A DNA stretch of 64,000 bases, taken from positions 744,001-808,000 of the forward strand of contig NZ_CP048795.1 in assembly GCF_011006175.1 (NCBI RefSeq). Reading direction: 5' to 3'. The position numbers and the translations under genes are program-made. This DNA comes from Hydrogenobacter sp. T-8 (GTDB taxonomy: Bacteria > Aquificota > Aquificia > Aquificales > Aquificaceae). This document shows, piece by piece, positions 1 to 64,000 of this stretch; positions within the stretch are counted from its first letter, which is position 1, and each line of letters starts with the position of its first letter. A model generated the notes under the pieces. It did no database searches. It saw only the letters and a list, made by a program, of their open reading frames with translations, and had not been told where the DNA came from.

Positions 1-1
1 A

Positions 2-754
2 CTTGAGCTTGAGTTTGCCATTATACCTTCTGAAAAGATATTGATACCCTCTATTCAACGTGAGCTTTCGGATATGCACATAAAGAGACTTATGGAATCC
101 ATGGAAAAGGTGGGTTTTGTAGAACCCATATCGGTAGTTCCTACAGAAGATGGTTATTATGAAGTTATAAACGGACAACACAGGGTTGAGGCTGGTAGAC
201 AGCTTGGCATGAAGGAGTTCCCAGCCATAATATTGCCACCCTCTGCCAAGGACTACATAATAGCCCTAAACATAGAAAAGGTTCCTTCCTTAAAGGACAA
301 AGCCCATCAGGCTTATGAGATATTTATGTCCTATCTCCAAAGGGACCCAAACCTTTCCGAATACCGTTTAGAAAGGTTCATAGAGGATGCCCATTTAATT
401 ACAGTGGGCTTTGTGGTAGACAGATATGAAGACAAGAAGTTTCCTGGCTACGCCTTTGAAAAAGTTCTCAAAAAAGTGGACGCCTTTCTGGAAAAGCCTT
501 TGAGCGAAGCGGAAAAGGAAAGGGAAGAAAGAGCTAAGATCCTTCTCAAAGCAAAAGAGGTTTTAAACAAAAGATACGAAGAACTTGGATTAAAAAACGC
601 ACTTCAAAAAGAGGCTATAGTCTCAAAAGCTTTTCAGAGTGTTTATGGAAAGTATGTGAGAATGTTAAGTGAAGACTTTTACCAGGTTTTTGAAAAACTC
701 ATCCCTGCAATAGAAAGCGTTAGCTTTGAAGAGGGAGAGCTTGAAGAGTTTTAG
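2..754 (+). CDS. ParB-like N-terminal domain protein, 5' partial
   Basis: The frame is already open at the left edge, so the true start is outside the window. The first ~70 visible residues match the ParB/sulfiredoxin fold: a strand ending IIPSEKILIP, a helix, then INGQHRVEAGRQLG, whose GxHR motif binds nucleotide in ParB-family proteins. The remaining ~170 residues are charged and helical and do not resemble the usual ParB HTH and dimerisation domains, so a ParB-domain protein of unknown job is more likely than the chromosome-partition ParB. It ends 2 bp before the 3' end of the tmRNA on the other strand. It belongs to the chromosomal backbone. Confidence 0.75.
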   Translation, partial: LELEFAIIPSEKILIPSIQRELSDMHIKRLMESMEKVGFVEPISVVPTEDGYYEVINGQHRVEAGRQLGMKEFPAIILPPSAKDYIIALNIEKVPSLKDKAHQAYEIFMSYLQRDPNLSEYRLERFIEDAHLITVGFVVDRYEDKKFPGYAFEKVLKKVDAFLEKPLSEAEKEREERAKILLKAKEVLNKRYEELGLKNALQKEAIVSKAFQSVYGKYVRMLSEDFYQVFEKLIPAIESVSFEEGELEEF

Positions 755-756
755 TT

Positions 757-1101
757 TGGTGGAGGCGGCGGGAATCGAACCCGCGTCCGAGAACCTTCAG
801 AACCCAGAGCCTCTACAGGCTTAGCCAGCGTTTTACTTCTGACCTCTTGGGCGTCCACTGGCAAACTCCCAAGAGGCGAGCAGGGAAGTTTTTCGGTGTG
901 AGCCAGCCCTGCACCAGCTCGCACCTACACCCCTGTCTCTAAGCCCTGTCAACCACCCAGGGGCACAGCGGTTGCAGAGCCACTGCCTTCAGTTAGGCAG
1001 CGAGAGCGAGTTCCCTTTCGGGAAGTGTTTTTAGTGGCTCTTTAGGTTGCCACCCTGCCTGCAACCCTGTCCTACGGTTCCCGTCGAACCCATTCGCCCC
1101 C
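757..1101 (-). ncRNA. ssrA: tmRNA (transfer-messenger RNA)
   Basis: Read on the minus strand the RNA starts GGGGGCGAATGGGTTCGACG at 1101 and ends with a T-arm and GCCTCCACCA at 757; these termini pair as an alanine-type acceptor stem and CCA is encoded. The resume frame runs through codons for ...ERELALAA and stops at 993-995, giving a proteolysis tag ending ELALAA. About 345 nt is normal for a one-piece tmRNA. It rescues stalled ribosomes with SmpB. The tag start is less certain than its end. It lies convergent to the ParB-like gene. Confidence 0.93.
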
Positions 1102-1130
1102 TAAGGGAACTATGTAAAATATAAATAAAC

Positions 1131-2263
1131 ATGCCAAAGCTGTCAAGGAAAGTAAAAGATGTAAGAAAAAAGCTCAGACTAAAAAAGAAGAAAGAAAAGC
1201 AGTTGATAGACTTCTATCAGAGCAGGTTAATAGAATCTCTAAAGGAGCTGAGAATACCCCTTCTTTTGCTCCATTTTCCCTTAGCATAGGCACACTGGGA
1301 TATATGGTGCTATCTGATGGTAACTTCATAGACTCCATATATATGACCGTTATAACCATAGGAACGATAGGCTTTGGAGAAATAGCTAAGGGAACAGACA
1401 CTCCAGTAGGCAGAATATTCACCACCTTTCTCGCCCTAATGGGTATAGGCGTATTTACTACATCAGTGACGGTAATTGTCAGGCTCTTCCTTGTGGGCGA
1501 TGTGCTAAACCTAATAAAATACATAAGGATGCTCACAGATATTGAAAAGTTAAAAGACCACGCCATAGTGTGTGGATATAACAAAACATCTGCATGGCTT
1601 GCGGAGGCTCTGCGTAAAAGGAAAATTGACTTTGTGGTTATAGACGCAAGGGAGGAAGCCTTAAAGTATCTACAGCTACACAACATAAGGTATTTCATAA
1701 CAGAGGAGCCTTTTAAAAAGACCGCTCTTAACTCTGCAGGGATACATAGGGCAAAGTATCTTATTGCCAACATGGAGGATGAGGCAAAAAACATAGCGGT
1801 TATTGCCACTGCAAGACTTCTCGTGCCTGATAAGAATAAGCTATTTATATATTCTACCGCACCCACTGACGGCACAGCCCAGAAGTTGGAAGAGCTTGGT
1901 GCCAACAAGGTTATAGTTCCAGACAAGCTAATAGCCAATAGGATATTCTCTTATATGCTACACGAGGCTGGAGGTTATGTTTCCGACCTCTTTGACAGGA
2001 TAGCTTACGGTGAGGAGGCTGACCTTGAGATAGTGGAACTCTTCGTCCAAAGTGGTAGCTCTCTTGTAGGTAAAAAACTTAAAGAGATAGACCTAAGGAG
2101 GGTATACGGCGTTACCGTTATAGGCATAAGAAGGTCCGATGGAAGCCTTGACCTTACAGTGTCAGGAGACACGCAGATAGAAGAAGGAGACACGCTTTTA
2201 TTGCTCGGTAAGCCTTCAAACATAAGAAAGGCTATGGATTTCTACAAGGAGGTTTTAATATGA
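1131..2263 (+). CDS. Potassium channel with RCK domains, apparent frameshift near 1285
   Basis: From 1304 the frame encodes a selectivity filter (TIGTIGFGE), a second membrane helix, a TrkA-N Rossmann domain (HAIVCGYNKTSAWLAE) and a TrkA-C domain, as in two-TM prokaryotic K+ channels gated through RCK domains. Upstream, a different frame starting at ATG 1131 gives a basic N-terminus and then ELRIPLLLLHFPLA before a stop at 1287-1289. Joining it to IGTLGYMVLSDG restores a sensible first membrane helix. One missing base near 1281-1288 would explain this. Either the gene is freshly inactivated, or it is a sequence error, or translation starts downstream and makes a truncated channel. The next gene overlaps its stop, suggesting co-translation. 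Confidence 0.8.
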
Positions 2264-2598
2264 GGTTTAAAAAGATAATGACAGACTTTTTCCTGCTTAT
2301 GGTTCTTACTACAAACATTAGCTTTATATTTAATCCAAATCCTTACGAGTTGGTAATAACAGTTATAGCAAACCTAACAGCCACCATACTAAAGCTCGGC
2401 GAGGGTAAGATATTGGCGACAGAAATGACCGCGGCAAGCCTTGTGGCAGACCTTCACCTTATACCCGCAGCCTTTATATACTTCTTGGGAGATATCCCGG
2501 AGGCGGTTAGTCTCGCTGTAGGTGCTCTTGCAGCAAACATCATATCCATACTCCTCTCCATCATAGAAGCCATCTTTAGCTACCTGTCAGAGGAGTAG
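2260..2598 (+). CDS. Small membrane protein next to K+ channel (DUF6394-like)
   Basis: 112 residues, mostly hydrophobic, with about four predicted membrane segments, for example FFLLMVLTTNISFIF near the N-terminus and SLAVGALAANIISILLSII near the C-terminus. Its start overlaps the stop of the channel by 4 bp (ATGA), so the two are probably co-expressed. I recall small membrane proteins of the DUF6394 type beside TrkA channels in epsilonproteobacteria and Aquificales; the family assignment is from memory and moderate. The role is unknown, possibly an auxiliary subunit. Its 3' end overlaps the convergent A-adding enzyme by 12 bp. Confidence 0.75.
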   Translation: MRFKKIMTDFFLLMVLTTNISFIFNPNPYELVITVIANLTATILKLGEGKILATEMTAASLVADLHLIPAAFIYFLGDIPEAVSLAVGALAANIISILLSIIEAIFSYLSEE

Positions 2599-5043
2599 GC
2601 TATCCATTAGCCTTAGCTTTTCTCTCTCTATTGCCTGCCCAAGCTCTTTACCTTCAAGCCCTTTAAACCTTTCAACTTCAACCTTTACATGGCGGAGCTT
2701 TTCTAAATATAGCTTTACCTTGTCCCTTTGGTAGATCATAAGGATAAGGAGAAAGGCTATTGGCTTGCCCTTGAGTGTAAGGTAGATCTCTGAATTTTTC
2801 TCTGCGGTTTTTAGGGTCTGTATGACCTTATGTAGACTGCCCTTTATTAACCTGTAGCTTTCTCTTACCCAAGAGGGTGCACTTATATCCCTTAGGATAA
2901 TCTCACCTATCTCTTCTTTAAGCTCTTTTATGAGAAATAAGAAGTACACCCAACCGTAGTCTATATTTTCCTGAGGAAACTCTATCTTGTGCCAGCTTAT
3001 TATCTCCCTTAGCTTTTCTAAGCTCGTTTCTATTTCTGGCTTGAACTCAAAGCCTTCTATAACCTGCCCAAGCACTTGGTATTTTTTATAAAGTTTGAGA
3101 ATCTCTAAAAGTCTTTCCTCTCTGAGTGCAAGTCTAAGCTCATTTAGTAGCCTTCCCCTCGGAGCTTTTTTTATTAGACCCATCTCTACCGCACTCCTCA
3201 GGAGCTTTTCTGTGCTTTTTGAAAGTTTAAAGTCAAACCTACCTGCAAACCTCAAAGCTCTGAGGATTCTCACAGGGTCCTCTACAAAGCTCATAGGGTG
3301 CAAAACCCTTATTATCCTGTCCTTTAAGTCTCTGAGCCCTCCAAAGTAGTCTATGAGAGTGCCAAAGTCTTCTGGGTTTATAGAAAGAGCCATGGCGTTT
3401 ATGGTAAAGTCCCTTCTAAGGAGATCTTCCCTTAAGGTTGCCCATTCCACCACTGGGTAAGACCCGGGGTGAGGGTATGTTTCCCTTCTTGTGGTGGCAA
3501 ATTCTAATTTGTAGCCTTCTATCTTCATGTGTGCGGTTCCAAACTCAGGAAAAGTGTGACAATCTACACCCCACTCCTCTGCGAGCCTCCGTGCCAACTT
3601 TATTGCATCACCTTCCACTACAAGGTCAAGGTCCCATATGCTTTTTTTCATAAGCAGGTCTCTAACCACGCCCCCTACAAGATAGACCCCGTAGCCAAAC
3701 CTCTGTGCGGTATTTCCTATCTTTTCCAACATGGGCTTTAGCTCCTCTGGTACAGGAAGCCTTCTCTCGTAGGCTTTTGTTCCCTCCATGTGTTTTCTGT
3801 AGGCATGAAGAAGGTCTAACCTCGTTATCACACCCACGACCCTTCCTTCTAAAACAACAGGTATAAGCTTTTCTCCGTATCTTGAAAGTATGTTCTCCGC
3901 ATCCCATACAAAGTCTTCTGGTGTAAGGCTGTGAAACTCTTCAACCATGAAATCCTTAACCTTGCCCACTACGCCGTGCTTTTGGGCTTTGAGTAGGTTC
4001 TTCTTGTATACAATCCCCACAAGCCTACCTTTATCATCTATTACAGGTGCACCGGCGAAATTCCTCTGTGTCAGCTCAAGGAGTGCAAGGTTTGCATCCA
4101 TATCTTCATGAAGAAGAAAGGGTGGATAGCTCATGACCTCATCTACTTTTAGTGGAACTCTCTCTCCCCTTAGCATAGCCTCCAACAAGCCCTTAAGCCT
4201 CTCTCCGGAGACTCCTTCAAACTTTGCGGCGCTTGCAAACTCATGCCCTCCACCTCCTAACTTTCTGAGCACTTCAGAGACATCAAATTCATTCCTAATG
4301 GCACGTCCAAAGAGGTAGGTCTTTCCACCAGCCTCAACTATAACAAAGAAAGCGGATGACTCCCTTATGTCTCTAAGCTCATACACAAGGCTCAGCAGGT
4401 CAGGTCTGTATTCTTCCATTCTTAGAACCAAGAGACTTATCCTCTTACCATTCAAGAATAAACTCTCAAAGCTAACTAAATGCTTTGAGAGAAGGTGTAT
4501 ATGTTCTTTGCTTATACCACCGCTTAGGAGGTTTCTGAGAATTTTGAGATTTAAACCCTTTCTTAGTAGCCACTCTACAGCTCTTGCATCTCTGTATGTG
4601 GTTCCCTCGTAAGTAAGCATGCCCGTGTCTTCGTATATGCCAAGAGCCAATATGGTGGCGGACTCGCTATCTATTACCTTTCCCTTTTCCATAAGTTCCT
4701 CTACAATAAGGGTTGTGCAACTTCCCACCGCATCCACTTTTCCCTCAAAGCCTTTGGGTGCAGAGGGATGGTGGTCAAATATGTATATCTTGCCTATTTT
4801 TTCACCAAACCTTTGCAGGTATTCCTCATAGTCATGGCTGTCCACAAGCACTAAATCAAAACTCTCAGGCAAGTTATCTAAAATCCTAAACCTTTCCTTA
4901 AAGTGGCTAAGCACCTCACTGGCTCTTTTGGAGAGGTAGTTGGGCTTAAGTAAGAAGGCATCCTCATACAGAAGCATAATACCGTAGGCGGAAGATAGGG
5001 CATCTAGGTCTGCTCCTTCCTGAAGGACTATTATTTTAGGCAT
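2587..5043 (-). CDS. A-adding tRNA nucleotidyltransferase (DHH + CBS pair + PolyA_pol)
   Basis: 818 residues in three parts. Residues ~1-300 are a DHH phosphoesterase domain with DSHD and DHHPSAP. Residues ~305-425 are a CBS pair (VDEVMSYPPF, GRLVGIVYKK, VVGVITRLD). From ~440 comes a class II nucleotidyltransferase with LVGGVVRDLL, WDLDLVVEGDA (catalytic Asp pair) and RRDFTINAMA, then the RNA-binding tail. In Aquifex CCA addition is split between a CC-adding and an A-adding enzyme, and the A-adding one has this long form; the call rests on that architecture. The nearby tRNA-Ala does not encode CCA, so the cell needs this activity. It starts 17 bp from the divergent membrane protein gene. Confidence 0.88.
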   Translation of the reverse strand: MPKIIVLQEGADLDALSSAYGIMLLYEDAFLLKPNYLSKRASEVLSHFKERFRILDNLPESFDLVLVDSHDYEEYLQRFGEKIGKIYIFDHHPSAPKGFEGKVDAVGSCTTLIVEELMEKGKVIDSESATILALGIYEDTGMLTYEGTTYRDARAVEWLLRKGLNLKILRNLLSGGISKEHIHLLSKHLVSFESLFLNGKRISLLVLRMEEYRPDLLSLVYELRDIRESSAFFVIVEAGGKTYLFGRAIRNEFDVSEVLRKLGGGGHEFASAAKFEGVSGERLKGLLEAMLRGERVPLKVDEVMSYPPFLLHEDMDANLALLELTQRNFAGAPVIDDKGRLVGIVYKKNLLKAQKHGVVGKVKDFMVEEFHSLTPEDFVWDAENILSRYGEKLIPVVLEGRVVGVITRLDLLHAYRKHMEGTKAYERRLPVPEELKPMLEKIGNTAQRFGYGVYLVGGVVRDLLMKKSIWDLDLVVEGDAIKLARRLAEEWGVDCHTFPEFGTAHMKIEGYKLEFATTRRETYPHPGSYPVVEWATLREDLLRRDFTINAMALSINPEDFGTLIDYFGGLRDLKDRIIRVLHPMSFVEDPVRILRALRFAGRFDFKLSKSTEKLLRSAVEMGLIKKAPRGRLLNELRLALREERLLEILKLYKKYQVLGQVIEGFEFKPEIETSLEKLREIISWHKIEFPQENIDYGWVYFLFLIKELKEEIGEIILRDISAPSWVRESYRLIKGSLHKVIQTLKTAEKNSEIYLTLKGKPIAFLLILMIYQRDKVKLYLEKLRHVKVEVERFKGLEGKELGQAIEREKLRLMDSLLL

Positions 5044-5060
5044 GGGTTTAAAATTATATT

Positions 5061-5330
5061 GTGGAGAAAATAATAATGCCTTTTGCTGGACTTATTTTAG
5101 GTTTTGCCTTCGTAGAGTTCACCTACAGGCTTGCTAACTTTAAACTATTGCCCCTTTATATGCTTAGCCTGCCTTTTAAGCTCTTTCTGTTTGCTCTTGC
5201 CCTTTTTGTCTGCTATAACCTCAGAGATACCTATGGTTTTCTTTTCTGTTTTCTCGGCTTTATCCTTGGTTTTTTCCTTTCATTAATCTTCAGAGGATTT
5301 ATGAAAAATGGAAGACCTGAAGGTGCTTGA
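5061..5330 (+). CDS. Small hydrophobic membrane protein
   Basis: 89 residues with about three membrane helices (GLILGFAFVEFTY, FLFALALFVCYNL, FLGFILGFFLSLIF). The start used is GTG at 5061; an ATG at 5076 would shorten the protein by five residues. A -10-like TATATT sits directly upstream. It overlaps the next gene by 23 bp, so both are probably one unit. No family was recognised. Confidence 0.6.
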   Translation: MEKIIMPFAGLILGFAFVEFTYRLANFKLLPLYMLSLPFKLFLFALALFVCYNLRDTYGFLFCFLGFILGFFLSLIFRGFMKNGRPEGA

Positions 5331-5685
5331 ACCTCTTTTTAGGAATGCTCTGTTTCAGTTTTTCCTCTGGATGGCATTGATCCAGCTTCTTGCTCAGGTG
5401 TTTTTAGATAGGCGTATAGCTTTCTGGGTATCCTCTATAAGCACCACTGTTTTGTGGCTAAAAGCCTTCGACCCCATAACTCCCATAAAGGCTTGGCTTG
5501 TAATACTTCTAATATTTTCCCTATACCTCCTTCCCAAGGTCTTTTTTCACTTTAACCTTTTTCTGTATCTCAAGGGAAGGAAAAGGTGTCCCGAATGCTA
5601 CAGCGAAGTCCACTGGAGGGCTAAGAAGTGCCCCTTCTGTGGTTATGCCTTCAAAGGTGTGGAAGGACCAGGTGAGGAGGAATAG
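5308..5685 (+). CDS. Membrane protein with C-terminal zinc ribbon
   Basis: 125 residues. Two or three membrane segments (FFLWMALIQLLAQVFL, AWLVILLIFSLYLLPKVFF) are followed by a cytoplasmic tail with CPEC...CPFCGYAF, a typical short zinc ribbon with two CxxC pairs. It overlaps the preceding membrane gene by 23 bp, which suggests coupled translation. The function is unknown; zinc-ribbon tails often serve protein contacts. Chromosomal backbone. Confidence 0.7.
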   Translation: MEDLKVLEPLFRNALFQFFLWMALIQLLAQVFLDRRIAFWVSSISTTVLWLKAFDPITPIKAWLVILLIFSLYLLPKVFFHFNLFLYLKGRKRCPECYSEVHWRAKKCPFCGYAFKGVEGPGEEE

Positions 5686-5718
5686 ATTATAAATAACTTC
5701 ATGCGAAGGGGGTAAGGC

Positions 5719-5862
5719 ATGGCGATGGTGGACCTATACAGGACCTTGAAAAGGCAGGTCTTTAAGGTCTTTATGGAAGAAAGGGAAAAGAGAAGGACAG
5801 CTATAAGGCTAAGGCTTGAGGTTCAGAAGAAAGCCTTTGACAAGAAAGAAAACCTGCATTAA
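5719..5862 (+). CDS. Small basic protein, 47 aa
   Basis: An ATG at 5719 follows a G-rich ribosome-binding site (GAAGGGGG at 5705-5712). The peptide is helical and highly charged (TLKRQVFKVFMEEREKRRTA) and ends with TAA at 5860-5862, 15 bp before the tRNA gene. Good ribosome site and amphipathic composition support a real gene, but no homologue was recognised. Confidence 0.5.
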   Translation: MAMVDLYRTLKRQVFKVFMEEREKRRTAIRLRLEVQKKAFDKKENLH

Positions 5863-5877
5863 AATATTTACCTTGTA

Positions 5878-5950
5878 GGGGCGGTAGCTCAGTTGGGAGA
5901 GCGCCTGCTTGGCGTGTAGGAGGTCGGGGGTTCAAGTCCCCTCCGCTCCA
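5878..5950 (+). tRNA. tRNA-Ala (GGC), likely integration site
   Basis: A full cloverleaf: acceptor GGGGCGG pairs with CCGCTCC, anticodon stem CCTGC/GTAGG with anticodon GGC at 5911-5913, T-arm GGGGG-TTCAAGT-CCCCT, discriminator A at 5950. CCA is not encoded. Everything to the left looks chromosomal, and everything to the right looks like a mobile element with a tyrosine integrase, so the 3' end of this tRNA is the probable attachment site. The matching repeat at the far end of the element is outside the window. Confidence 0.95.
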
Positions 5951-6010
5951 CTTCAAATATCAACCAAACCCGCATAAATACTTGACTTGTGAATTTAACA
6001 TTTTCTTGTT

Positions 6011-6030
6011 TAGTATGGTTTAGTATGGTT
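6011..6030. repeat. Tandem 10-bp repeat near left junction
   Basis: Two exact adjacent copies of TAGTATGGTT, 61 bp after the tRNA. Short direct repeats beside an attachment site may be arm sites for integrase or excisionase; this is inference from position only. Confidence 0.4.
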
Positions 6031-6074
6031 AATTTATGTTTGTTTTTCGGCAGTATTTCGTCTTCAGAAAGGGC

Positions 6075-6103
6075 TTGACAATGTATGGTCAGAGAGCTAT
6101 AAT
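6075..6103 (+). promoter_or_regulatory. Consensus sigma-70 promoter
   Basis: TTGACA at 6075-6080, a 17-bp spacer and TATAAT at 6098-6103, both hexamers perfect. Transcription would start near 6110 and meet the hairpin terminator at 6148-6168, giving an RNA of only ~60 nt. Confidence 0.75.
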
Positions 6104-6147
6104 AGAAAATGCTCCAAATCCTCCATTCAATAGCTCCCTCTCCCCAC

Positions 6148-6168
6148 AGCCCCCGCAAGGGGGCTTTT
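6148..6168 (+). terminator. Rho-independent terminator
   Basis: Stem AGCCCCC/GGGGGCT closed by a GCAA tetraloop and followed by TTTT. It ends the short transcript from the promoter at 6075-6103 or protects the element from read-through from the tRNA side. Confidence 0.7.
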
Positions 6169-6561
6169 AACTAAATCTATGCCCTAAGTCCTCTTCCGTG
6201 AGGGAGGGGATACAGGGCATCGCCCGTAAGGGCGTTGACAAAGATTCGGTTCTACAATAGATTATTGCTATGGAATACCATTTAGACAAAGGTTGTCATT
6301 CAGTCTATTCCCTTCAGTTCCACTTAGTTCTGGTCACCAAATACAGAAAGAAAGTCCTTGTAGGAAAACTTGCTCAGAGACTCAAAGAAATAGTTGAGGA
6401 AGTGGCTAAACACTTCAAGGTAAAAATAATTGAGCAGGAGACCGACAAGGACCACATACACATACTTTTTTCGGGAAGACCAACTCTTACGCTTTCTAAA
6501 TTCGTAAACTCTCTCAAGTCGGTTACATCAAGAAAGCTCAGAAAAGAGTTTCCCGATGTAG

Positions 6562-7764
6562 TCAACTACTCCCACTTAAAGAAGTGGGAGCTTGCTCCAT
6601 CCCATAAGGGAGAGCATTAGGCTGGTTGACAAACAGCCCTTGATAAAAGTTTTGCACTTCCACAAGCCCTCTTACCATTATGTTGGTTGCACCTACTATG
6701 TCTGCATGTTCCTTGTATCCACAGTTTTTACACTCAAAATCTGATTGAGATTTTCTGTTTTCTTTTGAAGTATAGCCACACACAGGACACATCTGAGACG
6801 TGTAAGATGGGTCTACAAAGATAGGAGAGATGCCATTGTAGAGAATGGACTTGTAATAGAGTTTTGTCTGAAAACTTCTGAAAGCCCACTGGTTAGACTG
6901 TCTTATCTCCTCTGTGTTTTTCCTTTTGACTTTCCTCCTCTCTCTTATCCCAGTTAGGTCTTCCATTACAAAGAGGGCTTGTGGATACTTGCTAACAAGA
7001 TATTTAGACACATAATGCATAAAGCTCTCCACAAACCGTTTCTCTCGCCCTACTACCTTTTTAAGTTTCCTCTTCGCAGAGCGAGTGCCTTTTGATTGGA
7101 GAGCTTGTCTCAATCTTTGATACTTCTCTTTTAGCCTTTTGTATTCCTCTGTTCTCGGAACTATCTCTTTGTTCCCTTTTGAACTTACCAATGCAACTGT
7201 GTTAACCTCTCCTACATCAATCCCTATTACCTCTTGTGGAGTTTGCTTTTCTACTTCTATTTCTACAGGAATATGCAGGAAAAACTCTTTGTTTGCTTTG
7301 TCATAAACCAAAACAGCATCTCCAATCCTACCTCTTTGCAAATACTCATAATGCTTTTCCCATCCAAGATAAGGAATATTCTTTAGCCTGCCATTCATTG
7401 TTGTTATGGAAACTACTCTCTTGTCTGGCTTAATAGAAAAAGTTCTGTTAAAAGTCAAATCTACCGAGAGAGATTTCCTCTTGGGTGGCTTTTCCCATTT
7501 ATTCTTGCTTGCATAGATAGTTGCTGTTTTCCTTGATATATTAACCGCATATTGAGAAGGCAAAGAAAATCTCTCCCTTAATATCCTGTAATAGGCTTTG
7601 TGCAGTGTCCTAAAGTCTTTCTTTCCTTTCTCAAAAGAATTCGCAAAAACAAAATTCATAGCATCTTTATACGCTTTGCATAGCCTTAACAATTCCCTCT
7701 TCTTTTCTTCATCAAGAATTAGCTTTACCTTTACACTCAAAACCTGCTTGACTTTTTCTATCAT
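6562..7764 (-). CDS. tnpB: TnpB RNA-guided nuclease of the inner element
   Basis: About 400 residues. RuvC motifs are complete: IGIDVGEVNTVAL (Asp), FVMEDLTGI (Glu) and HADIVGATNIM (Asp), with a zinc ribbon CPVCG...CKNCG between the last two. TnpB uses an RNA from its own 3' end to cut at the insertion target and so retain the element. The start at 7764 was chosen because a TATAAT lies exactly 7 nt upstream (7772-7777), which implies a leaderless mRNA; a longer start at 7818 is less likely. The C-terminal ~17 residues run into the right-end hairpin. Confidence 0.9.
   Translation of the reverse strand: MIEKVKQVLSVKVKLILDEEKKRELLRLCKAYKDAMNFVFANSFEKGKKDFRTLHKAYYRILRERFSLPSQYAVNISRKTATIYASKNKWEKPPKRKSLSVDLTFNRTFSIKPDKRVVSITTMNGRLKNIPYLGWEKHYEYLQRGRIGDAVLVYDKANKEFFLHIPVEIEVEKQTPQEVIGIDVGEVNTVALVSSKGNKEIVPRTEEYKRLKEKYQRLRQALQSKGTRSAKRKLKKVVGREKRFVESFMHYVSKYLVSKYPQALFVMEDLTGIRERRKVKRKNTEEIRQSNQWAFRSFQTKLYYKSILYNGISPIFVDPSYTSQMCPVCGYTSKENRKSQSDFECKNCGYKEHADIVGATNIMVRGLVEVQNFYQGLFVNQPNALPYGMEQAPTSLSGSS
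6563..6660 (-). ncRNA. Candidate omega RNA of inner TnpB
   Basis: By analogy with IS200/IS605 elements, the guide RNA should cover the 3' end of tnpB and the right end, here with stems CTCCC/GGGAG and GCTCC/GGAGC. Its guide would be the bases just beyond the end, that is tnpA sequence left of ~6566. Position is inferred from the family. Confidence 0.4.
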
Positions 7765-7845
7765 AGGATATATTATATTCTCTGTGAGAAAAAAATCAAG
7801 ACCGCATTCCTCTCCCACTTATAGAAGTGGGAGTCTCCTGCGGAG
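6566..7845 (-). mobile_element. tnpB-only IS (IS1341-like) inserted in tnpA
   Basis: It is bounded on both sides by the hairpin CTCCCACTT-N-AAGTGGGAG (about 6570-6591 and 7812-7833) and holds only tnpB on the minus strand. The flanking DNA reads as one continuous tnpA when it is removed. It would depend on TnpA made elsewhere. Exact ends cannot be fixed without an empty site. Confidence 0.8.
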
Positions 7846-7942
7846 GTTATGATGAAAAAAGAACTATGGGGTGGTAAGTTCTGGTCTCAATCTTACTTTA
7901 TTGCGAGCGTGGGGCAAGTAAAATTGGAGGATGTAAAACACT

Positions 7943-9250
7943 ATGTCCAAAGCCAAGGAAGAAACTAAGTTTCTGCTGACCTACAAGTTCAGAGCCTACC
8001 CTTCCGCTCTCATGGAATACAGAATGGAAAACTGGCTCTACATACTTTGCAACCTATACAACCACGCCCTTGAGGAAAGAAAAAGAGCCTGGAAGGAGGA
8101 AAAGAGAAGCATCACTTACTCAGACCAGCAGAATTCCCTGCCTGAGCTTAAAAAGAAAGACCCAACCCTAAAGCTCGTTCACTCTCAGGTTCTTCAGGAC
8201 TGCCTCAGGAGGGTGGATAACGCCTTCCAGAAGTTCTTCAGGAAAGAGGCAAAATACCCGAAGAGAAAGAAGCTCTCTAAATACAACTCCTTCACCTTCC
8301 CGCAGGTTTGGATGAAGCAGAAGAAAAGGCTCGTTGAGCTTGTCAAGCTTGAGAGGAAGAATAGCAGATTTGCATACCTTTACCTTCCCAAGCTCGGGAA
8401 GCTCAAAGTTAGACTCCACAGAGAGATAGACTGGACGAAGGCGAGGACGGTATCGGTGAAGAGGGAACCGTCTGGAAAATGGTATGTGTGTATTACCTTA
8501 GAGGCGGAGCTTGATGAGATACTCAGGGAAGCACAGGAAAAGGCGGTTGGGATAGACCTCGGGGTAAAAAACCTCGCAACAACTTCTGAGGGAGAGTTCA
8601 TAGAGCATCCCAGATTCCTGAAAAGGCTTGAGAAAAGGCTGAAGAGAGAACAGAAGAAGCTCTCAAGGAAGATTAAAGGCTCAAATAATTGGGAAAAGCA
8701 GAGAAAGAGAGTAGCTAAGGTTCACGAGAGGGTGAGGAACGCAAGAAAGGACTTTCTACACAAGCTGTCAAGGTATCTTGTAAACAATTACGATTACATA
8801 AGCTTTGAGAACCTTGAGATAAAAGGACTTGTTCAAAATAGCAACTTAGCAAAGTCAATACTTGATGCGGGATGGGGGACACTTATCACCTTCGTCACCT
8901 ACAAGGCTGTAATGGCAGGGGCGAGGGTGGTAAGGGTTGACCCGTCCTACACAACGCAGGACTGCTGTGTATGCGGTTTTAGAGTTCCCAAGACTTTGGC
9001 TCAGAGGCTACACGAATGTCCCGAATGCGGGGCTGTAATGGACAGGGACTACAATGCGAGTGTGAACATACTAAAGAAAGGTCTCGCCCGCCTTAAGGGC
9101 GGTAGGGTCGGAGCGACCCGAACTTACGCCTGTGGAGAGGGCTCTGGCGGGGCACTCTCAAAAGAGAGTGTTAGCCATCCCTCGCAGAAGCAGGAATCCC
9201 GTGCGGGTCTTCCGGGTGGGACTAAACCCTACCGGAAGCTCCGTCCGTAA
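7943..9250 (+). CDS. tnpB: TnpB RNA-guided nuclease of the outer IS605
   Basis: 435 residues with an N-terminal HTH-like region (KFRAYPSALMEYRMENWL), RuvC motifs AVGIDLGVKNLA (Asp), YISFENLEIKGL (Glu) and DRDYNASVNIL (Asp), and a zinc ribbon CCVCG...CPECG. The tail after the RuvC core (GATRTYACGEGSGG) is typical of this branch. Start ATG 7943 overlaps the 3' end of tnpA, the usual tnpA-tnpB layout. It appears intact although its tnpA is broken. It is clearly divergent from the other TnpB in the window. Confidence 0.9.
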   Translation: MSKAKEETKFLLTYKFRAYPSALMEYRMENWLYILCNLYNHALEERKRAWKEEKRSITYSDQQNSLPELKKKDPTLKLVHSQVLQDCLRRVDNAFQKFFRKEAKYPKRKKLSKYNSFTFPQVWMKQKKRLVELVKLERKNSRFAYLYLPKLGKLKVRLHREIDWTKARTVSVKREPSGKWYVCITLEAELDEILREAQEKAVGIDLGVKNLATTSEGEFIEHPRFLKRLEKRLKREQKKLSRKIKGSNNWEKQRKRVAKVHERVRNARKDFLHKLSRYLVNNYDYISFENLEIKGLVQNSNLAKSILDAGWGTLITFVTYKAVMAGARVVRVDPSYTTQDCCVCGFRVPKTLAQRLHECPECGAVMDRDYNASVNILKKGLARLKGGRVGATRTYACGEGSGGALSKESVSHPSQKQESRAGLPGGTKPYRKLRP

Positions 9251-9266
9251 GGGCGGAGAGGTTCAC
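9060..9266 (+). ncRNA. Candidate omega RNA of outer TnpB
   Basis: The tnpB 3' end and right end hold several stems, among them CGCCCGCC/GGGCGG near 9069-9084, CCGGAAG/CTTCCGG-type pairs near 9208-9239 and CTCCGTCC/GGGCGGAG at 9239-9256. Location follows the known rule for TnpB guide RNAs and is inferred. Confidence 0.4.
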
Positions 9267-9270
9267 ATTT

Positions 9271-9292
9271 TTTCTGGGGAATTCCCCAGAAA
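9271..9292. promoter_or_regulatory. Operator palindrome 1, perfect
   Basis: Half-site TTTCTGGGGAA followed by its exact reverse complement. It lies directly after the IS605 right end. No promoter or gene start is evident nearby, so the gene it controlled may have been lost to the IS insertion. Confidence 0.7.
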
Positions 9293-9315
9293 AGTGGGAA
9301 AAATGATGAGTAGTA

Positions 9316-9349
9316 TCTACCCCTTACTTTGCATTTTGACCCCTCTCAA
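9316..9349. repeat. 34-bp direct repeat, copy 1
   Basis: Identical to 9958-9991, beginning TCTACCCCTTACTTTGC. Weak similarity continues beyond the 3' end of both copies. The pair frames the mini-IS and a small membrane protein gene. Confidence 0.7.
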
Positions 9350-9468
9350 AGCCTTGTCTGACAATACTCTAAAACGGGATTTTTTGAGTTTAGCAAAAGA
9401 TGTAGTTTGTAAAGAACTTTACAAACCGAAAGAGTTCTCTGCCTTCATCAAACCACCCTCACAGGAAA

Positions 9469-9550
9469 CCCCCACTTGACACGTGGGGAAGGAATGCGAT
9501 ATTGACTTTTTTTTCATATGGGGTGGAGCAAGCTCCCACTTCATACATCC
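9469..9550 (+). mobile_element. Mini-IS derived from the inner tnpB element
   Basis: 9470-9518 matches the left end of the inner tnpB element (hairpin CCCCACTT/ACGTGGGG then GGAATGCG, a TTGA and a T-run), and 9519-9545 matches its right end (GGAGCAAGCTCCCACTTC). The whole tnpB gene is missing between them. It is a short deletion derivative that could be mobilised in trans. This sequence explains most of the 9.25-9.6 kb gap. Confidence 0.65.
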
Positions 9551-9605
9551 ATGTGTGGAATAATTGCTTTTTGCGAGCTATAATAGTTAGGAAAGGAGGC
9601 GAGAT

Positions 9606-9857
9606 ATGAGAGAGATGGTATTGAGGAAAGGAGTAGAGATTATAGAGCCGGTAGTGTTATTTGTGGCAATTGTGATGGCAGTGTATATTTTGCCATCGCA
9701 TATAGGCAAGGCAGTAGTTATGTTAACGATGAGTATAGCTTTTTATAGGATGCGGGCTATAGTATGCTATAGCCATAGCACATGGAAATCCTTCCTATTC
9801 CTTGTGGGTATGATGTTAACTATGTTTATACTGGTTGATATGGTTGATAGGGTATGA
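9606..9857 (+). CDS. Small membrane protein, 83 aa
   Basis: An ATG at 9606 follows a strong ribosome site (AGGAGG 9594-9599) and a TATAAT at 9579-9584. The product has two or three membrane helices (VVLFVAIVMAVYIL, FLFLVGMMLTMFILV). No family recognised. The good expression signals argue it is real. It lies between the two 34-bp repeats. Confidence 0.5.
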   Translation: MREMVLRKGVEIIEPVVLFVAIVMAVYILPSHIGKAVVMLTMSIAFYRMRAIVCYSHSTWKSFLFLVGMMLTMFILVDMVDRV

Positions 9858-9957
9858 TAGGAGTAGGCAGACCATCAAAACTGTATAAACCCTCTTCTCC
9901 TTCTCTTCCAACACTTTAAGCAACATTTCTCCTCTCCCTATTCCCTCTCCCTAAGTG

Positions 9958-9991
9958 TCTACCCCTTACTTTGCATTTTGACCCCTCTCAA
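9958..9991. repeat. 34-bp direct repeat, copy 2
   Basis: Exact copy of 9316-9349 in the same orientation, 642 bp downstream. The 9858-10033 gap otherwise shows only C/T-rich sequence. Confidence 0.7.
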
Positions 9992-10033
9992 GTGCTTGAT
10001 TCTCAAGGGCTGATTTTGGGAATTTTTCAGGTC

Positions 10034-10795
10034 TCATGAGAGGATATCAACTTTCAGGCTGGTAAGTTCTACAGGCTCTGTCAGAATTAGACAGTGAGAC
10101 AGAACCTCTCCCTCAAAAACAGGTCTGCCACTTATGCTTATCCTTATCTTCTTTCCTGCCAGCTCAATGGGTGGATAAAGCCGTGTTTGGCTGTCTATAG
10201 CCACATAAAAGTTTTCAAGCTTTTTGTAGATGGGCTTTTCTACATGAGAAGATAGCTCCTTTTCAAGCTCTATTACCTGAGGCTCTGATACCTCTTCTTC
10301 AAGCCTGTCCGCATGCTCCATAAGGCTTACCTGCATAAGGGATGCCCATACCTCTGAGTTAAGCCTTATAAACTTTCTGACATACCACGGCAGGTCTATG
10401 CCTTTGACTTCCTCAAGCCATTCTTTTACTCTTTTGAGACTTTCTTCTCCAAGATAGCCAATCTTTTGAGAGTAGCCCTCTATCAGCTCTTTTCTCAAAT
10501 AGTCCCACACAGGCACGCAGGCAAGAGTTAGAGCATACCTTGAGCTATAACCCCTGAAGACAAAAACAGGTGGATAAGGCTCAAAGTTAAGAAGTGGCAG
10601 ATAAGAACTCATTGGCACAGTAAGATAAAGCTCAGGCTCTACCTCTTCAAGCACCAGAAATCTTTCACCCGGAATTGTGGCAAGCTCACGCACCTGCCCC
10701 ACTTTAACAGGCTCACCATCTACTTTTACCGGCACAAGCCTGCCTTCTTCAAGACTTTTCTCATAAAGCCTCAGAAAATCCATCACTGTTAACAT
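10034..10795 (-). CDS. Hypothetical protein, 253 aa
   Basis: A soluble, mixed alpha/beta protein with no family I recognise. The N-terminal third is rich in beta segments (RFLVLEEVEPELYLTV), the middle is helical (SLKRVKEWLEEVKGIDLPW) and the end has ELAGKKIRISISGRPVFEGE. Start ATG 10795 follows GGAGGTG. A TATATA -10 candidate at 10815-10820 lies 48 bp from the centre of the operator at 10858-10879, the same spacing as at two other promoters of the element. It sits beside the replication origin, so a plasmid-maintenance role is possible but unsupported. Confidence 0.65.
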   Translation of the reverse strand: MLTVMDFLRLYEKSLEEGRLVPVKVDGEPVKVGQVRELATIPGERFLVLEEVEPELYLTVPMSSYLPLLNFEPYPPVFVFRGYSSRYALTLACVPVWDYLRKELIEGYSQKIGYLGEESLKRVKEWLEEVKGIDLPWYVRKFIRLNSEVWASLMQVSLMEHADRLEEEVSEPQVIELEKELSSHVEKPIYKKLENFYVAIDSQTRLYPPIELAGKKIRISISGRPVFEGEVLSHCLILTEPVELTSLKVDILS

Positions 10796-10857
10796 TTTTT
10801 CACCTCCTACTATTTATATAACTCCCCACAACCCCCTTTCCTGACACCACCCCCTTT

Positions 10858-10879
10858 TTTCTGGGGAATTCCACAGAAA
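10858..10879. promoter_or_regulatory. Operator palindrome 2
   Basis: TTTCTGGGGAA then TTCCACAGAAA: one half is perfect, the other has one mismatch. It lies upstream of the -35 region of the left-going gene 10034-10795. Confidence 0.65.
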
Positions 10880-11040
10880 AAAGAGAATTCCTGACCACAA
10901 AGTCGGTTTTGGGGCTATCTCTTTAAAGAAAAAAAAATAAAAGACTTAGAAGTCCTATTTTTCTTTTCTTCCTTTTCCTGAAAAAGGTAAAAATTTTTTT
11001 TATCGTCCTTGAAAATTGCGTAGCGAAGCGAAGCAATTTT

Positions 11041-11110
11041 CTATTACTTTACGCAGTAAAGTAATAGAGAATCTCTAAAAAATAATTCTCTAAAAAATAA
11101 AGACTCTAAA
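11041..11110. other. AT-rich origin segment with inverted repeat
   Basis: A perfect inverted repeat CTATTACTTTAC-gca-GTAAAGTAATAG (11041-11067) is followed by three near-repeats of CTCTAAAAAATAA (11073-11116). Together with the flanking AT-rich stretch from 10920 this looks like the melting region of an iteron origin. It accounts for much of the 10796-11331 gap. Confidence 0.55.
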
Positions 11111-11190
11111 AAGAAAAATGCAAAAACAGTGCCAAGCTTTCTAAGGCTTGAAAATCAAGGTTTTGGCGAAGGTGTGGCATACCAGACCAC

Positions 11191-11302
11191 CTACCGAGTT
11201 TTATATAACGCCCTACCGAATTTTATATAACAGCCTACCGAGTTTTATATAACGCTACCGAGTTTTATATAACACCTGCTTTGCTACCAAGTTTTCTATA
11301 AC
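11191..11302 (+). repeat. Five iterons of a plasmid-type replication origin
   Basis: Nineteen-bp repeats CTACCGAGTTTTATATAAC start at 11191, 11213 (one change), 11235, 11255 and 11284 (two changes). Spacing is 20-22 bp for the first four, about two helix turns, so proteins would sit on one face. The last copy overlaps the -35 region of the rep promoter (TATAAT 11317-11322), which suggests that Rep represses itself. Such arrays are typical binding sites of plasmid Rep initiators. Confidence 0.85.
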
Positions 11303-11331
11303 GGGGTATTTCGTGCTATAATATTCACACT

Positions 11332-12180
11332 ATGAGAGAGGATTATAGCCTTAAGGTTTATGGGGTGATATTGAAGTATCCGCCTTTTGTGTCAAAGAAG
11401 GTGGATAGAGTAGAGCATGTTTTCACAAGTGGCAATGGCAGAGTGGTTATACACAATCCACTTGTTCATGCCCGTCCGTGGAAGCTCTTTCTCTACGGCC
11501 TGTGGGCTGGTGAGAAGGTGGATATGAGTAAAGATGCGGTTCAGATAGTTCTGTCAGAAAATTCGGGTTTATATCTTAGTTTTATGAGTTTTAAAGAGAT
11601 ATCAAAGGCTATAGATGAGCTGATGAGTTTGAGGTATATGATATACAGCGGGGCGGAGCTAAAAACTCAGATAGTCTATCAGAGCAGGTATGAAGAAAAG
11701 GAAAGAAGGCTCTATCTTAAGTTGCCAGCAGAATTTTACAGGCTTTGTGAAGAAGAAGGACTTCGCCTCTATGTTCCTTTTCTCCTGCATCTGCAAGGCA
11801 AAAACGAGATAGCACTTTTTACGATACTTAGTAGCAGGTCGGAGAACCAGATGCTTGTGAACAGACTAAAAATAGAAACTCTTGTGAGGTTGGCTGGATT
11901 AAATACGGACACACCTTTATGGAAAAAGGTTCAATCTTTAACTCTTGCTTTTCAAAGCCTCAAAGAAATAGGTTTTATTAAGGATTTTGCCAAGGACGGA
12001 GATGTTTTTGAAATACATCGTTATGACAAAAACACGCTCAGGCTCAAGGCTCTTGAACTCAAAAGGCTGTATGACCAGAGGTTTGAAGAGATAAAGGCAA
12101 AAGCAAGAGAGAATATGAAAAAATCAAGACAGAAAAAGAAAGAAAACCGACACCATCAGGAACCTGAATTGCCGTTTTGA
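11332..12180 (+). CDS. Rep-like replication initiator
   Basis: 282 residues. I do not match it to a named Rep family by motif, but position next to five iterons, size and composition fit a winged-helix plasmid initiator: a central segment KIETLVRLAGLNTDTPLWKK resembles an HTH, and the C-terminus is basic (KARENMKKSRQKKKENRHH). The -10 box ends 9 nt before the ATG, implying a leaderless or near-leaderless message. It probably binds the iterons and opens the AT-rich DNA. An integrated element with its own origin may replicate as a circle after excision. Confidence 0.7.
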   Translation: MREDYSLKVYGVILKYPPFVSKKVDRVEHVFTSGNGRVVIHNPLVHARPWKLFLYGLWAGEKVDMSKDAVQIVLSENSGLYLSFMSFKEISKAIDELMSLRYMIYSGAELKTQIVYQSRYEEKERRLYLKLPAEFYRLCEEEGLRLYVPFLLHLQGKNEIALFTILSSRSENQMLVNRLKIETLVRLAGLNTDTPLWKKVQSLTLAFQSLKEIGFIKDFAKDGDVFEIHRYDKNTLRLKALELKRLYDQRFEEIKAKARENMKKSRQKKKENRHHQEPELPF

Positions 12181-12207
12181 ATAATTCACCCTCAAAGCCT
12201 TAAATAG

Positions 12208-12432
12208 AGGCTTGAAGACCTTGTAGAAAAGGTATGCTATTTTCTTCTGACCCATGGCAGGCTTGAGAGCTGTCAGGCAATAGACATCGTAGAAGCGGAA
12301 GGTGGCTTTCTCCTCTTGTGTTTCCTTGACAAAAACAAAACTCTTAAGTTCATGGTGGCTGAAAACAAAGAGTGGAGCGTAGAAGGAGTTTATAAAGCTT
12401 TTCTTGAAAGACTATGGGAAGAAGAGAATTGA
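12208..12432 (+). pseudogene. Possible gene remnant without start codon
   Basis: An open frame of 74 codons between an in-frame TAG (12205-12207) and TGA (12430-12432) encodes protein-like sequence (AIDIVEAEGGFLLLCFLD, ENKEWSVEGVYKAFLERLW) but has no ATG, GTG or TTG near its beginning and no ribosome site. It could be a decayed gene or use a rare start. The rest of the 12181-12553 gap holds one degenerate operator. Confidence 0.3.
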
Positions 12433-12436
12433 GGTT

Positions 12437-12458
12437 TTTCTGAGGAGTTCCACAGGAA
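12437..12458. promoter_or_regulatory. Operator palindrome 3, degenerate
   Basis: TTTCTGAGGAG then TTCCACAGGAA: recognisable but with several changes from the perfect form. No promoter is obvious beside it. Confidence 0.4.
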
Positions 12459-12553
12459 GAGTGATTTTTAAAAAAAGCTGTTTGAGAAGTCCCTAAGTTA
12501 AGGGACTGAATATTAGCTCCCCCTGGGGGAGGGGAGCAAAAGCTAAAAAGCTA

Positions 12554-12778
12554 TCAGCTTTCAATATAGGAAGTATGGTGGGTGTAGGGAATAAAGCCAA
12601 TTTCACGGTCTTGATTAAGAAAGAGATATCCGAGGATACTCCCGTTCCCATCTTCTACTATTATTTCCATTCCTGAAGCTAAAGCCCCTTTTATATCTTG
12701 CTTCGTTAGGAGATAAACTCCTAACATGTTCTTCGCACAGTATTCTCCAGATATTATTTTTCTGAGAATTTCAAACAT
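12554..12778 (-). CDS. Hypothetical protein, 74 aa, with long structured leader
   Basis: Small soluble protein (GMEIIVEDGNGSILGYLFLNQD, then GFIPYTHHTSYIES) with no recognised family. The start at 12778 is secured by GGAGGTGA six bases upstream. A consensus-like promoter lies ~220 bp away, leaving a long, highly folded 5' leader able to sequester this ribosome site. This makes it a candidate for riboswitch-type or RNA-mediated control despite its small size. Confidence 0.65.
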   Translation of the reverse strand: MFEILRKIISGEYCAKNMLGVYLLTKQDIKGALASGMEIIVEDGNGSILGYLFLNQDREIGFIPYTHHTSYIES

Positions 12779-12997
12779 GTTGTCACCTCCTTCAGGTTTT
12801 TTTATCCCCCTACAGGAGGCTGGCTACCTCTTCCCTGCCCCCACACAGGGAAGAAGAACACTCAAGGGAGTGCTTTCACCAGACCTCCTGAGGGCTTTAG
12901 AAAGAGACTTCAATCAAAGTCCCTCACTAAAACCCTCAGGGGTCTGGCTCTTCCCTGTGTGGCTATACCTTTCTTTGACTACCCTTTAGGGGTAGCA
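12779..12997 (-). ncRNA. Structured 5' leader, riboswitch-like
   Basis: Outer stem CCACACAGGGAAGA (12841-12854) with TCTTCCCTGTGTGG (12949-12962), 14 perfect pairs, encloses a CACTC/GAGTG hairpin (12859-12872) and a long arm AGACC-t-CCTGAGGG/CCCTCAGGGGTCT (12881-12945). Another CTTCCCTG at 12830-12837 can compete for the same CAGGGAAG. On the minus strand CCTCCT (12814-12819) can pair either with GGGGG (12806-12810) or with the ribosome site AGGAGG (12786-12791). These exclusive pairings are what a translational switch needs. Folding was done by eye. Confidence 0.6.
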
Positions 12998-13003
12998 ATT
13001 TTT

Positions 13004-13031
13004 ATTTTATCCCACTCACCAAAATTGTCAA
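13004..13031 (-). promoter_or_regulatory. Promoter of the structured leader
   Basis: On the minus strand TTGACA (13026-13031), a 16-bp spacer, and TAAAAT (13004-13009). Start of transcription near 12997. Confidence 0.65.
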
Positions 13032-13064
13032 GCAAAAAGAGGGAAAAGGAGGGAGAAGTCTTTT

Positions 13065-13108
13065 TTTCTGGGGAATTCCCCAGAAATTTCTGGGGAGTTC
13101 CACAGAAA
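13065..13108. promoter_or_regulatory. Operator palindromes 4 and 5, tandem
   Basis: A perfect copy at 13065-13086 directly abuts an imperfect one at 13087-13108 (TTTCTGGGGAG then TTCCACAGAAA), centres 22 bp apart, so two dimers could bind side by side. They lie between the left-going leader promoter and the parM operon. Confidence 0.75.
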
Positions 13109-13146
13109 TGGAAAGAGGGGGGATTTTATACCACAAAAGGCAAAGT

Positions 13147-13178
13147 GTGGCGAAGTGGCGAAGTGGCGAAGTGGCGAA
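13147..13178. repeat. Four tandem GTGGCGAA repeats, possible centromere
   Basis: Four exact 8-bp copies directly upstream of the parM promoter (TATAAT 13203-13208). In type II partition systems the parC centromere is a repeat array overlapping the par promoter and bound by ParR; this placement fits, though the units are shorter than usual. Confidence 0.5.
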
Positions 13179-13241
13179 TAGCCACAATTTCAAACTTTGT
13201 CCTATAATAACAGGAAAAGAACTTTTAGGAGGACAAAAGGC

Positions 13242-14120
13242 ATGAAGGTAGGGCTTGATGTGGGTTTTGGGCATGTGAAGGTAGCAACTCAGGAGAGAGT
13301 TTTTAAGTTTCCCTCGTGGATAGGGGTATGGAATGAGAAGGACATATCGGACGTTCAGCCTATATCTTTTGAGGGGAGGGACTATGTGGTGGGTGAGTCT
13401 GCAAGGTTTTGCACGCAAAGGGTGGAGCTAGTGGATTTTGAAACACTTTTGAGGTATTTACCTCTGATAGTGGAGTATGTAAAGAGGGAGCTTGGGGAGG
13501 AGGAGCTTGAGATAGGGGTGGGGCTGGCACCGAGGCACTACAGGAGGTATAAAGACAGTGAAGAGGTGAGGAAAAAGCTTTCTGGCTTTGAGCTTGTATT
13601 ACCTCAGGGTTTTGGAGTGCTTTTAGATGTAGAGGATGAGCTTGGTATAGAAGAGGGAGAAACGGTATTTGTAGTGGATATAGGTTTTAACACGGTGGAT
13701 TATCTTCTTGTATCAAAGCAAAATGGAAAATACTTCAGGGAAGGAATGGCAACTATAGAAAGGGCTGGGGTGCTTCAGGCGGTAGAGACTTTCAGGTCTA
13801 TTCTTCCTGCGGAGCTGGGGTATATCAAAAACTGGTCTCTTTCAAGGCTTGTAAAGGTTTTTGAAAGCGGGCAGGTGAATGTGGAAGGGGAGAAGATAGA
13901 CCTTAAAAGCTACAGGGAGAGGGCTATAGAGACTTACAGGACAGCTTTGTTAAGCAGGTTAAAGTCAGAGGTGGGAGAGGCGGTTTTGGAAAGTGATAAG
14001 GTAGTATCCGCAGGTGGGGGGGCGTATCTTCTTGGAAAGCTGAGGAAAGATGCCTATGTGCCTTCTGAGCCAGAGTTTTCAAATGCAAGAGGCTTTCTGA
14101 AAGCTCTTGAGTTAAGGTAA
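13242..14120 (+). CDS. parM: ParM-like actin ATPase for DNA segregation
   Basis: 292 residues of actin fold: phosphate-1 loop GLDVGFGHVKV at the N-terminus, phosphate-2 loop VVDIGFNTVDY near residue 142 and adenosine loop VVSAGGGAYLL near residue 260. These match plasmid ParM/StbA and archaeal homologues, which polymerise with ATP to push plasmid copies apart. Start ATG 13242 follows AGGAGG; an in-frame ATG at 13197 lies upstream of the -10 box's likely start and is rejected. The stop overlaps the next ATG (TAATG). Confidence 0.88.
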   Translation: MKVGLDVGFGHVKVATQERVFKFPSWIGVWNEKDISDVQPISFEGRDYVVGESARFCTQRVELVDFETLLRYLPLIVEYVKRELGEEELEIGVGLAPRHYRRYKDSEEVRKKLSGFELVLPQGFGVLLDVEDELGIEEGETVFVVDIGFNTVDYLLVSKQNGKYFREGMATIERAGVLQAVETFRSILPAELGYIKNWSLSRLVKVFESGQVNVEGEKIDLKSYRERAIETYRTALLSRLKSEVGEAVLESDKVVSAGGGAYLLGKLRKDAYVPSEPEFSNARGFLKALELR

Positions 14121-14500
14121 TGCACAGGATAAGGGTGAATGTCTATCTACATCCTATCAAGCACAGGGAGACGCACAGAAAGGCTATTCTTCTTGGCAAG
14201 TATGCTCCAGATTTATTGAAAACCCTCTTAGAGATTTTTTTAGAGAGGGTGGATGAAGAGGATTTGTTAGAACTCCTGTATATCTACGATGCTTATAGTG
14301 GAGAAAAAAGGAAAGAGAAAAAGAGAGATTTTATCCTTTCTGTGTTATCACTGGAGCATAAAGATACAGAACCAGAAGAAGAAGAAGAAGAGGAAGAGGA
14401 AGAAGTGGAAGAAAGAAAAGCAAGCCCTCTTAAGAAACCAAAGAAAAGGGTAGAGAAAAAGGATGACTTCTGGTCTAAATACTCCTCAATTCTTGAGTGA
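14120..14500 (+). CDS. Probable ParR-type adaptor
   Basis: 126 residues immediately after parM, sharing one base with its stop codon. The N-terminus (RIRVNVYLHPIKHRETHR) has the strand-helix look of a ribbon-helix-helix DNA binder. It is followed by helical sequence, a run of about eleven acidic residues and a basic tail. ParR adaptors are small, sit right after parM and bind the centromere, so the call rests mainly on position and size. Confidence 0.55.
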   Translation: MHRIRVNVYLHPIKHRETHRKAILLGKYAPDLLKTLLEIFLERVDEEDLLELLYIYDAYSGEKRKEKKRDFILSVLSLEHKDTEPEEEEEEEEEEVEERKASPLKKPKKRVEKKDDFWSKYSSILE

Positions 14501-14516
14501 GGCTAAAATAACTCCT

Positions 14517-15050
14517 ATGATAGACAAGGATTATTTGCTTGGGATTTCTTTGGATGAGCTTAAGAAAAGGTATGGAGATGAGCAGGTAAAGAGGTTTTTG
14601 TTTGGCAGGGAAGGGAGACTTTTAGAGCTGACTTTGAAAAGAAAGAGCTTTATGAACCTGCTTTCTTTTTTTGGCTCAATAACAGATGCAGTAGAGTATG
14701 CCAGCTTTCTCTCCTGCATATCAACTCCTGTATTGTCCGATGCCTGTCCCCACTTCAGAAACTGCTTTATAAAGCACAAGGGCAACCTTGTCAAGCTAAG
14801 AAGTCAAAAACAAGGGAAAAAATTCTTCTATGAAGTAGTCCTGCCCCTCTGGGAGCTATACTACGAGGAAATAAAAAAAGGTGTCAAAAAAAGGCTTGAA
14901 TGCTCTAAGAAAAAGCTCCTTATTTTTATCCACATAAGAGACCACTGGGGAGAGCTTGGGAAAAAGCTTGTAGAAGACCTTATCCGTGAATATGTGCCAG
15001 AAGACCCCGACGGCAAAAAACTCTGGGCAAGTGCGGGATTTTCCGTTTAG
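14517..15050 (+). CDS. Hypothetical protein, 177 aa
   Basis: Soluble helical protein (ISLDELKKRYGDEQVKRFL, PLWELYYEEIKKGVKKRL) with a Cys pair in SDACPHFRNCFIKHKG that could bind metal. The start is uncertain: ATG 14517 begins a protein-like sequence, while the in-frame ATG at 14463 would overlap the ParR-like gene by 38 bp. It is probably the last gene of the partition operon. No family recognised. Confidence 0.55.
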   Translation: MIDKDYLLGISLDELKKRYGDEQVKRFLFGREGRLLELTLKRKSFMNLLSFFGSITDAVEYASFLSCISTPVLSDACPHFRNCFIKHKGNLVKLRSQKQGKKFFYEVVLPLWELYYEEIKKGVKKRLECSKKKLLIFIHIRDHWGELGKKLVEDLIREYVPEDPDGKKLWASAGFSV

Positions 15051-15077
15051 CCTTTAGCCTTTCCTTTTTTCCTGTCT

Positions 15078-15099
15078 TTTCTGAGGAATTCCCCAGAAA
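15078..15099. promoter_or_regulatory. Operator palindrome 6
   Basis: TTTCTGAGGAA then a perfect right half. It ends 14 bp before the -35 box at 15114, centred near -60. The same geometry recurs at 32557-32621. Confidence 0.7.
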
Positions 15100-15113
15100 T
15101 TTATACTTACCTC

Positions 15114-15142
15114 TTGACAAAGACCAAAAAATGTGGTATAAT
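15114..15142 (+). promoter_or_regulatory. Consensus promoter of the recombination operon
   Basis: TTGACA, 17-bp spacer, TATAAT, both perfect. The stretch after the -35 and the bases TGTGGTATAATAATAGGC are shared almost exactly with the promoter at 32557-32585. Confidence 0.8.
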
Positions 15143-15148
15143 AATAGG

Positions 15149-15216
15149 CGTATAAAAGACCTCTACAAGGGGTGGCGGTCTTGTAGGGGTGAATTTAGAA
15201 CCGCTGGGGAACTCCT
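15149..15216 (+). promoter_or_regulatory. Leader with hairpin and possible pseudoknot
   Basis: An 11-bp stem ACCTCTACAAG/CTTGTAGGGGT (15159-15190) carries a 10-nt loop whose GCGGT (15175-15179) is complementary to ACCGC (15200-15204) just before the ribosome site. This could form a pseudoknot that controls translation of the first gene. Confidence 0.45.
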
Positions 15217-15882
15217 ATGGAAAAAGTTCTTCCTGCTCTTAAGACAGAGGGCATTTTTGAGCCTGCTATCACTTCAATGGTAAGACTTATGGAAGAAAGA
15301 AAAGACCTCATTGTGAAGATAGGGGAAACTCATGAGATAACAAGACCCTTAGCACTTGAGATGTGGAAGATGGTAAGGGACATGGTAAGCTCTCATGGTG
15401 GTTCTCTGGATATATCCGTAAAGGTGGAGTATGCAAGTCCAGAGATGGTGATAATGGTGGCTACTGCAAGGCTAAAGATAGGAGAGGTGGAGATAACCCT
15501 TTCTGAGGTGGGAGAAGCTTACGCAAAGGAAAAAGGCAAAGACACAACTCTTGCCAGAACCGCATATACCAGAGCTGTGAAGAGGCTTCTTGAGATACTT
15601 GTGGGGGAAGACTTTATCAATCAGACGATAAAGAGGCTCTTCCCTCAATCTTATCAAAAAGGACAAGGACAAAGCAATGAGCCAGCCTCTCAAAGACAGA
15701 CGGAGCTGATAGAAAAGCTTGTAAAAGAAAAGAAGATAAATGAGGAAGTCATACAGGGGCTAAAAGCAGAGGGAGAACTTCCTGAGGACTTTATGCTTGG
15801 AAAGGCTCTGAAAGAAGGAACTCTCACAAAGGAGCAGGCAAGCGTAATACTTGACAAGGTCTTTCCGAGGAGAAGAACATGA
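15217..15882 (+). CDS. Putative single-strand annealing protein
   Basis: 221 residues, first gene after a strong operator-linked promoter. The core ARLKIGEVEITLSEVGEAYA, followed by a helix AYTRAVKRLLEILVGEDF, resembles the strand-strand-helix layout of Rad52/ERF-like annealing proteins, and the C-terminal ~65 residues form a separate charged domain. The best support is context: two genes later comes a Cas4-like nuclease, the usual partner in exonuclease-annealing recombination pairs. The family call is tentative. Confidence 0.4.
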   Translation: MEKVLPALKTEGIFEPAITSMVRLMEERKDLIVKIGETHEITRPLALEMWKMVRDMVSSHGGSLDISVKVEYASPEMVIMVATARLKIGEVEITLSEVGEAYAKEKGKDTTLARTAYTRAVKRLLEILVGEDFINQTIKRLFPQSYQKGQGQSNEPASQRQTELIEKLVKEKKINEEVIQGLKAEGELPEDFMLGKALKEGTLTKEQASVILDKVFPRRRT

Positions 15883-15908
15883 GGAAAGCTTTTTCGGAGG
15901 GATAGACC

Positions 15909-16139
15909 ATGAAAGTAAGGTTTGTCAAGGTAGATAAGGACATGTGCCTGTTTGATGTGGAGGGATTAAGAATTTGGGGACAGCTAAAGAAAAGAAACGG
16001 CTACTATGTGCTTGTAGATGAGAAAGACCGCCCTGTGGTGAAGGTAAGCCTCAAAGACGGTGATAAGCTCATGGAAGGTATAAGAAAGAGACTTCAATAC
16101 GCCTTTTCCTTGTCTAAAGCAGAATTTGAGGAGGCTTGA
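15909..16139 (+). CDS. Hypothetical protein, 76 aa
   Basis: Small soluble protein, likely beta-rich (KVRFVKVDKDMCLFDVEGLR, YYVLVDEKDRPVVKVSL) ending in a short helix. It sits 26 bp after the putative annealing protein and 2 bp before the nuclease, so it belongs to the same operon. No family recognised. Confidence 0.6.
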   Translation: MKVRFVKVDKDMCLFDVEGLRIWGQLKKRNGYYVLVDEKDRPVVKVSLKDGDKLMEGIRKRLQYAFSLSKAEFEEA

Positions 16140-16141
16140 AG

Positions 16142-17149
16142 ATGTTTGAACAGCTTGTGGAGAAGATAAGGCAGGAAAGTAAAGAGGGAAGAGTTCTTAC
16201 CTACACAGAAGGAGCCATAGGCATTACCGCTCTTCTGTCCTGTCCTCTCAAGCATGAGCTTGCAAAGGAGTATGAGATAGAGCCAAAGGCAGTAGAGATT
16301 GACGATGGCTTTGTATGGGAAAGGCAGGTAAAAAAGGCTCTGAAAGAGCTATACGGAGAGAGCTTTCAAGAGGAGAAAGACCTCATCTATGAGATAGATG
16401 GCACTCTCATACACGGACATCTTGACTGTTTTATAGAGCTTGAAGATGAGGTCATAGGCATAGAGCTAAAAGCTCCAAAATACATTCTTCTTAAGGACAT
16501 TCCTCAAGGCATAAAGGACGGACTTTATGAAGATGAGGGGCTTGTAATTCATAATTCTGTGTATCTCACCCAGGCAAAAATCCAGAGGTTTATCTTAGGG
16601 AGGCTCTATCCTCATAAGAAAGTCAGGCAGTATCTCTTTTATAAGAGCCTTGCCAAACACAAGAGCTGGTCTCAAAAGCTCTATGTGGTATCAGAGGTAA
16701 AAGAGAGCATCACAGAAGAGGAGCTAAAAGAGCTTGTAAGAAGATTTCATGAAGATAAATCGCCAAGATATCCCAATGAATGCACTTCTTACTGTGTCTT
16801 CTACAGAGAAGGGCTTTGTGAAGGCAGGGAATACAGGCTGGAAGAGGAAAAGCCTCAAGAGAGTGCTTTTGAGCTTTTGAGATACTACAGAACCTTAGAG
16901 ACAGAACTAAAGCAGGTGGAAACTCTTTTGAAGAAGGCGGTAAAAGGCACTCTCAAAATAGGTGGCAGGGAGCTTGGCTGGGTGAAAAGAGAGGTGGTGT
17001 CTTTTGATGTGGAAAAGCTCTTGAAAAAGGCAGGAGATAAGGCTCATGAGTATGTGTATGTAAAGCCATCTAAGAAAGAGGAAATCCTGAACACTTTTGG
17101 CGATGAGGTGGTAAAAGAAAAGAGAGAGGAAGTCATATGGAAGCTTTGA
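16142..17149 (+). CDS. Cas4/RecB-like PD-(D/E)XK nuclease with Fe-S cysteines
   Basis: 335 residues. Catalytic core: GHLDCFI (Asp ~95) and IGIELKAPK (Glu ~108, Lys ~110), with FVWERQV upstream. Four cysteines, one near the N-terminus (LLSCPLKHE, ~34) and three near residues 214, 218 and 227 (CTSYCVFYREGLC), match the Cas4/AddB iron-sulfur pattern. These enzymes resect DNA ends. No cas genes or CRISPR arrays are nearby, so a recombination role with the putative annealing protein is preferred. ATG 16142 follows GAGGAGG and lies 2 bp after the previous stop. The C-terminal ~100 residues are an added helical domain. Confidence 0.75.
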   Translation: MFEQLVEKIRQESKEGRVLTYTEGAIGITALLSCPLKHELAKEYEIEPKAVEIDDGFVWERQVKKALKELYGESFQEEKDLIYEIDGTLIHGHLDCFIELEDEVIGIELKAPKYILLKDIPQGIKDGLYEDEGLVIHNSVYLTQAKIQRFILGRLYPHKKVRQYLFYKSLAKHKSWSQKLYVVSEVKESITEEELKELVRRFHEDKSPRYPNECTSYCVFYREGLCEGREYRLEEEKPQESAFELLRYYRTLETELKQVETLLKKAVKGTLKIGGRELGWVKREVVSFDVEKLLKKAGDKAHEYVYVKPSKKEEILNTFGDEVVKEKREEVIWKL

Positions 17150-17205
17150 GAGTAAGCGAGCTTCTCGTCCATCAGTATCACGGGAAAATAATGTGGAGGA
17201 GGTAA
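17137..17205 (+). CDS. Possible 22-aa peptide bridging two genes
   Basis: ATG at 17137, inside the end of the nuclease gene, opens a 22-codon frame ending with TAA at 17203-17205. Its last codons AGG AGG are the ribosome site of the next gene. It may serve translational coupling rather than make a functional peptide. Confidence 0.25.
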   Translation: MEALRVSELLVHQYHGKIMWRR

Positions 17206-17207
17206 AG

Positions 17208-17888
17208 ATGTTTAAGTTTAAGGAAGCTGACTTCTGGTCTATAGACTACAAGGCTCTTCATAAGGCTCTGGTTATTTATTTCAAACACCACAGAAAACTA
17301 TCAAGGCTCAAGAATGCGATAAAGAATGAAGGGCAGGTGAGCTGGAGAAGGTTTGTGAGGGGAAGACTTTCTTTTGAAGACTTTAAGACCTTTCTCTATG
17401 GAATGGAGGCGGGTGGTTATTTTGTGATAGAGGAGCTAAATGAGGAAGTTTTAAAGGCAAGACTGGCAAAGCCTTTTAACTCTGTCGGGATTTTTACTTC
17501 CATCACCTGCTACAGAACTCTGAAGCCTCTATTTCCTGAAGTTATTGAGGATATTGAGCTAATTGATGAAAAGGAAGGGTTTATTTCAAAGTTTGATGTG
17601 GGGGTGGTTTTAAAGGACAGGGTGCTTGTTTTTAAGCGGTATGAGAAGAAGTATATTGACAGAAAGGAAAGGTTTGAAGAGCTTTTGAGAGACTTTTTTG
17701 CTAAAAAGGTGGAGCTTTTCTTTGTTATAACCCCAAGCGGTTTGTGGCATCTAAGAAAAGAAGAAAGAAACATTCCGTTTTATGTGCTGAATACTCTGTA
17801 TCTCAGAAGATTTCTGGAAAGAAACTATTTAGGAGGTAGAAAGAATGCTCTGGGAGCTGAGAAGAAAGGCTTTAAGTTTGATACCTGA
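17208..17888 (+). CDS. Hypothetical protein, 226 aa
   Basis: Soluble protein; an N-terminal helical half (ALVIYFKHHRKLSRLKNAIK) precedes a beta-rich part (FDVGVVLKDRVLVFKRY, KVELFFVITPSGLWHLRKEE). Start ATG 17208 follows GGAGGAGG. The 3' end overlaps the sigma-factor gene by 44 bp. No family recognised. Its place in the operon suggests a DNA-metabolism or regulatory role, without direct evidence. Confidence 0.6.
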   Translation: MFKFKEADFWSIDYKALHKALVIYFKHHRKLSRLKNAIKNEGQVSWRRFVRGRLSFEDFKTFLYGMEAGGYFVIEELNEEVLKARLAKPFNSVGIFTSITCYRTLKPLFPEVIEDIELIDEKEGFISKFDVGVVLKDRVLVFKRYEKKYIDRKERFEELLRDFFAKKVELFFVITPSGLWHLRKEERNIPFYVLNTLYLRRFLERNYLGGRKNALGAEKKGFKFDT

Positions 17889-18576
17889 GTGGTTTGTAAG
17901 GTTAAAAGTCTTTATGCTTAAAAATGAGCTAAGCAAAAAAGGTCAGGAAAGGCTTCTCTATTCCTGTGGAGGTCTAAGAGGCAGGTTTGTGGATGAGATA
18001 ATAAGGGACTATATTTCTTGCCAGCTACAGGGCTATGAAGAGGTTCAGAGGCTCTATCTTGCCCTCAAAAAGGAAAAGGAGAGGCTCTACAAGGAAAATC
18101 AAGGACTTATCTACAAGGTCATGAGGTCTATGAGAGTAAGTCCAGATGACTGGGAAGAGGTTCAGGATATAGCAAAGTTTGCTCTTTATCAGGCAATAGA
18201 AGACTGGGATGAAAAACATGCTCTTTCTACCTTAGCTGTCCCTCTCATCATGTCCAGAGTGCAGGAATACTATGAGAAGAACCTTAAGAATTCTTTCCTT
18301 TCTTACGATGAGCATGTGAAGGAGGGAGAAGAAGACACTTTTGAAATTTTCTGTGGGGCTGAAGACAAAGGTTTTAATCAGGCGGAGCTAAAAGACCTCA
18401 TCAGCAGGCTTGAAGAGAAAGAAAGAGAGCTTATAAGCCTTGTCTATTTTGAAGGTTATACTATTAAGGAAGCAGGAGAAAAGCTTGGCTTTTCTCAGAA
18501 GAGGGCAAGCCATATACACAAGCTTGCTCTCAAAAAGCTAAAGAAGTTAATACTTGGAAAGGAGGTGGTAGTATGA
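17845..18576 (+). CDS. Sigma-70 family RNA polymerase sigma factor
   Basis: 243 residues. Region 2 is visible around residues 85-150 (YKENQGLIYKVMRSM, DDWEEVQDIAKFALYQAIED) and region 4 near residues 185-235 (LEEKERELISLVYFEGYTIK then an HTH EAGEKLGFSQKRASHIHKLA). An N-terminal extension of ~75 residues is unusual. It resembles group 3 or FliA-type factors more than ECF. An element-encoded sigma factor could switch on conjugation genes that lack a consensus -35. It overlaps both neighbours, so it is translated within the operon. Confidence 0.8.
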   Translation: MLWELRRKALSLIPEWFVRLKVFMLKNELSKKGQERLLYSCGGLRGRFVDEIIRDYISCQLQGYEEVQRLYLALKKEKERLYKENQGLIYKVMRSMRVSPDDWEEVQDIAKFALYQAIEDWDEKHALSTLAVPLIMSRVQEYYEKNLKNSFLSYDEHVKEGEEDTFEIFCGAEDKGFNQAELKDLISRLEEKERELISLVYFEGYTIKEAGEKLGFSQKRASHIHKLALKKLKKLILGKEVVV

Positions 18577-19022
18577 TTGAGTTTGTGCCAGATGGTAGGT
18601 TCAGAACCATTAACCTTTTCAGGGGGGAGCCTTATGAGAGGGGAGACATAAACCTTGTGCTGACAGTAATACACAGATTTGCTCAGGAAAAGGATGAGAT
18701 TTATTTCCTGCCACCTACACCTGAAGATGGTATTCTTTCAAGGGTGGAGTTTCATTTTTACGATGAGCAGATGCCAAATCCTGTTGTCTATGGTGGAGAG
18801 GGATACGCTTTTGGCAAATATGATATTGAGAGGATAAGGGCAAACATTTTGAATTTGCCAAGGCTGATGACAAAAGGTTTAAAAGAAGTGCATGTGGTTT
18901 ATGCAAACTTCAGAGGTGTGCCTGTCTCTATCGTGCTGAAAGATGAAGGGATTAATGTTTTTGCAAGCTTGCTGAAGGAAGAAATTGACAGGGTTTTGGG
19001 AGAACTGGAGATTGATTTTTGA
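18573..19022 (+). CDS. Hypothetical protein, 149 aa
   Basis: Starts with a 4-bp ATGA overlap with the sigma-factor stop, so it is co-translated and could be a cognate regulator such as an anti-sigma factor, though nothing in the sequence shows this. Predicted alpha/beta (DINLVLTVIHRFAQEKDEIY, KEVHVVYANFRGVPVSIVL). Last gene of the right-going operon from 15114; convergent with the VWA gene 40 bp away. Confidence 0.6.
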   Translation: MIEFVPDGRFRTINLFRGEPYERGDINLVLTVIHRFAQEKDEIYFLPPTPEDGILSRVEFHFYDEQMPNPVVYGGEGYAFGKYDIERIRANILNLPRLMTKGLKEVHVVYANFRGVPVSIVLKDEGINVFASLLKEEIDRVLGELEIDF

Positions 19023-19062
19023 AAAGGAAGGCGGGGAGAAAAAGGAGGGAAGGGGCGTGGGC

Positions 19063-20394
19063 TTAGCCCCTGAGAAGTCTTGATAGCTTCTTAAGACACC
19101 CCTCAAGGGTGTCCTCAGCTATCACCCTGCTCCTGGGGATTTCCAGTCGCAGGGCATTTTTCAAAAATTCCCCTTTATAGCTTCCCCAATACACCCAATA
19201 TACATTGGGCTTTTTGGAGAAGCTCTTTCTGACCTTGCTCCCATCCTCATGGGACAAGGCAAGGTCAGAAATAATTATTGTTAAGGGGCTTGAATTTATG
19301 AAACGAGCGCAAGCCCACAGCCCCTCTGTCATCCCGTTAAAGGACGCCTTGTAAGCGTCCCTAACGGGGACTTTTTTTACTGTGTCATTCTTTACCAGCA
19401 GGACACTCCCCTTTAGCCCTGCTTTATACAGGGCATAGAGGAGCATCCTGACCTCCTCCTGAACCTTAAACATACTCCCCGACGTATCCACCACAATAAG
19501 TGGGTGGATCGTGGGGAGTTCCTCCTGCCTCACGAAAGGCTCTTCATCTCCCCGCAAGTATGAGGAGACTACAAGCCTTCCTGAGGAGGAAGGCACCCAC
19601 TCTGGCTCAGGAGCCTTGAAAAGCTCCCTCGCCAGCTTTATGATGGCAGGAGGGAGTTCTGGAGGAGGGACTTGCTCAAACCACCCCCCTCCTCTTTTCT
19701 CCTTCCCAGACAGGAAGCCCCCAGGTTCTTCAAGGCTTTCATATTCCTGAGGAGCTTCCTGCCTTATATCCTTTGCCCCACCCAACTCTATGGGTTTGGG
19801 CGGGCAAAGGTATGGGAATTTTTTCTTAAAGTATCTGGCTAAGCGGAGAGAACTCCACGCTGAGGCTTTGTAGAGCCTCCTCAGGAGCCTCTCCGCTCTT
19901 TTTATTAACTTTTCACCCCCCTCTGGACACTCCACCTTGTAGCCAAGGTGGAGATAGACCATTATAGATAACAGGTCGCCCACATTAGCTGTGGGCTTTT
20001 CAGAGGGGGGGAACTTCCCCAAATCAAACCCCAGGATTTCGGACATTTTGCCCTCAATCCTGAGGTCCTCCACAACATTTAAAACCTCCCCCAGCTCCTG
20101 ATACTCTTCCCAGAACTTTGGGTTCTGGGAGGGAGTGGGGGTGAAAAGGGCGTGTCCCAGCTCATGTAAAAAAGTCCTTAAAACCTCATCCCCCTCCTCC
20201 GTAGAGGGGAGGGTGATAAGGTCTTTTTTCTGAAACTTCCCCCTCAACTCCGCTGGTGTCCATGAGCCAGGGGGTCTTCTTACCACCCCCACCTCTATGG
20301 GTCTGGGGGTGGGAGGGAGTGTTTCAAACACTCCCTCTTTCCAGAGATACTGTAAATACAAGCTTTTGATATTATCCAGCCCTACACCTACCAT
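19063..20394 (-). CDS. VWA protein with N-terminal metallopeptidase motif (DUF2201-like)
   Basis: 443 residues. HELGHA at 77-82 with a further acidic site in NVVEDLRIE (~109) forms a gluzincin-like zinc site. Near residue 302 DTSGSM is a complete MIDAS metal site of a von Willebrand A domain. This pairing of a putative metallopeptidase domain with a VWA-like domain is known from DUF2201 proteins, which work with MoxR AAA+ ATPases, and such an ATPase lies just upstream. The coding sequence is filled with perfect inverted repeats, with two-tier stems for example at 19333-19368 and 19475-19519, and is richer in G+C than its neighbours. The ribosome site is GGAGG. Confidence 0.85.
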   Translation of the reverse strand: MVGVGLDNIKSLYLQYLWKEGVFETLPPTPRPIEVGVVRRPPGSWTPAELRGKFQKKDLITLPSTEEGDEVLRTFLHELGHALFTPTPSQNPKFWEEYQELGEVLNVVEDLRIEGKMSEILGFDLGKFPPSEKPTANVGDLLSIMVYLHLGYKVECPEGGEKLIKRAERLLRRLYKASAWSSLRLARYFKKKFPYLCPPKPIELGGAKDIRQEAPQEYESLEEPGGFLSGKEKRGGGWFEQVPPPELPPAIIKLARELFKAPEPEWVPSSSGRLVVSSYLRGDEEPFVRQEELPTIHPLIVVDTSGSMFKVQEEVRMLLYALYKAGLKGSVLLVKNDTVKKVPVRDAYKASFNGMTEGLWACARFINSSPLTIIISDLALSHEDGSKVRKSFSKKPNVYWVYWGSYKGEFLKNALRLEIPRSRVIAEDTLEGCLKKLSRLLRG

Positions 20395-20430
20395 CTTTTA
20401 CCTCCTTCAGGGATAAGAGGAAAGCAGGGG

Positions 20431-21675
20431 TCAGGTAAAGACCCCTTGCAGTGCCTTTTCAAGCACTGCCCTCTCCTCTATATCCCTGCTGTAGTATTTG
20501 ACAAGAAGCTGTGGCACTTCTTCCTCTTTCCTTGCCAGCTTTACTGCTCTTTCAAGCTGACGATAGGAGAGGAAGGTAGCCACAGCCCCCTCAGCATAGG
20601 CTTTCTCCATCTTCTCCCTGACCTTTACAAGCTTTTGAGCCAGAGAGGGGGAGAAGCCTCTTTTGACAACAAGCTCTGTGAGGAGGGTCTGCACCTGATT
20701 TAAGGACATCTTGATGGTTTCAGATGCAAACCTCTCCTCCAAGGCTTTGTCGGAGAGGGCAGAATTGACATACCCCTCACCGAGATTACCTGTGGCTATG
20801 AACCACAGGTTCTCAGCTGGGGCAAAAAATGTTCTCCCCAGTTCGGGGACAGACAGGGTGAATACCCTCTTGCCCCCTATCCACTTAGGGAATAGGGAGG
20901 CAACGAGGATACCCTGCTCCCGAACTGGTATCCTTGGTAATTCGTCTATCACCACCACCACCTTTTGCCCCTTCTCAGCCTGCATAAAGGCTTTGAGGAG
21001 AAGCCCGGGGCGGTAGGTGGTGCTGCCCCCTCTTATGCTGACCCCACCTAAGAGGTCTTTTGCCCCCACGTGGGGTCCTCCGTCAATATAGATAGCTTCC
21101 CAGCCCTCTGATACGAGCTGGTCAGCTATCTGATAAGCCATTCTGCTCTTCCCTTCCCCAGGAGGGCCTTCAAGCAAGAGATTGTAGCCCTCCTCTAAGT
21201 ATCTCCTCCACCATTCTTTATCCTCTATGGTGGAGGCGGGGGAGGGAGTAAGGTCAATGATTTCAAAATCATCCACTGCAAAGGAGGCTTTTACAAATGC
21301 CTCCTCGCAGTGTTTGCACCCTACCACATAATCCCCTGCCATTATTCCTTTTATATGGGGATTGGAGTGCTTCCTCCAGCATTCATCCGCTCCCTCCCTG
21401 AAATATTCCTCATAGAGGCTTTTCACCTCCTGAGGAATTTCAGGAGGGAAGTGCTGAGGCTCAAGAGAGCAGTAGTGCCTCCAATCGGAAGCTTTACTGC
21501 CCCCTTTGTAATGAAGAAGCACAGGGTGCTTTTTTGCACCCCCGTGGCTCTCTATGAGAGCCACTATAAAAATTTCTTCACCCTTCTTAAAAATTCTGCC
21601 CTTAACAAAGTTATCACGGGCAGAATTCTTAGATTTGTAAAAAATTGGGGTTGGGATTGTGGAAAACTTTACCAT
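20431..21675 (-). CDS. MoxR-family AAA+ ATPase
   Basis: 414 residues. Walker A GPPGEGKS at 170-177, Walker B VVVVIDELPR at ~238-247, sensor 1 IATGNLGEG and a C-terminal helical lid. The N-terminal ~140 residues are an extra domain with Cys 70, 99, 120 and 123 (CKHC) that may bind zinc. MoxR ATPases act as chaperones that remodel or load metal into targets chosen by a VWA partner, here the next gene 36 bp downstream. Like that gene, its DNA is a chain of hairpins, for example 21205-21236 with 10-bp arms and 21274-21312 with nested 6- and 7-bp arms. Confidence 0.88.
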   Translation of the reverse strand: MVKFSTIPTPIFYKSKNSARDNFVKGRIFKKGEEIFIVALIESHGGAKKHPVLLHYKGGSKASDWRHYCSLEPQHFPPEIPQEVKSLYEEYFREGADECWRKHSNPHIKGIMAGDYVVGCKHCEEAFVKASFAVDDFEIIDLTPSPASTIEDKEWWRRYLEEGYNLLLEGPPGEGKSRMAYQIADQLVSEGWEAIYIDGGPHVGAKDLLGGVSIRGGSTTYRPGLLLKAFMQAEKGQKVVVVIDELPRIPVREQGILVASLFPKWIGGKRVFTLSVPELGRTFFAPAENLWFIATGNLGEGYVNSALSDKALEERFASETIKMSLNQVQTLLTELVVKRGFSPSLAQKLVKVREKMEKAYAEGAVATFLSYRQLERAVKLARKEEEVPQLLVKYYSRDIEERAVLEKALQGVFT

Positions 21676-21961
21676 GGTATCCTCCTACCCCGCTGATAGA
21701 CTGTCCTGCCTCTCCCGCCAGAGGGAGGTCGGCAGGACAGCCAGAGGGCAGTCTCCAAGCTGGGGGTTATCCCCCGAGTAAGGCTTGGACTTACCCTCTG
21801 AATGCCTGCCTTCCCCCCTCAGCGGGAGCAGAGGGAAGGAGGTAGAGGCTTAAAACCTCTCAGGGAGAGAAAAAACAGAGCCTATAAAGACCCTCTTTCT
21901 TCTCTCCCTGAGAGGCTAACCTTCTTTTGGGAAGCCAAAGTTCCGCCTTCCTACAGGCTTA
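21676..21961 (-). ncRNA. Structured 5' leader of the MoxR/VWA operon
   Basis: A closing stem CCCGCTGA (21689-21696) with TCAGCGGG (21819-21826) encloses hairpins GTCCTGCC/GGCAGGAC (21703-21738, with an inner CTCCC/GGGAG) and CAGAGGG/CCCTCTG (21742-21800, with inner CCAAGC/GCTTGG and GGGGG/CCCCC). Next to it lies a 16-bp perfect stem (21856-21871 with 21900-21915). A CCTCCT on the minus strand (21837-21842) complements the ribosome site AGGAGG (21681-21686). This could be a regulatory leader or a free structured RNA. It fills the whole 317-bp gap. Confidence 0.6.
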
Positions 21962-21967
21962 TGGAAA

Positions 21968-21996
21968 ATTTTAAGTTCAGGAGGGAATTATTTCAA
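21968..21996 (-). promoter_or_regulatory. Probable promoter of the MoxR/VWA operon
   Basis: On the minus strand TTGAAA (21991-21996), 17-bp spacer, TAAAAT (21968-21973). It overlaps the last codons of the repressor gene. Confidence 0.55.
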
Positions 21997-22616
21997 GAGT
22001 ATTTTTGAATGCTCAGTATTACTTTACCCACCACCATAACCTCTCCCAGCTCAAAATCTCTTCTGGTGAAGACAAACTCCCCATAAAGCTCATTGTCGGA
22101 TTTTAAAATAATCGTGTCCTGATTTAGAAAGATAGTCCTTTTTACTACCGCACCTTTATAAGGCATGTAGAAGACAAAAATCTTTTCATGCTCGGGCTGT
22201 TTTATGTTCGTGTCTATAAGCACTATAGAGCCATCCACAATAGAAGGATGCATGCTGTTGCCCCTTACCTTAAAGGCTATAACCCCATTTTTCTTTATTC
22301 TTACTGGCAGGATTATCTCATCTACCACATCCACAGGTTCAAGCCCCTCTTTGCTTGCTCCAATGGAACCATAAACTTTCACCCTTGTATATTCCGCTTC
22401 TTCCCTCTCCCTTTCCCTCTCTAATACTTCCCTGAGGTCTATCTTCAAAGCCTGTAGTATCAGCTCCACCGTATGTAGTCGCACACCCGCAGTTCCCTCT
22501 ATAAAATTCTGAACGCTTTTTCTATCCACCCCCGCCAGCTTAGCTAAATCCCCATAGTCAAGCCTCTCCTCTACCATCCTCTGCTTTACTATATCCCTCA
22601 GCTTGTCCTCTAACAT
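21993..22616 (-). CDS. S24-family repressor (HTH + LexA/CI-like peptidase)
   Basis: 207 residues. An HTH spans ~18-42 (RLDYGDLAKLAGVDRKSVQNF). The C-terminal S24 domain has the catalytic Ser in GNSMHPSI (Ser 121) and Lys in AVVKRTI (Lys 159), so the dyad is intact. The usual Ala-Gly cleavage site is not obvious (SIGASKEG instead). Start ATG 22616 is used because TATAAT lies exactly 7 nt upstream; a longer frame to 22691 crosses the promoter and is rejected. It faces the HExxH protease gene across an operator at 22637-22658, so it should repress itself and that gene. It is the likely master repressor of the element. Confidence 0.85.
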   Translation of the reverse strand: MLEDKLRDIVKQRMVEERLDYGDLAKLAGVDRKSVQNFIEGTAGVRLHTVELILQALKIDLREVLEREREREEAEYTRVKVYGSIGASKEGLEPVDVVDEIILPVRIKKNGVIAFKVRGNSMHPSIVDGSIVLIDTNIKQPEHEKIFVFYMPYKGAVVKRTIFLNQDTIILKSDNELYGEFVFTRRDFELGEVMVVGKVILSIQKYS

Positions 22617-22636
22617 GCCAAAAATTATACAAAATT

Positions 22637-22658
22637 TTTCTGGGGAATTCCACAGAAA
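22637..22658. promoter_or_regulatory. Operator palindrome 7 between divergent promoters
   Basis: Perfect left half, right half TTCCACAGAAA. It covers the -35 positions of both divergent promoters (minus -10 at 22624-22629, plus TATAAT at 22663-22668), so one bound dimer would block both. Confidence 0.8.
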
Positions 22659-22674
22659 AAGGTATAATAACTCC

Positions 22675-22710
22675 ATGTCAGGAAAAGCCACCTCTGGGGG
22701 TTATGAATAA
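22675..22710 (+). CDS. Possible 11-aa leader peptide
   Basis: An ATG six bases after the -10 box opens a frame for MSGKATSGGYE ending with TAA at 22708-22710, just before the ribosome site of the protease gene. It could be a leaderless regulatory peptide or chance. Confidence 0.3.
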   Translation: MSGKATSGGYE

Positions 22711-22727
22711 TAAAGGAGGTATTTGGC

Positions 22728-23462
22728 ATGCTACTTATGGAGCTACTTGAAACTTATCCAGAGGCAAGTCTTTTGAAAGAAAAGTTCCCAAAGTTTTATG
22801 ACTATGCCTACTTTGTCAAAGTATTGGACTGGCAAGAGGAGTATGCAGTAGCGGATAAAAATCCTGAGGTGATTGATGAGATTGAGTTCTGGCAGATGTT
22901 ATTAGAAAGCGGGCTTATAAGCAAGGAGGAGTATGAAAAAAAGGTGTCTTCTCTACCCAGATATGCGTCAAGGACAGAGGGAATAGCCTTCATGGATACA
23001 AATGAAGTATCCTTCAGAAAGAAAAGACCGCCTTTCCATGTAATAGTCCATGAGCTTGGACACTGCTACTTTAAAGAGCCTGACCCTACATGGAACTCTA
23101 CCTACGGTGGCGGTGAATGGCTTCTGTGGATGGTCTTAAGACATGACCTAAAAGGCTTTACGGAAGAACATATCAAAAACTACATGCAACTTCTTAAGTT
23201 AAACTTTGAAAATCCCCAAAGGCTTTATGAAATACTCACAGAGAAGAGTTTAGAGGTAGCAAAGAAGTTTGGAATAGAAGCCAATAGCTTGAAAGAGCTT
23301 TGTATGTATTGTGGCTGGATGCCACCTCAAGGAGATAAAACTCTTTTCAATCAGTCTTTCCTTGTCAATGTGCTTTCCAGCATAGAGTATAGGGACTTCC
23401 TTCCTCTCTGGCTTGAGTTTCTCAGGAGCCTAACCACCTCAGGATTTCCTTCTCTAACATAG
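22728..23462 (+). CDS. HExxH metallopeptidase, candidate repressor protease
   Basis: 244 residues with VIVHELGHCYF near residue 110, a gluzincin zinc site. Acidic residues further on (GGGEWLLW) may supply the third ligand. It is divergent from the S24 repressor and shares its operator. In ICEBs1-type elements an HExxH protease (ImmA) next to the repressor gene cleaves the repressor to trigger excision; this layout suggests the same kind of role, although sequence similarity to ImmA is limited to the motif. Ribosome site AAAGGAGGT. It ends overlapping the integrase gene by 41 bp on the other strand. Confidence 0.65.
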   Translation: MLLMELLETYPEASLLKEKFPKFYDYAYFVKVLDWQEEYAVADKNPEVIDEIEFWQMLLESGLISKEEYEKKVSSLPRYASRTEGIAFMDTNEVSFRKKRPPFHVIVHELGHCYFKEPDPTWNSTYGGGEWLLWMVLRHDLKGFTEEHIKNYMQLLKLNFENPQRLYEILTEKSLEVAKKFGIEANSLKELCMYCGWMPPQGDKTLFNQSFLVNVLSSIEYRDFLPLWLEFLRSLTTSGFPSLT

Positions 23463-24303
23463 CCTGTGTATAAACCTCAAGAGTTAGCTTTGCCGTAGAA
23501 TGTCCCAGCCATGACTGAACTAAAGCGGGAGAAAACCCGCTGGCTATAAGCCTTGAGGCATAGGTGTATCTAAAACGGTGAGGATAAACCTTTATGCCTG
23601 TCTCCTTTGAAAGCTTCTGATAGAACTTATGAACCGTGTCTTCATTAAGTCTAACGGTTTTTACAGTCTTTGGAAACTTCCAGCCATATTGCCACAGGTC
23701 TTTATCTTTCCTCTGGCTGAAAAACCTCTTTAAGGTCTCTTTTTCCTCTTCACTTAGGAGTGGCATGCCTGCCTGATAGGTCTTGCCATATTTGGAGTGT
23801 CTAACATTCAAAAGTAAAAGCTCTTTTTCCACTACCTCAAAGTCTTCTGTAGAGAGCCTGAACCTCTTAACTTCAAGGTCTTCACTTCTTAAGGCAAGTG
23901 CTGAGGAAAGTCTAATTCCTGAGTGAAGCAGGACAAGACTGAAAATGTAGAATATAGGGTGTGCTTGACTTTTCATGTAGTCAAAAATCACCTTTAGCTC
24001 CCCATCTGTAAAGGCACTTTTCCTTTTATTTGTCCTTAGCACTCTAAAAGCCTCTTTCTTTCTTTCCAGCCTTGCTATATAGCCTCTCTCTGACAGCCAT
24101 AGGAAAAACCTTTGAACTTCTTCAAGAACCATTCTGATAGTGGAATTAGAAAGTCCTTTTTCTTTGAGAAATTGAGAGAACTCTACCGCATCTACTACAT
24201 AGCCACCTGTGAAGTCTTCAAGCAAAGATAAGGCATAGGATTTGGTCTGCAAAGATTTTTCTGAGAGGTGAGAAAGAGAGGATAGATATGTAGAGGTAAG
24301 CAT
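23422..24303 (-). CDS. int: Tyrosine recombinase (integrase)
   Basis: 293 residues. The core-binding domain is residues ~15-85. The catalytic set is complete: Arg 131 (HSGIRLSS), Lys 171 (RHSKYGK), His 242 and Arg 245 (PHRFRYTYAS), His 268 (LGHST), Tyr 278 (EVYTQAM). It probably integrates and excises the element at the tRNA-Ala. It lies 18 kb from that tRNA rather than at the edge. TATAAT at 24311-24316 is 7 nt before the ATG, so it may have its own leaderless message as well as read-through from the secreted-protein gene 18 bp upstream. Confidence 0.9.
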   Translation of the reverse strand: MLTSTYLSSLSHLSEKSLQTKSYALSLLEDFTGGYVVDAVEFSQFLKEKGLSNSTIRMVLEEVQRFFLWLSERGYIARLERKKEAFRVLRTNKRKSAFTDGELKVIFDYMKSQAHPIFYIFSLVLLHSGIRLSSALALRSEDLEVKRFRLSTEDFEVVEKELLLLNVRHSKYGKTYQAGMPLLSEEEKETLKRFFSQRKDKDLWQYGWKFPKTVKTVRLNEDTVHKFYQKLSKETGIKVYPHRFRYTYASRLIASGFSPALVQSWLGHSTAKLTLEVYTQAMLEKEILRWLGS

Positions 24304-24321
24304 AGAAGATATTATAGGCTT

Positions 24322-25722
24322 TCACCTGCACCCGTTTAGTTCTTCTTTCCCCACCAGCTTGCCCTCCTGCAAATAGGTAAGCTCTACAAGGCATTTATCC
24401 TTATCTCTTAAGGCTCTGCACTGAATGGTGGTTCCTTCATAAACCATCTGCATCTGTCCAAATCTCTGACAGGCTCTTGCCACATCAAGCTTTATAGTCT
24501 CTATACCTTTCGGAAGTGCTGGAAGCCCCGTCTCACCTATATACTCCACTCTTTCTCCACAAACTCTGTAGTTATGGGTTGCCTGCAAAGCTCCACCGCT
24601 GACCACCTGAACGGAAACCAGAGAACACCCACCCTGCTCTCCATTGTATAGACCTTTGTAAATAAGCCCACCTCTCTGTATGGATACGGGAGCTTTAGCT
24701 TTTGCAGTAGATAGAGCAAGGAAAGACAGCTCATCAGTTAATCCTGCCCTTGCCATCGTATTGTGTTCCTCTATCTGTGCCTTCTGAGTAGCCCTTGCTA
24801 TAGCCTTTTCATCTACTCCAATCTTTAGAATGCCTGAAGTTGGTCTTCCATCGCTCAAGCTGTATGTGAATTCCCTCTGCCCACCTTTGCATACATACAT
24901 ACCAGCCATTGCCCTTGCTAAGCTATCAGCATTTGACGCAGACACAGCTCCAGCTTCCTCTGGATTGAAGAAGGGCGAAGTTTTCTTATAAGTCCTAAAC
25001 CCACCACCCCCCGTAGCCACATACCACAGATATTCTCTGAAAGGTATAAGCCCCTCTTTGCCTACTCTGTAGAACTGCCCCTGACCTGCCTCACAGTTTT
25101 TCCACAGAATATAAAGGTCTTTAGGCTCTGCGGTAAAGACAGGTTGTGTTGTGTTGTATAAATTCTCAAGTCTATAAGTATCTACACCTATTTTTATCGG
25201 ACTTTTCTTGAAAAGTCCAGAACCAAAAGCAGTAGCTATCTCCTCAAGACTTGCATTCTTATACTTTTCTATCAGCTCCTCCAGAGTGTAATGTAGCCTG
25301 TCATAAAAAACCTTTGAGGGCGGATGCACCACTCCATACATTTTGTATTCAATAACCACCTCTCCCTTGTCATTCTTGCAGTAGCCTTCATACTCAAAAA
25401 AAGCCTCTGAAAAAACCTGTTTGAGAAGGCTCGCTTTAGCATCATACTCCTGCTCAGTTTCTATACCCTGCGATATTACCCTTCTGAAGACCCTCAGCCC
25501 ATTTTGAGGGCAATATCTATTTTTATAATCTCCTACCACATAAAAGGCTGGAAGAGGACGATAATACTGGGTTCTCAAATACTGCCCCGTTATGGTTCTT
25601 CGCTCATCTACCGTGATAGAATAAAAACCTGTGTTCTTTAAATACTCTCTAAAATCTGGTAGTTCCTGAGAAAAACCTGCAGATACCAAAAGACTTCCAA
25701 ACAATATAACTCTTTTCATCAT
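24322..25722 (-). CDS. Secreted cysteine-containing protein, 466 aa
   Basis: The N-terminus (KRVILFGSLLVSAGFSQ) is a signal peptide, so the mature protein is probably periplasmic or surface exposed. About ten cysteines spread through it suggest disulfides, fitting the DsbC- and TraF-like oxidoreductases in the element. A segment NADSLARAMAGMYVCKGG and the C-terminal CQRFGQMQMVYEGTTIQC are distinctive, but no family was recognised. Start ATG 25722 follows GGAGGGG. The operator at 25756-25777 lies where its -35 should be. A role in mating contact or entry exclusion is speculation. Confidence 0.65.
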   Translation of the reverse strand: MMKRVILFGSLLVSAGFSQELPDFREYLKNTGFYSITVDERRTITGQYLRTQYYRPLPAFYVVGDYKNRYCPQNGLRVFRRVISQGIETEQEYDAKASLLKQVFSEAFFEYEGYCKNDKGEVVIEYKMYGVVHPPSKVFYDRLHYTLEELIEKYKNASLEEIATAFGSGLFKKSPIKIGVDTYRLENLYNTTQPVFTAEPKDLYILWKNCEAGQGQFYRVGKEGLIPFREYLWYVATGGGGFRTYKKTSPFFNPEEAGAVSASNADSLARAMAGMYVCKGGQREFTYSLSDGRPTSGILKIGVDEKAIARATQKAQIEEHNTMARAGLTDELSFLALSTAKAKAPVSIQRGGLIYKGLYNGEQGGCSLVSVQVVSGGALQATHNYRVCGERVEYIGETGLPALPKGIETIKLDVARACQRFGQMQMVYEGTTIQCRALRDKDKCLVELTYLQEGKLVGKEELNGCR

Positions 25723-25755
25723 GAAACCCCTCCAGATGGTAATATTATAGCCTCT

Positions 25756-25777
25756 TTCCTGTGGAATTCCTCAGAAA
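25756..25777. promoter_or_regulatory. Operator palindrome 8
   Basis: TTCCTGTGGAA then TTCCTCAGAAA, an imperfect copy. Its centre is 17.5 bp from the first base of the minus-strand TATAAT (25744-25749), so it occupies the -35 of the secreted-protein gene. Confidence 0.6.
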
Positions 25778-25845
25778 AACCTGCTGAGGATTAAGCCAAT
25801 CACCACTCCAACTGCCACAGCCACCAGCAAGGCTATAGCTGGCAT
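25771..25845 (-). CDS. Possible small membrane peptide
   Basis: An open minus-strand frame encodes IALLVAVAVGVVIGLILSRFF, a single membrane helix, ending at 25771 inside the operator. The only ATG gives 24 residues and has no good ribosome site; the frame continues upstream (VVKKVVERKQESQD) without a start. Low-confidence call for a small gene or remnant. Confidence 0.25.
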   Translation of the reverse strand: MPAIALLVAVAVGVVIGLILSRFF

Positions 25846-25907
25846 ATCTTGAGATTCTTGCTTCCTCTCTACTACCTTTTTGACTACCAGAACTATAATT
25901 AATAAGT

Positions 25908-26177
25908 ATGGACCCTCTAAGAAGGGAAAAACTGGAGAATGCTATAGCCTACTTTGCAAAAAGGCATTATGAAAAGACTGGCAGACCACTAACGAAGATA
26001 TACCTTTATAAATACTTGGCTTTCATGGATTTTCTATCGGTCAGAGAAACAGGAAGACCAGCTATAGGGCTTAGATATCTGGCAATGAAATATGGACCTG
26101 TGCCAGTGGGCATAATAGTCCATACTTTAGAGCCACCCTGCCTAATTCCTTTGCTACCTGTTTTGGTGCATATATAA
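25908..26177 (+). pseudogene. Truncated Panacea (DUF4065-type) antitoxin
   Basis: The first ~65 residues fit the Panacea/DUF4065 antitoxin domain (LENAIAYFAKRHYEKTGRPLT, LYKYLAFMDFL, GLRYLAMKYGPVP). After ~26112 the frame runs into antisense of a PIN-domain gene and becomes meaningless, so the C-terminal half is lost. TATAAT at 25894-25899 is 8 nt before the ATG, so the fragment may still be transcribed. Confidence 0.65.
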
Positions 26178-26304
26178 CAAAACCTTTTTCTGTAAGTTCC
26201 ATTAGAAGAGATTCGCATAAGAGGAATTTCCATTTTTCATCTTCTTTCCCTATTCCGAAGGCATAGACCCATATGTTTGTATCCACAAGCACAGCCCTTT
26301 CCAT
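26071..26304 (-). pseudogene. Truncated PIN-domain (VapC-like) toxin
   Basis: The N-terminal ~65 residues are PIN-like: AVLVDTNIWVYAFG with the first catalytic Asp, then FLLCESLLMELTEKGFVIY and PKQVAKELGRVALKYG. The rest of the domain, with the other acidic residues, is replaced by the antisense of the Panacea fragment, so no active ribonuclease is expected. The two truncated genes meet tail to tail near 26110-26125. Confidence 0.65.
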
Positions 26305-26316
26305 AATGTAGAAAAT

Positions 26317-26361
26317 GTAAGGTAAAGCTATTTTATGTCAAGCTTTATTAGAATACCTTAC
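26317..26361. promoter_or_regulatory. Inverted repeat over toxin promoter
   Basis: GTAAGGTA (26317-26324) and TACCTTAC (26354-26361), with inner AAGCT/AGCTT. On the minus strand TTGACA (26336-26341) and TACATT lie within or beside it, so this is probably the autoregulatory site of the former PIN module. Confidence 0.5.
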
Positions 26362-26403
26362 TTACAATGCTATTAATAGCGCTTAGCTAAAGCTAAATAA
26401 TGT

Positions 26404-26432
26404 TTGACAAAATAGACGGGCTGGCTTATATT
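26404..26432 (+). promoter_or_regulatory. Promoter of a leaderless gene
   Basis: TTGACA at 26404-26409, 17-bp spacer, TATATT at 26427-26432. The next ATG (26440) is exactly 7 nt downstream. Confidence 0.75.
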
Positions 26433-26439
26433 GATACCC

Positions 26440-26904
26440 ATGCATGTAGTTCCAACCCGTGAAAGAAAAGGCAGTGTGTATTTCATACTTGGAAGGGTTG
26501 TCCATCCTCGTGAGGAGCCAATGAGCTATGAGGTAAAGGTTATAAGACCGGAACAGCACAAAGTGATTATTGGCAGGAAAGGGGTGTATATACTTGATGA
26601 TACCCTCTGTAAAAAGCTAATCTCTGAGGTCTGGGAGGAGTATGTGAGAACCATATACGGAAAAAGGGAAAGAAGAACTAAGCAGGAAAGAGTAGAACAT
26701 CCGGTGGAAATCTCGGAGGAAAGGTTAAGAGGTTTTATAAGGAAGGAAGGAATACATATTTCCACCGCTTCCTGTGCCTTTTTCTCTTATGTGGAGCCTA
26801 CACCTGCAGAGGAGATGAAAAGGCTGATTGAAGATATCAGGGAGTTTTTTAGAAAAGAGCGTTCTTCAGGAGTTGAGATGTTAGAAGGCGGTAGCTATTA
26901 TTAA
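26440..26904 (+). CDS. Hypothetical protein, 154 aa, leaderless
   Basis: ATG 26440 coincides with the predicted transcription start; an in-frame TTG at 26431 lies inside the -10 box and is rejected. The protein is soluble: a beta-rich first half (GSVYFILGRVVHPR, HKVIIGRKGVYILDD) and a helical basic second half (EEMKRLIEDIREFFRKER). It is followed after 4 bp by a truncated AbiEii-like toxin, so it may have been its antitoxin partner, although it does not look like a standard AbiEi protein. Confidence 0.55.
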   Translation: MHVVPTRERKGSVYFILGRVVHPREEPMSYEVKVIRPEQHKVIIGRKGVYILDDTLCKKLISEVWEEYVRTIYGKRERRTKQERVEHPVEISEERLRGFIRKEGIHISTASCAFFSYVEPTPAEEMKRLIEDIREFFRKERSSGVEMLEGGSYY

Positions 26905-26908
26905 AGCT

Positions 26909-27073
26909 ATGCTCCTCAGGCTTGCCAGTCAGGAAGAGATTGATTTTTACCACGAAGTTATTTATCCTCTTCAGGACAGAATTATCCTTGCTATTACAGA
27001 AGAGTTTGGAGAACTCTTTTATTTGAGCGGTTCAGCAGCCCTATCAAGGTTTTATTTACAGCACAGTCTATAA
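26909..27073 (+). pseudogene. Truncated AbiEii-like nucleotidyltransferase toxin
   Basis: 54 residues: LLRLASQEEIDFYHEVIYPL then LFYLSGSAALSRFYLQHSL, which resembles the beginning of AbiEii toxins where a GG(T/S)ALxxFYLxHR segment precedes the catalytic Asp pair. The frame stops before the Asp residues, so only a remnant is left. The sequence up to 27137 shows nothing else recognisable. Confidence 0.45.
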
Positions 27074-27137
27074 AAACTTCGCTCTGGAAATTGTAAATCC
27101 TTTCTGAAAATATGGACAAGCGGGTTTCCAAAAATTC

Positions 27138-27164
27138 TTCCACCTTAGGAGCACTAAGGTGGAA
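27138..27164 (-). terminator. Hairpin with T-run on the minus strand
   Basis: Perfect 11-bp stem TTCCACCTTAG/CTAAGGTGGAA with a 5-nt loop. On the minus strand it is followed by GAATTTTT, so it can stop transcription of the left-going 32-27 kb operon. No other feature is visible in 27165-27260 apart from a short CTTTGA-aaa-TCAAAG repeat. Confidence 0.5.
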
Positions 27165-27261
27165 ACTTTGAAAATCAAAGCTTTGAGAGTGGTGATTTTA
27201 GGAAAGCTTTGAAAGACAAGGACTGAAAAGAAGGCAGGATTGCTGAGGGCAGGGGCAGGCT

Positions 27262-27283
27262 TTTCTGGGGAATTCCCCAGAAA
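27262..27283. promoter_or_regulatory. Operator palindrome 9, perfect
   Basis: Both halves match TTTCTGGGGAA exactly. Centre 22.5 bp before the -10 TATATT (27295-27300) of the thioredoxin-like gene. Confidence 0.8.
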
Positions 27284-27307
27284 AACTGAAATGCTATATT
27301 ATTCTCT

Positions 27308-27565
27308 ATGCTTGCGGAGTGTCTTATATTGCTTTTTACCCAGACAGGCTGTAGCTCCTGCAATGTGGCAAAGCATTACCTTGAAAGAATGTCCATGCCT
27401 TACAGGGTAGTGTCTATAGAAGAAAACAGGGAGCTTGCAAGGATGTATGGGGTGTGGGGTTCTCCTACCTTAGTGCTTATCAAAGGCAATGCGGTCATTT
27501 CAAGATACTATGGCTTTAACCCAGAGGGAGTGAAAGACTGGTATAAGGAAAAATGCTCCTCATAG
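27308..27565 (+). CDS. Thioredoxin/glutaredoxin-like protein
   Basis: 85 residues with the thioredoxin fold: ILLFTQTGCSSCNVAKHYLE holds the CxxC active site at ~15-18 and WGSPTLVLIKG the cis-proline loop. No signal peptide, so it acts in the cytoplasm, perhaps reducing element proteins. The -10 box ends 7 nt before the ATG and the perfect operator lies just upstream, so it is a single-gene operon under the element's repressor. Confidence 0.75.
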   Translation: MLAECLILLFTQTGCSSCNVAKHYLERMSMPYRVVSIEENRELARMYGVWGSPTLVLIKGNAVISRYYGFNPEGVKDWYKEKCSS

Positions 27566-27880
27566 CCCCCTCTTGATGAAAAACTCTTTTTCAAACTCAA
27601 GAGCTTTCTTTCTGTCTTTGAAATGAGCTATCTCCTTTCCATCCACCACCACAACCCAGCTTGTTTTCCAGCTTCTCAGCCACTCCACGCCCTTCTCAAA
27701 CCTTACAAGCTCAAAAGCCTTTCTTAGAACTATCCAGAAAGCTCTTCTGACTTTGCCTTGAGGCACTATTTGACTTATCCTTTCTTCTCTTTTCTCTCTT
27801 AGCTGGCTCTCTAATGTCGGAAAGTCCCCCTTGAAAGTCCTCACTCTGCCTGCTTTGTCTATCTCTAAGTATCTCTTCAT
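27560..27880 (-). CDS. Hypothetical protein, 106 aa
   Basis: A basic, protein-like sequence (RYLEIDKAGRVRTFKGDFP, RRAFWIVLRKAFELVRFEKG, SWVVVVDGKEIAHFKDRKKA). It overlaps the preceding gene by 170 bp in another frame, which is unusual. Either the upstream gene is frameshifted and this is its true C-terminus, or the overlap is real. Last gene of the left-going operon. Confidence 0.55.
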   Translation of the reverse strand: MKRYLEIDKAGRVRTFKGDFPTLESQLREKREERISQIVPQGKVRRAFWIVLRKAFELVRFEKGVEWLRSWKTSWVVVVDGKEIAHFKDRKKALEFEKEFFIKRGL

Positions 27881-28331
27881 AGCTTTTTACCACCTCCTCA
27901 TAGTTTATATCAAGCTCTTTCAAAAGACTGTCATCTAAAGGCTCTCTTTCTATCAGAAGTTCTTTTCTGTCCGCTATAGCTATGCAGTTAAGAAGATTGA
28001 CAGCTCTTTCTTTTTCCTTAGGGCTTGTGAATATGTGGTCAAGAAGACTTAAGAGGTCTCTCTGTGTGTGAAGAGAAAGCTCAGAAAGGCACAGCACCGT
28101 CTCAAGAAAAGCAAGGTCAAGAGGCAACTTTTTCAGCATTGATACATAAGGATACTTTCCGTATTTGCCCTGACGCTCTTCTATAAACTTCACAATGTAG
28201 TAGCCTTCTGGCAATGGCTCCTGCCTTGAGTTTTCCTTAATAGCCACAAAGCCATCATAAAAGTATCCGTTTGCTAAGTGTAGCTCTCCTCTTGACCTTT
28301 CGTCATTATAAAGCATAAGCACTCCTACCAT
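27711..28331 (-). CDS. Hypothetical protein, 206 aa, C-terminus doubtful
   Basis: Residues 1-~150 look like an ordinary folded protein (LHLANGYFYDGFVAIKENS, LETVLCLSELSLHTQRDLLS). The last ~55 (SRQSEDFQGGLSDIREPAKR and on) are low-complexity and overlap the next gene in the other frame, which suggests that the natural protein is shorter or frameshifted near 27880. It starts at the helicase stop (1-bp overlap). No family recognised. Confidence 0.5.
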   Translation of the reverse strand: MVGVLMLYNDERSRGELHLANGYFYDGFVAIKENSRQEPLPEGYYIVKFIEERQGKYGKYPYVSMLKKLPLDLAFLETVLCLSELSLHTQRDLLSLLDHIFTSPKEKERAVNLLNCIAIADRKELLIEREPLDDSLLKELDINYEEVVKSYEEILRDRQSRQSEDFQGGLSDIREPAKREKRRKDKSNSASRQSQKSFLDSSKKGF

Positions 28332-29902
28332 CAGCCTACCTCCAGAAGTAATGGGTCAAGCTCTTTTATCCTCTTTTCTACTTCTTCAAGCCCTTCAAAA
28401 TACAGATAAGTGTCTTCAAACTTCTTACCTTGCAAAGTCCTCATTATCTTTCTTATGACAAGCAGTTCTTTTACCTCGTCATCTCTTGCTATAAAGCTCT
28501 CAAGGTCAGAAGAATAAAAGACCCTGTATTTCTTGTTTTCATAAAGCTTTGCCTGCCTGCTGACTATAAGCTTGGCAAGTCTTATATTTTCCTCAAGCTC
28601 AAGCTCAGGAAGATAAAACTTAGAAAGAACGGTTCTTTCAAGCTCTGAAAGTCCTGAGAGCGTCTTCTTTACACTTTCCGCCCACTGCCTTAGCCTTTTG
28701 ACCTCTTCCTCTGTCAGCGGTGGCTCTGAATACTTTGACACATACTCTATCTCCTCATCAAAGTCTTTGTGTCCTTTCACTACAGCCTCTAAATCTACTG
28801 TGAGCTTTATAACAGGCTCTTCTAAGGGCTTTACAAGAAGAGTTCTGTAGTGGTCATGGCTTTCATAAAAGTCCTCATAAGGCACATAGTCATGCTTTAG
28901 AAAACCTACATACCCCTCATCAAAGAACCCTTTCCTTCCAGCCCTTCCTGCAAGCTGGACAAAGTCTATCTTGGAAAGCCAATCCTGCTCTCCTCTGCCA
29001 GTCGGCACTTTCAAGGTAGCAAACAAAACCCACTGAAAGGGAAGATTGACCCCCACTCCTAAGGCACTTGTGGCAAAGACTATGCTGATAAAGCCCTCTC
29101 TGACAAGACGCTCTATAAACCTCTTTTCCGTGTATGTGAGCTTTGCATGGTATTTAGCTATGCCGTGGAGAACTTCTGGAAACTTCTCAAGATTGACTTT
29201 AAAATCTTGAGCTATTTTCTGTATTTTTCTTCTCTTGAGGATTGGCAGTTGAGGATACTCAGCGGTAAGTCTTCTAACCATGCGGTCTATAGCATATGTA
29301 TTGAAGACATACACAAGGCTATAAGGTGGTATGTCTTTCAGAGTGAAGACTTTTTCAGTAAATATGAGCTTTGTAGGTCTAAAGTCCGTCTCATACAGCA
29401 CAAAGTCCTTGCCTGTGTTCTTCTCAAGATAAGCCTTTATTCTCTCTGGCTTAGAAAGAGTAGCACTCATTATAAGTAGCCTGTGGCTCTTCTGAGCGTA
29501 TCTTATGCCGTCTATGTATGCCCTTGCCCTGTCTTTTGCAGAAAAGATATAGTGAAATTCGTCCATAACAACTTTGAAGTCCTTCTTCTGACGGGCATAC
29601 TTCCTTGTGTATATCTCCTGCGTGCAAACCAGAATTGGTGAGTTTTCTCTTACTTTTACATCTCCTGTCTCTATTCCCACATGCTCTTTTCCATAGAGCT
29701 GGATTAATTCGTCTGTTTTTTCATTAGCCAGAGCCTTTATAGGCACTGTGTAGATTATCTTGTGCCTGCCCTCTACAGCCCCCTTTACATCCATCCACAG
29801 GTATGCCACTTTTGTCTTTCCTGCGTTGGTAGGGGCAGAGATTATCCCGTTCCTGTCTTTTATAAGCTCTAAGCACTCTTTTTGCCACTTATACAAGCTC
29901 AT
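28331..29902 (-). CDS. Ski2-like superfamily 2 helicase
   Basis: 523 residues. Motif I SAPTNAGKT near residue 29, Ia TVPIKALANE, II MDEFHY (a DExH box), III SATLS, IV-V FATSALGVGVNLP and VI QLAGRAGRKG are all present, in the order and form of Ski2/Hel308-type helicases. The C-terminus is a helical domain of ~170 residues. Start 29902 overlaps the AAA gene by 14 bp; a longer start at 29923 is less likely. It may unwind DNA or RNA for the element, and its co-transcription with a Ycf46-like AAA protein suggests a shared task. Confidence 0.85.
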   Translation of the reverse strand: MSLYKWQKECLELIKDRNGIISAPTNAGKTKVAYLWMDVKGAVEGRHKIIYTVPIKALANEKTDELIQLYGKEHVGIETGDVKVRENSPILVCTQEIYTRKYARQKKDFKVVMDEFHYIFSAKDRARAYIDGIRYAQKSHRLLIMSATLSKPERIKAYLEKNTGKDFVLYETDFRPTKLIFTEKVFTLKDIPPYSLVYVFNTYAIDRMVRRLTAEYPQLPILKRRKIQKIAQDFKVNLEKFPEVLHGIAKYHAKLTYTEKRFIERLVREGFISIVFATSALGVGVNLPFQWVLFATLKVPTGRGEQDWLSKIDFVQLAGRAGRKGFFDEGYVGFLKHDYVPYEDFYESHDHYRTLLVKPLEEPVIKLTVDLEAVVKGHKDFDEEIEYVSKYSEPPLTEEEVKRLRQWAESVKKTLSGLSELERTVLSKFYLPELELEENIRLAKLIVSRQAKLYENKKYRVFYSSDLESFIARDDEVKELLVIRKIMRTLQGKKFEDTYLYFEGLEEVEKRIKELDPLLLEVG

Positions 29903-31112
29903 GTATGTCTTCCTCCCACACAAGCACCGTGTATTTCTTTACAAGCTCCACAAGCCTGTCAAAATGAGGATGCAGGTCTTTTGTGAGCTTTACATACCTT
30001 TTTGCCTTTTCAAGCCCTACCACATAGGCAACTCTGTAGATGGTGGCTATGTCCGCAGGTGTTATTCCTTGAATGCTTGCAAGCTTTGCGTCAAAAGGCA
30101 GTGAGTATTTCTGAGCGTAGTAGTCTATTATCTGGTTTCTCACTGATTGAGGCGGTGGAGTAAGCCCCAGCATGAAGTCCCACCTGCCAGTTCTCACCAG
30201 CTCCACAGGTATGTTGGTAAGGTCGTTAAGAGTGGCTATTATGTATTGTCCTCTCTTTCTGTCCTCAAGCCACGATAAAAACTCTCCCAAGAGCCTTCTG
30301 GATACTCCGCTGTCTCCTTGTCCTGTGCTAAGGGCTTTCTCAAATTCATCTATGAAGACAAAACAATCCCCAAACTGCTCAAGAGTTTTCAAGGCTATCC
30401 TCAAGTTCCTTTCACTTTCCCCCACATACTTTGAATACACCGCAGAAAAGTTAAACCTTACAACCACATCTTCCTTAGAGAGGTTCTTGGCTATAAGCGT
30501 TTTCCCTGTCCCAGGCACACCCATAAGGAGCGTTCCTTTTCCATGACCCTTCATGGCTTTTAAAAGCTCTATAACTTCTCCTAAACCCACCGCCTGCTCA
30601 ACCTCATAAGGCTCAAAGACTTCAAGTATTCCACCTGCCTGCTTAAGTATTTCCTTTCTTGCCTCTTTCAAGTCTTTCCCAAGCCTTTTGGCTTTCTTTA
30701 CTTCAACAGAAGATAGCCCCTGAAAGTAATCCTCTCCAGCCTCTTCTTGAGAAGGAAGATAGTCGTCTATCTCTACCACATGAGAAGAGACCTCTTGGGG
30801 TATCTCATAAGTGGCTGACAGCACATAAACATCAACGGGTGAAGAGCCAAGCATGTATTTTTCTACCATGTGAGCTATCTCATCAGCATTGAAAGGACAG
30901 AAATTCCTGAAGATATACACATGCTCTTGTCCGTCTTTCAAAGCTCTGAAAAAGCTCTCTCTGTCAAAGCTTTGTCCCTCCACAGTTTCTATGGCTGGTG
31001 AATAGACAAAAACTCTATACTGAGTGCCTTCCTCTATGTTTTTCCTCTGATAGCTCCTGACTATCTTGTCTATAACTCTCCTGTAGTCTTTAGTCCTTAC
31101 CACATAAAACAT
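29889..31112 (-). CDS. Ycf46-like AAA ATPase
   Basis: 407 residues. The N-terminal ~130 residues (VYVLSATYEIPQEVSSHVVEID, DYLPSQEE) match the non-ATPase part of Ycf46-type proteins. Then come Walker A GVPGTGKT (~203), Walker B VFIDEFEKA (~254), an ATLND sensor and arginine-finger region VRTGRWDF. In several bacteria and cyanobacteria such AAA proteins sit beside DUF2997 and DUF1257/Ycf35 genes; the DUF2997-like gene is directly upstream here. The substrate is unknown. It overlaps the helicase gene. Confidence 0.8.
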   Translation of the reverse strand: MFYVVRTKDYRRVIDKIVRSYQRKNIEEGTQYRVFVYSPAIETVEGQSFDRESFFRALKDGQEHVYIFRNFCPFNADEIAHMVEKYMLGSSPVDVYVLSATYEIPQEVSSHVVEIDDYLPSQEEAGEDYFQGLSSVEVKKAKRLGKDLKEARKEILKQAGGILEVFEPYEVEQAVGLGEVIELLKAMKGHGKGTLLMGVPGTGKTLIAKNLSKEDVVVRFNFSAVYSKYVGESERNLRIALKTLEQFGDCFVFIDEFEKALSTGQGDSGVSRRLLGEFLSWLEDRKRGQYIIATLNDLTNIPVELVRTGRWDFMLGLTPPPQSVRNQIIDYYAQKYSLPFDAKLASIQGITPADIATIYRVAYVVGLEKAKRYVKLTKDLHPHFDRLVELVKKYTVLVWEEDIHELV

Positions 31113-31306
31113 TACCAGACCTCCTCTTGTGTTTGTGTTTGTTTTTCTTCATAGAGCTTTTCTACTTTGTCTATCTCCCCCTGAGCTTTCAACAGCTCAA
31201 GGAGTTTTTTCACATTAGGAGAGTATTCACACTGATTGCCCTGATAGCCTTCTGCTCTTATCAAGACCTTCCCCTCTTTGTCTATTTCAAACACCACCTT
31301 CTTCAT
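31112..31306 (-). CDS. DUF2997-like small protein
   Basis: 64 residues beginning KKVVFEIDKEGKVLIRAEGY then QGNQCEYSPNVKKLLELL, the compact beta-alpha form of DUF2997 proteins, which co-occur with Ycf46-like AAA ATPases. The C-terminal tail (EKQTQTQEEVW) is extra. It shares one base with the AAA start and 4 bp with the gene upstream, so all are translated together. Confidence 0.65.
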   Translation of the reverse strand: MKKVVFEIDKEGKVLIRAEGYQGNQCEYSPNVKKLLELLKAQGEIDKVEKLYEEKQTQTQEEVW

Positions 31307-31698
31307 AGCTCTTCTACCTCTATTACAAGCTTTTCTCTTTCTCTGTCGTAGCCTACCTTTGCATTTGGCACGCTTTTTAGAACCTCTAAAGCCTTCTTAA
31401 CCATTGGGTAGAACTCTCTTATTGCCTTTACAGCGTCGTCTGCCTGCTTCTCTGTAATCGTGTGGTGCTTGTCTATGAAGAACCGACCATCTTGGTGGAA
31501 TTCAAAGTAGCTCCAGTCTCTCTCTTTATGAATGACCTTTAGAACTCCGTCTTTGAGTATGTAAAGCCACTCCTTTGGATTAAAAGAGCCTACGCTGATG
31601 TTGTTTTCCTGCAGGAAGAGAAAGAGTTCATACAGAGTGTCAAGGTCTTTCAAATCTACATGAGGTAGGTCTATAACACCTTCAACTCTTATGCTCAT
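31303..31698 (-). CDS. Hypothetical protein, possibly Ycf35/DUF1257-type
   Basis: 131 residues, N-terminal strand SIRVEGVIDLPHVDLKDLDT, a middle WLYILKDGVLKVIHKERDWS and C-terminal helix plus strand (MVKKALEVLKSVPNAKV, EREKLVIEVEEL). In the usual gene trio the partner at this place is a DUF1257 protein; the sequence does not clearly prove it. Overlaps the DUF2997-like gene by 4 bp. Confidence 0.55.
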   Translation of the reverse strand: MSIRVEGVIDLPHVDLKDLDTLYELFLFLQENNISVGSFNPKEWLYILKDGVLKVIHKERDWSYFEFHQDGRFFIDKHHTITEKQADDAVKAIREFYPMVKKALEVLKSVPNAKVGYDREREKLVIEVEEL

Positions 31699-31710
31699 GA
31701 CAGAACCTCC

Positions 31711-32352
31711 TTAGCATCCACAATACCATTCACCATTGAGGTCTTTCGTAGCTTGCCCTGGGGGTATAAGTCTTCCACACTCCCAGCAACGCACCCATGT
31801 GGAGTTTGTGTATCTGTATCTTTCAGCCTCTTCTTTTTCTCTCAAGAATTCCAGATAGTTTTCCAATCTGTAATCTTCTACGCTCTTATAAACTCTTTGA
31901 GCCTTCTCTAAAAGCTCCTTTGCTGTCTTTTTGTATGCATTTTCAGAAAGAAGAACTTCTCCTTCATTACCTTTTACTCTTGCTACCACTTTAACCTTCC
32001 CGTCTTTTAGCTCTCCTGCAGTAAATACTACATCTCTGTCATGAACGTAGTGAGAGTAAGGATTTGCATAAAGAATAACCGCTTTTATTTTTTCACCAAC
32101 GATTGCATAAACCTTTTCAAGCAAGTCCTTATCAACTTCATCTTCATACGTAAGCTCATGCCTTTTCCTTGTTCTTGTCTTTATCTCTATTGGAAATTTG
32201 TCCGCAAGCTTACCAAGTTTCCTGAGTGCCTTCTCACTTACCGTCCCCTTCCACACCTTTCTATCACCATCCCACCTTAAACCCAAGCTTTTTAGCTTTT
32301 CTTTAACATCGTAAGTCCTTCCGCTTACTTCTACATAAATACTTACGCTCAT
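31711..32352 (-). CDS. Zinc-ribbon protein, 213 aa
   Basis: The first ~60 residues (VSGRTYDVKEKLKSLGLRWD, GDRKVWKG) look like the short domain in which a strand-helix unit recognises nucleic acid in several phage proteins. The C-terminus has CWECGRLIPPGQATK ending in YCGC, a four-cysteine zinc ribbon. It probably binds nucleic acid. Second gene of the left-going operon. Confidence 0.6.
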   Translation of the reverse strand: MSVSIYVEVSGRTYDVKEKLKSLGLRWDGDRKVWKGTVSEKALRKLGKLADKFPIEIKTRTRKRHELTYEDEVDKDLLEKVYAIVGEKIKAVILYANPYSHYVHDRDVVFTAGELKDGKVKVVARVKGNEGEVLLSENAYKKTAKELLEKAQRVYKSVEDYRLENYLEFLREKEEAERYRYTNSTWVRCWECGRLIPPGQATKDLNGEWYCGC

Positions 32353-32366
32353 GTTCTACCTCCTAC

Positions 32367-32525
32367 TTAGTTTTTCTCAGCTATCTCAAGGCATGTAAGG
32401 ATATGTTCCAGCACAAGGGCAAGCTCCTCAGGTATCTCCCCTATCAGAACGTATTTCCTTAATTCCTCTTTCCTTATTAGCTTTTGCTTTCCGTCTTTAA
32501 CTAAAACTACCACAGGCTTTTTCAT
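32367..32525 (-). CDS. Small protein, 52 aa, operon leader gene
   Basis: ATG at 32523-32525 follows GGAGGTGG and lies just after the consensus promoter. The peptide (KKPVVVLVKDGKQKLIRKEE then IPEELALVLEHILTCLE) has one strand and helices. It is the first gene of the operon that carries the helicase and AAA genes. No family recognised, but expression signals are strong. Confidence 0.6.
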   Translation of the reverse strand: MKKPVVVLVKDGKQKLIRKEELRKYVLIGEIPEELALVLEHILTCLEIAEKN

Positions 32526-32556
32526 ACCTGCCACCTCCTTCTTCATGATGCCTATT

Positions 32557-32585
32557 ATTATACCACAAATTTAGGACTTTGTCAA
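32557..32585 (-). promoter_or_regulatory. Consensus promoter of the helicase operon
   Basis: On the minus strand TTGACA (32580-32585), 17-bp spacer, TATAAT (32557-32562). The spacer and discriminator nearly repeat those of the promoter at 15114-15142. Confidence 0.8.
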
Positions 32586-32599
32586 GTAGTTTTATAATT

Positions 32600-32621
32600 T
32601 TTCTGGGGAATTCCACAGAAA
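32600..32621. promoter_or_regulatory. Operator palindrome 10
   Basis: Perfect left half, right half TTCCACAGAAA. Ends 14 bp from the minus-strand -35; its centre is 48.5 bp from the -10, identical to operator 6. On the other side a TAAAAT (32645-32650) may serve the right-going genes. Confidence 0.75.
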
Positions 32622-32685
32622 AGTGGGAAATGGTCTTTATCTGCTAAAATATTCTTAGCTCAGGACTTTAAAAGGAGGACTTGCT

Positions 32686-33075
32686 ATGGCGTGGAAAAAG
32701 CTAAGGCAGAGAGAGAGCTATGAGGAGATATGGGTCTCCGTTGGCAAGGAAAAGGAAGGCTACTTTACACTTAAAGAGGGTGGTGAGCTTGTGGGATACT
32801 TTGAAAAGCTCAATCACTCTGAGAAGTTTGACAGTCCTATTTTGAACCTGGTATCAGAAGACAAAAAGACAAGGTATCTTCTCTTTGCTCCTGCTAATCT
32901 TGCAAGGCAGATGGAAGAGCTTGAGGACAAGGTAGGCTCTGGCGTGCTTGTAAGGATTATCTACAAAGGAAAGGAAAGAAGAGAGAGAGACGGAGAAGAA
33001 ATCACATATCACTCCTTTGAGGTGGAGTATGACGATGAGAGGTGGCTTGAGGGTAATAAGGACAGACAGGGGTAG
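32686..33075 (+). CDS. Hypothetical protein, possible OB-fold
   Basis: 129 residues with ribosome site AAAGGAGG. The pattern of strands (EEIWVSVGKEKEGYFTLKEG, YLLFAPANLARQ, SGVLVRIIYKGKER, YHSFEVEYDDERW) would suit a small beta-barrel nucleic-acid binder such as those that accompany phage and plasmid recombination genes. This is a fold guess only. First gene of the right-going 32.7-38.8 kb operon. Confidence 0.5.
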   Translation: MAWKKLRQRESYEEIWVSVGKEKEGYFTLKEGGELVGYFEKLNHSEKFDSPILNLVSEDKKTRYLLFAPANLARQMEELEDKVGSGVLVRIIYKGKERRERDGEEITYHSFEVEYDDERWLEGNKDRQG

Positions 33076-33247
33076 TGCGGAAAGGCTTGAGAAGAAGTTT
33101 TTAAGAAGGGGCTTAAAAGTAGCTCTTGTGAAAGAGGAAAGGGAGCTAAAAAGCTCCTTTCTTTCAAAGGCAGACATAGTTCTGGTGGTGGAAGATGGAG
33201 CAGGAAAGACTAAAAGAGGAGTTTTTGAAGAGAAAGAAAGAGCTTGA
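33047..33247 (+). CDS. Hypothetical protein, ~66 aa
   Basis: Protein-like sequence RVIRTDRGSAERLEKKFLRR then LSKADIVLVVEDG. The best start is TTG at 33047 after GAGAGGTGG; an ATG at 33017 in frame gives a longer overlap with the previous gene. It overlaps the next gene by 53 bp. No family recognised. Confidence 0.4.
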   Translation: MRVIRTDRGSAERLEKKFLRRGLKVALVKEERELKSSFLSKADIVLVVEDGAGKTKRGVFEEKERA

Positions 33248-33428
33248 AAAGGCACTCATAGAGGTTTTTGGAGAGGAAGGCTACAGGCTTTTGGTGGAGC
33301 TTTATGAAAGCGGAGCCTTGAGGCATCTATTCGTGCCAGCCTCTTTTGCAAGTGAGTGGGGCATATATGTGTTGGAGGACGGTATAAAAAAGCTGGAGGG
33401 TTTTTCTCTTGAGAGAGCAGGAGCTTGA
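33195..33428 (+). CDS. Hypothetical protein, 77 aa
   Basis: Highly charged helix (ERLKEEFLKRKKELEKALIE) followed by GEEGYRLLVELYESGALRHL and a short C-terminal part. It overlaps both neighbours, as is common in this compact operon. No family recognised. Confidence 0.45.
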   Translation: MEQERLKEEFLKRKKELEKALIEVFGEEGYRLLVELYESGALRHLFVPASFASEWGIYVLEDGIKKLEGFSLERAGA

Positions 33429-33765
33429 AAAAGAGGCTATTGCCTATACAATAGGGGGCTTTATACTGCTCTTTTCTCTTTTTGTTTCTGGCATAGCCTT
33501 TGAGGAAAGGCAGAAGTATCTTCAGTCTCAGGAAGAACGTCAGGCTATAGAGGAGTGTCTCAGGAAGGTAAAAGCCTACTGCGTCAAAAACAAAAATGTT
33601 GAGGAAGTGCTTTCTTCAAAGGTCTGCCCCCTTGTTAAGGACAGGCTATACCTGTGGGGGGATTTTAAATGCAGGTGGGGCAAGCTTTCGCAGGTGTGGA
33701 TATCCTCATCAAGCCTGTCTGCTTATGGCAGTGGTGGAGAGGTGAGGCTCACAGAGAGGCAATGA
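33409..33765 (+). CDS. Membrane-anchored small protein, 118 aa
   Basis: Start TTG 33409 gives an N-terminal membrane helix (YTIGGFILLFSLFVSGIAF) followed by a charged domain with four cysteines (IEECLRKVKAYCVKN, KVCPLV, FKCRWG), so the main part may be periplasmic with disulfides. It ends overlapping the methyltransferase start by 4 bp. No family recognised. Confidence 0.5.
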   Translation: MREQELEKEAIAYTIGGFILLFSLFVSGIAFEERQKYLQSQEERQAIEECLRKVKAYCVKNKNVEEVLSSKVCPLVKDRLYLWGDFKCRWGKLSQVWISSSSLSAYGSGGEVRLTERQ

Positions 33766-34271
33766 AGAAGGCTCTTATATATGCGGGCAGGAATGATGAG
33801 CTGAGGACGCCTGCCTGTGCGGTCTATCCTCTTATTGAGTTTTTGCGTGGCTGGAGAGTTCTCTGGGAGCCAACAGACAGAGGAAATTCTGAGATATCAA
33901 GAGTTTTAAAAGAGGCTGGCTTTGAGGTCATTTCCACGCATATTGAAAAAGGCTTTGACTTTTTAAAAGATGAACCAGATTTTGGGTTTGACGCCATTGT
34001 GTCAAATCCGCCTTATAGCTTAAAGGACAGGTTTTTAGAAAGAGCTTATGCACTGAAAAAGCCTTTTTATTTTTTACTGCCTTTGACCGCCTTAGAGGGG
34101 GTAAGGAGAGGAAGGCTTTTCCGAAAGTATGGCATAAACCTTATCGTTTTTGACAGAAGAGTGGAGTTTATGGATAAAGGTAGCGTGTGGTTTGCAACAG
34201 GCTGGTTTTTCTGGTCGCCCTATAAGGAAAACAACAGGATATATTTTAAGGAGCTGCCATGCAAATCCTGA
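33762..34271 (+). CDS. N6-adenine-type DNA methyltransferase
   Basis: 169 residues. The catalytic motif IV is VSNPPYS near residue 85 and a weak SAM-binding motif I region is RVLWEPTDRGNSEISRVL. The enzyme is small, like phage methyltransferases found without a restriction partner; none is seen here. Modification of element DNA during transfer to escape host restriction is a plausible role. Start ATG 33762 was preferred over an upstream frame that overlaps the membrane protein. Confidence 0.75.
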   Translation: MKKALIYAGRNDELRTPACAVYPLIEFLRGWRVLWEPTDRGNSEISRVLKEAGFEVISTHIEKGFDFLKDEPDFGFDAIVSNPPYSLKDRFLERAYALKKPFYFLLPLTALEGVRRGRLFRKYGINLIVFDRRVEFMDKGSVWFATGWFFWSPYKENNRIYFKELPCKS

Positions 34272-34326
34272 TAGGGAATGCTTTGGCTTTGATGAGGCTC
34301 AGAGGCGTGCAGAGGAGGTTGTTTGT

Positions 34327-34974
34327 ATGAAAAATGAAGCACTTATTAAGCTTGAGCCGGTAGTAAGTTTAAGAACGGACAAGGTAGTGGCTTATGAGGT
34401 GCTTTACAGGGGCTTTAACAGGGAGGCGGAGAAGGCTTTTGCGTCAATAGACGAGGAGTGGGATTATGAGATATTCCTGTCAAATGTGCTTACCCTCAGG
34501 CATATGCTGGAAAACGGCGTGCTTCCTGAGCCTCACAGGTTTTTGCTGAATATCAAGCCTTCCACTCTTCTTGTTTTTGCAGGCTCTATTATGAGCCTTA
34601 TAGAGATGCTACCTTTTGTGGTAATCTTAGAGCTTCGTGAGGACTGGATAAGAGATAAGGAGCTTGTAGAGCTTGCCAGCCTCAGAAAAGAGGCTCCTTT
34701 TCTTCTGTCTCTTGACGACTTTGGTAAAGGAGCTTCCAACATAGACAGGATTATTACCCTTGAGCCAAATCTGGTTAAGCTTGACCTTGAGGTTTTAAAC
34801 AAAGTGCCAGCCACCAGTCTTTTGCATCTTGTAGAGAGCATAAAGGGGCTGAAACTCCCCCTGCAGCTTGTAGCTGAAAAAGTGGAAACTCAGGAGCATC
34901 TCAAAAAGACAAGAGCCTTAAATATAGGACTGGCTCAGGGGTATCTGCTGGAGAAAAAACTTTTTGTAGTCTAA
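34327..34974 (+). CDS. EAL-domain c-di-GMP phosphodiesterase
   Basis: 215 residues, a stand-alone EAL domain: YEVLYRG (EVL in place of EAL), LNIKPST, ELRED, LDDFGKG, KLDLEVL, VAEKVET and AQGYLLEK are all in place, so metal and substrate residues appear complete. It would hydrolyse cyclic di-GMP and so favour motility or lower adhesion of the host, or tune mating. There is no signal peptide or sensor domain. It starts at ATG 34327 after GGAGG-like sequence. Confidence 0.85.
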   Translation: MKNEALIKLEPVVSLRTDKVVAYEVLYRGFNREAEKAFASIDEEWDYEIFLSNVLTLRHMLENGVLPEPHRFLLNIKPSTLLVFAGSIMSLIEMLPFVVILELREDWIRDKELVELASLRKEAPFLLSLDDFGKGASNIDRIITLEPNLVKLDLEVLNKVPATSLLHLVESIKGLKLPLQLVAEKVETQEHLKKTRALNIGLAQGYLLEKKLFVV

Positions 34975-34985
34975 ACTTTCTTCTA

Positions 34986-35423
34986 ATGAGGGAACTTTTT
35001 CTTTTTCTATTTCTTACTGGTTTTTCCTTTGCAATTCCCTACCAGCAGTGTTTTATCTCCGCAAGTCAGCACTATGGAGTTCCTTATGAACTTCTGATAG
35101 CCATAGCTCAGGTAGAGAGTAATTTCAACCCAAGAGCTATCAACATAAACAGGAATGGCACGGCTGACAGAGGCATAATGCAGATAAACACAAGCTGGGA
35201 CAGTTATCTTCGCAGATATGGCATAGACCCCAGATGGGTATGGGAGCCATGCTACAACATACACTTAGGGGCTATGGTGCTAAGGCACTGTGTGGATACT
35301 TACGGCTACAGCTGGAGGGCGGTGGATTGTTATAACAAAGGCTCAAAAGCAAGAGAAAGCTCAAGGTATGTATGGAGCGTGTATATAGCCATGCAGAAGC
35401 TTTATGCAGGAGGTTATAAATGA
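34986..35423 (+). CDS. Lytic transglycosylase (VirB1/T4SS-associated)
   Basis: 145 residues with a signal peptide (LFLFLFLTGFSFA). The SLT domain has the catalytic Glu in LIAIAQVESNFNP, then RGIMQINTSWD and the GAMVLR helix, ending with a YNKG segment. Such enzymes open the peptidoglycan for the conjugation channel. Three cysteines after the signal suggest a disulfide. The stop overlaps the next gene by 4 bp. Confidence 0.88.
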   Translation: MRELFLFLFLTGFSFAIPYQQCFISASQHYGVPYELLIAIAQVESNFNPRAININRNGTADRGIMQINTSWDSYLRRYGIDPRWVWEPCYNIHLGAMVLRHCVDTYGYSWRAVDCYNKGSKARESSRYVWSVYIAMQKLYAGGYK

Positions 35424-36631
35424 GTGTAGAGTATCTTAAAAAGAGTTATGTTCAAAAAAGACAGAACTTGAGGTTTTTAAAGCTTATTCATGAGACTTTC
35501 TCTTCTGTTGGCTATCAACCAGCGTTGGCTTTAGATGTAGGTGGTGCGGACGGTTATGTGGCGAGCAAGATAAAAGAGTTTTATCCTTTATGTGCTGTTA
35601 TAAACCTTGACATTAATGAAGAGTTTATCAGGCATGGCAAAAGGCTATATCCTCATGTGGAGCATATTCATGCGGATTTTCTGGAGTGGTATACGGATTT
35701 AAGGTTTGATTTTGTGGCTTCTTCAAATGTTTTTCACTGGTTTGGAGAAAACTGGGATAGGGCTGTTGAGAAGGTGTTTAGTCTTTTAGAAGAAGGTGGC
35801 TGGTTTTTCCTGCATCAGGGGGGAAGATGGACTTATTTTCCTCTTTATGAGACGGCGAGAAGAATCTTCAAGCATCTTTTTGGTAAGGATATAGACTATA
35901 ACAGGAAGCTATTTTATCCGACTCAGAGGAGGCTTTTGGGAGAGCTTTCAAGAAAAGGGTTTAAAGTGTTGTTTCATGAAAAGAGGATAGAGACGCAGGA
36001 CTATACAAGAGGTGAATTGTATAAGAGCTTTGCTGTGGCGGGGCTTAATGTTTTTCTTGAGGAAATAGAAGACAAAGACAGAAAAGAGGTCTTTAAAGAA
36101 GTTTTTCTGCAAAAATGTGAAGAAGACGATATTCCTGTTTTTGCGGTAAGACATTACTGTGTTGTGAGAAAACCTCTTCTGTCTCTGGAGATAAGAGAAG
36201 GCTCTAAGGAAGAGATTGTATCTTTGCTGGAAGAAGTAGATGGAGAATTCTATCCGCCACTTACGGAGAGGAACTCTTCAATAGAGGACTATCTTAGAGA
36301 TGTAAGTCCAGAGAGGATTTTTGTAGCTTATCATCCTGTTTATGGAGTTGTTGGCTGTGCCTGTGTAAGAAAAAAGCTTTTACCTTTTACTTCAGCTCCA
36401 GTTTTTTATCTTTCCACTATAGCAGTCAAAAGAGCTTTTAGAAGGCTGGGCGTGGCAGAAAAACTCTATGAGAGGCTCTTAAAAGAGTATCCTGTTTTAT
36501 ACACAAGGACATGGTCTTCAAACGAAGCTCATCAGAATCTCCTTAGGAAGTTTGGATTTAAAAAGGTTTATGTGGTAGAAAACGACAGAGGACAGGGAAT
36601 TCACACGGAGTATTACATGAAAGATGGATAA
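35420..36631 (+). CDS. Methyltransferase fused to GNAT acetyltransferase
   Basis: 403 residues. The first ~250 form a class I SAM methyltransferase (ALDVGGADGYVASKI for motif I, VINLDIN, FVASSNVFHWFG). The last ~150 are a GNAT domain (YLSTIAVKRAFRRLGVAEKLYERL for the acetyl-CoA loop, then TWSSNEAHQNLLRKFGFKKV). Fusion of the two in one chain is uncommon; substrates cannot be told from sequence. It sits in the operon between a cell-wall enzyme and topoisomerase. Confidence 0.75.
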   Translation: MSVEYLKKSYVQKRQNLRFLKLIHETFSSVGYQPALALDVGGADGYVASKIKEFYPLCAVINLDINEEFIRHGKRLYPHVEHIHADFLEWYTDLRFDFVASSNVFHWFGENWDRAVEKVFSLLEEGGWFFLHQGGRWTYFPLYETARRIFKHLFGKDIDYNRKLFYPTQRRLLGELSRKGFKVLFHEKRIETQDYTRGELYKSFAVAGLNVFLEEIEDKDRKEVFKEVFLQKCEEDDIPVFAVRHYCVVRKPLLSLEIREGSKEEIVSLLEEVDGEFYPPLTERNSSIEDYLRDVSPERIFVAYHPVYGVVGCACVRKKLLPFTSAPVFYLSTIAVKRAFRRLGVAEKLYERLLKEYPVLYTRTWSSNEAHQNLLRKFGFKKVYVVENDRGQGIHTEYYMKDG

Positions 36632-36719
36632 GGATTTTGAAAAGTTAGCCTTCTGGTTTTCTATTGGTTTTGTTCTTTTAGCCATAGCTGTGGTAGTAAT
36701 TTCTCTTGTTATCCTGTAG
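36624..36719 (+). CDS. Small single-helix membrane protein, 31 aa
   Basis: ATG 36624 overlaps the previous stop by 8 bp. After DKDFEKLAFWF comes one membrane helix (FVLLAIAVVVISLVIL) and TAG at 36717-36719, 11 bp before topB. Too small to classify, but composition and position support it. Confidence 0.45.
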   Translation: MDKDFEKLAFWFSIGFVLLAIAVVVISLVIL

Positions 36720-36730
36720 AGGATTTTTGC

Positions 36731-38764
36731 ATGAAGCTCATACTGGCAGAAAAGCCATCGGTGGCAAGGGATATAGCAAAGGCATTGGGCGGTGGGAAAC
36801 CCAAAGATGGCTATATAGAAGCAGGCGAGTATGTGATAACATGGGCTATGGGGCATCTTCTTGAGATAGATGACAGTATAGCACCTCAGAAGTGGGAAAT
36901 AGCAAGTCTTCCCATCTTTCCTGAGAGGTTTTCATACAGAGTAAAAGGACAGGCTCAGGCAAAGCAGTTGAAAGTGATAAGGGAGCTTTTAAAGAAATCG
37001 CAGATGGTGGTAATAGGAACCGACATGGGGCGAGAAGGCGAAGCTATTGCAAGGCTTATTTTAATCCACTGTGGCTGGAAAGACTGGGACAGAACATACA
37101 GGCTTTGGACCTCTGAGGCTTTAACTCCTGAGGTGGTAAGAAGAGAGCTAAAGAACTTAAAGCCCGCAAAAGACTTTGACAGCCTCTATCAGTGTGCTAT
37201 AGCAAGACAGCATTCTGACTGGATAGTGGGAATAAATCTGACAAGGCTTGTAAGCATAAAGGCAAATCAAGGAGTGTGGTCTGTCGGCAGAGTTCAGACG
37301 CCTACCTTAGCTTTAGTGGTAAAAAGAGATTTAGAAATAGAAAACTTCAAGCCAGAGCCATATGGAGTTGTGAAGGCTATTTTCTCAAAGGAGGGGCAAA
37401 AGTATGAGGCAACCCTTGTATTTAAGAAAGAGCTTCTCAGAGATAAGCCAGATACAGCTATGGACGATGATGAGGAAGCAAAACAAGGTGAAGACACCGC
37501 TTTCAGACTATCTCCTGAGCAGGCTAAGAAGATTGTGGAGGAGCTAAGCAGGGAAAAGACAGGAGAAGTGCTTAAAGTCATAAAACTCAAAAAATCAGAG
37601 CCACCGCCACTACTTCACTCACTCACATCACTGCAAAGAGAGGCAAACAGGCTTTATGGCTTTTCCGCATCAAAAACTCTCTCTATCGCTCAGAGCCTCT
37701 ATGAAAGGGGCTATATCTCATATCCAAGAACTGACGCACAGCACCTTGCGGAAAGCTCAAGGGATTTAGTCAGGAAAATCCTGAAAGAGCTTGGCTATCA
37801 AGAGCTTGCAGAAAAAGTAGATAAAGCAGGCAAGCGTGTATTTGATGATAGCAAGCTAACGGACCACTATGCTATTATTCCTCAGAAGCGGGGAGATGAT
37901 TTGGCTGGTGATGAGAAGAAGATTTATGAGCTGGTAAAGAGGAAGTTCATAGGAGCTTTTATGGATAGCTATGAGTATGAGCTTGTAAAAGTCTTTACTC
38001 GTCTTGGCAGGTATGAGTTTTACTCTCAGGGAAAGACTGACCTAAAGCTTGGCTGGAAGTCTCTGTATCAGGAGAAGGAAAAAGAGACCAAACTTCCACA
38101 CCTGAGAGAAGGAGACAGAGTTTTAAAAGAAGACCTCAAGGCTCTTACAAAATTCACACAGCCACCGCCTCACTATACAGAGGCAACTCTTTTGAAGGTG
38201 ATGGAAAAGCTTGGTCTTGGCACTCCTGCTACAAGAGCAAGTATTATTGAAACTCTAAAGGAAAGAGACTATGTGAGGCTAAAAGGGAAAAGTCTAATTT
38301 CTACTCAGAAAGGAAAAGAGCTTGTAGAAAAGCTCAGGCAATCAGGCTCAGCACTGGTGGATGCAGAGCTGACAGGAAAATGGGAAGAAGAGCTTGAAAG
38401 CATTTATAAGAAAAAGCTTGGATACAGAGGCTATCAGGATTTTGTGGAAAAAGTCAAAAAGCTAACTCTTGAAGAGATAGAAAAGCTTAAGGGGAAGAGC
38501 TTTGAGAGAAAGACCGAAAGCGTGGGTTCCTGTCCTGTCTGCAAAAAAGGACAAATTCAGGACTTTCCAAAGCTTTTTAAGTGTTCTGAGTGTGGGGTGC
38601 TTGTCTGGAAAGAATTCATGGGGAAGAAGATAAGCTCCAAAGATGCTATAAAGCTCCTTGAGGGTAAGGAAGTTCTTTTAAAGGGATTGAAATCCAAAGC
38701 TGGAAAGAAGTTTGACGCAAAGGTGAGGTTAGAAAACGGAAGGCTCAAGATTGTGGGGTTTTGA
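36731..38764 (+). CDS. topB: DNA topoisomerase III-like
   Basis: 677 residues. TOPRIM domain: ILAEKPSVARDIAKALGGG at the N-terminus and GTDMGREGEAIAR with the acidic metal triad. The catalytic Tyr is in YISYPRTDAQHL near residue 330. Further type IA landmarks are VGRVQTPTL and LGTPATRASIIETL. The C-terminus has one four-cysteine zinc ribbon (CPVCKKG, CSECG). Plasmid and element topoisomerase III (TraE-like) unlinks DNA during replication and transfer. Last gene of its operon. Confidence 0.92.
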   Translation: MKLILAEKPSVARDIAKALGGGKPKDGYIEAGEYVITWAMGHLLEIDDSIAPQKWEIASLPIFPERFSYRVKGQAQAKQLKVIRELLKKSQMVVIGTDMGREGEAIARLILIHCGWKDWDRTYRLWTSEALTPEVVRRELKNLKPAKDFDSLYQCAIARQHSDWIVGINLTRLVSIKANQGVWSVGRVQTPTLALVVKRDLEIENFKPEPYGVVKAIFSKEGQKYEATLVFKKELLRDKPDTAMDDDEEAKQGEDTAFRLSPEQAKKIVEELSREKTGEVLKVIKLKKSEPPPLLHSLTSLQREANRLYGFSASKTLSIAQSLYERGYISYPRTDAQHLAESSRDLVRKILKELGYQELAEKVDKAGKRVFDDSKLTDHYAIIPQKRGDDLAGDEKKIYELVKRKFIGAFMDSYEYELVKVFTRLGRYEFYSQGKTDLKLGWKSLYQEKEKETKLPHLREGDRVLKEDLKALTKFTQPPPHYTEATLLKVMEKLGLGTPATRASIIETLKERDYVRLKGKSLISTQKGKELVEKLRQSGSALVDAELTGKWEEELESIYKKKLGYRGYQDFVEKVKKLTLEEIEKLKGKSFERKTESVGSCPVCKKGQIQDFPKLFKCSECGVLVWKEFMGKKISSKDAIKLLEGKEVLLKGLKSKAGKKFDAKVRLENGRLKIVGF

Positions 38765-38781
38765 GGGTTTCAGCTTTTTTT

Positions 38782-38881
38782 AGTAATTTTTGAAGTGCTT
38801 CAGAAATTACTGAAATGCAATAGCTTTCTAACTGCAAACATATCGCATTTGTTTAGTTTTTGAAGCACTTCAAAAATTAAA
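38782..38881. repeat. Two related palindromes before the coupling-protein gene
   Basis: 38782-38811 (AGTAATTTTTGAAG-tg then CTTCAGAAATTACT) and 38852-38881 (TTTAGTTTTTGAAG-ca then CTTCAAAAATTAAA). Both centre on TTTTTGAAG-NN-CTTCaAAA and are 70 bp apart. They could be terminators of topB, protein sites, or part of an origin of transfer. Confidence 0.6.
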
Positions 38882-38889
38882 CGACGGCT

Positions 38890-38911
38890 TTTCTGTGGAA
38901 TTCCCCAGAAA
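38890..38911. promoter_or_regulatory. Operator palindrome 11
   Basis: Left half TTTCTGTGGAA, right half perfect. Centre 21.5 bp before TATAAT (38922-38927), so it covers the -35 of the coupling-protein operon. Confidence 0.75.
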
Positions 38912-38934
38912 AAAGAAAAACTATAATTTCCCTT

Positions 38935-41205
38935 ATGGGCAGGTTTGAGATATATGTGGGAAAGGGAATGAATTTAAGGACTAAAGAAACTGGTTATGTT
39001 TTCTGGGAAAAGCCACAGAGACAGATGATAGTCTTTGGGGCATCTGGTTCTGGAAAGAGTGAGTTTTTGTCAAGGCTTACCTATGAGGATATAGTCAATG
39101 GCTTTCAGAGTTTTAACATAGACCCAAAGGGTTCAAAGAGCTGGCTGGAAACCTTTTTTAAGGCGTGTGATAAGATAGGGAAGCTGTATGATAAGGATGG
39201 TGGTCCCATAGTGCTTGCTTTGAATTATCCTGAGGTATCCTTCAGGTTTAACCCTCTTTATGGGCTTGAGCCTCATCAGATAGCTTATGTGATAGCCTCT
39301 GGACTGCCTGACAGCAAAGAGCCTTTCTGGTGGAATATCTCTTATGAGATAACCTTAGCCATAGCCATAGCTCTCAAGGCAAAGGGTTTAAAACAGATAT
39401 GCTTTGGAGATATATATGAGTTTCTCAATGTGGCGAAGATAGAGGAGCTGAGGAGAAAGCTTTTGCAGATATACACAAGAAGACAGGATGAGCTTACCAC
39501 ACAGGGGCTTACCATTCTCAACCAGATAGCAAGCTATGACCCTCAGTATTTCCCAAGAGTAAATGCCACACTAAGGACTTATCTCACAAGGCTTATCACC
39601 GGCAAGGCGGGGAAGATACTCAATGTAAAGACAGACAGAGACCTCCTTAAAGAGAGGATAGAGAACGGACAGCTGAGGTTTTTTGCCTTTCTCAATGCGG
39701 AGAAAGAGGGGCAGACTGCTTACGATGTGGCGAGATTGCTTTTTGCGTGGCTACTGGCGGTGGTGGGAGAGTATTCAAGAGAGTTTAAAACTGTAGAGCC
39801 ACAGCTAAGGGTTAATGTAGATGAGGCAACAGAGGTAGGTTTCTGGGAGATAAACAAAGCCATAAGACTTGTAAGAGAGAGAAATGTAGCCATAAAGCTC
39901 TTTACCCAGTCTCCCTCAGGTTTTAAGAGTGCTTTTAAACAGAACGGTGAAAACATAGTGCAGGACATAATAAACAACTGTGATTGTAGAGTAGTCTTTT
40001 CCATCAATGAGCCAACAGACCAGGAGTATTTTGCCAACATGTCGGGCAGGTATCAAAAACCAAAGGCGATAGTTCATAAAAGCTCCATATCTCTTACCTA
40101 TACAGAGGCTTCACTTTTAAAACCTCAAGATTTAGGGGGGCTTCCCCCAGGGTGGGGTTATTGTTTCATGGATGGAGAGGTTTATATGGTCTATTCACCC
40201 CTTGTGCCAGACAGAAGAAGAGTGAAGGTCATATGGAAAGAAGAGGAAGAGGAAAAGCTAAAGGCGGAAGTAGAGGTAAATCTAAAGGAGCTTTTTGATT
40301 TGATTGTAAGCCTGCTTAGAATAAGAGAGCATTATACAAATGTTTTACCTGAGGAGATAAAAGACCCACAGCTGAAGGAGTTTTATGAAAAGTATCTTGG
40401 CTGGTTTGAATACTATGCGGATGATTTTGAGAGGATTGTAAGGTGGATGGACGGGGTCAAAAGCATCCCCTCTGTTGTTAAGGGTAAAAATCCTCTTAAG
40501 AAGATAAGCCTTGTGGATCATTCCATAAGAGTAGCGGAAAAGGCTTTTGAGGTTCTGCAAAGCACGGAAGACCTCTCTCAGGAGGACAAAGAGATTGCCT
40601 TTCTTGCAAGCCTTGTGCATGACCTTGGCAAGGCGGTGGCGGACACTGGAGGGTATGAGTTTAAAGACCATGTGGAGGAGATAAAGGAGCTTTTAGACCT
40701 CATGGGCGTGTCTCCAGAGATAGCGGATGTGGCGGTAAAGCATCACGATAAAGAAACGGACGATAAAAGGGTTCTTATCCTCAAGTCTGCCGACCATTCC
40801 GCAAGGAGAGAAGAAGAGGAGCTTATAGAAGAAGACCTTATCAAAGAGATAAAGCAAAAGCTGAATGAGGAAAAGCTCTGGAATATGCTTTTGGAGATGG
40901 CAAACAGAGATGATAAATACAGGGTTTTCACATATAGAGGAAGGCTTTATGTTCTATCTGAGTTCTTACAGAACTGGGTAGGCACTGAGACAAACATAAG
41001 ACCATCTGAAGAAGTTCTCTGTGAGCTTTTTGGCTTTGCTCCTGTGGAGCTAACCCTTTATCTGAGTAAAAGCCCTATAATGCATGGCAGGTTTTTAGGC
41101 ATAGAGTATTCAGAAAAGGAATATGCTTTAGAGGAGAGAAAGTTAAGCAGTAAGCTCTTCAAAGGTTTTCGTGTGGAGGTAGAGAATGGAGAGGATAATT
41201 CCTGA
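38935..41205 (+). CDS. traD: TraD-like coupling protein fused to an HD domain
   Basis: 756 residues. Residues ~1-440 are a VirD4/TraD-type ATPase: Walker A GASGSGKS (~36-43), DPKGSKSW, Walker B LRVNVDEATE (~290) and an LFTQSPSG region. The N-terminal membrane helices of normal coupling proteins are absent. Residues ~515-640 are an HD domain: LVDHSIRVAEKAF (His 528), LVHDLGKA (His 562, Asp 563), VKHHD (603-605). HD domains occur in MOBH relaxases, so this may join coupling and DNA-processing roles in one chain. TATAAT lies exactly 7 nt before the ATG. The next gene overlaps its end by 20 bp and could supply the membrane anchor. Confidence 0.82.
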   Translation: MGRFEIYVGKGMNLRTKETGYVFWEKPQRQMIVFGASGSGKSEFLSRLTYEDIVNGFQSFNIDPKGSKSWLETFFKACDKIGKLYDKDGGPIVLALNYPEVSFRFNPLYGLEPHQIAYVIASGLPDSKEPFWWNISYEITLAIAIALKAKGLKQICFGDIYEFLNVAKIEELRRKLLQIYTRRQDELTTQGLTILNQIASYDPQYFPRVNATLRTYLTRLITGKAGKILNVKTDRDLLKERIENGQLRFFAFLNAEKEGQTAYDVARLLFAWLLAVVGEYSREFKTVEPQLRVNVDEATEVGFWEINKAIRLVRERNVAIKLFTQSPSGFKSAFKQNGENIVQDIINNCDCRVVFSINEPTDQEYFANMSGRYQKPKAIVHKSSISLTYTEASLLKPQDLGGLPPGWGYCFMDGEVYMVYSPLVPDRRRVKVIWKEEEEEKLKAEVEVNLKELFDLIVSLLRIREHYTNVLPEEIKDPQLKEFYEKYLGWFEYYADDFERIVRWMDGVKSIPSVVKGKNPLKKISLVDHSIRVAEKAFEVLQSTEDLSQEDKEIAFLASLVHDLGKAVADTGGYEFKDHVEEIKELLDLMGVSPEIADVAVKHHDKETDDKRVLILKSADHSARREEEELIEEDLIKEIKQKLNEEKLWNMLLEMANRDDKYRVFTYRGRLYVLSEFLQNWVGTETNIRPSEEVLCELFGFAPVELTLYLSKSPIMHGRFLGIEYSEKEYALEERKLSSKLFKGFRVEVENGEDNS

Positions 41206-41923
41206 CAGCTCCTCAAGTGCGGATATTAAGCTAAACTTTAGCAACCTTTTTGCCTTTCTATCTTCCCTTGACTATCTTGCCTTCCTTGAGAAGTCAGGAG
41301 CTTTTGAAGATATGCCTGATACAGGCTATCTTTACTACACAGAGGAAAAAACACAGCTATGGCTCTTTGTTATAAAGGAGTATCTAAAGTGGGTATCCTT
41401 TGTGTATTTAGTGGTTAGTCTTTCTTTCACTATCATACTCAAACTCAGCCTTATCTCCGCAACGCTTATAGCATCGCTTCTGTATGGACTTCTTAGCATA
41501 TGGATAGTCCAGAGGTATCTGTGGGGCAGGGGATATCTGTATGCGGTTTTAAGAGATTTTCTCTGGGCAAGCTTTTTATGTAGTCTTTTCATATGGCTTG
41601 GTTTAGAGCTTTTTGTATTTGGAGTAGTTCCAAAGCTGTGGTTTTTATTTGAAAGCTGGCTTTTTTCAGGGAAACCCAACAATATCATTGATACCCTCTT
41701 AAAACCCCCTGCTGAGTTCTTCTACTATACGGTAAAAGCTTATCTGTCAAAGATAGAGCTTCCACAGGAGCTTTTAAGAGCCTTTTTCCTGACCCTGCCT
41801 CTAAAGGTATTCGCCTTCTTAGTCCCCATCTTCTATTTTTACTACCTTAGAAAGCACAGAGGCACAACAAGAGACTACTACATGAGCCTTATCAGAAAAC
41901 TTCCAGATTTACCTGAACAGTAA
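41186..41923 (+). CDS. Multi-pass membrane protein, possible anchor of the coupling protein
   Basis: 245 residues with about five membrane helices (WVSFVYLVVSLSFTIILKLS, TLIASLLYGLLSIWIV, LWASFLCSLFIWLGLELFVF, LTLPLKVFAFLVPIFYFYYL). It overlaps the coupling-protein gene by 20 bp. F-type systems have a TraG/TraD-interacting membrane partner, and the coupling protein here lacks its own membrane segment, so an anchoring role is a reasonable inference. No family recognised. Confidence 0.6.
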   Translation: MERIIPDSSSSADIKLNFSNLFAFLSSLDYLAFLEKSGAFEDMPDTGYLYYTEEKTQLWLFVIKEYLKWVSFVYLVVSLSFTIILKLSLISATLIASLLYGLLSIWIVQRYLWGRGYLYAVLRDFLWASFLCSLFIWLGLELFVFGVVPKLWFLFESWLFSGKPNNIIDTLLKPPAEFFYYTVKAYLSKIELPQELLRAFFLTLPLKVFAFLVPIFYFYYLRKHRGTTRDYYMSLIRKLPDLPEQ

Positions 41924-42389
41924 AGATAGGATTACTCAAATTGTTATCCAGCACCAGCCTATAAACTTTTTCTTGTTTTTCCATGAGAAGTCTTTTGAAG
42001 TTCTCTACGAGCAAGAGGTTTTCTTTTTTGGCTACAAGGTGGTTATGCCTTACGATAACTTCCTGATAAAACTGCTCTTCAAAGACAGGGCAGTGGTTAA
42101 AAGTAAGAACATTGACCCATTTTGTAGGAATTACAACCCTTTCTCTTCCTTTAGTCAGCACCACATTTGAAAAATCCGCCGTAAAACAAAAATGGCAGTC
42201 TCCAAGATAGTCGCATTTGAAGATAGTCTGTTCTTCAAGAAGAAGCTCCTTATCCTCATAAAACCTTATAATGAGCGTGGAAAAAGGATTAAGCACAGAG
42301 CTGTCTGAGTATATCTCCGCTTTTATTTTCTTCTCTTTGCTTAAATCTACAAGGTCTCCAACAGTTATTTGCTTACCTTCTGAAACCAT
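41892..42389 (-). CDS. Hypothetical protein, 165 aa
   Basis: Soluble beta-rich protein (STLIIRFYEDKELLLEEQTI, FKCDYLGDCHFCFTADFSN with CDYLGDCHFC cysteines that could bind metal, ERVVIPTKWVNVLTF). Last gene of the left-going mating-pair operon, overlapping traN by 25 bp. Convergent with the membrane protein gene (32-bp overlap). No family recognised. Confidence 0.55.
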   Translation of the reverse strand: MVSEGKQITVGDLVDLSKEKKIKAEIYSDSSVLNPFSTLIIRFYEDKELLLEEQTIFKCDYLGDCHFCFTADFSNVVLTKGRERVVIPTKWVNVLTFNHCPVFEEQFYQEVIVRHNHLVAKKENLLLVENFKRLLMEKQEKVYRLVLDNNLSNPIFTVQVNLEVF

Positions 42390-43894
42390 GTCTGAACAGC
42401 TTCTAAAGATTTTTGAGTAGGGTTCATATTATTGAGCCTCTCTTGAAAAGATTGAGCCCGCTGAGATATCCAGTCTTCTATGGCTCTTACGCAGTCTGGA
42501 TTACCTAAATCTACCCTCTGAAAGTCTGAAAGAGCTATACCCCCACAATCAGGATTTTTTGGAGAACCCCAGCCTCTTCCAAGCTGTGGTCTAAAACAGC
42601 TCTCCTGAAGTATCCTTGCCAGCTGAGAATTAAAACAACAAAAAGAACGCTTTTTCTCTATACATACACCAAGAACCTTCTTAGAACAGTATGTGCCTAT
42701 TTCCTTGCATGTGCCAGCCTCTCTCCTCTTTTTCAACTCCTTTTCAGAATTACTACACATATCTGAAAACCACCCGCTTATACCACAACATGAAGCTCCC
42801 AGAACAGTAAGACCACCAGCCCTGCAGTCTTTCCTAAATCCTGCGAAAAAGACAGGATTAGTGCATTCCTGCAGGGAAGTGTCTGAAGAACTTACCTGCT
42901 GTGGAGTATCCTGAGCTGGCTCTGACTGAATAAAAGAACTTACCGTATCCTGCGTCATACACGGATGATTACATCTGTTTTCATCTGAAGATACAACAGC
43001 TCCTTTGAGTTTTAGCTCACAATAACCCTGAGGATTTGGCATAGTTCCAGAAGGACAAGTATACGAAAAAGTAATTGATCCTTTAGATGCCCCATCATAA
43101 AAAATTAGTTGGTTTCCATTAGGTACAGCATGAAAACGACAACCACTTACTATATACGATAAAGGAGATGTTTGAGGCACAATTGTAATATTCCCTTGAG
43201 AAAAATTAAAAACAAATTTTCCATTAGAATAATGACTGTCACATGGACTGGCTAAATATGTTGCAACCATCTGATTGCCACTACCTACAAATGTCCAATA
43301 ACCAGGCTTGCTCATCTGCCCTGTTACTACTATCTGCCCTGAATGGAAAGAAAATTCTAAACATGTACCTGTTTCAATATGGCATAATTTATTCCCCTTC
43401 CCTTGAAAAGTGCCATAGCTCATTGTAGAGGTTTGTCCTGATACAGTTATCGATCCTTCGTCAAGGGGTATCCCTCCCTGAGGTGCTGGCTTTACCTGCC
43501 CTCCCTGCAGATAACCTTCACAGACCCACACATTGTCAAGGCTTAAAGACTGAGCTGTTTGAGCTGGCATACATGAAACACCCAAAGAAGAAAGGATATT
43601 CTGATAGTCAGAATAAGTCATTTCATTCTTTGACACAAAATTAGACGAAACTATAAAACCATTTACATTCTGTCCTCCCACCTTATCAAAATCAGTGCAG
43701 AGCTTATCCTGAAGGTCTATAGGACACCAATAGACACCATTCACATTCTGACAATCCTGCACATAATCACTGCAAGAGGTCGCACCCTCAGATACATCCT
43801 TTACAACACACTTAGGCGTGCTGTCAAAACAATTAATAGCCTGAGAAAAACTTAAGCCTGACACAAATAACAGTAAAGCTACTACCTTCCACAT
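42365..43894 (-). CDS. traN: TraN, F-type mating-pair stabilisation protein
   Basis: 509 residues with a signal peptide (VVALLLFVSGLSFSQA) and many cysteines. The C-terminal third is diagnostic for TraN: CCGISGWFSDMC, GTYCSKKVLGVCIEKKRSFC, then ARILQESCFRPQLGRGWGSP and DCGGIALSDFQRVDLG. TraN is an outer-membrane adhesin that contacts the recipient. The N-terminal half is repetitive and divergent, as expected for a surface-exposed part. It overlaps the large Cys-rich gene upstream by 13 bp. Confidence 0.9.
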   Translation of the reverse strand: MWKVVALLLFVSGLSFSQAINCFDSTPKCVVKDVSEGATSCSDYVQDCQNVNGVYWCPIDLQDKLCTDFDKVGGQNVNGFIVSSNFVSKNEMTYSDYQNILSSLGVSCMPAQTAQSLSLDNVWVCEGYLQGGQVKPAPQGGIPLDEGSITVSGQTSTMSYGTFQGKGNKLCHIETGTCLEFSFHSGQIVVTGQMSKPGYWTFVGSGNQMVATYLASPCDSHYSNGKFVFNFSQGNITIVPQTSPLSYIVSGCRFHAVPNGNQLIFYDGASKGSITFSYTCPSGTMPNPQGYCELKLKGAVVSSDENRCNHPCMTQDTVSSFIQSEPAQDTPQQVSSSDTSLQECTNPVFFAGFRKDCRAGGLTVLGASCCGISGWFSDMCSNSEKELKKRREAGTCKEIGTYCSKKVLGVCIEKKRSFCCFNSQLARILQESCFRPQLGRGWGSPKNPDCGGIALSDFQRVDLGNPDCVRAIEDWISQRAQSFQERLNNMNPTQKSLEAVQTWFQKVSK

Positions 43895-46647
43895 ATCTTA
43901 TCCCTCAAAGCTTCTCTTATTACGCTTAAAACTCCCGTTGCTACAGTAAAACCACTCATTGGCTTTTCTTTACAGGGTTCTACAAGCTCCTCACCAGCAT
44001 TAACAGGACAGTTTGGATTACACTCCCTCGTATCATACTCTCTCCTGTTCTGACTGTTGATATACTTCACCACGCAATACTGCTTTCCGGAATAAGTGCC
44101 TTTCGGATAAGAAGAAGTGCCACCACCCTGACAAACACTTTGAGGCTCAGATACACATGAGGTAGCCCCTTCCAACCACCCATCGGGACATGCTTTATTA
44201 AAAGGCTTTTCACACAAATCAGAATAAGTATTCAAAGTGCCACCATCTGGACATACAGCAGAAGCTATACAGAGCGACCAATCAGGAGTGAAACTCCCAT
44301 TATCGCAAGTTCCACACCTATAATACCTCTTTGTCAGCATATCATACCCTACCCTCATAAACACATAATCACACCCACGACAACAATGAGAAGCACTAAT
44401 TGAAACATCTATTTGTTTGCTACCATCATTAGTCCAAACTGGTTGCCAGTTTATATACTGATTACAAGCTGTGCTTCTACTTGCAAGAACCTGCCCTGTA
44501 GCACTGTCGACAATATTAGTCCAGGTATTGGTAGTATCATTATCGCAAGAGTAATCCACCACAAGATACAATCTCAAGGTAAGCCCCTTATAAACAGGGT
44601 CGTTAAAAGGAAGACCAGACTTTCCACTACTCAGCGTCCAACTTCCTCTCAAGCATCTCCCAGTATTTATCTCACCAAGAACACAATAATCTCTTCCATT
44701 TACATTTATAACGCTGTAAGCACACGGATATGTAGGTTCTTCTTTTATAAGTTTGCATTGCGGATTATTTCTGTAAAAATCATCATCAGGCGTCCCTTTA
44801 TAAGCTATGAAAAGTCCTATAGGCTTTTCACACCTGTCAGTAGCTGGATTATAAGTCATATCTTGAGGACAATCTGGAGCTTTTCCGCATATAGAACCTA
44901 TTTTCTGATAAGGTGAAGAACATAAGGGGTTCTTCTGTCTGATACACTGACCGTTTATAAGCTGTCCTTCAGGACATACTTTCCCACAGTTTTCACCCCA
45001 GCTAAAGGTATTGCCATTCTCAGAAATAGAACCAAGCACATTTGATACTCTTGTAAGGTCTATACTCTTTAAATGCTTGCTGTAGCTACTTGTATCTGAT
45101 ACACACTGATACTCTATCCTCTGAGACCACCATGTTCTACACTCATAGGAATTTCCAAAAGGCATGCAGGTTTTCGGCGGATATCCACAGTTCTGAGGAG
45201 GACTTTGTGCTGTAGAAAATCTACTTTCCCATCTTTTCATGCTCTCATCTCTTACTACCTCTTGACAATAAGCTACTTTCTCTAAAAGCTTTCCGCTTGA
45301 AACTATCTGATACTCTTTCCCATTTGCATCTCTCCACCAGATATTCACAGGAACACAGTTTTTAGTAGCGTCATTTAGCTCCTCACAGCCAGTAAAAATT
45401 TCCCCTGTAGGTCTTGTAAGCGTCCATCTAAAGTAATTACAGGAATTAGAATTTATGCTAACCTCAAAAATGTTTGAATTGTCAGAAGGATTATAGGTAT
45501 TCTTTGCACTCACCGTAAATGTGCCGTTGCCTGTGCTTAAAGAACCTATCGGCGTCCAGTTATAAGACCTGTCTACGGAAATAGGCACTTCAAGAGGATA
45601 AGGCGGAGGTGGTGGCACATCTACCGAATATCTCCCCTGTCTGTCATAATAGCCTTCTTTAAAAGCATAGCCTTTAAGCACATAACCCGTGCCTTGTGGA
45701 TTACATTCAAGGAAAAGCATCGTGGAAAAAGCAAAAAAGTCAGAAAGGTTTCCGCAAACAGTCTGGCTTTCATTGTATCCTTCTGGATACAATCTTGCAT
45801 TCGGCACGCATACCTGCTGACTGCTTATAGAAGACAAAAGCTCTCTTTTGAGAATGCATTGACGCACATTGGTAGCACCTATAGCCTGTTGCATGCCAGT
45901 AAGAGCCTTACACTCAGGAAGGTCAGGCTGCCCCCTACAAAGTGCCTGCCTGTAGATGCTATCATCCGTTATCCTGTAAGGATTTGCCATATAAGATGCC
46001 TGCGGTGGATTTGAAGAAGAACATACCTGTCTTGCTACACTATAGCTTATCTGATTGCCAGTCTTTACATCCTTTGTAAGCACCACATTCCCACCATAAC
46101 TTTCCACTAAAAGAGAAGCAAGATGAATACCAAAAGAATACACATCCACAGGATATAGAGAACAGCCCTTAAGCTCAGAAACAGTAACTACACTAAAAGC
46201 CCCAGAAGAAAACACTACCTTACCACAATCACTAAAAACTCCATTAGAGTAGGAGTTGCAATAGCCTTCATTACACAGATACTTAAAGCTAAAGCTCTGA
46301 CTACTCCAAGAACCACCAAGAACAGGTTTATAGGAAACAGTTAGATTGTATTGTCCGCTTTGGAAATCATAACCACCTGAAATTTTCAATATCTCCTCTG
46401 TCCCACCTGAGGTGGTGCATGTAATAGACTTGCTATCAAACTTTTCCCCAGAAGGCTGAGTATAACCTTTACCAGTTTCCGCAGGATTTTTTATATTCTG
46501 CTCAAAATTACCTTTTCCTTCATAAACACTCCTGATTTTATTACCCCAGTCTTCTCCCAATGCCTTTGGGTCTTGTGCAAAAACAAGACCACCTGCACTA
46601 AAAAGCACAACAATCCCTTTTACGATAAACCATCCACGCCCATACAT
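43882..46647 (-). CDS. Large secreted cysteine-rich protein, TraN-like adhesin candidate
   Basis: 921 residues with a signal peptide (GIVVLFSAGGLVFAQ). It has dozens of cysteines and many short CPxG...C units such as CPEGQLINGQCIRQKNPLC, CPQDMTYNPATDRC and CPDGGTLNTYSDLCEKP, resembling extracellular cysteine-knot repeats. It sits between traU and traN in the operon, so a second surface adhesin or TraN partner is likely. The start overlaps traU by 50 bp. Substantial disulfide formation would need the TraF and DsbC-like proteins encoded nearby. Confidence 0.65.
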   Translation of the reverse strand: MYGRGWFIVKGIVVLFSAGGLVFAQDPKALGEDWGNKIRSVYEGKGNFEQNIKNPAETGKGYTQPSGEKFDSKSITCTTSGGTEEILKISGGYDFQSGQYNLTVSYKPVLGGSWSSQSFSFKYLCNEGYCNSYSNGVFSDCGKVVFSSGAFSVVTVSELKGCSLYPVDVYSFGIHLASLLVESYGGNVVLTKDVKTGNQISYSVARQVCSSSNPPQASYMANPYRITDDSIYRQALCRGQPDLPECKALTGMQQAIGATNVRQCILKRELLSSISSQQVCVPNARLYPEGYNESQTVCGNLSDFFAFSTMLFLECNPQGTGYVLKGYAFKEGYYDRQGRYSVDVPPPPPYPLEVPISVDRSYNWTPIGSLSTGNGTFTVSAKNTYNPSDNSNIFEVSINSNSCNYFRWTLTRPTGEIFTGCEELNDATKNCVPVNIWWRDANGKEYQIVSSGKLLEKVAYCQEVVRDESMKRWESRFSTAQSPPQNCGYPPKTCMPFGNSYECRTWWSQRIEYQCVSDTSSYSKHLKSIDLTRVSNVLGSISENGNTFSWGENCGKVCPEGQLINGQCIRQKNPLCSSPYQKIGSICGKAPDCPQDMTYNPATDRCEKPIGLFIAYKGTPDDDFYRNNPQCKLIKEEPTYPCAYSVINVNGRDYCVLGEINTGRCLRGSWTLSSGKSGLPFNDPVYKGLTLRLYLVVDYSCDNDTTNTWTNIVDSATGQVLASRSTACNQYINWQPVWTNDGSKQIDVSISASHCCRGCDYVFMRVGYDMLTKRYYRCGTCDNGSFTPDWSLCIASAVCPDGGTLNTYSDLCEKPFNKACPDGWLEGATSCVSEPQSVCQGGGTSSYPKGTYSGKQYCVVKYINSQNRREYDTRECNPNCPVNAGEELVEPCKEKPMSGFTVATGVLSVIREALRDKICGR

Positions 46648-47614
46648 GTCTATTAACTCCTGGTATTTCTTTTCCTAAGCCCCAAAGAATAAAAGAAGAC
46701 CTGCCTATTGGGAAACGCTTTGGATACAAAATAGGATAAATGGGATAGATGTTATACTGGCTTTTTCTCATGAGTGGCATTGGATAGTAGCCACAAAGAG
46801 CCTGCTGACCAAAACTGCCCCAGAGGATAAGCTCTCTGTGAAGTTTGAAAAGCATCCTCGCTACCATAAGCCCTGAGGACTGAGTGCTATCAAGCCCACC
46901 TGCATTTTCAGACATAGGGAAAAGGCTACCCCATGAACCTCCACACCAAAAAAGAACGTCTATTGGAAAGCCGAGGCTTGATGCAACTGCATCTGCCATA
47001 CATGCCAGCTGAGCTACAGGATTTGCTACAAGAAAAGCTTCAGGACCTATTATACTTGCTAGTATATCGTTCTGCCATAGAGGGTCAAGCTCTGTCATAT
47101 ACGCTATGTCCCACGGTGCCCTTGCTTCTAAACAAACAAAGTCCATAAAAAGCTCTAAAAGAGCCCACGGAAGAAATCTATAGTAATGCACCTGAAGACT
47201 TCTAAGCTCAGTATTAGCTCCCCCATCCGCAGTCTTAGAAGAGTCTGCCCCTAAAGCCTGTGCATTCACAGGCACAGGCACCTGCATTCCAAGAGTAGGA
47301 GAACACCATGGAACTTTAACTGGTTCTACAATAGCTATGGGTTCCCATAAGGATATAGTTATACCCACTCTCGGGAAAGGCTTCATGCATATACATATAG
47401 GAGCTGAGCCTAAATCAATATCTTCAAGCCCGCTCCAGTTCATTATAGTCATTGAGCCTATTTTGATAGGAAACACATTGTATATGGTGCTTATAGCCGT
47501 CATAACAATCTGAAGGGTTGTAGAAGGGTTAGCAGGACAGATTACCTTTGACACAGGGTTCTGAGCAAAAGCCAGAGAAACCAGCATAGTCAGTAAAACC
47601 ACCACCTTCCTCAT
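46598..47614 (-). CDS. traU: TraU, F-type pilus assembly protein
   Basis: 338 residues, signal peptide VVVLLTMLVSLAFAQ. Strong TraU features: NWSGLEDIDLGSAPICICMK, GITISLWEPIAIVEPVKVPW, YYRFLPWALLELFMDFVC, WCGGSWGSLFPMS and the C-terminal FILWGLGKEIPG. TraU is a periplasmic protein needed for DNA transfer. Start overlaps the traW stop by 4 bp. Confidence 0.95.
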   Translation of the reverse strand: MRKVVVLLTMLVSLAFAQNPVSKVICPANPSTTLQIVMTAISTIYNVFPIKIGSMTIMNWSGLEDIDLGSAPICICMKPFPRVGITISLWEPIAIVEPVKVPWCSPTLGMQVPVPVNAQALGADSSKTADGGANTELRSLQVHYYRFLPWALLELFMDFVCLEARAPWDIAYMTELDPLWQNDILASIIGPEAFLVANPVAQLACMADAVASSLGFPIDVLFWCGGSWGSLFPMSENAGGLDSTQSSGLMVARMLFKLHRELILWGSFGQQALCGYYPMPLMRKSQYNIYPIYPILYPKRFPIGRSSFILWGLGKEIPGVNRHVWAWMVYRKRDCCAF

Positions 47615-48219
47615 AACTCATCTTCTCCCAAAACCTTAACCACAGCTACCTTCCTCTGCATATCCCAAGTAATAAGACTTACCCCCTCTGTTATCTGAAA
47701 ACGCTCCTTTATAAGAGGATTGAGAAAATAAACCCTTGTCTTGAAAGTTTTCATAAGCTCATCTACCCTTCCTCTTGAGGCTATAAGCATAGTGTTTAAC
47801 CTGTAAAAACTTAAAAGCTTTTCCACAATCCTTACCTGCCTCCTATCCTCTCCATCAAAAACTATCAAAGTAGGTGGTGCCATGGGCACATAATCAAGCG
47901 GATTAAAGGTGTATCCCTTTGGATAAAGAACTCCTACCACTTTACCTGACTTATCTACTCTTGGTATTTCATACGGAGAACTCCATTTTAAAGATACATG
48001 CCTTACTTTGCTCTTCTTGGCTAAAGGTAAAGCCACAGACCAGCCCTCTGGAGGTTTTAAAGCTTTCCCCTGAGACTTCGCCACCGCCTCTAAAAACTTC
48101 TTCTGCAAAACCGCCTTCCTGCTTTCTATCTCCTGTAAAAGGTCAGGCTCTACTATGGGATAGGTGGTAGCACCAAAAGCAATGCCTATTAGAAGACTAC
48201 CAGCTAATAAGCCTTTCAT
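47611..48219 (-). CDS. traW: TraW, F-type pilus assembly protein
   Basis: 202 residues. Signal peptide LLAGSLLIGIAFGA, then the TraW signature TYPIVEPDLLQEIESRKAVL and the conserved YPKGYTFNPLDY, followed by LIVFDGEDRRQV and a short-chain TrbC-like end. It acts in the periplasm with TraU and TrbC. Overlaps traF upstream by 23 bp. Confidence 0.92.
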   Translation of the reverse strand: MKGLLAGSLLIGIAFGATTYPIVEPDLLQEIESRKAVLQKKFLEAVAKSQGKALKPPEGWSVALPLAKKSKVRHVSLKWSSPYEIPRVDKSGKVVGVLYPKGYTFNPLDYVPMAPPTLIVFDGEDRRQVRIVEKLLSFYRLNTMLIASRGRVDELMKTFKTRVYFLNPLIKERFQITEGVSLITWDMQRKVAVVKVLGEDEL

Positions 48220-48988
48220 CCTTAATCTCCCCTAAGTTGTAAAGCCCAAATATTACGCTATCTTCTAACTCATCAAGAGCCATAGCTCCAGAACCTATCC
48301 TCTGCCACTCAAAAGTCCCATTCCTTTTCAGCACAAGGAATATGTCAGGAACAAGCTGTGTTCCAAATCTGGATGCTAAATCTGGACGCTCCTGAATATC
48401 CACCTCCTTTGTATCCCATCCCCACTTTTCCCTGAAAAGCCTTAAAGTCCCCGAAAAAGCCCTACAGTAAGGACAGCCTTTCTCAACAAAAACTATTATT
48501 CCTGCCCTGTCTCTATACTTTGAAAATATCTCCTTCTTCCTCTCATTCCTGTATTCTGCCATGGCTATACGGGCAGGAGTAAAGTTCTGCTTTTGCATAT
48601 AGCCGGGTTCAGTTTTGAGAACTTTGTAATGCACGAAGGCAAACTTCTCCGCCCTGTCATTAATCCACATAACAAGCCTCTTCCACTCCCTCACATTTTC
48701 CTCTGTAGGGTTCATTATGGCTATCTTCCTGCTCTCCTCTTCCAGCTTTGATATTTCCTCAGGGTCCATCTGGTCTAATTTGTCCCAGGGGATTTGAACA
48801 ACTTTCTTTTTCAGAAGCTTTACACTTTCCTGCTTTTCTTCCTTCTTTACTTCCTTCCTCTCCTCTTTTTTTTGGCAGACTTCCTTCCAGAACCAGCCCC
48901 TTTCTGCATCTTGGTAGAACTCCTTAAGAGGTTTGCACTCCTCCTGAGCAAAAACCACAAGAGGAATGAACAGAAGGATTTTCCTCAT
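48197..48988 (-). CDS. traF: TraF, periplasmic thioredoxin-like protein of F-type systems
   Basis: 263 residues. A signal peptide (KILLFIPLVVFAQ), a Lys/Glu-rich linker and the TraF domain with IIVFVEKGCPYCRAFSGTL, whose CPYC is a thioredoxin-type active site (absent in F plasmid TraF but present in many relatives), and a QLVPDIFLV cis-Pro loop. It probably helps form disulfides in TraN, TraU and the large Cys-rich protein. On the minus strand TTGAAT-17-TAAAAT lies 8 nt before the ATG. First gene of the operon. Confidence 0.9.
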   Translation of the reverse strand: MRKILLFIPLVVFAQEECKPLKEFYQDAERGWFWKEVCQKKEERKEVKKEEKQESVKLLKKKVVQIPWDKLDQMDPEEISKLEEESRKIAIMNPTEENVREWKRLVMWINDRAEKFAFVHYKVLKTEPGYMQKQNFTPARIAMAEYRNERKKEIFSKYRDRAGIIVFVEKGCPYCRAFSGTLRLFREKWGWDTKEVDIQERPDLASRFGTQLVPDIFLVLKRNGTFEWQRIGSGAMALDELEDSVIFGLYNLGEIKDERLISW

Positions 48989-49005
48989 AATAAGACATTT
49001 TACTC

Positions 49006-49034
49006 TTGACAGGGGGAAAATTCAAGTATATAAT
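49006..49034 (+). promoter_or_regulatory. Consensus promoter of the pilin operon
   Basis: TTGACA, 17-bp spacer, TATAAT, both perfect. It overlaps the divergent traF promoter. No operator palindrome is seen here, unlike other operons of the element. Confidence 0.8.
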
Positions 49035-49064
49035 GTCCGTAAAATACTTTTAGGAGGTAAAACC

Positions 49065-49388
49065 ATGAGGAACCTGCTTGCAAAACTTTACCTCAAGCCA
49101 GAGCTTTTTTCCTTAGGGCTACTTGTAGCCCTTGCCACAGTTATTGCCCTTGCACCAGACCTGTCCTTTGCTGGAACAGGTGGTGCAGAAGTGCAAACAT
49201 GGTATCAGGACATATCTAACTCCCTCAAAGGCTTTTGGGGCAAACTCATAGCCTTAGCTTTCATAGGTTTTAGCCTCATGGCTTTCAAGCAAGGAGCTAT
49301 AATCCCTGCCATTTTCCTCATCTTCATAGGTCTTGGCGTAGGTGTCATACCTGACGTGGTAGATACCAGATTTACCTTGCTCTTCTAA
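49065..49388 (+). CDS. traA: TraA/VirB2-like pilin
   Basis: 107 residues. A long leader (LGLLVALATVIALAPDLSFAG) is probably cut after SFA, leaving a ~65-residue pilin with two hydrophobic helices (LIALAFIGFSLMAFKQG and IIPAIFLIFIGLGVGVIP). Size, topology, place right before traL and a perfect promoter with AGGAGG ribosome site all fit the major conjugative pilin. An in-frame start at 48966 lies upstream of the promoter and is rejected. Confidence 0.85.
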   Translation: MRNLLAKLYLKPELFSLGLLVALATVIALAPDLSFAGTGGAEVQTWYQDISNSLKGFWGKLIALAFIGFSLMAFKQGAIIPAIFLIFIGLGVGVIPDVVDTRFTLLF

Positions 49389-49396
49389 TCCTTTAT

Positions 49397-49413
49397 GGGG
49401 GCTTTGCCCCTTT
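49397..49413 (+). terminator. Short hairpin between pilin and traL
   Basis: GGGGC-TTT-GCCCC followed by TTT. A weak terminator here would give more pilin mRNA than downstream message. Confidence 0.4.
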
Positions 49414-49421
49414 GAAGAACA

Positions 49422-49700
49422 ATGGAAAAACACTACATACCCAAATATGTGAATGCTCTTCCTCAGATACTCTGGTGGGAGATAGATGAGTTTGCTTTCT
49501 TCTTAGGGGGAGTTATTTTCGGCATTATATCAAACCACTCCTTTCTTGGAGCCATCATAGGCTTTCTTCTTGCAAAAGGATACATGAGGCTAAAGTATGG
49601 CAAACAGAATGGCTTTTTATTTCACTGGCTTTATTCAAAAGGACTGTATGGGAAAAAGGGAAGAGTGCCTGAATACTGGGTGAAAGAGTTCATAGAATGA
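49422..49700 (+). CDS. traL: TraL, F-type pilus assembly protein
   Basis: 92 residues: YIPKYVNALPQILWWEIDEF then FFLGGVIFGIISNHSFLGAI and YMRLKYGKQNGFLFHWLY, the compact two-helix TraL pattern (VirB3-like inner-membrane protein). It follows the pilin gene directly. TraE, TraK, TraB and TraV, which normally follow, are not here; they may lie right of the window. It ends convergent with a hypothetical gene. Confidence 0.88.
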   Translation: MEKHYIPKYVNALPQILWWEIDEFAFFLGGVIFGIISNHSFLGAIIGFLLAKGYMRLKYGKQNGFLFHWLYSKGLYGKKGRVPEYWVKEFIE

Positions 49701-50229
49701 GGGATTTTTCAAGGAGAAGATAAAACCCCACCCTGTCTATAAGAAACCCTTCGTAAGTAGCCTTAAGCGGAGTTATCAAAAACCCGTCTAAATGAAGATA
49801 AGTCCTGTTTCTCAAAGCGGAGATAAGATAAAGGTAGTGTTCCTTTTTTGGTCTTATCTCCTTTATACCACCAAGCAAAAGATAAGCTCCTTTTCTGTCT
49901 TTGCCAAAAACCCACGCATTCCACCTGTAGTTTATACTCTGGTAAGAAATAGACTGAATATAGACATCCAAAGCACAATGAAAAGTCCTGTAGAGTTCCA
50001 CAACCCCATAAGCGTAGTTTGACTTCCTTATGAATATCTCATTTTCTAACTTCTCTCCCTCTGCAGTTTTTGTAGTCAGAGCTATCTCCCAGCCATCTTC
50101 CTTTTTTATCTTCACACTGCTATAATGCCCTGTCCTTAACTTCTCAAGCCTTATAAGCGTGCCAAAATCTACCGTGCCTAAAATCTCATGCAGGTCAAGC
50201 GTGTATTCTCCCTTTATGCCGAGGCTCAT
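49690..50229 (-). CDS. Hypothetical protein, 179 aa
   Basis: Soluble, beta-rich at the start (EYTLDLHEILGTVDFGTLIR, WEIALTTKTAEGEKLE) with NYRWNAWVFGKDRKGAYLLL in the middle. Start overlaps the stop of the upstream gene by 4 bp, so both form one unit. No family recognised. Confidence 0.55.
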   Translation of the reverse strand: MSLGIKGEYTLDLHEILGTVDFGTLIRLEKLRTGHYSSVKIKKEDGWEIALTTKTAEGEKLENEIFIRKSNYAYGVVELYRTFHCALDVYIQSISYQSINYRWNAWVFGKDRKGAYLLLGGIKEIRPKKEHYLYLISALRNRTYLHLDGFLITPLKATYEGFLIDRVGFYLLLEKSLIL

Positions 50230-50846
50230 AAGCCAGCCATGAACCTCAAAATGTTGTCAAAAGTGCCTCTAAACCTTGCAAAGGGGTGTAGCCTGTCTCC
50301 TTTCCTCAACAAAACTACCCAGTTCCCGTCTATCACCACCCTCAAAGGCTTTGTGTCTATTACTTTCTTCTGTCTCTGACGAAGATAATCCTCAAACCCC
50401 CAGAAGAGTTGCTCCCTGCTTATCTCATCAAGGTCTAACCCCTGCACTCCATACCTTAAAGACACTTTCCCATCTTCCTTTACCAGCACAAGCTCCTCTA
50501 CCATACTTGCCTTTAGAGAATTCCTTATCCACTCAAGAAGAGTTCTGAGTTCTTCTCTTCTGAAGACCCTTGATAGCTTTTCTTCTCCCCTCTCATAGAG
50601 AAGAATGGCACGACACTTTTCACCCGTGAAAAGCACAAGCCTGCTATCCTTGTAGTAAAAAACCGCTCTGGGAGGCTTTTCTCCATCTTTAACAGGCAAA
50701 TCCCAGTAAGCATATCCACCTGCTACATAAAAACTCACAAGATTGACAGGCAGGGGCAGAGAAACCTCTTTCTCTTCTCCCCTCAAAACCACACCAGAAC
50801 TATCAAGACTTACCGACACATTTCCTTCAAATTCCAACACACTCAT
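50226..50846 (-). CDS. Hypothetical protein, 206 aa, leaderless
   Basis: N-terminal beta domain (LEFEGNVSVSLDSSGVVLRG, PPRAVFYYKDSRLVLFTGEK), then helical (ELRTLLEWIRNSLKASMVEE) and a basic C-terminus. Minus-strand TATAAT at 50854-50859 is exactly 7 nt before the ATG at 50846. Two operators lie between it and the right-going gene at 50947. No family recognised. Confidence 0.6.
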   Translation of the reverse strand: MSVLEFEGNVSVSLDSSGVVLRGEEKEVSLPLPVNLVSFYVAGGYAYWDLPVKDGEKPPRAVFYYKDSRLVLFTGEKCRAILLYERGEEKLSRVFRREELRTLLEWIRNSLKASMVEELVLVKEDGKVSLRYGVQGLDLDEISREQLFWGFEDYLRQRQKKVIDTKPLRVVIDGNWVVLLRKGDRLHPFARFRGTFDNILRFMAGL

Positions 50847-50882
50847 GAAGAAAATTATAGGTCAGTCAAAGAAAAAGAACCT

Positions 50883-50904
50883 TTTCTGGGGAATTCCCCA
50901 GAAA
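50883..50904. promoter_or_regulatory. Operator palindrome 12, perfect
   Basis: Both halves match TTTCTGGGGAA. It lies between two divergent leaderless promoters, closer to the left-going one. Confidence 0.8.
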
Positions 50905-50905
50905 T

Positions 50906-50927
50906 TTTCTGTGAAACTCCTCAGAAA
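50906..50927. promoter_or_regulatory. Operator palindrome 13, degenerate
   Basis: TTTCTGTGAAA then CTCCTCAGAAA, one base after operator 12. Its centre is 17.5 bp from TATAAT (50934-50939) of the right-going gene. Confidence 0.55.
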
Positions 50928-50946
50928 AAGGGCTATAATTAACCTT

Positions 50947-51402
50947 ATGGACAGGCTTGACAGGATAAAAGAGCTTGTGGAGAAAAGGACAAAAGAGGAG
51001 GAGATAGTCTATAAACTTGCAAGTCTTGAAGAAAAGGAAAGAGAGGAGATACTGGCACAGGTGGAGAGGGAAGACCCAAAACTTGCAGATGAGCTGAGGA
51101 AGAAGATTAAAGAAGTTGAAGTGTATGGCTTTATTAATTTAAACTGGGTGAAGGAAAGATATGTGGAAGGACAGATTTTTGGTATCATTGTTTTGCTCAC
51201 ACTCTTAATGCTTGTTATTATCGGCTCTTTGCTTTACTTCACAAGCATTATAGATGATGTCCAGCTGTTTTTCTTCATATTTCCTGCTTTCCTGCTTAGT
51301 ATTTTGATAGCTACACCAATCTACTTGCTACTCCCCCGTCAGTTAAAGAATAAAATTGCTATATATATCAAACGCTATTCATTCTTTTCTCCTCCCTCCT
51401 GA
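50947..51402 (+). CDS. Coiled-coil membrane protein, 151 aa, leaderless
   Basis: A charged coiled-coil N-terminus (DRLDRIKELVEKRTKEEEIV) of ~75 residues precedes two membrane helices (FGIIVLLTLLMLVIIGSLLY and FFFIFPAFLLSILIATPIYL). TATAAT lies 7 nt before the ATG, with two operators just upstream. Convergent with traG (24-bp overlap). No family recognised; a role in entry exclusion or mating regulation would suit a small membrane protein beside traG, but this is speculation. Confidence 0.6.
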   Translation: MDRLDRIKELVEKRTKEEEIVYKLASLEEKEREEILAQVEREDPKLADELRKKIKEVEVYGFINLNWVKERYVEGQIFGIIVLLTLLMLVIIGSLLYFTSIIDDVQLFFFIFPAFLLSILIATPIYLLLPRQLKNKIAIYIKRYSFFSPPS

Positions 51403-54339
51403 CCTCTTTGGCTTCTCAGGTGATGGATTAACCGCTGGACCCACCTGCTGAAGAACATTCCCTTGATTTCCTTTGACTTCTTCTTTCTTTTCCTGAATAT
51501 TCTGAGGAACTGTCTGGAGCTGGTTTTGTGCCTCCTGCAATTCCTGTGGTTTCTTTAAATCTTCGCTGTATTCCCTGCCTATTGCTATGAGAGAACTGAG
51601 ATCTCCTGTTTTAAGCATATGCTCCTGCATATCTCTTATAGCCTGTTCTGTGATTGCCTTTGCGGTTGCAGGGTCATAGCCAGCATCCCTATAAATCTGA
51701 TATATCTGATTTGCATACCTTGTCATAATATCAATGCCTGCCTGAACATCAAGGCTTTGTGCTTCGGTAAATTCCTTAGTCAGCGATTTTTGAAGAGCCT
51801 GTAGTTCTTCTATAGCCTGCTGAACAGAAGCGGTCTCATCCTGTCTGCGACTATCATGCCTTGCTGTGCCACTATCTGTGTAATCCCCACGCGATGCCCT
51901 GCTCCCACCACTACCCGTAAATCCTTCCTCTTCGCTTTTAAGTTTTTCAGCCATTCTCTTAAAGTATTCTTCCATTGAAGAAGACTTTTCGTGCGAAGTT
52001 TCTTCTGTGGTAGCAAAGTTCGTCTTCCTATATACTTTTCCTTCTCCCCCCACCTTTATTACCCCGAAATTAACTCCAGCTCCCAATGTTCCACCTACTT
52101 CACCCCCTACCTCATCTTTATGTTGCGTTCCCTCTTTTATAGTAAGCTTATCTCCTTTTGTAAATCCACTTCCTTTTGATACCGCTTGTTTCTGTGCTTC
52201 AGCTATTCTCTTGAATTCTTCCAGTATGCCAAAAAATTCTGAACTCGTTCTATAACCTTGATTTTTATACTTATCAAATAACTTTGCTACTACCCACTGC
52301 ATGCCATAAGCTTCTGCGAACTTTGCCATTTCCGACAAAGTATTGACAACAGACAGCTTCTCCGCCAGCTGTTTCCTGTAGCTTTGTAATATAGAGCTGT
52401 TAATGCCTTGATGGCTTGCTTTTTCAAAAATGTATTCTCCGTTGTCTCCAAGCTTGAAAACAAATTCGCTTCCACCAATAGAGGTTTTCCCTGTATCTGG
52501 CATGTTTGGATTAAACTCTACCTTCCCACCATTTGAAAGTGCTATGGCACCACCCACCAGCTTACCACCTCTAATTTCCATCATAGAAACCACAGCACCC
52601 TCTCCATATGCCTGAAGCATATCATCCAGCATTCTCCTGCTCTTGCTGTCTTTGAGGTAGTTTCCAGCCTTTAGAGACTGCGCTACTTCCCCTAAGGTTT
52701 TTCCGTAAACGTAGCCAGCTACGTTATTACCTGCCCCCGACCACAGTATGCCATACTTATCTACATAGCTTCTTGCCATTGTGTTTATATTGCCAAAGCC
52801 TGTATTAAACTCCTGTGTATTACCCGCCGCCATATTCCCCCATCTCCAACCACCCCAGTCTGTATTTCCAAAGCTCTGATTATTCCAGCTTACATTACCA
52901 CCGCCTAAATTACCCTGTGCTACCTGAGAACTGGCACTTGCAGTGCCACTTTGAGCTGGTGAAGATACAGCCCCAGAAAGGGAGTTCATGGCGTAGATGG
53001 AAAAGCCCGTAGAGGCAAGCAGTGCAAGAGTGGGTATCATCCAGTAGAATTGCCCCGCCATAGATATATAATCCATCGCACTTTGTTGCACCACAGGTAA
53101 GGTCATGAGAGTTAAACCACCCTGTCCAAGTGAAGAAAAGCTCGTAGCTCCATGTAGCTTTACATGAATAATGGCATTAAGAAGAGCATCTCCCACAGAC
53201 CAGAGAATTGTCCATAGAAAGAGTATCATATACCCCGTTAAAGCTCTTACCGCCATCGGAGTAAGAAGAAGAATAAACAAAGCAGATGTAAAGCCAGCAA
53301 GTAAAACTATAAGTATGCCTCTCAAAACTGGAAGATATTTACCAGCTACAAAGTAAGAAGAAATACCTTGAGCCTCTACCTGCCTTTGTGCCACCCCTAC
53401 CGCATAACCTACCCCAGGTGCAAGATTTGCCTCAGCCCACCGCAGGTATGCCTCTCCAAGATGGTTCATTGCTATGGACTGAAGAAGTAAAGACTGACCT
53501 GTCTGAGATACATTAAGAAGATAAGGTGGAGCCGTGTTTAAAGCCTGACTTACAGCAGAGGTAGTCATTCCAGTAGCATAGGCAAGAGCATTAAGAGCCT
53601 GATAATTCGCATAGTTGTAAAGCTGATTTATCAGGTAATTGTATGCACTCGGACAATCCATAGAACATCCAGCCTTACAGGGAAAACATCCACTGTCAGT
53701 CCATTGACACTCCGCATCTGCATAAACCTTTGTAAATCTTGCAGGATGTAAAGAACTCCCCATATAGGTCAAAAGGTTTTGAGAGGTCTGTAAATCCTCA
53801 AGGTTGTATGTGCCATCAAGTATGTTGGTATAAACACAGTTGGTTATAAACTGGTTAAAACTCTGATACAGATATGGGTCTGTTATTCTCATGGAAAGTG
53901 CAGAATTTACCACACCTACACAGCCAAGCATACCTGTTTTTGAATACCCGCAGTCATCTGGAAGTCCAAAAACTTGGTCAAGGGTCTGGGCTACTGCCTT
54001 CTGAACCTGTGAGGTAAAAGCTAAAGGATAGGCTATGGCATAGGGAACATTCTGAACTACTCTTGACTGATTGTCCTGTATATCATCTATCTGAACGGTG
54101 GTCTTTACCTGCATAAAAAGCGTCCAGACACCTATGGCAAGCACATAAAACTTCAAAATCCTCAAAGGGTCTCTCTGTCCATAATCCCCAAAGTATGAAA
54201 GTAATACAGCTATAAAGCCTATAAGAATTGTTATTTTCCCCAACATTACCATAAGACCACCGCTGGGGTCAAAAAGCCACGCTATGCCCCGCAGTATATT
54301 CTCTAAAACATCTCCATAGCCCCACGCATAAACCGTCAT
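51379..54339 (-). CDS. traG: TraG, F-type mating-pair stabilisation and pilus assembly
   Basis: 986 residues. The N-terminal ~450 have the TraG/TrhG membrane domain: GYGDVLENILRGIAWLFDP, several membrane helices (ILIVLLAGFTSALFILLLTP, MILFLWTILWSVGDALLNAI) and LTLMTLPVVQQSAMDYISMA. The rest is a long periplasmic region with repeats rich in Gly and Asn, then coiled-coil C-terminal segments (AKAITEQAIRDMQEHMLKTG). In F, this protein also acts in recipient contact through its C-terminal part. Overlaps traH by 4 bp. Confidence 0.9.
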   Translation of the reverse strand: MTVYAWGYGDVLENILRGIAWLFDPSGGLMVMLGKITILIGFIAVLLSYFGDYGQRDPLRILKFYVLAIGVWTLFMQVKTTVQIDDIQDNQSRVVQNVPYAIAYPLAFTSQVQKAVAQTLDQVFGLPDDCGYSKTGMLGCVGVVNSALSMRITDPYLYQSFNQFITNCVYTNILDGTYNLEDLQTSQNLLTYMGSSLHPARFTKVYADAECQWTDSGCFPCKAGCSMDCPSAYNYLINQLYNYANYQALNALAYATGMTTSAVSQALNTAPPYLLNVSQTGQSLLLQSIAMNHLGEAYLRWAEANLAPGVGYAVGVAQRQVEAQGISSYFVAGKYLPVLRGILIVLLAGFTSALFILLLTPMAVRALTGYMILFLWTILWSVGDALLNAIIHVKLHGATSFSSLGQGGLTLMTLPVVQQSAMDYISMAGQFYWMIPTLALLASTGFSIYAMNSLSGAVSSPAQSGTASASSQVAQGNLGGGNVSWNNQSFGNTDWGGWRWGNMAAGNTQEFNTGFGNINTMARSYVDKYGILWSGAGNNVAGYVYGKTLGEVAQSLKAGNYLKDSKSRRMLDDMLQAYGEGAVVSMMEIRGGKLVGGAIALSNGGKVEFNPNMPDTGKTSIGGSEFVFKLGDNGEYIFEKASHQGINSSILQSYRKQLAEKLSVVNTLSEMAKFAEAYGMQWVVAKLFDKYKNQGYRTSSEFFGILEEFKRIAEAQKQAVSKGSGFTKGDKLTIKEGTQHKDEVGGEVGGTLGAGVNFGVIKVGGEGKVYRKTNFATTEETSHEKSSSMEEYFKRMAEKLKSEEEGFTGSGGSRASRGDYTDSGTARHDSRRQDETASVQQAIEELQALQKSLTKEFTEAQSLDVQAGIDIMTRYANQIYQIYRDAGYDPATAKAITEQAIRDMQEHMLKTGDLSSLIAIGREYSEDLKKPQELQEAQNQLQTVPQNIQEKKEEVKGNQGNVLQQVGPAVNPSPEKPKRSGGRRKE

Positions 54340-55847
54340 CTAACTACCCCAAGCATCTTTGAATACATAAGATTGCCATAGAGATTGTTGTTTGACATCT
54401 GAGCCAGTAGCCTTGAGTAAAGATTGTAAGCTACATTGGCAGTCTGAATAGCTTCCGCAAGCTCCTTCTGATACTTAACAGAAACATCAAAAGTATCTCT
54501 GGCTACACGACCTACATTACTAAGGAACATCTCACATGCTTTCGCATTCTCAGGCTTCTTCTTTACATACGGCTCACTCATACAGGCAGAACCCCACTTC
54601 TGCACCCCCCTCATCAAAGCCCTTATATAAGCATTGGCAAGCTCCGCCGACATGTAAATGTTCATCTTGTTAAATATCACATCCAAAAGCCCCGGGTCTA
54701 CAGAAGCTACATTCACTAAGGTAATCACCGGAGCTGGCATACTGGCTAAAAGCAGGTATTCTTCATTTGATAAGGGCTGTCTGGCTACAATTTTCTGCTT
54801 TATGCTCTGAGTATATTGTGAAACCCAGTAGCAAAGAGGAGTAATTTGAATTGTCCCATTAGGCACAGGTTCAAACTGCCCACTGCTTGTATTAAAATTC
54901 CAGCTTTGCAGTGAAACCTCAGCATACGCAGGAGCTGTTCCATCAAAAGACCCGCAGGCAGGCTGTCCATTCTGACTTGTCAGCCCTATCACATCCTTAA
55001 CAAAATTTTCTACATGCGCTGCAGGACCTATATACTGAAAAGCTCCATCCGCATTATTCTTGTCTACGGGCTTTACTCCCACATCACCCACATAAGCCCT
55101 TATCAAAAGAGCCAGCTGGTCTTGAGAAATCCCAAGAAGGCTTGCCATAGTAGGAGGCATTTCTTTAACACTCATATCCACAAAACTAAATGGCTCTCCC
55201 TTGTTTAGAAGAAGTCCAGCAAGACAATTACCCCCTGGACACCACTGAGCTATAGTTTGCCTTGCCTGATCTACTAATCCTGATAAGTTGGTTATGAAAT
55301 CATTAAAGGTCTTAAAGGCGTCAGATTGTTGCTGAGAACCACCGCTTGAATCTGTCCGTCCTAACTTATCTACAATCATCTCACCTACCTTTGTGGCAAA
55401 AGCTATTGAGGCACACTTGCTATGTGATATCTGATTTATCTGATTAGCTAATGCGGTTAGGTTTTTAAGAAGTTGCTCACACTGAGGGCATAGAGTATGC
55501 AGTGCAAGGTCAAAGGCTATGACAGGTGCGGCACTCAAAACATTTTGAAGAAACTGTCCTAAGTATTCCATGTTGAAGTAGGAAAAAGCTCCAAAGGTAG
55601 CATCTATACCACCACAGCCAGACCTTATAGAAGGTGGCACTACATTGAAGGGTCTAAAAGTCTCATCCTTTATCCTCCACCTGATACCACCACCATATAT
55701 GGTAGTCATTTCCTTTCCTTTGACCGTTGTAGGCGGAGATACCTCTAAAATAGCACTGTCAGTTATTCCAGCATAGGAAGGCATGGTGGTGCCAAAACCT
55801 ATAATAAGAGCAGAAAAAATTCCTAAAAATTTCCTCCACCCAGTCAT
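54336..55847 (-). CDS. traH: TraH, F-type pilus assembly protein
   Basis: 503 residues, signal peptide IFSALIIGFGTTMPSYA. TraH signatures: YGGGIRWRIKDETFRPFNV, PPSIRSGCGGIDATFGAFSY, LHTLCPQCEQLLKNLTALAN and YKxKLNIY-type C-terminal part (VIFNKMNIYMSAELANAYIR). TTGACA-17-TAAAAT on the minus strand ends 8 nt before the ATG and interlocks with the promoter of the divergent DsbC-like gene. It is the first gene of the traH-traG unit. Confidence 0.93.
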   Translation of the reverse strand: MTGWRKFLGIFSALIIGFGTTMPSYAGITDSAILEVSPPTTVKGKEMTTIYGGGIRWRIKDETFRPFNVVPPSIRSGCGGIDATFGAFSYFNMEYLGQFLQNVLSAAPVIAFDLALHTLCPQCEQLLKNLTALANQINQISHSKCASIAFATKVGEMIVDKLGRTDSSGGSQQQSDAFKTFNDFITNLSGLVDQARQTIAQWCPGGNCLAGLLLNKGEPFSFVDMSVKEMPPTMASLLGISQDQLALLIRAYVGDVGVKPVDKNNADGAFQYIGPAAHVENFVKDVIGLTSQNGQPACGSFDGTAPAYAEVSLQSWNFNTSSGQFEPVPNGTIQITPLCYWVSQYTQSIKQKIVARQPLSNEEYLLLASMPAPVITLVNVASVDPGLLDVIFNKMNIYMSAELANAYIRALMRGVQKWGSACMSEPYVKKKPENAKACEMFLSNVGRVARDTFDVSVKYQKELAEAIQTANVAYNLYSRLLAQMSNNNLYGNLMYSKMLGVVR

Positions 55848-55886
55848 GCTTTGAAATTTTACTTCTTCCTGCTATAATTGTCAATC

Positions 55887-56579
55887 ATGAGGGAAAAACT
55901 TCTAATTTTAGGACTTTTAGTCAATGCAAGCTTTGCTTTAGAATGCAATGAAGCACTCCTTAGAAAGCACCTGCCCTTTATGCCTCAGGATGTCAAGATT
56001 GCTAAAGCCCGTGAGGTTTTTGGAATATGTGAGTATGTGGTGGAAGACAGGGGGAGTGTTTTTACTCTCTATGCCAGTGAGGATTTTGCCCTTGCGGGTG
56101 CCATGTTCTCCAAAGGACAGCCAGTAAGCAGGGAAAGTGTAGAGGAAGTCCAAAAGGAAAGAATGAAAAACCTTCTTGGGAAGCTTTCTGCTCTCCATGT
56201 GGCTGAAATAAAGGGAAGTCAAGACAAGGTTATGTATATGATTTCTGACCCTGACTGTCCTTTCTGTGAGGGGGCAAAAAACAAGGTGGTAGAGCTGGCA
56301 AAGAAAAATGGCTGGACTTTAAGGCTTGTGTGGTTCCCTCTTCCCATACACCCACAGGCTTATGACAAGGCGGTATCCTTTGTGTGTGAAAAGAGAACAT
56401 GGGAAGACTATCTTAAAGGTCTTTATGGCACTTCCAAGTGTGAAGAGGGGATAAAGAAGGTTTCGGAAAGCGTAGATACTCTAAAGCCTTATGTAAGTGG
56501 AACTCCTCTTTTTGTTTTTTCGGACGGCACTATTATTCAGGGAGCTAACATGAAGGCTTTAGAGGAGAAAATGAAATGA
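55887..56579 (+). CDS. DsbC-like disulfide isomerase
   Basis: 230 residues. Signal peptide LLILGLLVNASFA, an N-terminal dimerisation-type segment (residues ~20-95), then a thioredoxin fold with MYMISDPDCPFCEGAKNKVV (CPFC) and cis-Pro loop YVSGTPLFVFSDG. It probably shuffles disulfides in the Cys-rich Tra proteins. TATAAT (55873-55878) lies 8 nt before the ATG and TTGAAA at 55851-55856 is the -35; the promoter overlaps that of traH. Confidence 0.85.
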   Translation: MREKLLILGLLVNASFALECNEALLRKHLPFMPQDVKIAKAREVFGICEYVVEDRGSVFTLYASEDFALAGAMFSKGQPVSRESVEEVQKERMKNLLGKLSALHVAEIKGSQDKVMYMISDPDCPFCEGAKNKVVELAKKNGWTLRLVWFPLPIHPQAYDKAVSFVCEKRTWEDYLKGLYGTSKCEEGIKKVSESVDTLKPYVSGTPLFVFSDGTIIQGANMKALEEKMK

Positions 56580-57097
56580 TAGCTTTAGATTACTGGTATG
56601 TGGGGGATTATCAGTATAAAGACCATGCAATAGCTTATGTGCCTGCGCTGGTGCATGTGCTGGCGGAGGGAAGATACAGGACTTTAAACCCTCAGCAGGA
56701 GAAAGAAGAAGAGGTAGTCTCTCTTGTGCGGAAAGAAGAGAAAAAGAAAGAAAAAAGGGAAAAGGTTTTAGAGGTGTATTTTGGTTTTGACAGCTACAGG
56801 CTAAGTCAGAAAGAAAAGGAAAAGCTCTTAAAGCTTGACAGAGAAAAAACTTACTTCCTTGTAGGTCATGCGGACTGGATAGGAAAGGAAGGCTATAATC
56901 TCAGGCTTTCACAAAGGAGGGCAAAATCTGTAGAAAAGTATCTCAATAGTCTTAACCTGAAGGTAGAGGGCATTTCCTCTAAGGGAGAAGAGGAGTGCAG
57001 GATAAAGAAAGAGCTTGAGGGTAAAGTAAGGGTATCTGGAAAGCTTATAAAAGAGCTACAGCCATGCAGAAAGGTAGAGGTTTTCTCTTCTTTTTGA
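56576..57097 (+). CDS. OmpA-like peptidoglycan-binding domain protein
   Basis: 173 residues. An N-terminal part with no signal peptide (ALDYWYVGDYQYKDHAIAYV) is followed by an OmpA C-terminal domain: VLEVYFGFDSYRLSQKEKEK, TYFLVGHADWIGKEGYNLRL and SQRRAKSVEKYLNSL. The last gives the usual Asp and Arg that bind diaminopimelate. It may tether the transfer apparatus to the cell wall. Overlaps both neighbours, so it is within the operon. Confidence 0.75.
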   Translation: MIALDYWYVGDYQYKDHAIAYVPALVHVLAEGRYRTLNPQQEKEEEVVSLVRKEEKKKEKREKVLEVYFGFDSYRLSQKEKEKLLKLDREKTYFLVGHADWIGKEGYNLRLSQRRAKSVEKYLNSLNLKVEGISSKGEEECRIKKELEGKVRVSGKLIKELQPCRKVEVFSSF

Positions 57098-57792
57098 TTT
57101 TCAGTCTTGCCTTTGGGGGGGTAAATGAAGATGTGGAAAGACTTCAAAAGCAGGTAGAAGAACTTCAAAAGAAGATGAAAGCTCCTCAGGTAAAGGAGCT
57201 ATCTCCTGAAGAGAAAGAGAAGTTAAGACAACAGGTAGAGGATTTAAAGGCAAGGAGTAAAGAGTGGCAGGAAAGGCTTGAGTATAAGGACGGAAGGGTT
57301 ATCGTAAAGCAGGAAAGGAATAAAGAGAAGAAGACAAATCTTTCACAGGGAGAGTTTATCTACATCTTCATGTCCTCTTCCGTGCCAATATCTGTGTGGA
57401 AAACCTATGCGAAGAACATAGAAGACTTTGGGCTAACGGATAAAAGCAGTCTTGTTTTGAGAGGCTGTATAGGTGGATGCAGGTACATAAAGCCTACCCT
57501 TGAGTTTATCTCAAAGGTTCTGGAGATAGACAGAGACAGGCAGGGGATAAAGGCAGAGGTATGGATAGACCCTTTGCTTTTCAGAAGGTTTAACATACAG
57601 AGAGTTCCATGCGTGGTATATGTAAGGGGGCAGGAGCTGATGGACAATACTTTATCCGCAGGGCTTGAAGAAAACATAAAGACAAAAGGGCAGTATTTTA
57701 TTTCTTGTGGGGATTGGTCTTTGAAGTATCACTTAGAGGAGCTTTGTAAAAAGTCAGGAAATCAAAATCTCTGCAGAATAGGAGAGAGCTAA
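57064..57792 (+). CDS. trbC: TrbC, F-type pilus assembly protein
   Basis: 242 residues. Signal peptide FLFFLIFSLAFGG, a coiled coil (DVERLQKQVEELQKKMKAPQ) and the TrbC domain: GEFIYIFMSSSVPISVWKTY, SLVLRGCIGGCRYIKPTLEF, VWIDPLLFRRFNIQRVPCVV. This domain partners TraW and TraU in the periplasm. The stop shares one base with the next start. Confidence 0.9.
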   Translation: MQKGRGFLFFLIFSLAFGGVNEDVERLQKQVEELQKKMKAPQVKELSPEEKEKLRQQVEDLKARSKEWQERLEYKDGRVIVKQERNKEKKTNLSQGEFIYIFMSSSVPISVWKTYAKNIEDFGLTDKSSLVLRGCIGGCRYIKPTLEFISKVLEIDRDRQGIKAEVWIDPLLFRRFNIQRVPCVVYVRGQELMDNTLSAGLEENIKTKGQYFISCGDWSLKYHLEELCKKSGNQNLCRIGES

Positions 57793-58415
57793 TGCATGAA
57801 TACCCTGTCTTTTTCTTCTTTGTGCTTTTCTCAGTGGTCATCTTCTTTCACTCTTCTGGTGGGCTTGTTTTTGTGGTTCTTTTCTTTTTCTTAAGCTCTC
57901 TCATGGCTGATAAATTCTTCAGTCTCTTTTTAAGGAAGATGGAAAATCCTTACCATGACAAGGTCTTTATCCTGCCCCTGAAGATAAAAAATGCCTATAC
58001 TTTGGGAAACTCTATCCTCATAGGAAAGGCTCTTCTGCAGGAAGATGAGAAGACTTTAAAGGCAATTTTACTCCATGAGATGGGACACATAAGGTTTAAA
58101 GACTATATGGGGGTGCTTTTGCTTCTTATCTTTTTCAGGCTTTTTACCGCTCACAAAACAGCAGACTTAGCTCTTATACTCCTGTATTCCTCTCTCTTTG
58201 CATGGTTTTACTACCATACAGAAGTCAGAGCTGACCTTTATGCCTACTCTCACATGAAAGAAGAATACCTTGAAGTGCTTGAAAGGTTTAACTTAAGGTG
58301 GAGGCTTAATTACCTCAGGGGCATAGAAGACGGAAAATTTCAGGAGTATGCCATTTACGCTTTCCTTGCCTTCCTGTCTGGCTTGTATCTTGGCTGGCTC
58401 TATGTTAAGAGTTAG
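57792..58415 (+). CDS. M48-type membrane metallopeptidase
   Basis: 207 residues with two N-terminal and two or three further membrane helices. ILLHEMGHIRFKDY near residue 95 is the HExxH zinc site, and TEVRADLYAYSHM supplies the ExxxD third ligand region, as in HtpX/M48 peptidases. The fold is minimal compared with HtpX (~290 aa). Located in the pilus operon, it may process or remove faulty membrane proteins; the substrate is unknown. Confidence 0.75.
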   Translation: MHEYPVFFFFVLFSVVIFFHSSGGLVFVVLFFFLSSLMADKFFSLFLRKMENPYHDKVFILPLKIKNAYTLGNSILIGKALLQEDEKTLKAILLHEMGHIRFKDYMGVLLLLIFFRLFTAHKTADLALILLYSSLFAWFYYHTEVRADLYAYSHMKEEYLEVLERFNLRWRLNYLRGIEDGKFQEYAIYAFLAFLSGLYLGWLYVKS

Positions 58416-58614
58416 ATTTTCTCCTGACAAAATAATCAGGAGTTGCATAAGGCAGAGACCTAAGCCAGTCTTCTACCTCTGGTCTGTAAAAAAGTATCCT
58501 TCTTTTTAGCCTCCTTGCAGGAAGCCCATAAAGCCTGATAAGCTCATATATGCGAACCCTTGAAACCCCAAGCATCTGTGCAAGGTCATCCACAGTGAGG
58601 ATAAATTTCTCCAT
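58405..58614 (-). CDS. Excisionase/MerR-like HTH protein
   Basis: 69 residues: KFILTVDDLAQMLGVSRVRI then YELIRLYGLPARRLKRRILF and RPEVEDWL, the winged helix-turn-helix of the excisionase family. It could be the recombination directionality factor for the integrase or a regulator. Start 58614 was chosen because TAAAAT (58622-58627) is exactly 7 nt upstream, with TTGTCA at -35; a longer frame to 58752 is rejected. Operator 14 lies upstream. Confidence 0.75.
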   Translation of the reverse strand: MEKFILTVDDLAQMLGVSRVRIYELIRLYGLPARRLKRRILFYRPEVEDWLRSLPYATPDYFVRRKSNS

Positions 58615-58663
58615 GTAAGTAATTTTAGTATGGACTGGTATTTTTTGACAAAGTTTAGAATTT

Positions 58664-58685
58664 TTTCTGGGGAATTCCCCAGAAA
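58664..58685. promoter_or_regulatory. Operator palindrome 14, perfect
   Basis: Both halves match TTTCTGGGGAA. Its centre is 47.5 bp from the -10 of the HTH gene, nearly the same as operators 2, 6 and 10. Confidence 0.8.
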
Positions 58686-58687
58686 AG

Positions 58688-59515
58688 CTATCTGACTTTC
58701 CATATGTTATTAGCCACCTTTTTAATAAAGCCCTTCTGGGCAAGCTTTCCAAGAAGCTTTAGGGTTCTTCCTTTGCCCGTTCTCCTTGGCAGGTTTTCAA
58801 AGTGCAGAGTGTTGTCTCTGTATCTGAAGAGCCAGACCTCTACAAAAAGCCCCCATTCTTCAAGGGTAAGGACTTCAGGAGGAGGGACAGATGGAAGGTC
58901 TGCCTCTTTAAAGGGAAGATTTCTTATAAGCTTTAAGGCAAAACTGTGATACTTTCCGTGCCATATGTGAGTTTTAATCTGGAAATATTCAGGAAACTTT
59001 TCACTTGCCCTTTTCAACCTCAGAAAAGCTTTATGTTTGCTCAGGTTGAAAGTTCTTGAAAAGAGGAATTTCCATGTTTTGAAAAGAACCCCTTTTTCTG
59101 TGCCTGCTTCTTTGATATAGAAGTAAATGGCTCCAAGGTCTGCATAGCTCACTTCCTTCCTGAAAAAGTCATCAAGCTTTGGCTCTTTGTAGTGAGTAAG
59201 ATAATCCCCCAGCTCCCCCTCTGAAATAAAGCCCTTCCGCTTTAATCCATCGTAGAGGTAGTTTATACTACCTGTATTTTTGTAGCCCAGCTCCTTTGCT
59301 ACATAATCAAGGTTAATGTTTATGTATCTTTTACCGCCCCAAGTTAGCCAGTATAAATATCCTGCCAAGGCTTTTTCCATAGGAGTTAGCTCCTCTGAAA
59401 AGAAAGCAACACCATGAAAATACGCATCCGCCCCAAGCTCTTGCTTTACATGTAGAGGCATGGAATACTTATAGGTGTAGAAAATGTATATGTCCTCAAG
59501 CCTTATCTTAGCCAT
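58688..59515 (-). CDS. Hypothetical protein with winged-helix segments, 275 aa
   Basis: The middle (TPMEKALAGYLYWLTWGGKR, INLDYVAKELGYKNTGSINY, LKRKGFI) resembles a winged helix, and a second one may lie at the C-terminus (GKGRTLKLLGKLAQKGFIKK). Such tandem winged helices occur in plasmid initiators and replication accessory proteins. Start ATG 59515 overlaps the upstream stop by 8 bp. No family established. Confidence 0.5.
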   Translation of the reverse strand: MAKIRLEDIYIFYTYKYSMPLHVKQELGADAYFHGVAFFSEELTPMEKALAGYLYWLTWGGKRYININLDYVAKELGYKNTGSINYLYDGLKRKGFISEGELGDYLTHYKEPKLDDFFRKEVSYADLGAIYFYIKEAGTEKGVLFKTWKFLFSRTFNLSKHKAFLRLKRASEKFPEYFQIKTHIWHGKYHSFALKLIRNLPFKEADLPSVPPPEVLTLEEWGLFVEVWLFRYRDNTLHFENLPRRTGKGRTLKLLGKLAQKGFIKKVANNIWKVR

Positions 59516-60062
59516 CCTGCCACAAAAAAAGCCACGCAAGCAAAAACCTTATCCTCTCTATCCTGTCCTGCAAAGACAAAAGCCAGCTCTTAAGCTCTTC
59601 AAACTCATAAAGCCCCCTTCTCTTTAAAAACTCCACATACTCCTCTACCCTGAACTCTTTATGAAGAGGCACACTCTCCTCTACGGTATTTCCTGCCCTC
59701 TGGACTGCATCTTTACGCCCCTGCGGTCTTCCAACTTTAATTTCATAGAGCATCCAGTCTGGGTCTTCTGACGAAGCTTGCTCTGAAATAACCTGCAGGA
59801 CTTCTTCAAGCCTGACCTTTTTCTTTTGAGCTTTATTTTCCTTAACTCCAAGAAACCGTTCCACCTTAAGCTTTAAAAGTCCAGATATGGCAAGGATAAA
59901 CCTTCCTGCATGGGGCATAAGCTCAGAAGAGCTTAGCTCCTCAAGTCTTTGCCTGAAATCCCTTATTAGCTCCTCAAGGTCAATATCTTCAGGGTCTATC
60001 TCTCCTTTCCTTACCTTTTCTAAAAGAACTTCCTCAGGCGATAGAAAAAATGAAAGCACCAT
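59508..60062 (-). CDS. ScpA-like kleisin domain protein
   Basis: 184 residues. The N-terminal ~75 fit ScpA: FLSPEEVLLEKVRKGEIDPE, DIDLEELIRDFRQRLEELSS, AGRFILAISGLLKLKVERFL, where ScpA has the same LLxLIxxxxIDIxDI...ItdqY...A..fL..AA.L..iKS pattern. The C-terminal part is different and charged. No SMC or ScpB gene is visible in the window, so it may use the host SMC or do something else. One-base overlap with the upstream gene. Confidence 0.55.
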   Translation of the reverse strand: MVLSFFLSPEEVLLEKVRKGEIDPEDIDLEELIRDFRQRLEELSSSELMPHAGRFILAISGLLKLKVERFLGVKENKAQKKKVRLEEVLQVISEQASSEDPDWMLYEIKVGRPQGRKDAVQRAGNTVEESVPLHKEFRVEEYVEFLKRRGLYEFEELKSWLLSLQDRIERIRFLLAWLFLWQDG

Positions 60063-60586
60063 CAGACAAAAAACTGAAATACCCTGCCATCTATCCCCTT
60101 AAAGGTAAAAGCATCTATAAGCCCCATATCTCTGGCTCTTGTGAGAACCTCAGAGATATACTCATTGGTGAGGCTCTCCCCTTCATAAAGGCTGTCCCTA
60201 ACTTCTACCCATGCTTTAGCAAAATCCCTTTTGTCTATCCTGTGAGTTTTTACCTCTCCAAAAGCATCTTCGTAATCCACATAAAGGTGGTCAAAAGTAA
60301 AGTAAAGGGTGCAGTCTATAAGAGCAAGAGCCAAAGCTATATGCTCCTTCTCAAAGTCAAGAGAAAGCTCCTGCTCAAACTCAGTCCTCAAAACTACTGC
60401 CTCCCTGTTTGTAAAAAAGACAAACTGCCTTACATAGACCTCATCGGTAAAAGCAAAAAGAAACTTTGCTTCCTTTGCCTGAAAGTAAATGGCTATTCTT
60501 CCTGTATTTGCTGGCTGGTCTAAAAGCATGTTTAAAGTCTTAGACAGAAGATAAGCCATAGCTCCTGCTGTTTTACTATCAAGCAT
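60062..60586 (-). CDS. Hypothetical protein, 174 aa
   Basis: Soluble mixed alpha/beta protein (GRIAIYFQAKEAKFLFAFTD, DFEKEHIALALALIDCTLYF, FDHLYVDYEDAFGEV). Its stop shares a base with the ScpA-like start and it begins 5 bp after the upstream stop. No family recognised. Confidence 0.5.
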   Translation of the reverse strand: MLDSKTAGAMAYLLSKTLNMLLDQPANTGRIAIYFQAKEAKFLFAFTDEVYVRQFVFFTNREAVVLRTEFEQELSLDFEKEHIALALALIDCTLYFTFDHLYVDYEDAFGEVKTHRIDKRDFAKAWVEVRDSLYEGESLTNEYISEVLTRARDMGLIDAFTFKGIDGRVFQFFV

Positions 60587-60590
60587 AAGA

Positions 60591-61553
60591 CTATTTTAGC
60601 TTGAAAGATTGAAAATAACCCCACAGAAGAAGGTCTTCTGAGCTTAAAAAGGGTCTTTCTATCTTAGAAACTGCCCTTAAAAACTGCCCTGCACCTGCTC
60701 TGACGGATGCTCCTATAAAACCTGTCTTAAAAGCCCTGAAAACTCCTGAGGGAAGACTAAGGTATATATCCTCTCCCTTATAATCCCCCTGAACTCCAAA
60801 GGAAATCCCCCTCTCCATAAGCCTCAAAGCCCAGTCTATCAAAGTAAAAACACTTCCTTCACATATAACAACAGGCTTTTCAAGAGTTTCCAGCATGTTG
60901 AGAAAGTCATACCTTGTTTTCACAAGCTCAAAGGAAAAGCATGTAAGGTCTAAAGACTTTTCCTCCTCTGATACTATCCTGTGCCTTGTAAAGGAAAAGT
61001 ATTCCTCTAAGGGTTTCTTTTCAATTAAGTCTGTTAGCACAAGCACCTTAGACCTGTGCCTGAGAAGAAGATTAAACAGAGGAGCTAAGGAAGAAAGAGG
61101 GTAGCTGTCCGCATAAGGGAAAACTATGACCTCTTCCCCCACCTTTATCTCTTCTACTTCCCATGGGTCTATAAACCCCGTCTCCCTTTTGAGCTTTTTT
61201 ACCTTTTCTTCAAACTCCTCATAGCCCTCCACATAAACCTGCCTGCCAAAACCTTTAGAAAGATAAGCCCAGTAATAGAGGTCTCCTCTAAGCTTTGGCA
61301 CAAAGATGGACTTTCTTATAACCCTTGAGAAAGGATACTCAGAAAGATAACCCTCAAGGATAAGGTCTTTGAGCGTCTTTCTGCCCTCTAAAAGAAGAGA
61401 AAAGTAAGAAACTTTCCTGACTTTTAACCCCTTATACTCAAAAGACTTTCCACCCTCAAGCCAGAGAACAGAAAGCTCTTCTTCTTTCCCCTTTAGCTTA
61501 AAAAGGAGCCGAAAAAGTTCTTTGCGAGAAAGTAGCCCCCTGAGAATAATCAT
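60591..61553 (-). CDS. Hypothetical protein, 320 aa, possible NTPase-like fold
   Basis: Strands such as ELSVLWLEGGKSFEY, EEVIVFPYADSYPLSS, SKVLVLTDLIEKKPLEEYF and KPVVICEGSVFTLIDWALRL alternate with helices like a RecA-type ATPase, but no clear Walker A motif is present. The Walker-like GGKSF at the N-terminus is too short. Overlaps the RHH-like gene by 56 bp. Function unknown. Confidence 0.5.
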   Translation of the reverse strand: MIILRGLLSRKELFRLLFKLKGKEEELSVLWLEGGKSFEYKGLKVRKVSYFSLLLEGRKTLKDLILEGYLSEYPFSRVIRKSIFVPKLRGDLYYWAYLSKGFGRQVYVEGYEEFEEKVKKLKRETGFIDPWEVEEIKVGEEVIVFPYADSYPLSSLAPLFNLLLRHRSKVLVLTDLIEKKPLEEYFSFTRHRIVSEEEKSLDLTCFSFELVKTRYDFLNMLETLEKPVVICEGSVFTLIDWALRLMERGISFGVQGDYKGEDIYLSLPSGVFRAFKTGFIGASVRAGAGQFLRAVSKIERPFLSSEDLLLWGYFQSFKLK

Positions 61554-61812
61554 TTTTAAGCCTTAAAGCCCTCAGCTTGGCTCTTAAAAGCTTGCTTCTG
61601 CTTACCGCATACCTTTTTGCTAAAAGCTCTAACTCTTTAAAGTCCTCTTTCTTCAAGCTTACATACACCCTCCTTTTCTTCTTCCCTCTTGGCTCCCCTG
61701 GAAGAAAAAGAGGCTCTTCTGTCATCACCTCTTCCAAAGGAGCCTTCTTCAAAAACTCATAAAGCTCATCATCTACCCTCATAACAAACTGCCTTACACC
61801 TTTATTCCTCAT
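61498..61812 (-). CDS. Ribbon-helix-helix-like DNA-binding protein
   Basis: 104 residues. A central basic segment GKKKRRVYVSLKKEDFKELE then LLAKRYAVSRSKLLRAKLRA matches the strand-helix-helix form of RHH proteins such as MobC/TraY-type relaxosome factors. No nick-site partner is visible. Its C-terminus overlaps the next gene in another frame. It could bind the transfer origin or act as a repressor. Confidence 0.55.
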   Translation of the reverse strand: MRNKGVRQFVMRVDDELYEFLKKAPLEEVMTEEPLFLPGEPRGKKKRRVYVSLKKEDFKELELLAKRYAVSRSKLLRAKLRALRLKNDYSQGATFSQRTFSAPF

Positions 61813-62312
61813 TTCTCTCTCCTTGCAAAGATAAAATCTAAGTCTGGAAAGGTAGAAAGAGGATACTCAAGCTTTAATACATTTTCCCTTGGCACAAGTC
61901 CAAAATACCTGCTGTCATAAGACCTCTCATGCTCTCCCATAACAAAATAGTAGCCTCTACCTATATACTGGTTTAACTCTACAGGTTTTACTGGGCGACC
62001 CTTGCTGTCCGCTGTTCTTGCCCTCCCTAAATAATTCCCGTTGCAATAAAAGTCAAGTCCTTCAGTCCTTATATAGTCTCCCTCACTGCATACTACCTTC
62101 TTTACCAAAAGCTTCCCCTTCGTGTATTCATTCTCTACAGGCGGTTTTATAAGCACATAGTCCCCTGCCTTTGGGTCTCTAAAAGGCTCTACCTCAAGCC
62201 ACCACTTGTAAGGCAGTGAATAATCCATGCTATAGGCAATCCTCACTGGACTTACCCTGTATGCCAGCACGCTCACCACAAGCAAGAAAACAGCTCCTAA
62301 CCAAAACCTCAC
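61809..62312 (-). CDS. TraF/S26-type signal peptidase
   Basis: 167 residues. One membrane helix (LGAVFLLVVSVLAYRVSPVR) then an S26 fold: YSMDYSLPYKWW with the candidate Ser, KGKLLVKKVVCSEGDYI with Lys, and the typical end GYYFVMGEHERSYDSRYFGLVP. In conjugation systems such enzymes mature pilin, here probably TraA. Overlaps TrbI by 4 bp. Confidence 0.82.
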   Translation of the reverse strand: MRFWLGAVFLLVVSVLAYRVSPVRIAYSMDYSLPYKWWLEVEPFRDPKAGDYVLIKPPVENEYTKGKLLVKKVVCSEGDYIRTEGLDFYCNGNYLGRARTADSKGRPVKPVELNQYIGRGYYFVMGEHERSYDSRYFGLVPRENVLKLEYPLSTFPDLDFIFARREK

Positions 62313-62629
62313 TTTATAGCCCCCTTAACTTTCTGTGTAATGTCCTCATCCTCTCCAGATACCACACACTGCTTTATAAGAACAATACCCTTCTCCTTTG
62401 AAAGTATAGCCTTTAACTTCTCCTGTTTCTCTAAAACAAGCTTTTGAACTTCCTCTGGACTTTTACCAGACTGAAGAGCCTCATAAATCCCCTTTGCATT
62501 CATAAAGTCCAGCTCAAGAAGATTTATTGTCTTTACAGGTCTGTAATAGAGCTGTCTTGCAAGATAAAAGGTAGCCCCATTGGAAAAGACTATAAGAGCT
62601 ATCACCAAAAGCCACTCATACCACTTCAT
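62309..62629 (-). CDS. trbI: TrbI, F-type conjugation protein
   Basis: 106 residues. N-terminal membrane helix (WLLVIALIVFSNGATFYLAR), then a periplasmic helix with LLELDFMNAKGIYEALQSGK and the C-terminal VLIKQCVVSGEDEDITQKV. This is the layout of type-F TrbI, an inner-membrane protein affecting pilus retraction. It is directly downstream of traC with a 4-bp overlap, as in F-type operons. Confidence 0.82.
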   Translation of the reverse strand: MKWYEWLLVIALIVFSNGATFYLARQLYYRPVKTINLLELDFMNAKGIYEALQSGKSPEEVQKLVLEKQEKLKAILSKEKGIVLIKQCVVSGEDEDITQKVKGAIK

Positions 62630-64000
62630 TGCTTCATCTCCTCCTGCACCTTCTTTATAGCCTCTAAATAGCTCATGCCAGAAGCCACAAGGTCTTGTAT
62701 CCTCTTTCTTACATGAGGAGTTGTAAAGAACATGGCTTTCATAAAGTCATCAAGAACTACCCTTGCCTTGACAATTCCAGCTCCTGAATAGATAACTACC
62801 TCTGAAAACTCTCCAGCTCTTGTCCTTGTGCTTAAAAGCAAATTCCACCCCCAGTCTCCAAAGGCAAACAGATTGCTCTGTTTCATGGCATTTATACTTT
62901 CCGCCTTCTGTTGCATAAACATAGACCAGAAGCTGTTTTCTGTTATAACTCTTCCAGCTCTTGAGAGACCACCTGTTGGCATTATATCCGCAAAACTCTG
63001 CGTGCCTATTATCATTGACGCCCCATGCTTTCTGAACCTCCTGTATGCCTGCTCTATGAAGATGTCTATCTTCGGATTTCCTAAAAACTTATGTGCCTCA
63101 TCAACGATAACTAAATTCCTGTAGTCTTTCATGCCTGAGAAGAATATCTCCTTTGATATGTGATAGGTAAGGAGCATGATAACCGGGTCTCTCAGGTCTG
63201 GTATATTCTCTATCTGCCCGTTTTCAAAGACGGTCAAAAACTTGTCAAAAAAGACAGTTGCTTTTCCATTGAAAAACTTTCCATACGGACCCACAGAAGA
63301 ATATGGCTGCAGGTGCTTTATAAAATCACTAATCCTCTGGTCTCCCGCATACTTTCTTAATGCATCAATCACCGTATCCACACTGCTATCAGCCCCATAC
63401 TTGTCATAACTCTCCCTTAAAGCCTCATCTAAATGCGCCCTTATAAACTTCTCCTGCTCTTCAGACTTTTTCTGTTCCTTTACTGCTCCCATCAGGTAAA
63501 ACCAGTTTGTTAAAAATTCCAGATAGTCCTCAAACACGCTGTAGTCAGTTATTGATGTGAAAGGATTTAAGCATATGGGAGCTTCAGGTTTTATCTCTAT
63601 ATAGTCCCCTCCAAAGGCATGGCAGAACCTCTCATAAGAGCCTCCTATGTCTATTACCCATACACGGTTGCCACCTGCCAGATAGTTCCACATAATATAC
63701 TGCAAAAACACGCTTTTGCCAGCTCCCGTCATGCCAATCACATAAGAGTTATATCCTCCAGATGGGTTGGAAAAGTAATCAAAGCCTATAAGCTCTCCCG
63801 TGTTTGAAAAGAAGAAAAGCTCAGGAAAAGTCCCCTTCCATCCTGCATAAACAGGTGCTAAGGTGGCAACATTCTCCTCAAATACCACCCTTACCCTCTG
63901 CCTTGAAAGGAAATCAGCTATTGCCTTGTCAAAACCAAAAGGAAGAACGCTTATAAAATCCGCAAAGTTTATGTATTTGTCTTCTTCTAACTGCCAGCCA
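62626..64000 (-). CDS. traC: TraC, VirB4-type ATPase, 5' partial
   Basis: The frame runs from the right edge of the window (INFADFISVLPFGFDKAIAD) to a stop at 62626, ~457 residues visible. Walker A GMTGAGKSVFLQYI, DIGGSYERFCHAF, Walker B LVIVDEAHKFLG, and motif MIIGTQSFADIM identify the TraC/VirB4 ATPase that powers pilus assembly. Visible C-terminal part looks intact. The operon continues to the right, where the missing F-type genes would be expected. Confidence 0.93.
   Translation of the reverse strand, partial: GWQLEEDKYINFADFISVLPFGFDKAIADFLSRQRVRVVFEENVATLAPVYAGWKGTFPELFFFSNTGELIGFDYFSNPSGGYNSYVIGMTGAGKSVFLQYIMWNYLAGGNRVWVIDIGGSYERFCHAFGGDYIEIKPEAPICLNPFTSITDYSVFEDYLEFLTNWFYLMGAVKEQKKSEEQEKFIRAHLDEALRESYDKYGADSSVDTVIDALRKYAGDQRISDFIKHLQPYSSVGPYGKFFNGKATVFFDKFLTVFENGQIENIPDLRDPVIMLLTYHISKEIFFSGMKDYRNLVIVDEAHKFLGNPKIDIFIEQAYRRFRKHGASMIIGTQSFADIMPTGGLSRAGRVITENSFWSMFMQQKAESINAMKQSNLFAFGDWGWNLLLSTRTRAGEFSEVVIYSGAGIVKARVVLDDFMKAMFFTTPHVRKRIQDLVASGMSYLEAIKKVQEEMKQ

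Follow-up and report, generated by a model that had tools for sequence, protein, structure and literature searches.

Predicted RNA structure along the whole length of a MoxR/VWA operon in Hydrogenobacter sp. T-8

Introduction

Folding that extends across a whole coding RNA is known from RNA viruses as genome-scale ordered RNA structure (GORS), in which hairpins are dispersed over the molecule in a strand-specific manner. Pairing of this kind can also be designed, and in superfolder mRNAs synthetic synonymous choices maximize the pairing of the coding sequence. To our knowledge, coding RNA as fully folded as that reported below has precedents only in RNA viruses, in designed mRNAs, and in certain mitochondrial genes of animals.

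Mitochondrial genes of Nematomorpha carry coding palindromes, perfect inverted repeats of up to 284 bp that lie within working genes, are all-or-none, and are rapidly gained and lost; a mutational account was proposed in which they are functionless by-products (PMC6649704). Template switching has been described as an origin of RNA hairpins (PMC8794818). By gene content, the nearest systems are the vWA-MoxR ternary conflict systems, in which genes for a MoxR-type ATPase and a VWA protein are adjacent and the defining third protein, VMAP, bears an effector or adaptor domain (PMC7159879, PMC10907252).

Here we analyze 64,000 nt of the Hydrogenobacter sp. T-8 chromosome (NZ_CP048795.1, 744,001-808,000), referred to as the window, whose numbering is used throughout. 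An earlier note had described a MoxR/VWA operon in the window as packed with perfect inverted repeats, and had proposed either that the mRNA or single-stranded DNA is selected to fold or that a strand-switch process perfects palindromes there.

Results

The operon and its setting

Positions 19049-21960 of the window, here called the block, comprise two intact minus-strand genes and a leader, which form a bicistronic MoxR/VWA operon (Table 1). The first product was recognized as a MoxR-type AAA+ ATPase by its AAA_5 match and its Walker A and Walker B (VVIDE) motifs. The second was assigned as a VWA protein from its DTSGSM motif and its alignment with VWA1 of plasmid pTHEAM01, a Pfam VWA hit being absent. 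No VMAP was found among the neighboring genes using the general profiles of Pfam and PADLOC. The window also encodes an integrase, an S24-type repressor, a sigma factor, topoisomerase I, and the F-type transfer proteins TraN, TraU, TraF, TraG, and TraH (42365-55847), a gene content that would most likely place the operon on an integrated conjugative element akin in kind to pTHEAM01.

Table 1. Features of the structured MoxR/VWA block, in window coordinates
Feature	Position	Strand	Remarks
Predicted sigma-70-type promoter, TTGAAA-N17-TAAAAT	21968-21996	-	Consensus match only, 10/12; about 8 nt upstream of structure start
Structured non-coding 5' leader, 285 nt	21676-21960	-	Includes RBS GGAGG ahead of ATG
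Leader hairpin, 16-bp perfect arms	21856-21915	-	
Second leader hairpin	21701-21740	-	
MoxR-type AAA+ ATPase gene, 414 aa, fold throughout	20431-21675	-	AAA_5 E 4.9e-10; sense-strand MFE against codon-preserving shuffles, z -15.5
Walker A codons GPPGEGKS, aa 170-177	21145-21168	-	In MoxR-type ATPase gene
Metallopeptidase-like/VWA protein gene, 443 aa, fold throughout	19063-20394	-	Sense-strand MFE against codon-preserving shuffles, z -13.1
HELGH codons, aa 77-81	20152-20166	-	Counterpart HEIGH in pTHEAM01 VWA1
MIDAS-like DTSGSM codons, aa 303-308	19471-19488	-	In VWA gene
Three-way-junction-like fold across MoxR stop/VWA start	20408-20487	-	Perfect hairpins 20426-20446 and 20448-20469
13-bp perfect hairpin, VWA gene	19226-19271	-	
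11-bp perfect hairpin, VWA gene	20313-20337	-	
Helix with both partners altered in G002 copy	19914-20011	-	19914 G to A, 20011 C to T (sense strand)
3' end of structured block, right past VWA stop codon	19049-19062	-	

Inverted repeats and folding energy

The block held 61 perfect inverted repeats (20.9/kb; minimum arm 6 nt, maximum loop 40 nt), 24 of them with arms of at least 8 nt and the longest with arms of 16 nt; the earlier note had estimated about 45, with arms of 6-11 bp. The remaining window, divided into 20 equal tiles, had a mean of 8.8/kb and a maximum of 11.3/kb. The MoxR and VWA genes held 19.3/kb and 21.8/kb, compared to 8.9/kb in codon-preserving shuffles of each (n=200; maxima 14.5 and 14.3/kb, respectively); the reported packing with repeats was confirmed. 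Three repeats that had been singled out (19082-19123, 19333-19368, and 21274-21312) are exact, as are two of the hairpins inside the three-way-junction-like fold between the genes. The "four tiers" reported at 20948-21022 are indeed nested, but their helix is imperfect. Stems in the block have a mean arm of 10 nt, with 32 mismatches inside 49 stems, and a codon phase so weakly biased as to be uninformative. The G+C content of the block is higher, as had been claimed, at 50-51% versus about 42%. Beyond what the note had described, the block takes in the non-coding leader, and its signal on the minus strand, that of the mRNA, slightly exceeds that on the plus strand.

Folding energies, computed for 37 °C whereas the relatives of the host are thermophiles, lay 13-16 SD below those of codon-preserving shuffles on the sense strand of the block (Table 1); the antisense z was -10.7 for the VWA gene and -11.1 for the MoxR gene. 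Eight other genes of the window had sense-strand values of +0.9 to -3.9, with neighbors close to 0. The predicted fold pairs 68% of the bases at -486 kcal/mol per kb, compared to -442 for the tmRNA in the same window. Over most of 19050-21950 the energy was lower than in shuffles by 15-28 kcal/mol per 150 nt, with sharp edges to a baseline of about -3. When the whole 1.8-Mb chromosome was scanned in tiles, the block came out on top for each strand (-22.6 and -18.2 per 150 nt, 900-nt average; runners-up about -14 and about -13). No place in the genome is more structured than the MoxR/VWA block, and a general genome property was rejected as the cause, given that the block alone tops the scan on both strands. 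Rfam covariance models at the gathering score matched only the tmRNA and one tRNA in the window, and none matched in the block.

Second on the minus strand in the same scan was window 12451-13350, a largely non-coding stretch with large nested hairpins preceding a ParM-like gene; it is possibly an RNA gene, a replication origin, or a partition site. Other structured places of the Hydrogenobacter sp. T-8 chromosome lie at 48301-49200, 814051-815100, 1561801-1562700, and 1749001-1750050.

Strand and transcript shape

The structure is confined to one transcription unit: it begins just downstream of the predicted promoter, runs across the leader and the two genes with the junction between them, and halts just past the VWA stop codon. 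Promoter-like sites lie directly ahead of structure at two independent loci, the block and the AAA2/VWA2 genes of pTHEAM01. Stems were defined by Watson-Crick pairs alone, making the search blind to strand, and the mismatches within them could then be compared. On the sense strand of the block these were 14 G.U and 2 A.C; the corresponding counts on pTHEAM01 were 7:2 in AAA2/VWA2 and 43:12 in the block from ssb to 09265, and the pooled counts, stem ends included, were 179:90 (p 6e-8). Control genes mostly gave about 1:1, one pTHEAM01 control being reversed (12:37), and the excess was not seen at the two weakest structured loci (pGMOR and G087). The share of G.U among long-helix pairs in the block was 11% on the sense versus 5% on the antisense strand.

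This preference for G.U makes the transcript the likeliest candidate for the folded molecule. Transcripts are likewise indicated by pTHEAM01, whose structured blocks are distributed over both DNA strands; the bias there follows the sense strand wherever it is significant, there being none otherwise. The bias identifies the strand and not the chemistry, since G.T is also tolerated better than A.C in DNA, and some of the G.U excess could come from biased mutation of the sense strand.

Recurrence in related operons

Among 136 Aquificota genomes searched, close relatives of the two proteins were found only in the sister species G002, and IMG/VR yielded none. A search of plasmids led to pTHEAM01 of Thermovibrio ammonificans, typed MPF_F, whose AAA1/VWA1 genes form a distant counterpart operon (common motifs HE(L/I)GH, VEDxRIE, and SGSM) with codon-shuffle z of -14.4/-8.9. 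The AAA2/VWA2 genes of the same plasmid gave -12.8/-15.8, with unstructured neighbors and an onset beside the promoter-like site. Upstream of AAA1, ssb, Rad52, and several hypothetical genes had z of about -4 to -7, and 09265 had -10.1 (L056 17996-26324); the remaining pTHEAM01 genes were mostly between 0 and -5.

A scan of a genome collection gave 80 loci, 71 of which were tested for folding. Locus L148, 52% identical to pTHEAM01 AAA2, had a z of -11.2 for the AAA gene, -16.9 for the first half of the ATPase gene, and -11.7 for the disordered linker of its VWA protein. The AAA domain of G087 gave -8.0, and weaker values were obtained for Gloeobacter pGMOR1 (-5.1) and a Lachnospiraceae locus (-5.7). 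Nearly all the other tested loci were unstructured. The confinement to one operon that had been reported holds inside this genome, but the folding recurs in other genomes and plasmids.

In L148, positions 2046-2648, the disordered VWA linker is encoded nearly wholly by hairpins, with a G+C content of 45% in a contig of 29% G+C.

Two generalizations were considered and rejected. Folding is not a general MoxR property, as homologues from Variovorax, Deinococcus, a halovirus, and a phage, along with most of the 71 genome loci, are unstructured. Nor is it a general trait of Thermovibrio or Aquificota plasmids: chromosome samples of Thermovibrio and relatives showed baseline folding, and these samples, most pTHEAM01 genes, Aquifex ece1, and a Persephonella plasmid are without such blocks. 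End-to-end folding is a lineage trait, dispensable for the proteins, because most homologues tested are without structure.

Covariation and the sister-species copy

The AAA2 gene of pTHEAM01 and L148 have 44 stem pairs in common, within four hairpins at homologous codons, compared to a mean of 3.5 and a maximum of 22 for codon-shuffled L148. Ten of these pairs are altered on both sides, two on one side, and none is broken; 6 of the 10 compensatory pairs are transversion-type. Compensatory change in homologues, the mark of a conserved structured RNA, is present between AAA2 and L148. With more distant relatives no stems were common beyond chance, MFE-wide pair conservation was about that of the null, and a conserved common fold for the MoxR family was not found among the homologues compared. 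Over longer times it is the folded state that is kept, and no particular fold.

For the window's own sequence, the sole relative is the G002 copy, 98.6% identical, which offers one clear compensatory pair (Table 1) and many changes that break window pairs. Within the block the copies differ by 40 substitutions in 2912 nt and one 6-nt insertion (1.4%), and in the flanks by 3 in 1228 nt and 1 in 1554 nt (about 0.14%), so that changes are about 10 times denser inside the block than outside. They include three adjacent bases (19591-19593) and five substitutions within 13 nt (19458-19470), and the 6-nt insertion sits within a 6-nt inverted repeat. Altered codons in 19063-21675 are 25 non-synonymous and 9 synonymous, a ratio that could reflect a rapidly changing protein under constraint at synonymous sites, or else cassette exchange. 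The MFE of the G002 copy, -1377 kcal/mol, is better than that of every one of 40 mutants generated at random from the window copy with an equal substitution spectrum (best -1375). By a sigma-factor-like gene, G002 also carries an IS607-like insertion with serine-recombinase-like and TnpB-like ORFs (L008 4247-6464) that is absent from the window copy.

Discussion

The reading we favor, at about even confidence, is that the bicistronic mRNA, leader included, has been selected for as much pairing as its proteins allow. Such selection would account for the strand bias and for edges that coincide with those of a transcript, and likewise for the conserved hairpins and the differences from gene to gene on pTHEAM01. 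It would act on the RNA itself and, because stem positions turn over, through hairpins formed locally and not through a single fixed fold. Selection on conjugative elements would bring the mRNA of the MoxR/VWA gene pair to maximal pairing, with template-switch mutation perhaps supplying perfect hairpins that selection retains. Of the two ideas in the earlier note, that of a nucleic acid selected to fold is best supported for mRNA, by the G.U bias, the promoter edges, and the compensated hairpins in relatives.

Protection of the message would be the most likely benefit, in which pairing would shield a mobile-element mRNA against host RNases, RNA-guided immunity, or heat hydrolysis. The genes for RAMP, a type III CRISPR effector, are present in the host and in Thermovibrio (G000 and G132); no RAMP hit was obtained in G002 or G087, both draft assemblies, which weakens the CRISPR version of protection. 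More tentatively, and with somewhat less than even confidence, we suggest a whole class of mobile-element mRNAs paired from leader to stop as a defense against RNA-targeting immunity or decay, with parts of the proteins, such as the L148 VWA linker, shaped by the RNA. The recurrence in some related operons hints at an undescribed role for mRNA folding, probably in protecting the message.

The other idea of the note, that template switching keeps perfecting imperfect palindromes and leaves the folded mRNA as a functionless by-product, has precedents in PMC6649704 and PMC8794818 and is rather unlikely as the whole account. Several features suit it as a source of hairpins, namely the clustering and tenfold density of the G002 changes, the insertion within an inverted repeat, and the six transversion-type compensations between AAA2 and L148, for which no G.U route is possible. 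Such a process is strand-symmetric, yet the sense strand shows more G.U than A.C; it leaves unaccounted for the edges at promoter and gene end and the unstructured genes between structured ones, and the block's helices are rich in mismatches and G.U, unlike the all-or-none repeats of Nematomorpha.

We consider it unlikely, a degree more so, that the folded mRNA is a ligand whose hairpins are bound by the MoxR or VWA protein or another protein of the element for autoregulation, assembly, or packaging. The strongest association with MoxR/VWA pairs at several distant loci and the strongly structured leader are consistent with such binding. Against it, hairpin sequence and position are not common to families, structure extends to ssb and Rad52 on pTHEAM01, and no RNA-binding domain was recognized, the VWA protein having no Pfam hit.

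Very improbable is selection on single-stranded DNA, with the sense strand folding during conjugative transfer to provide promoters, nuclease hiding, or replication initiation. F-type transfer genes are present in the window, pTHEAM01 is MPF_F with its ssb/Rad52 block, and since dG.dT is tolerated better than dA.dC the mismatch bias fits DNA too; however, one transfer involves one strand, whereas the pTHEAM01 blocks lie on both strands with the significant bias following the sense, and the edges match transcription units. Chance, base composition, or codon usage is a negligible explanation despite the raised G+C of the block, because codon-preserving shuffles keep the composition and the block is still 13-16 SD off, as well as first in the genome scan.

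A folded operon set against mostly unfolded homologues provides a naturally matched test of why a message folds, whether for half-life, heat, RNases, or RNA-guided immunity. In the operon, template-switch mutation might also be told apart from selection on RNA structure, an old question on compensatory changes.

The described systems each resemble the block in part. Like the vWA-MoxR ternary systems, it has adjacent genes for a MoxR-type ATPase and a VWA protein, but VMAP was not recognized next to the block with Pfam and PADLOC profiles, and mRNA folding goes unmentioned in the available text on those systems. Template switching could create and re-perfect stems like those seen here; it explains supply, and not the restriction to certain transcripts or the sense-strand bias. 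With the Nematomorpha genes the block has in common perfect inverted repeats within functional genes, but its nested arms measure 6-16 bp, contain G.U pairs, show a strand bias, and occur in certain operons only; its mismatched stems also depart from a pattern of long perfect repeats with no excess of imperfect ones. Nothing of the GORS type in bacterial mRNA, and no other bacterial counterpart, was found in the part of the published literature that was searched. Like GORS, the block has scattered hairpins in place of a single conserved element, a strand preference, and an energy well below that of sequence-order controls along the whole RNA; it differs as a DNA-encoded bacterial operon with sharp edges, at a chromosomal locus by an integrase and transfer genes, and not in an RNA virus. 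As in superfolder mRNAs, synonymous choices raise pairing, and the difference is that the MoxR/VWA operon is natural.
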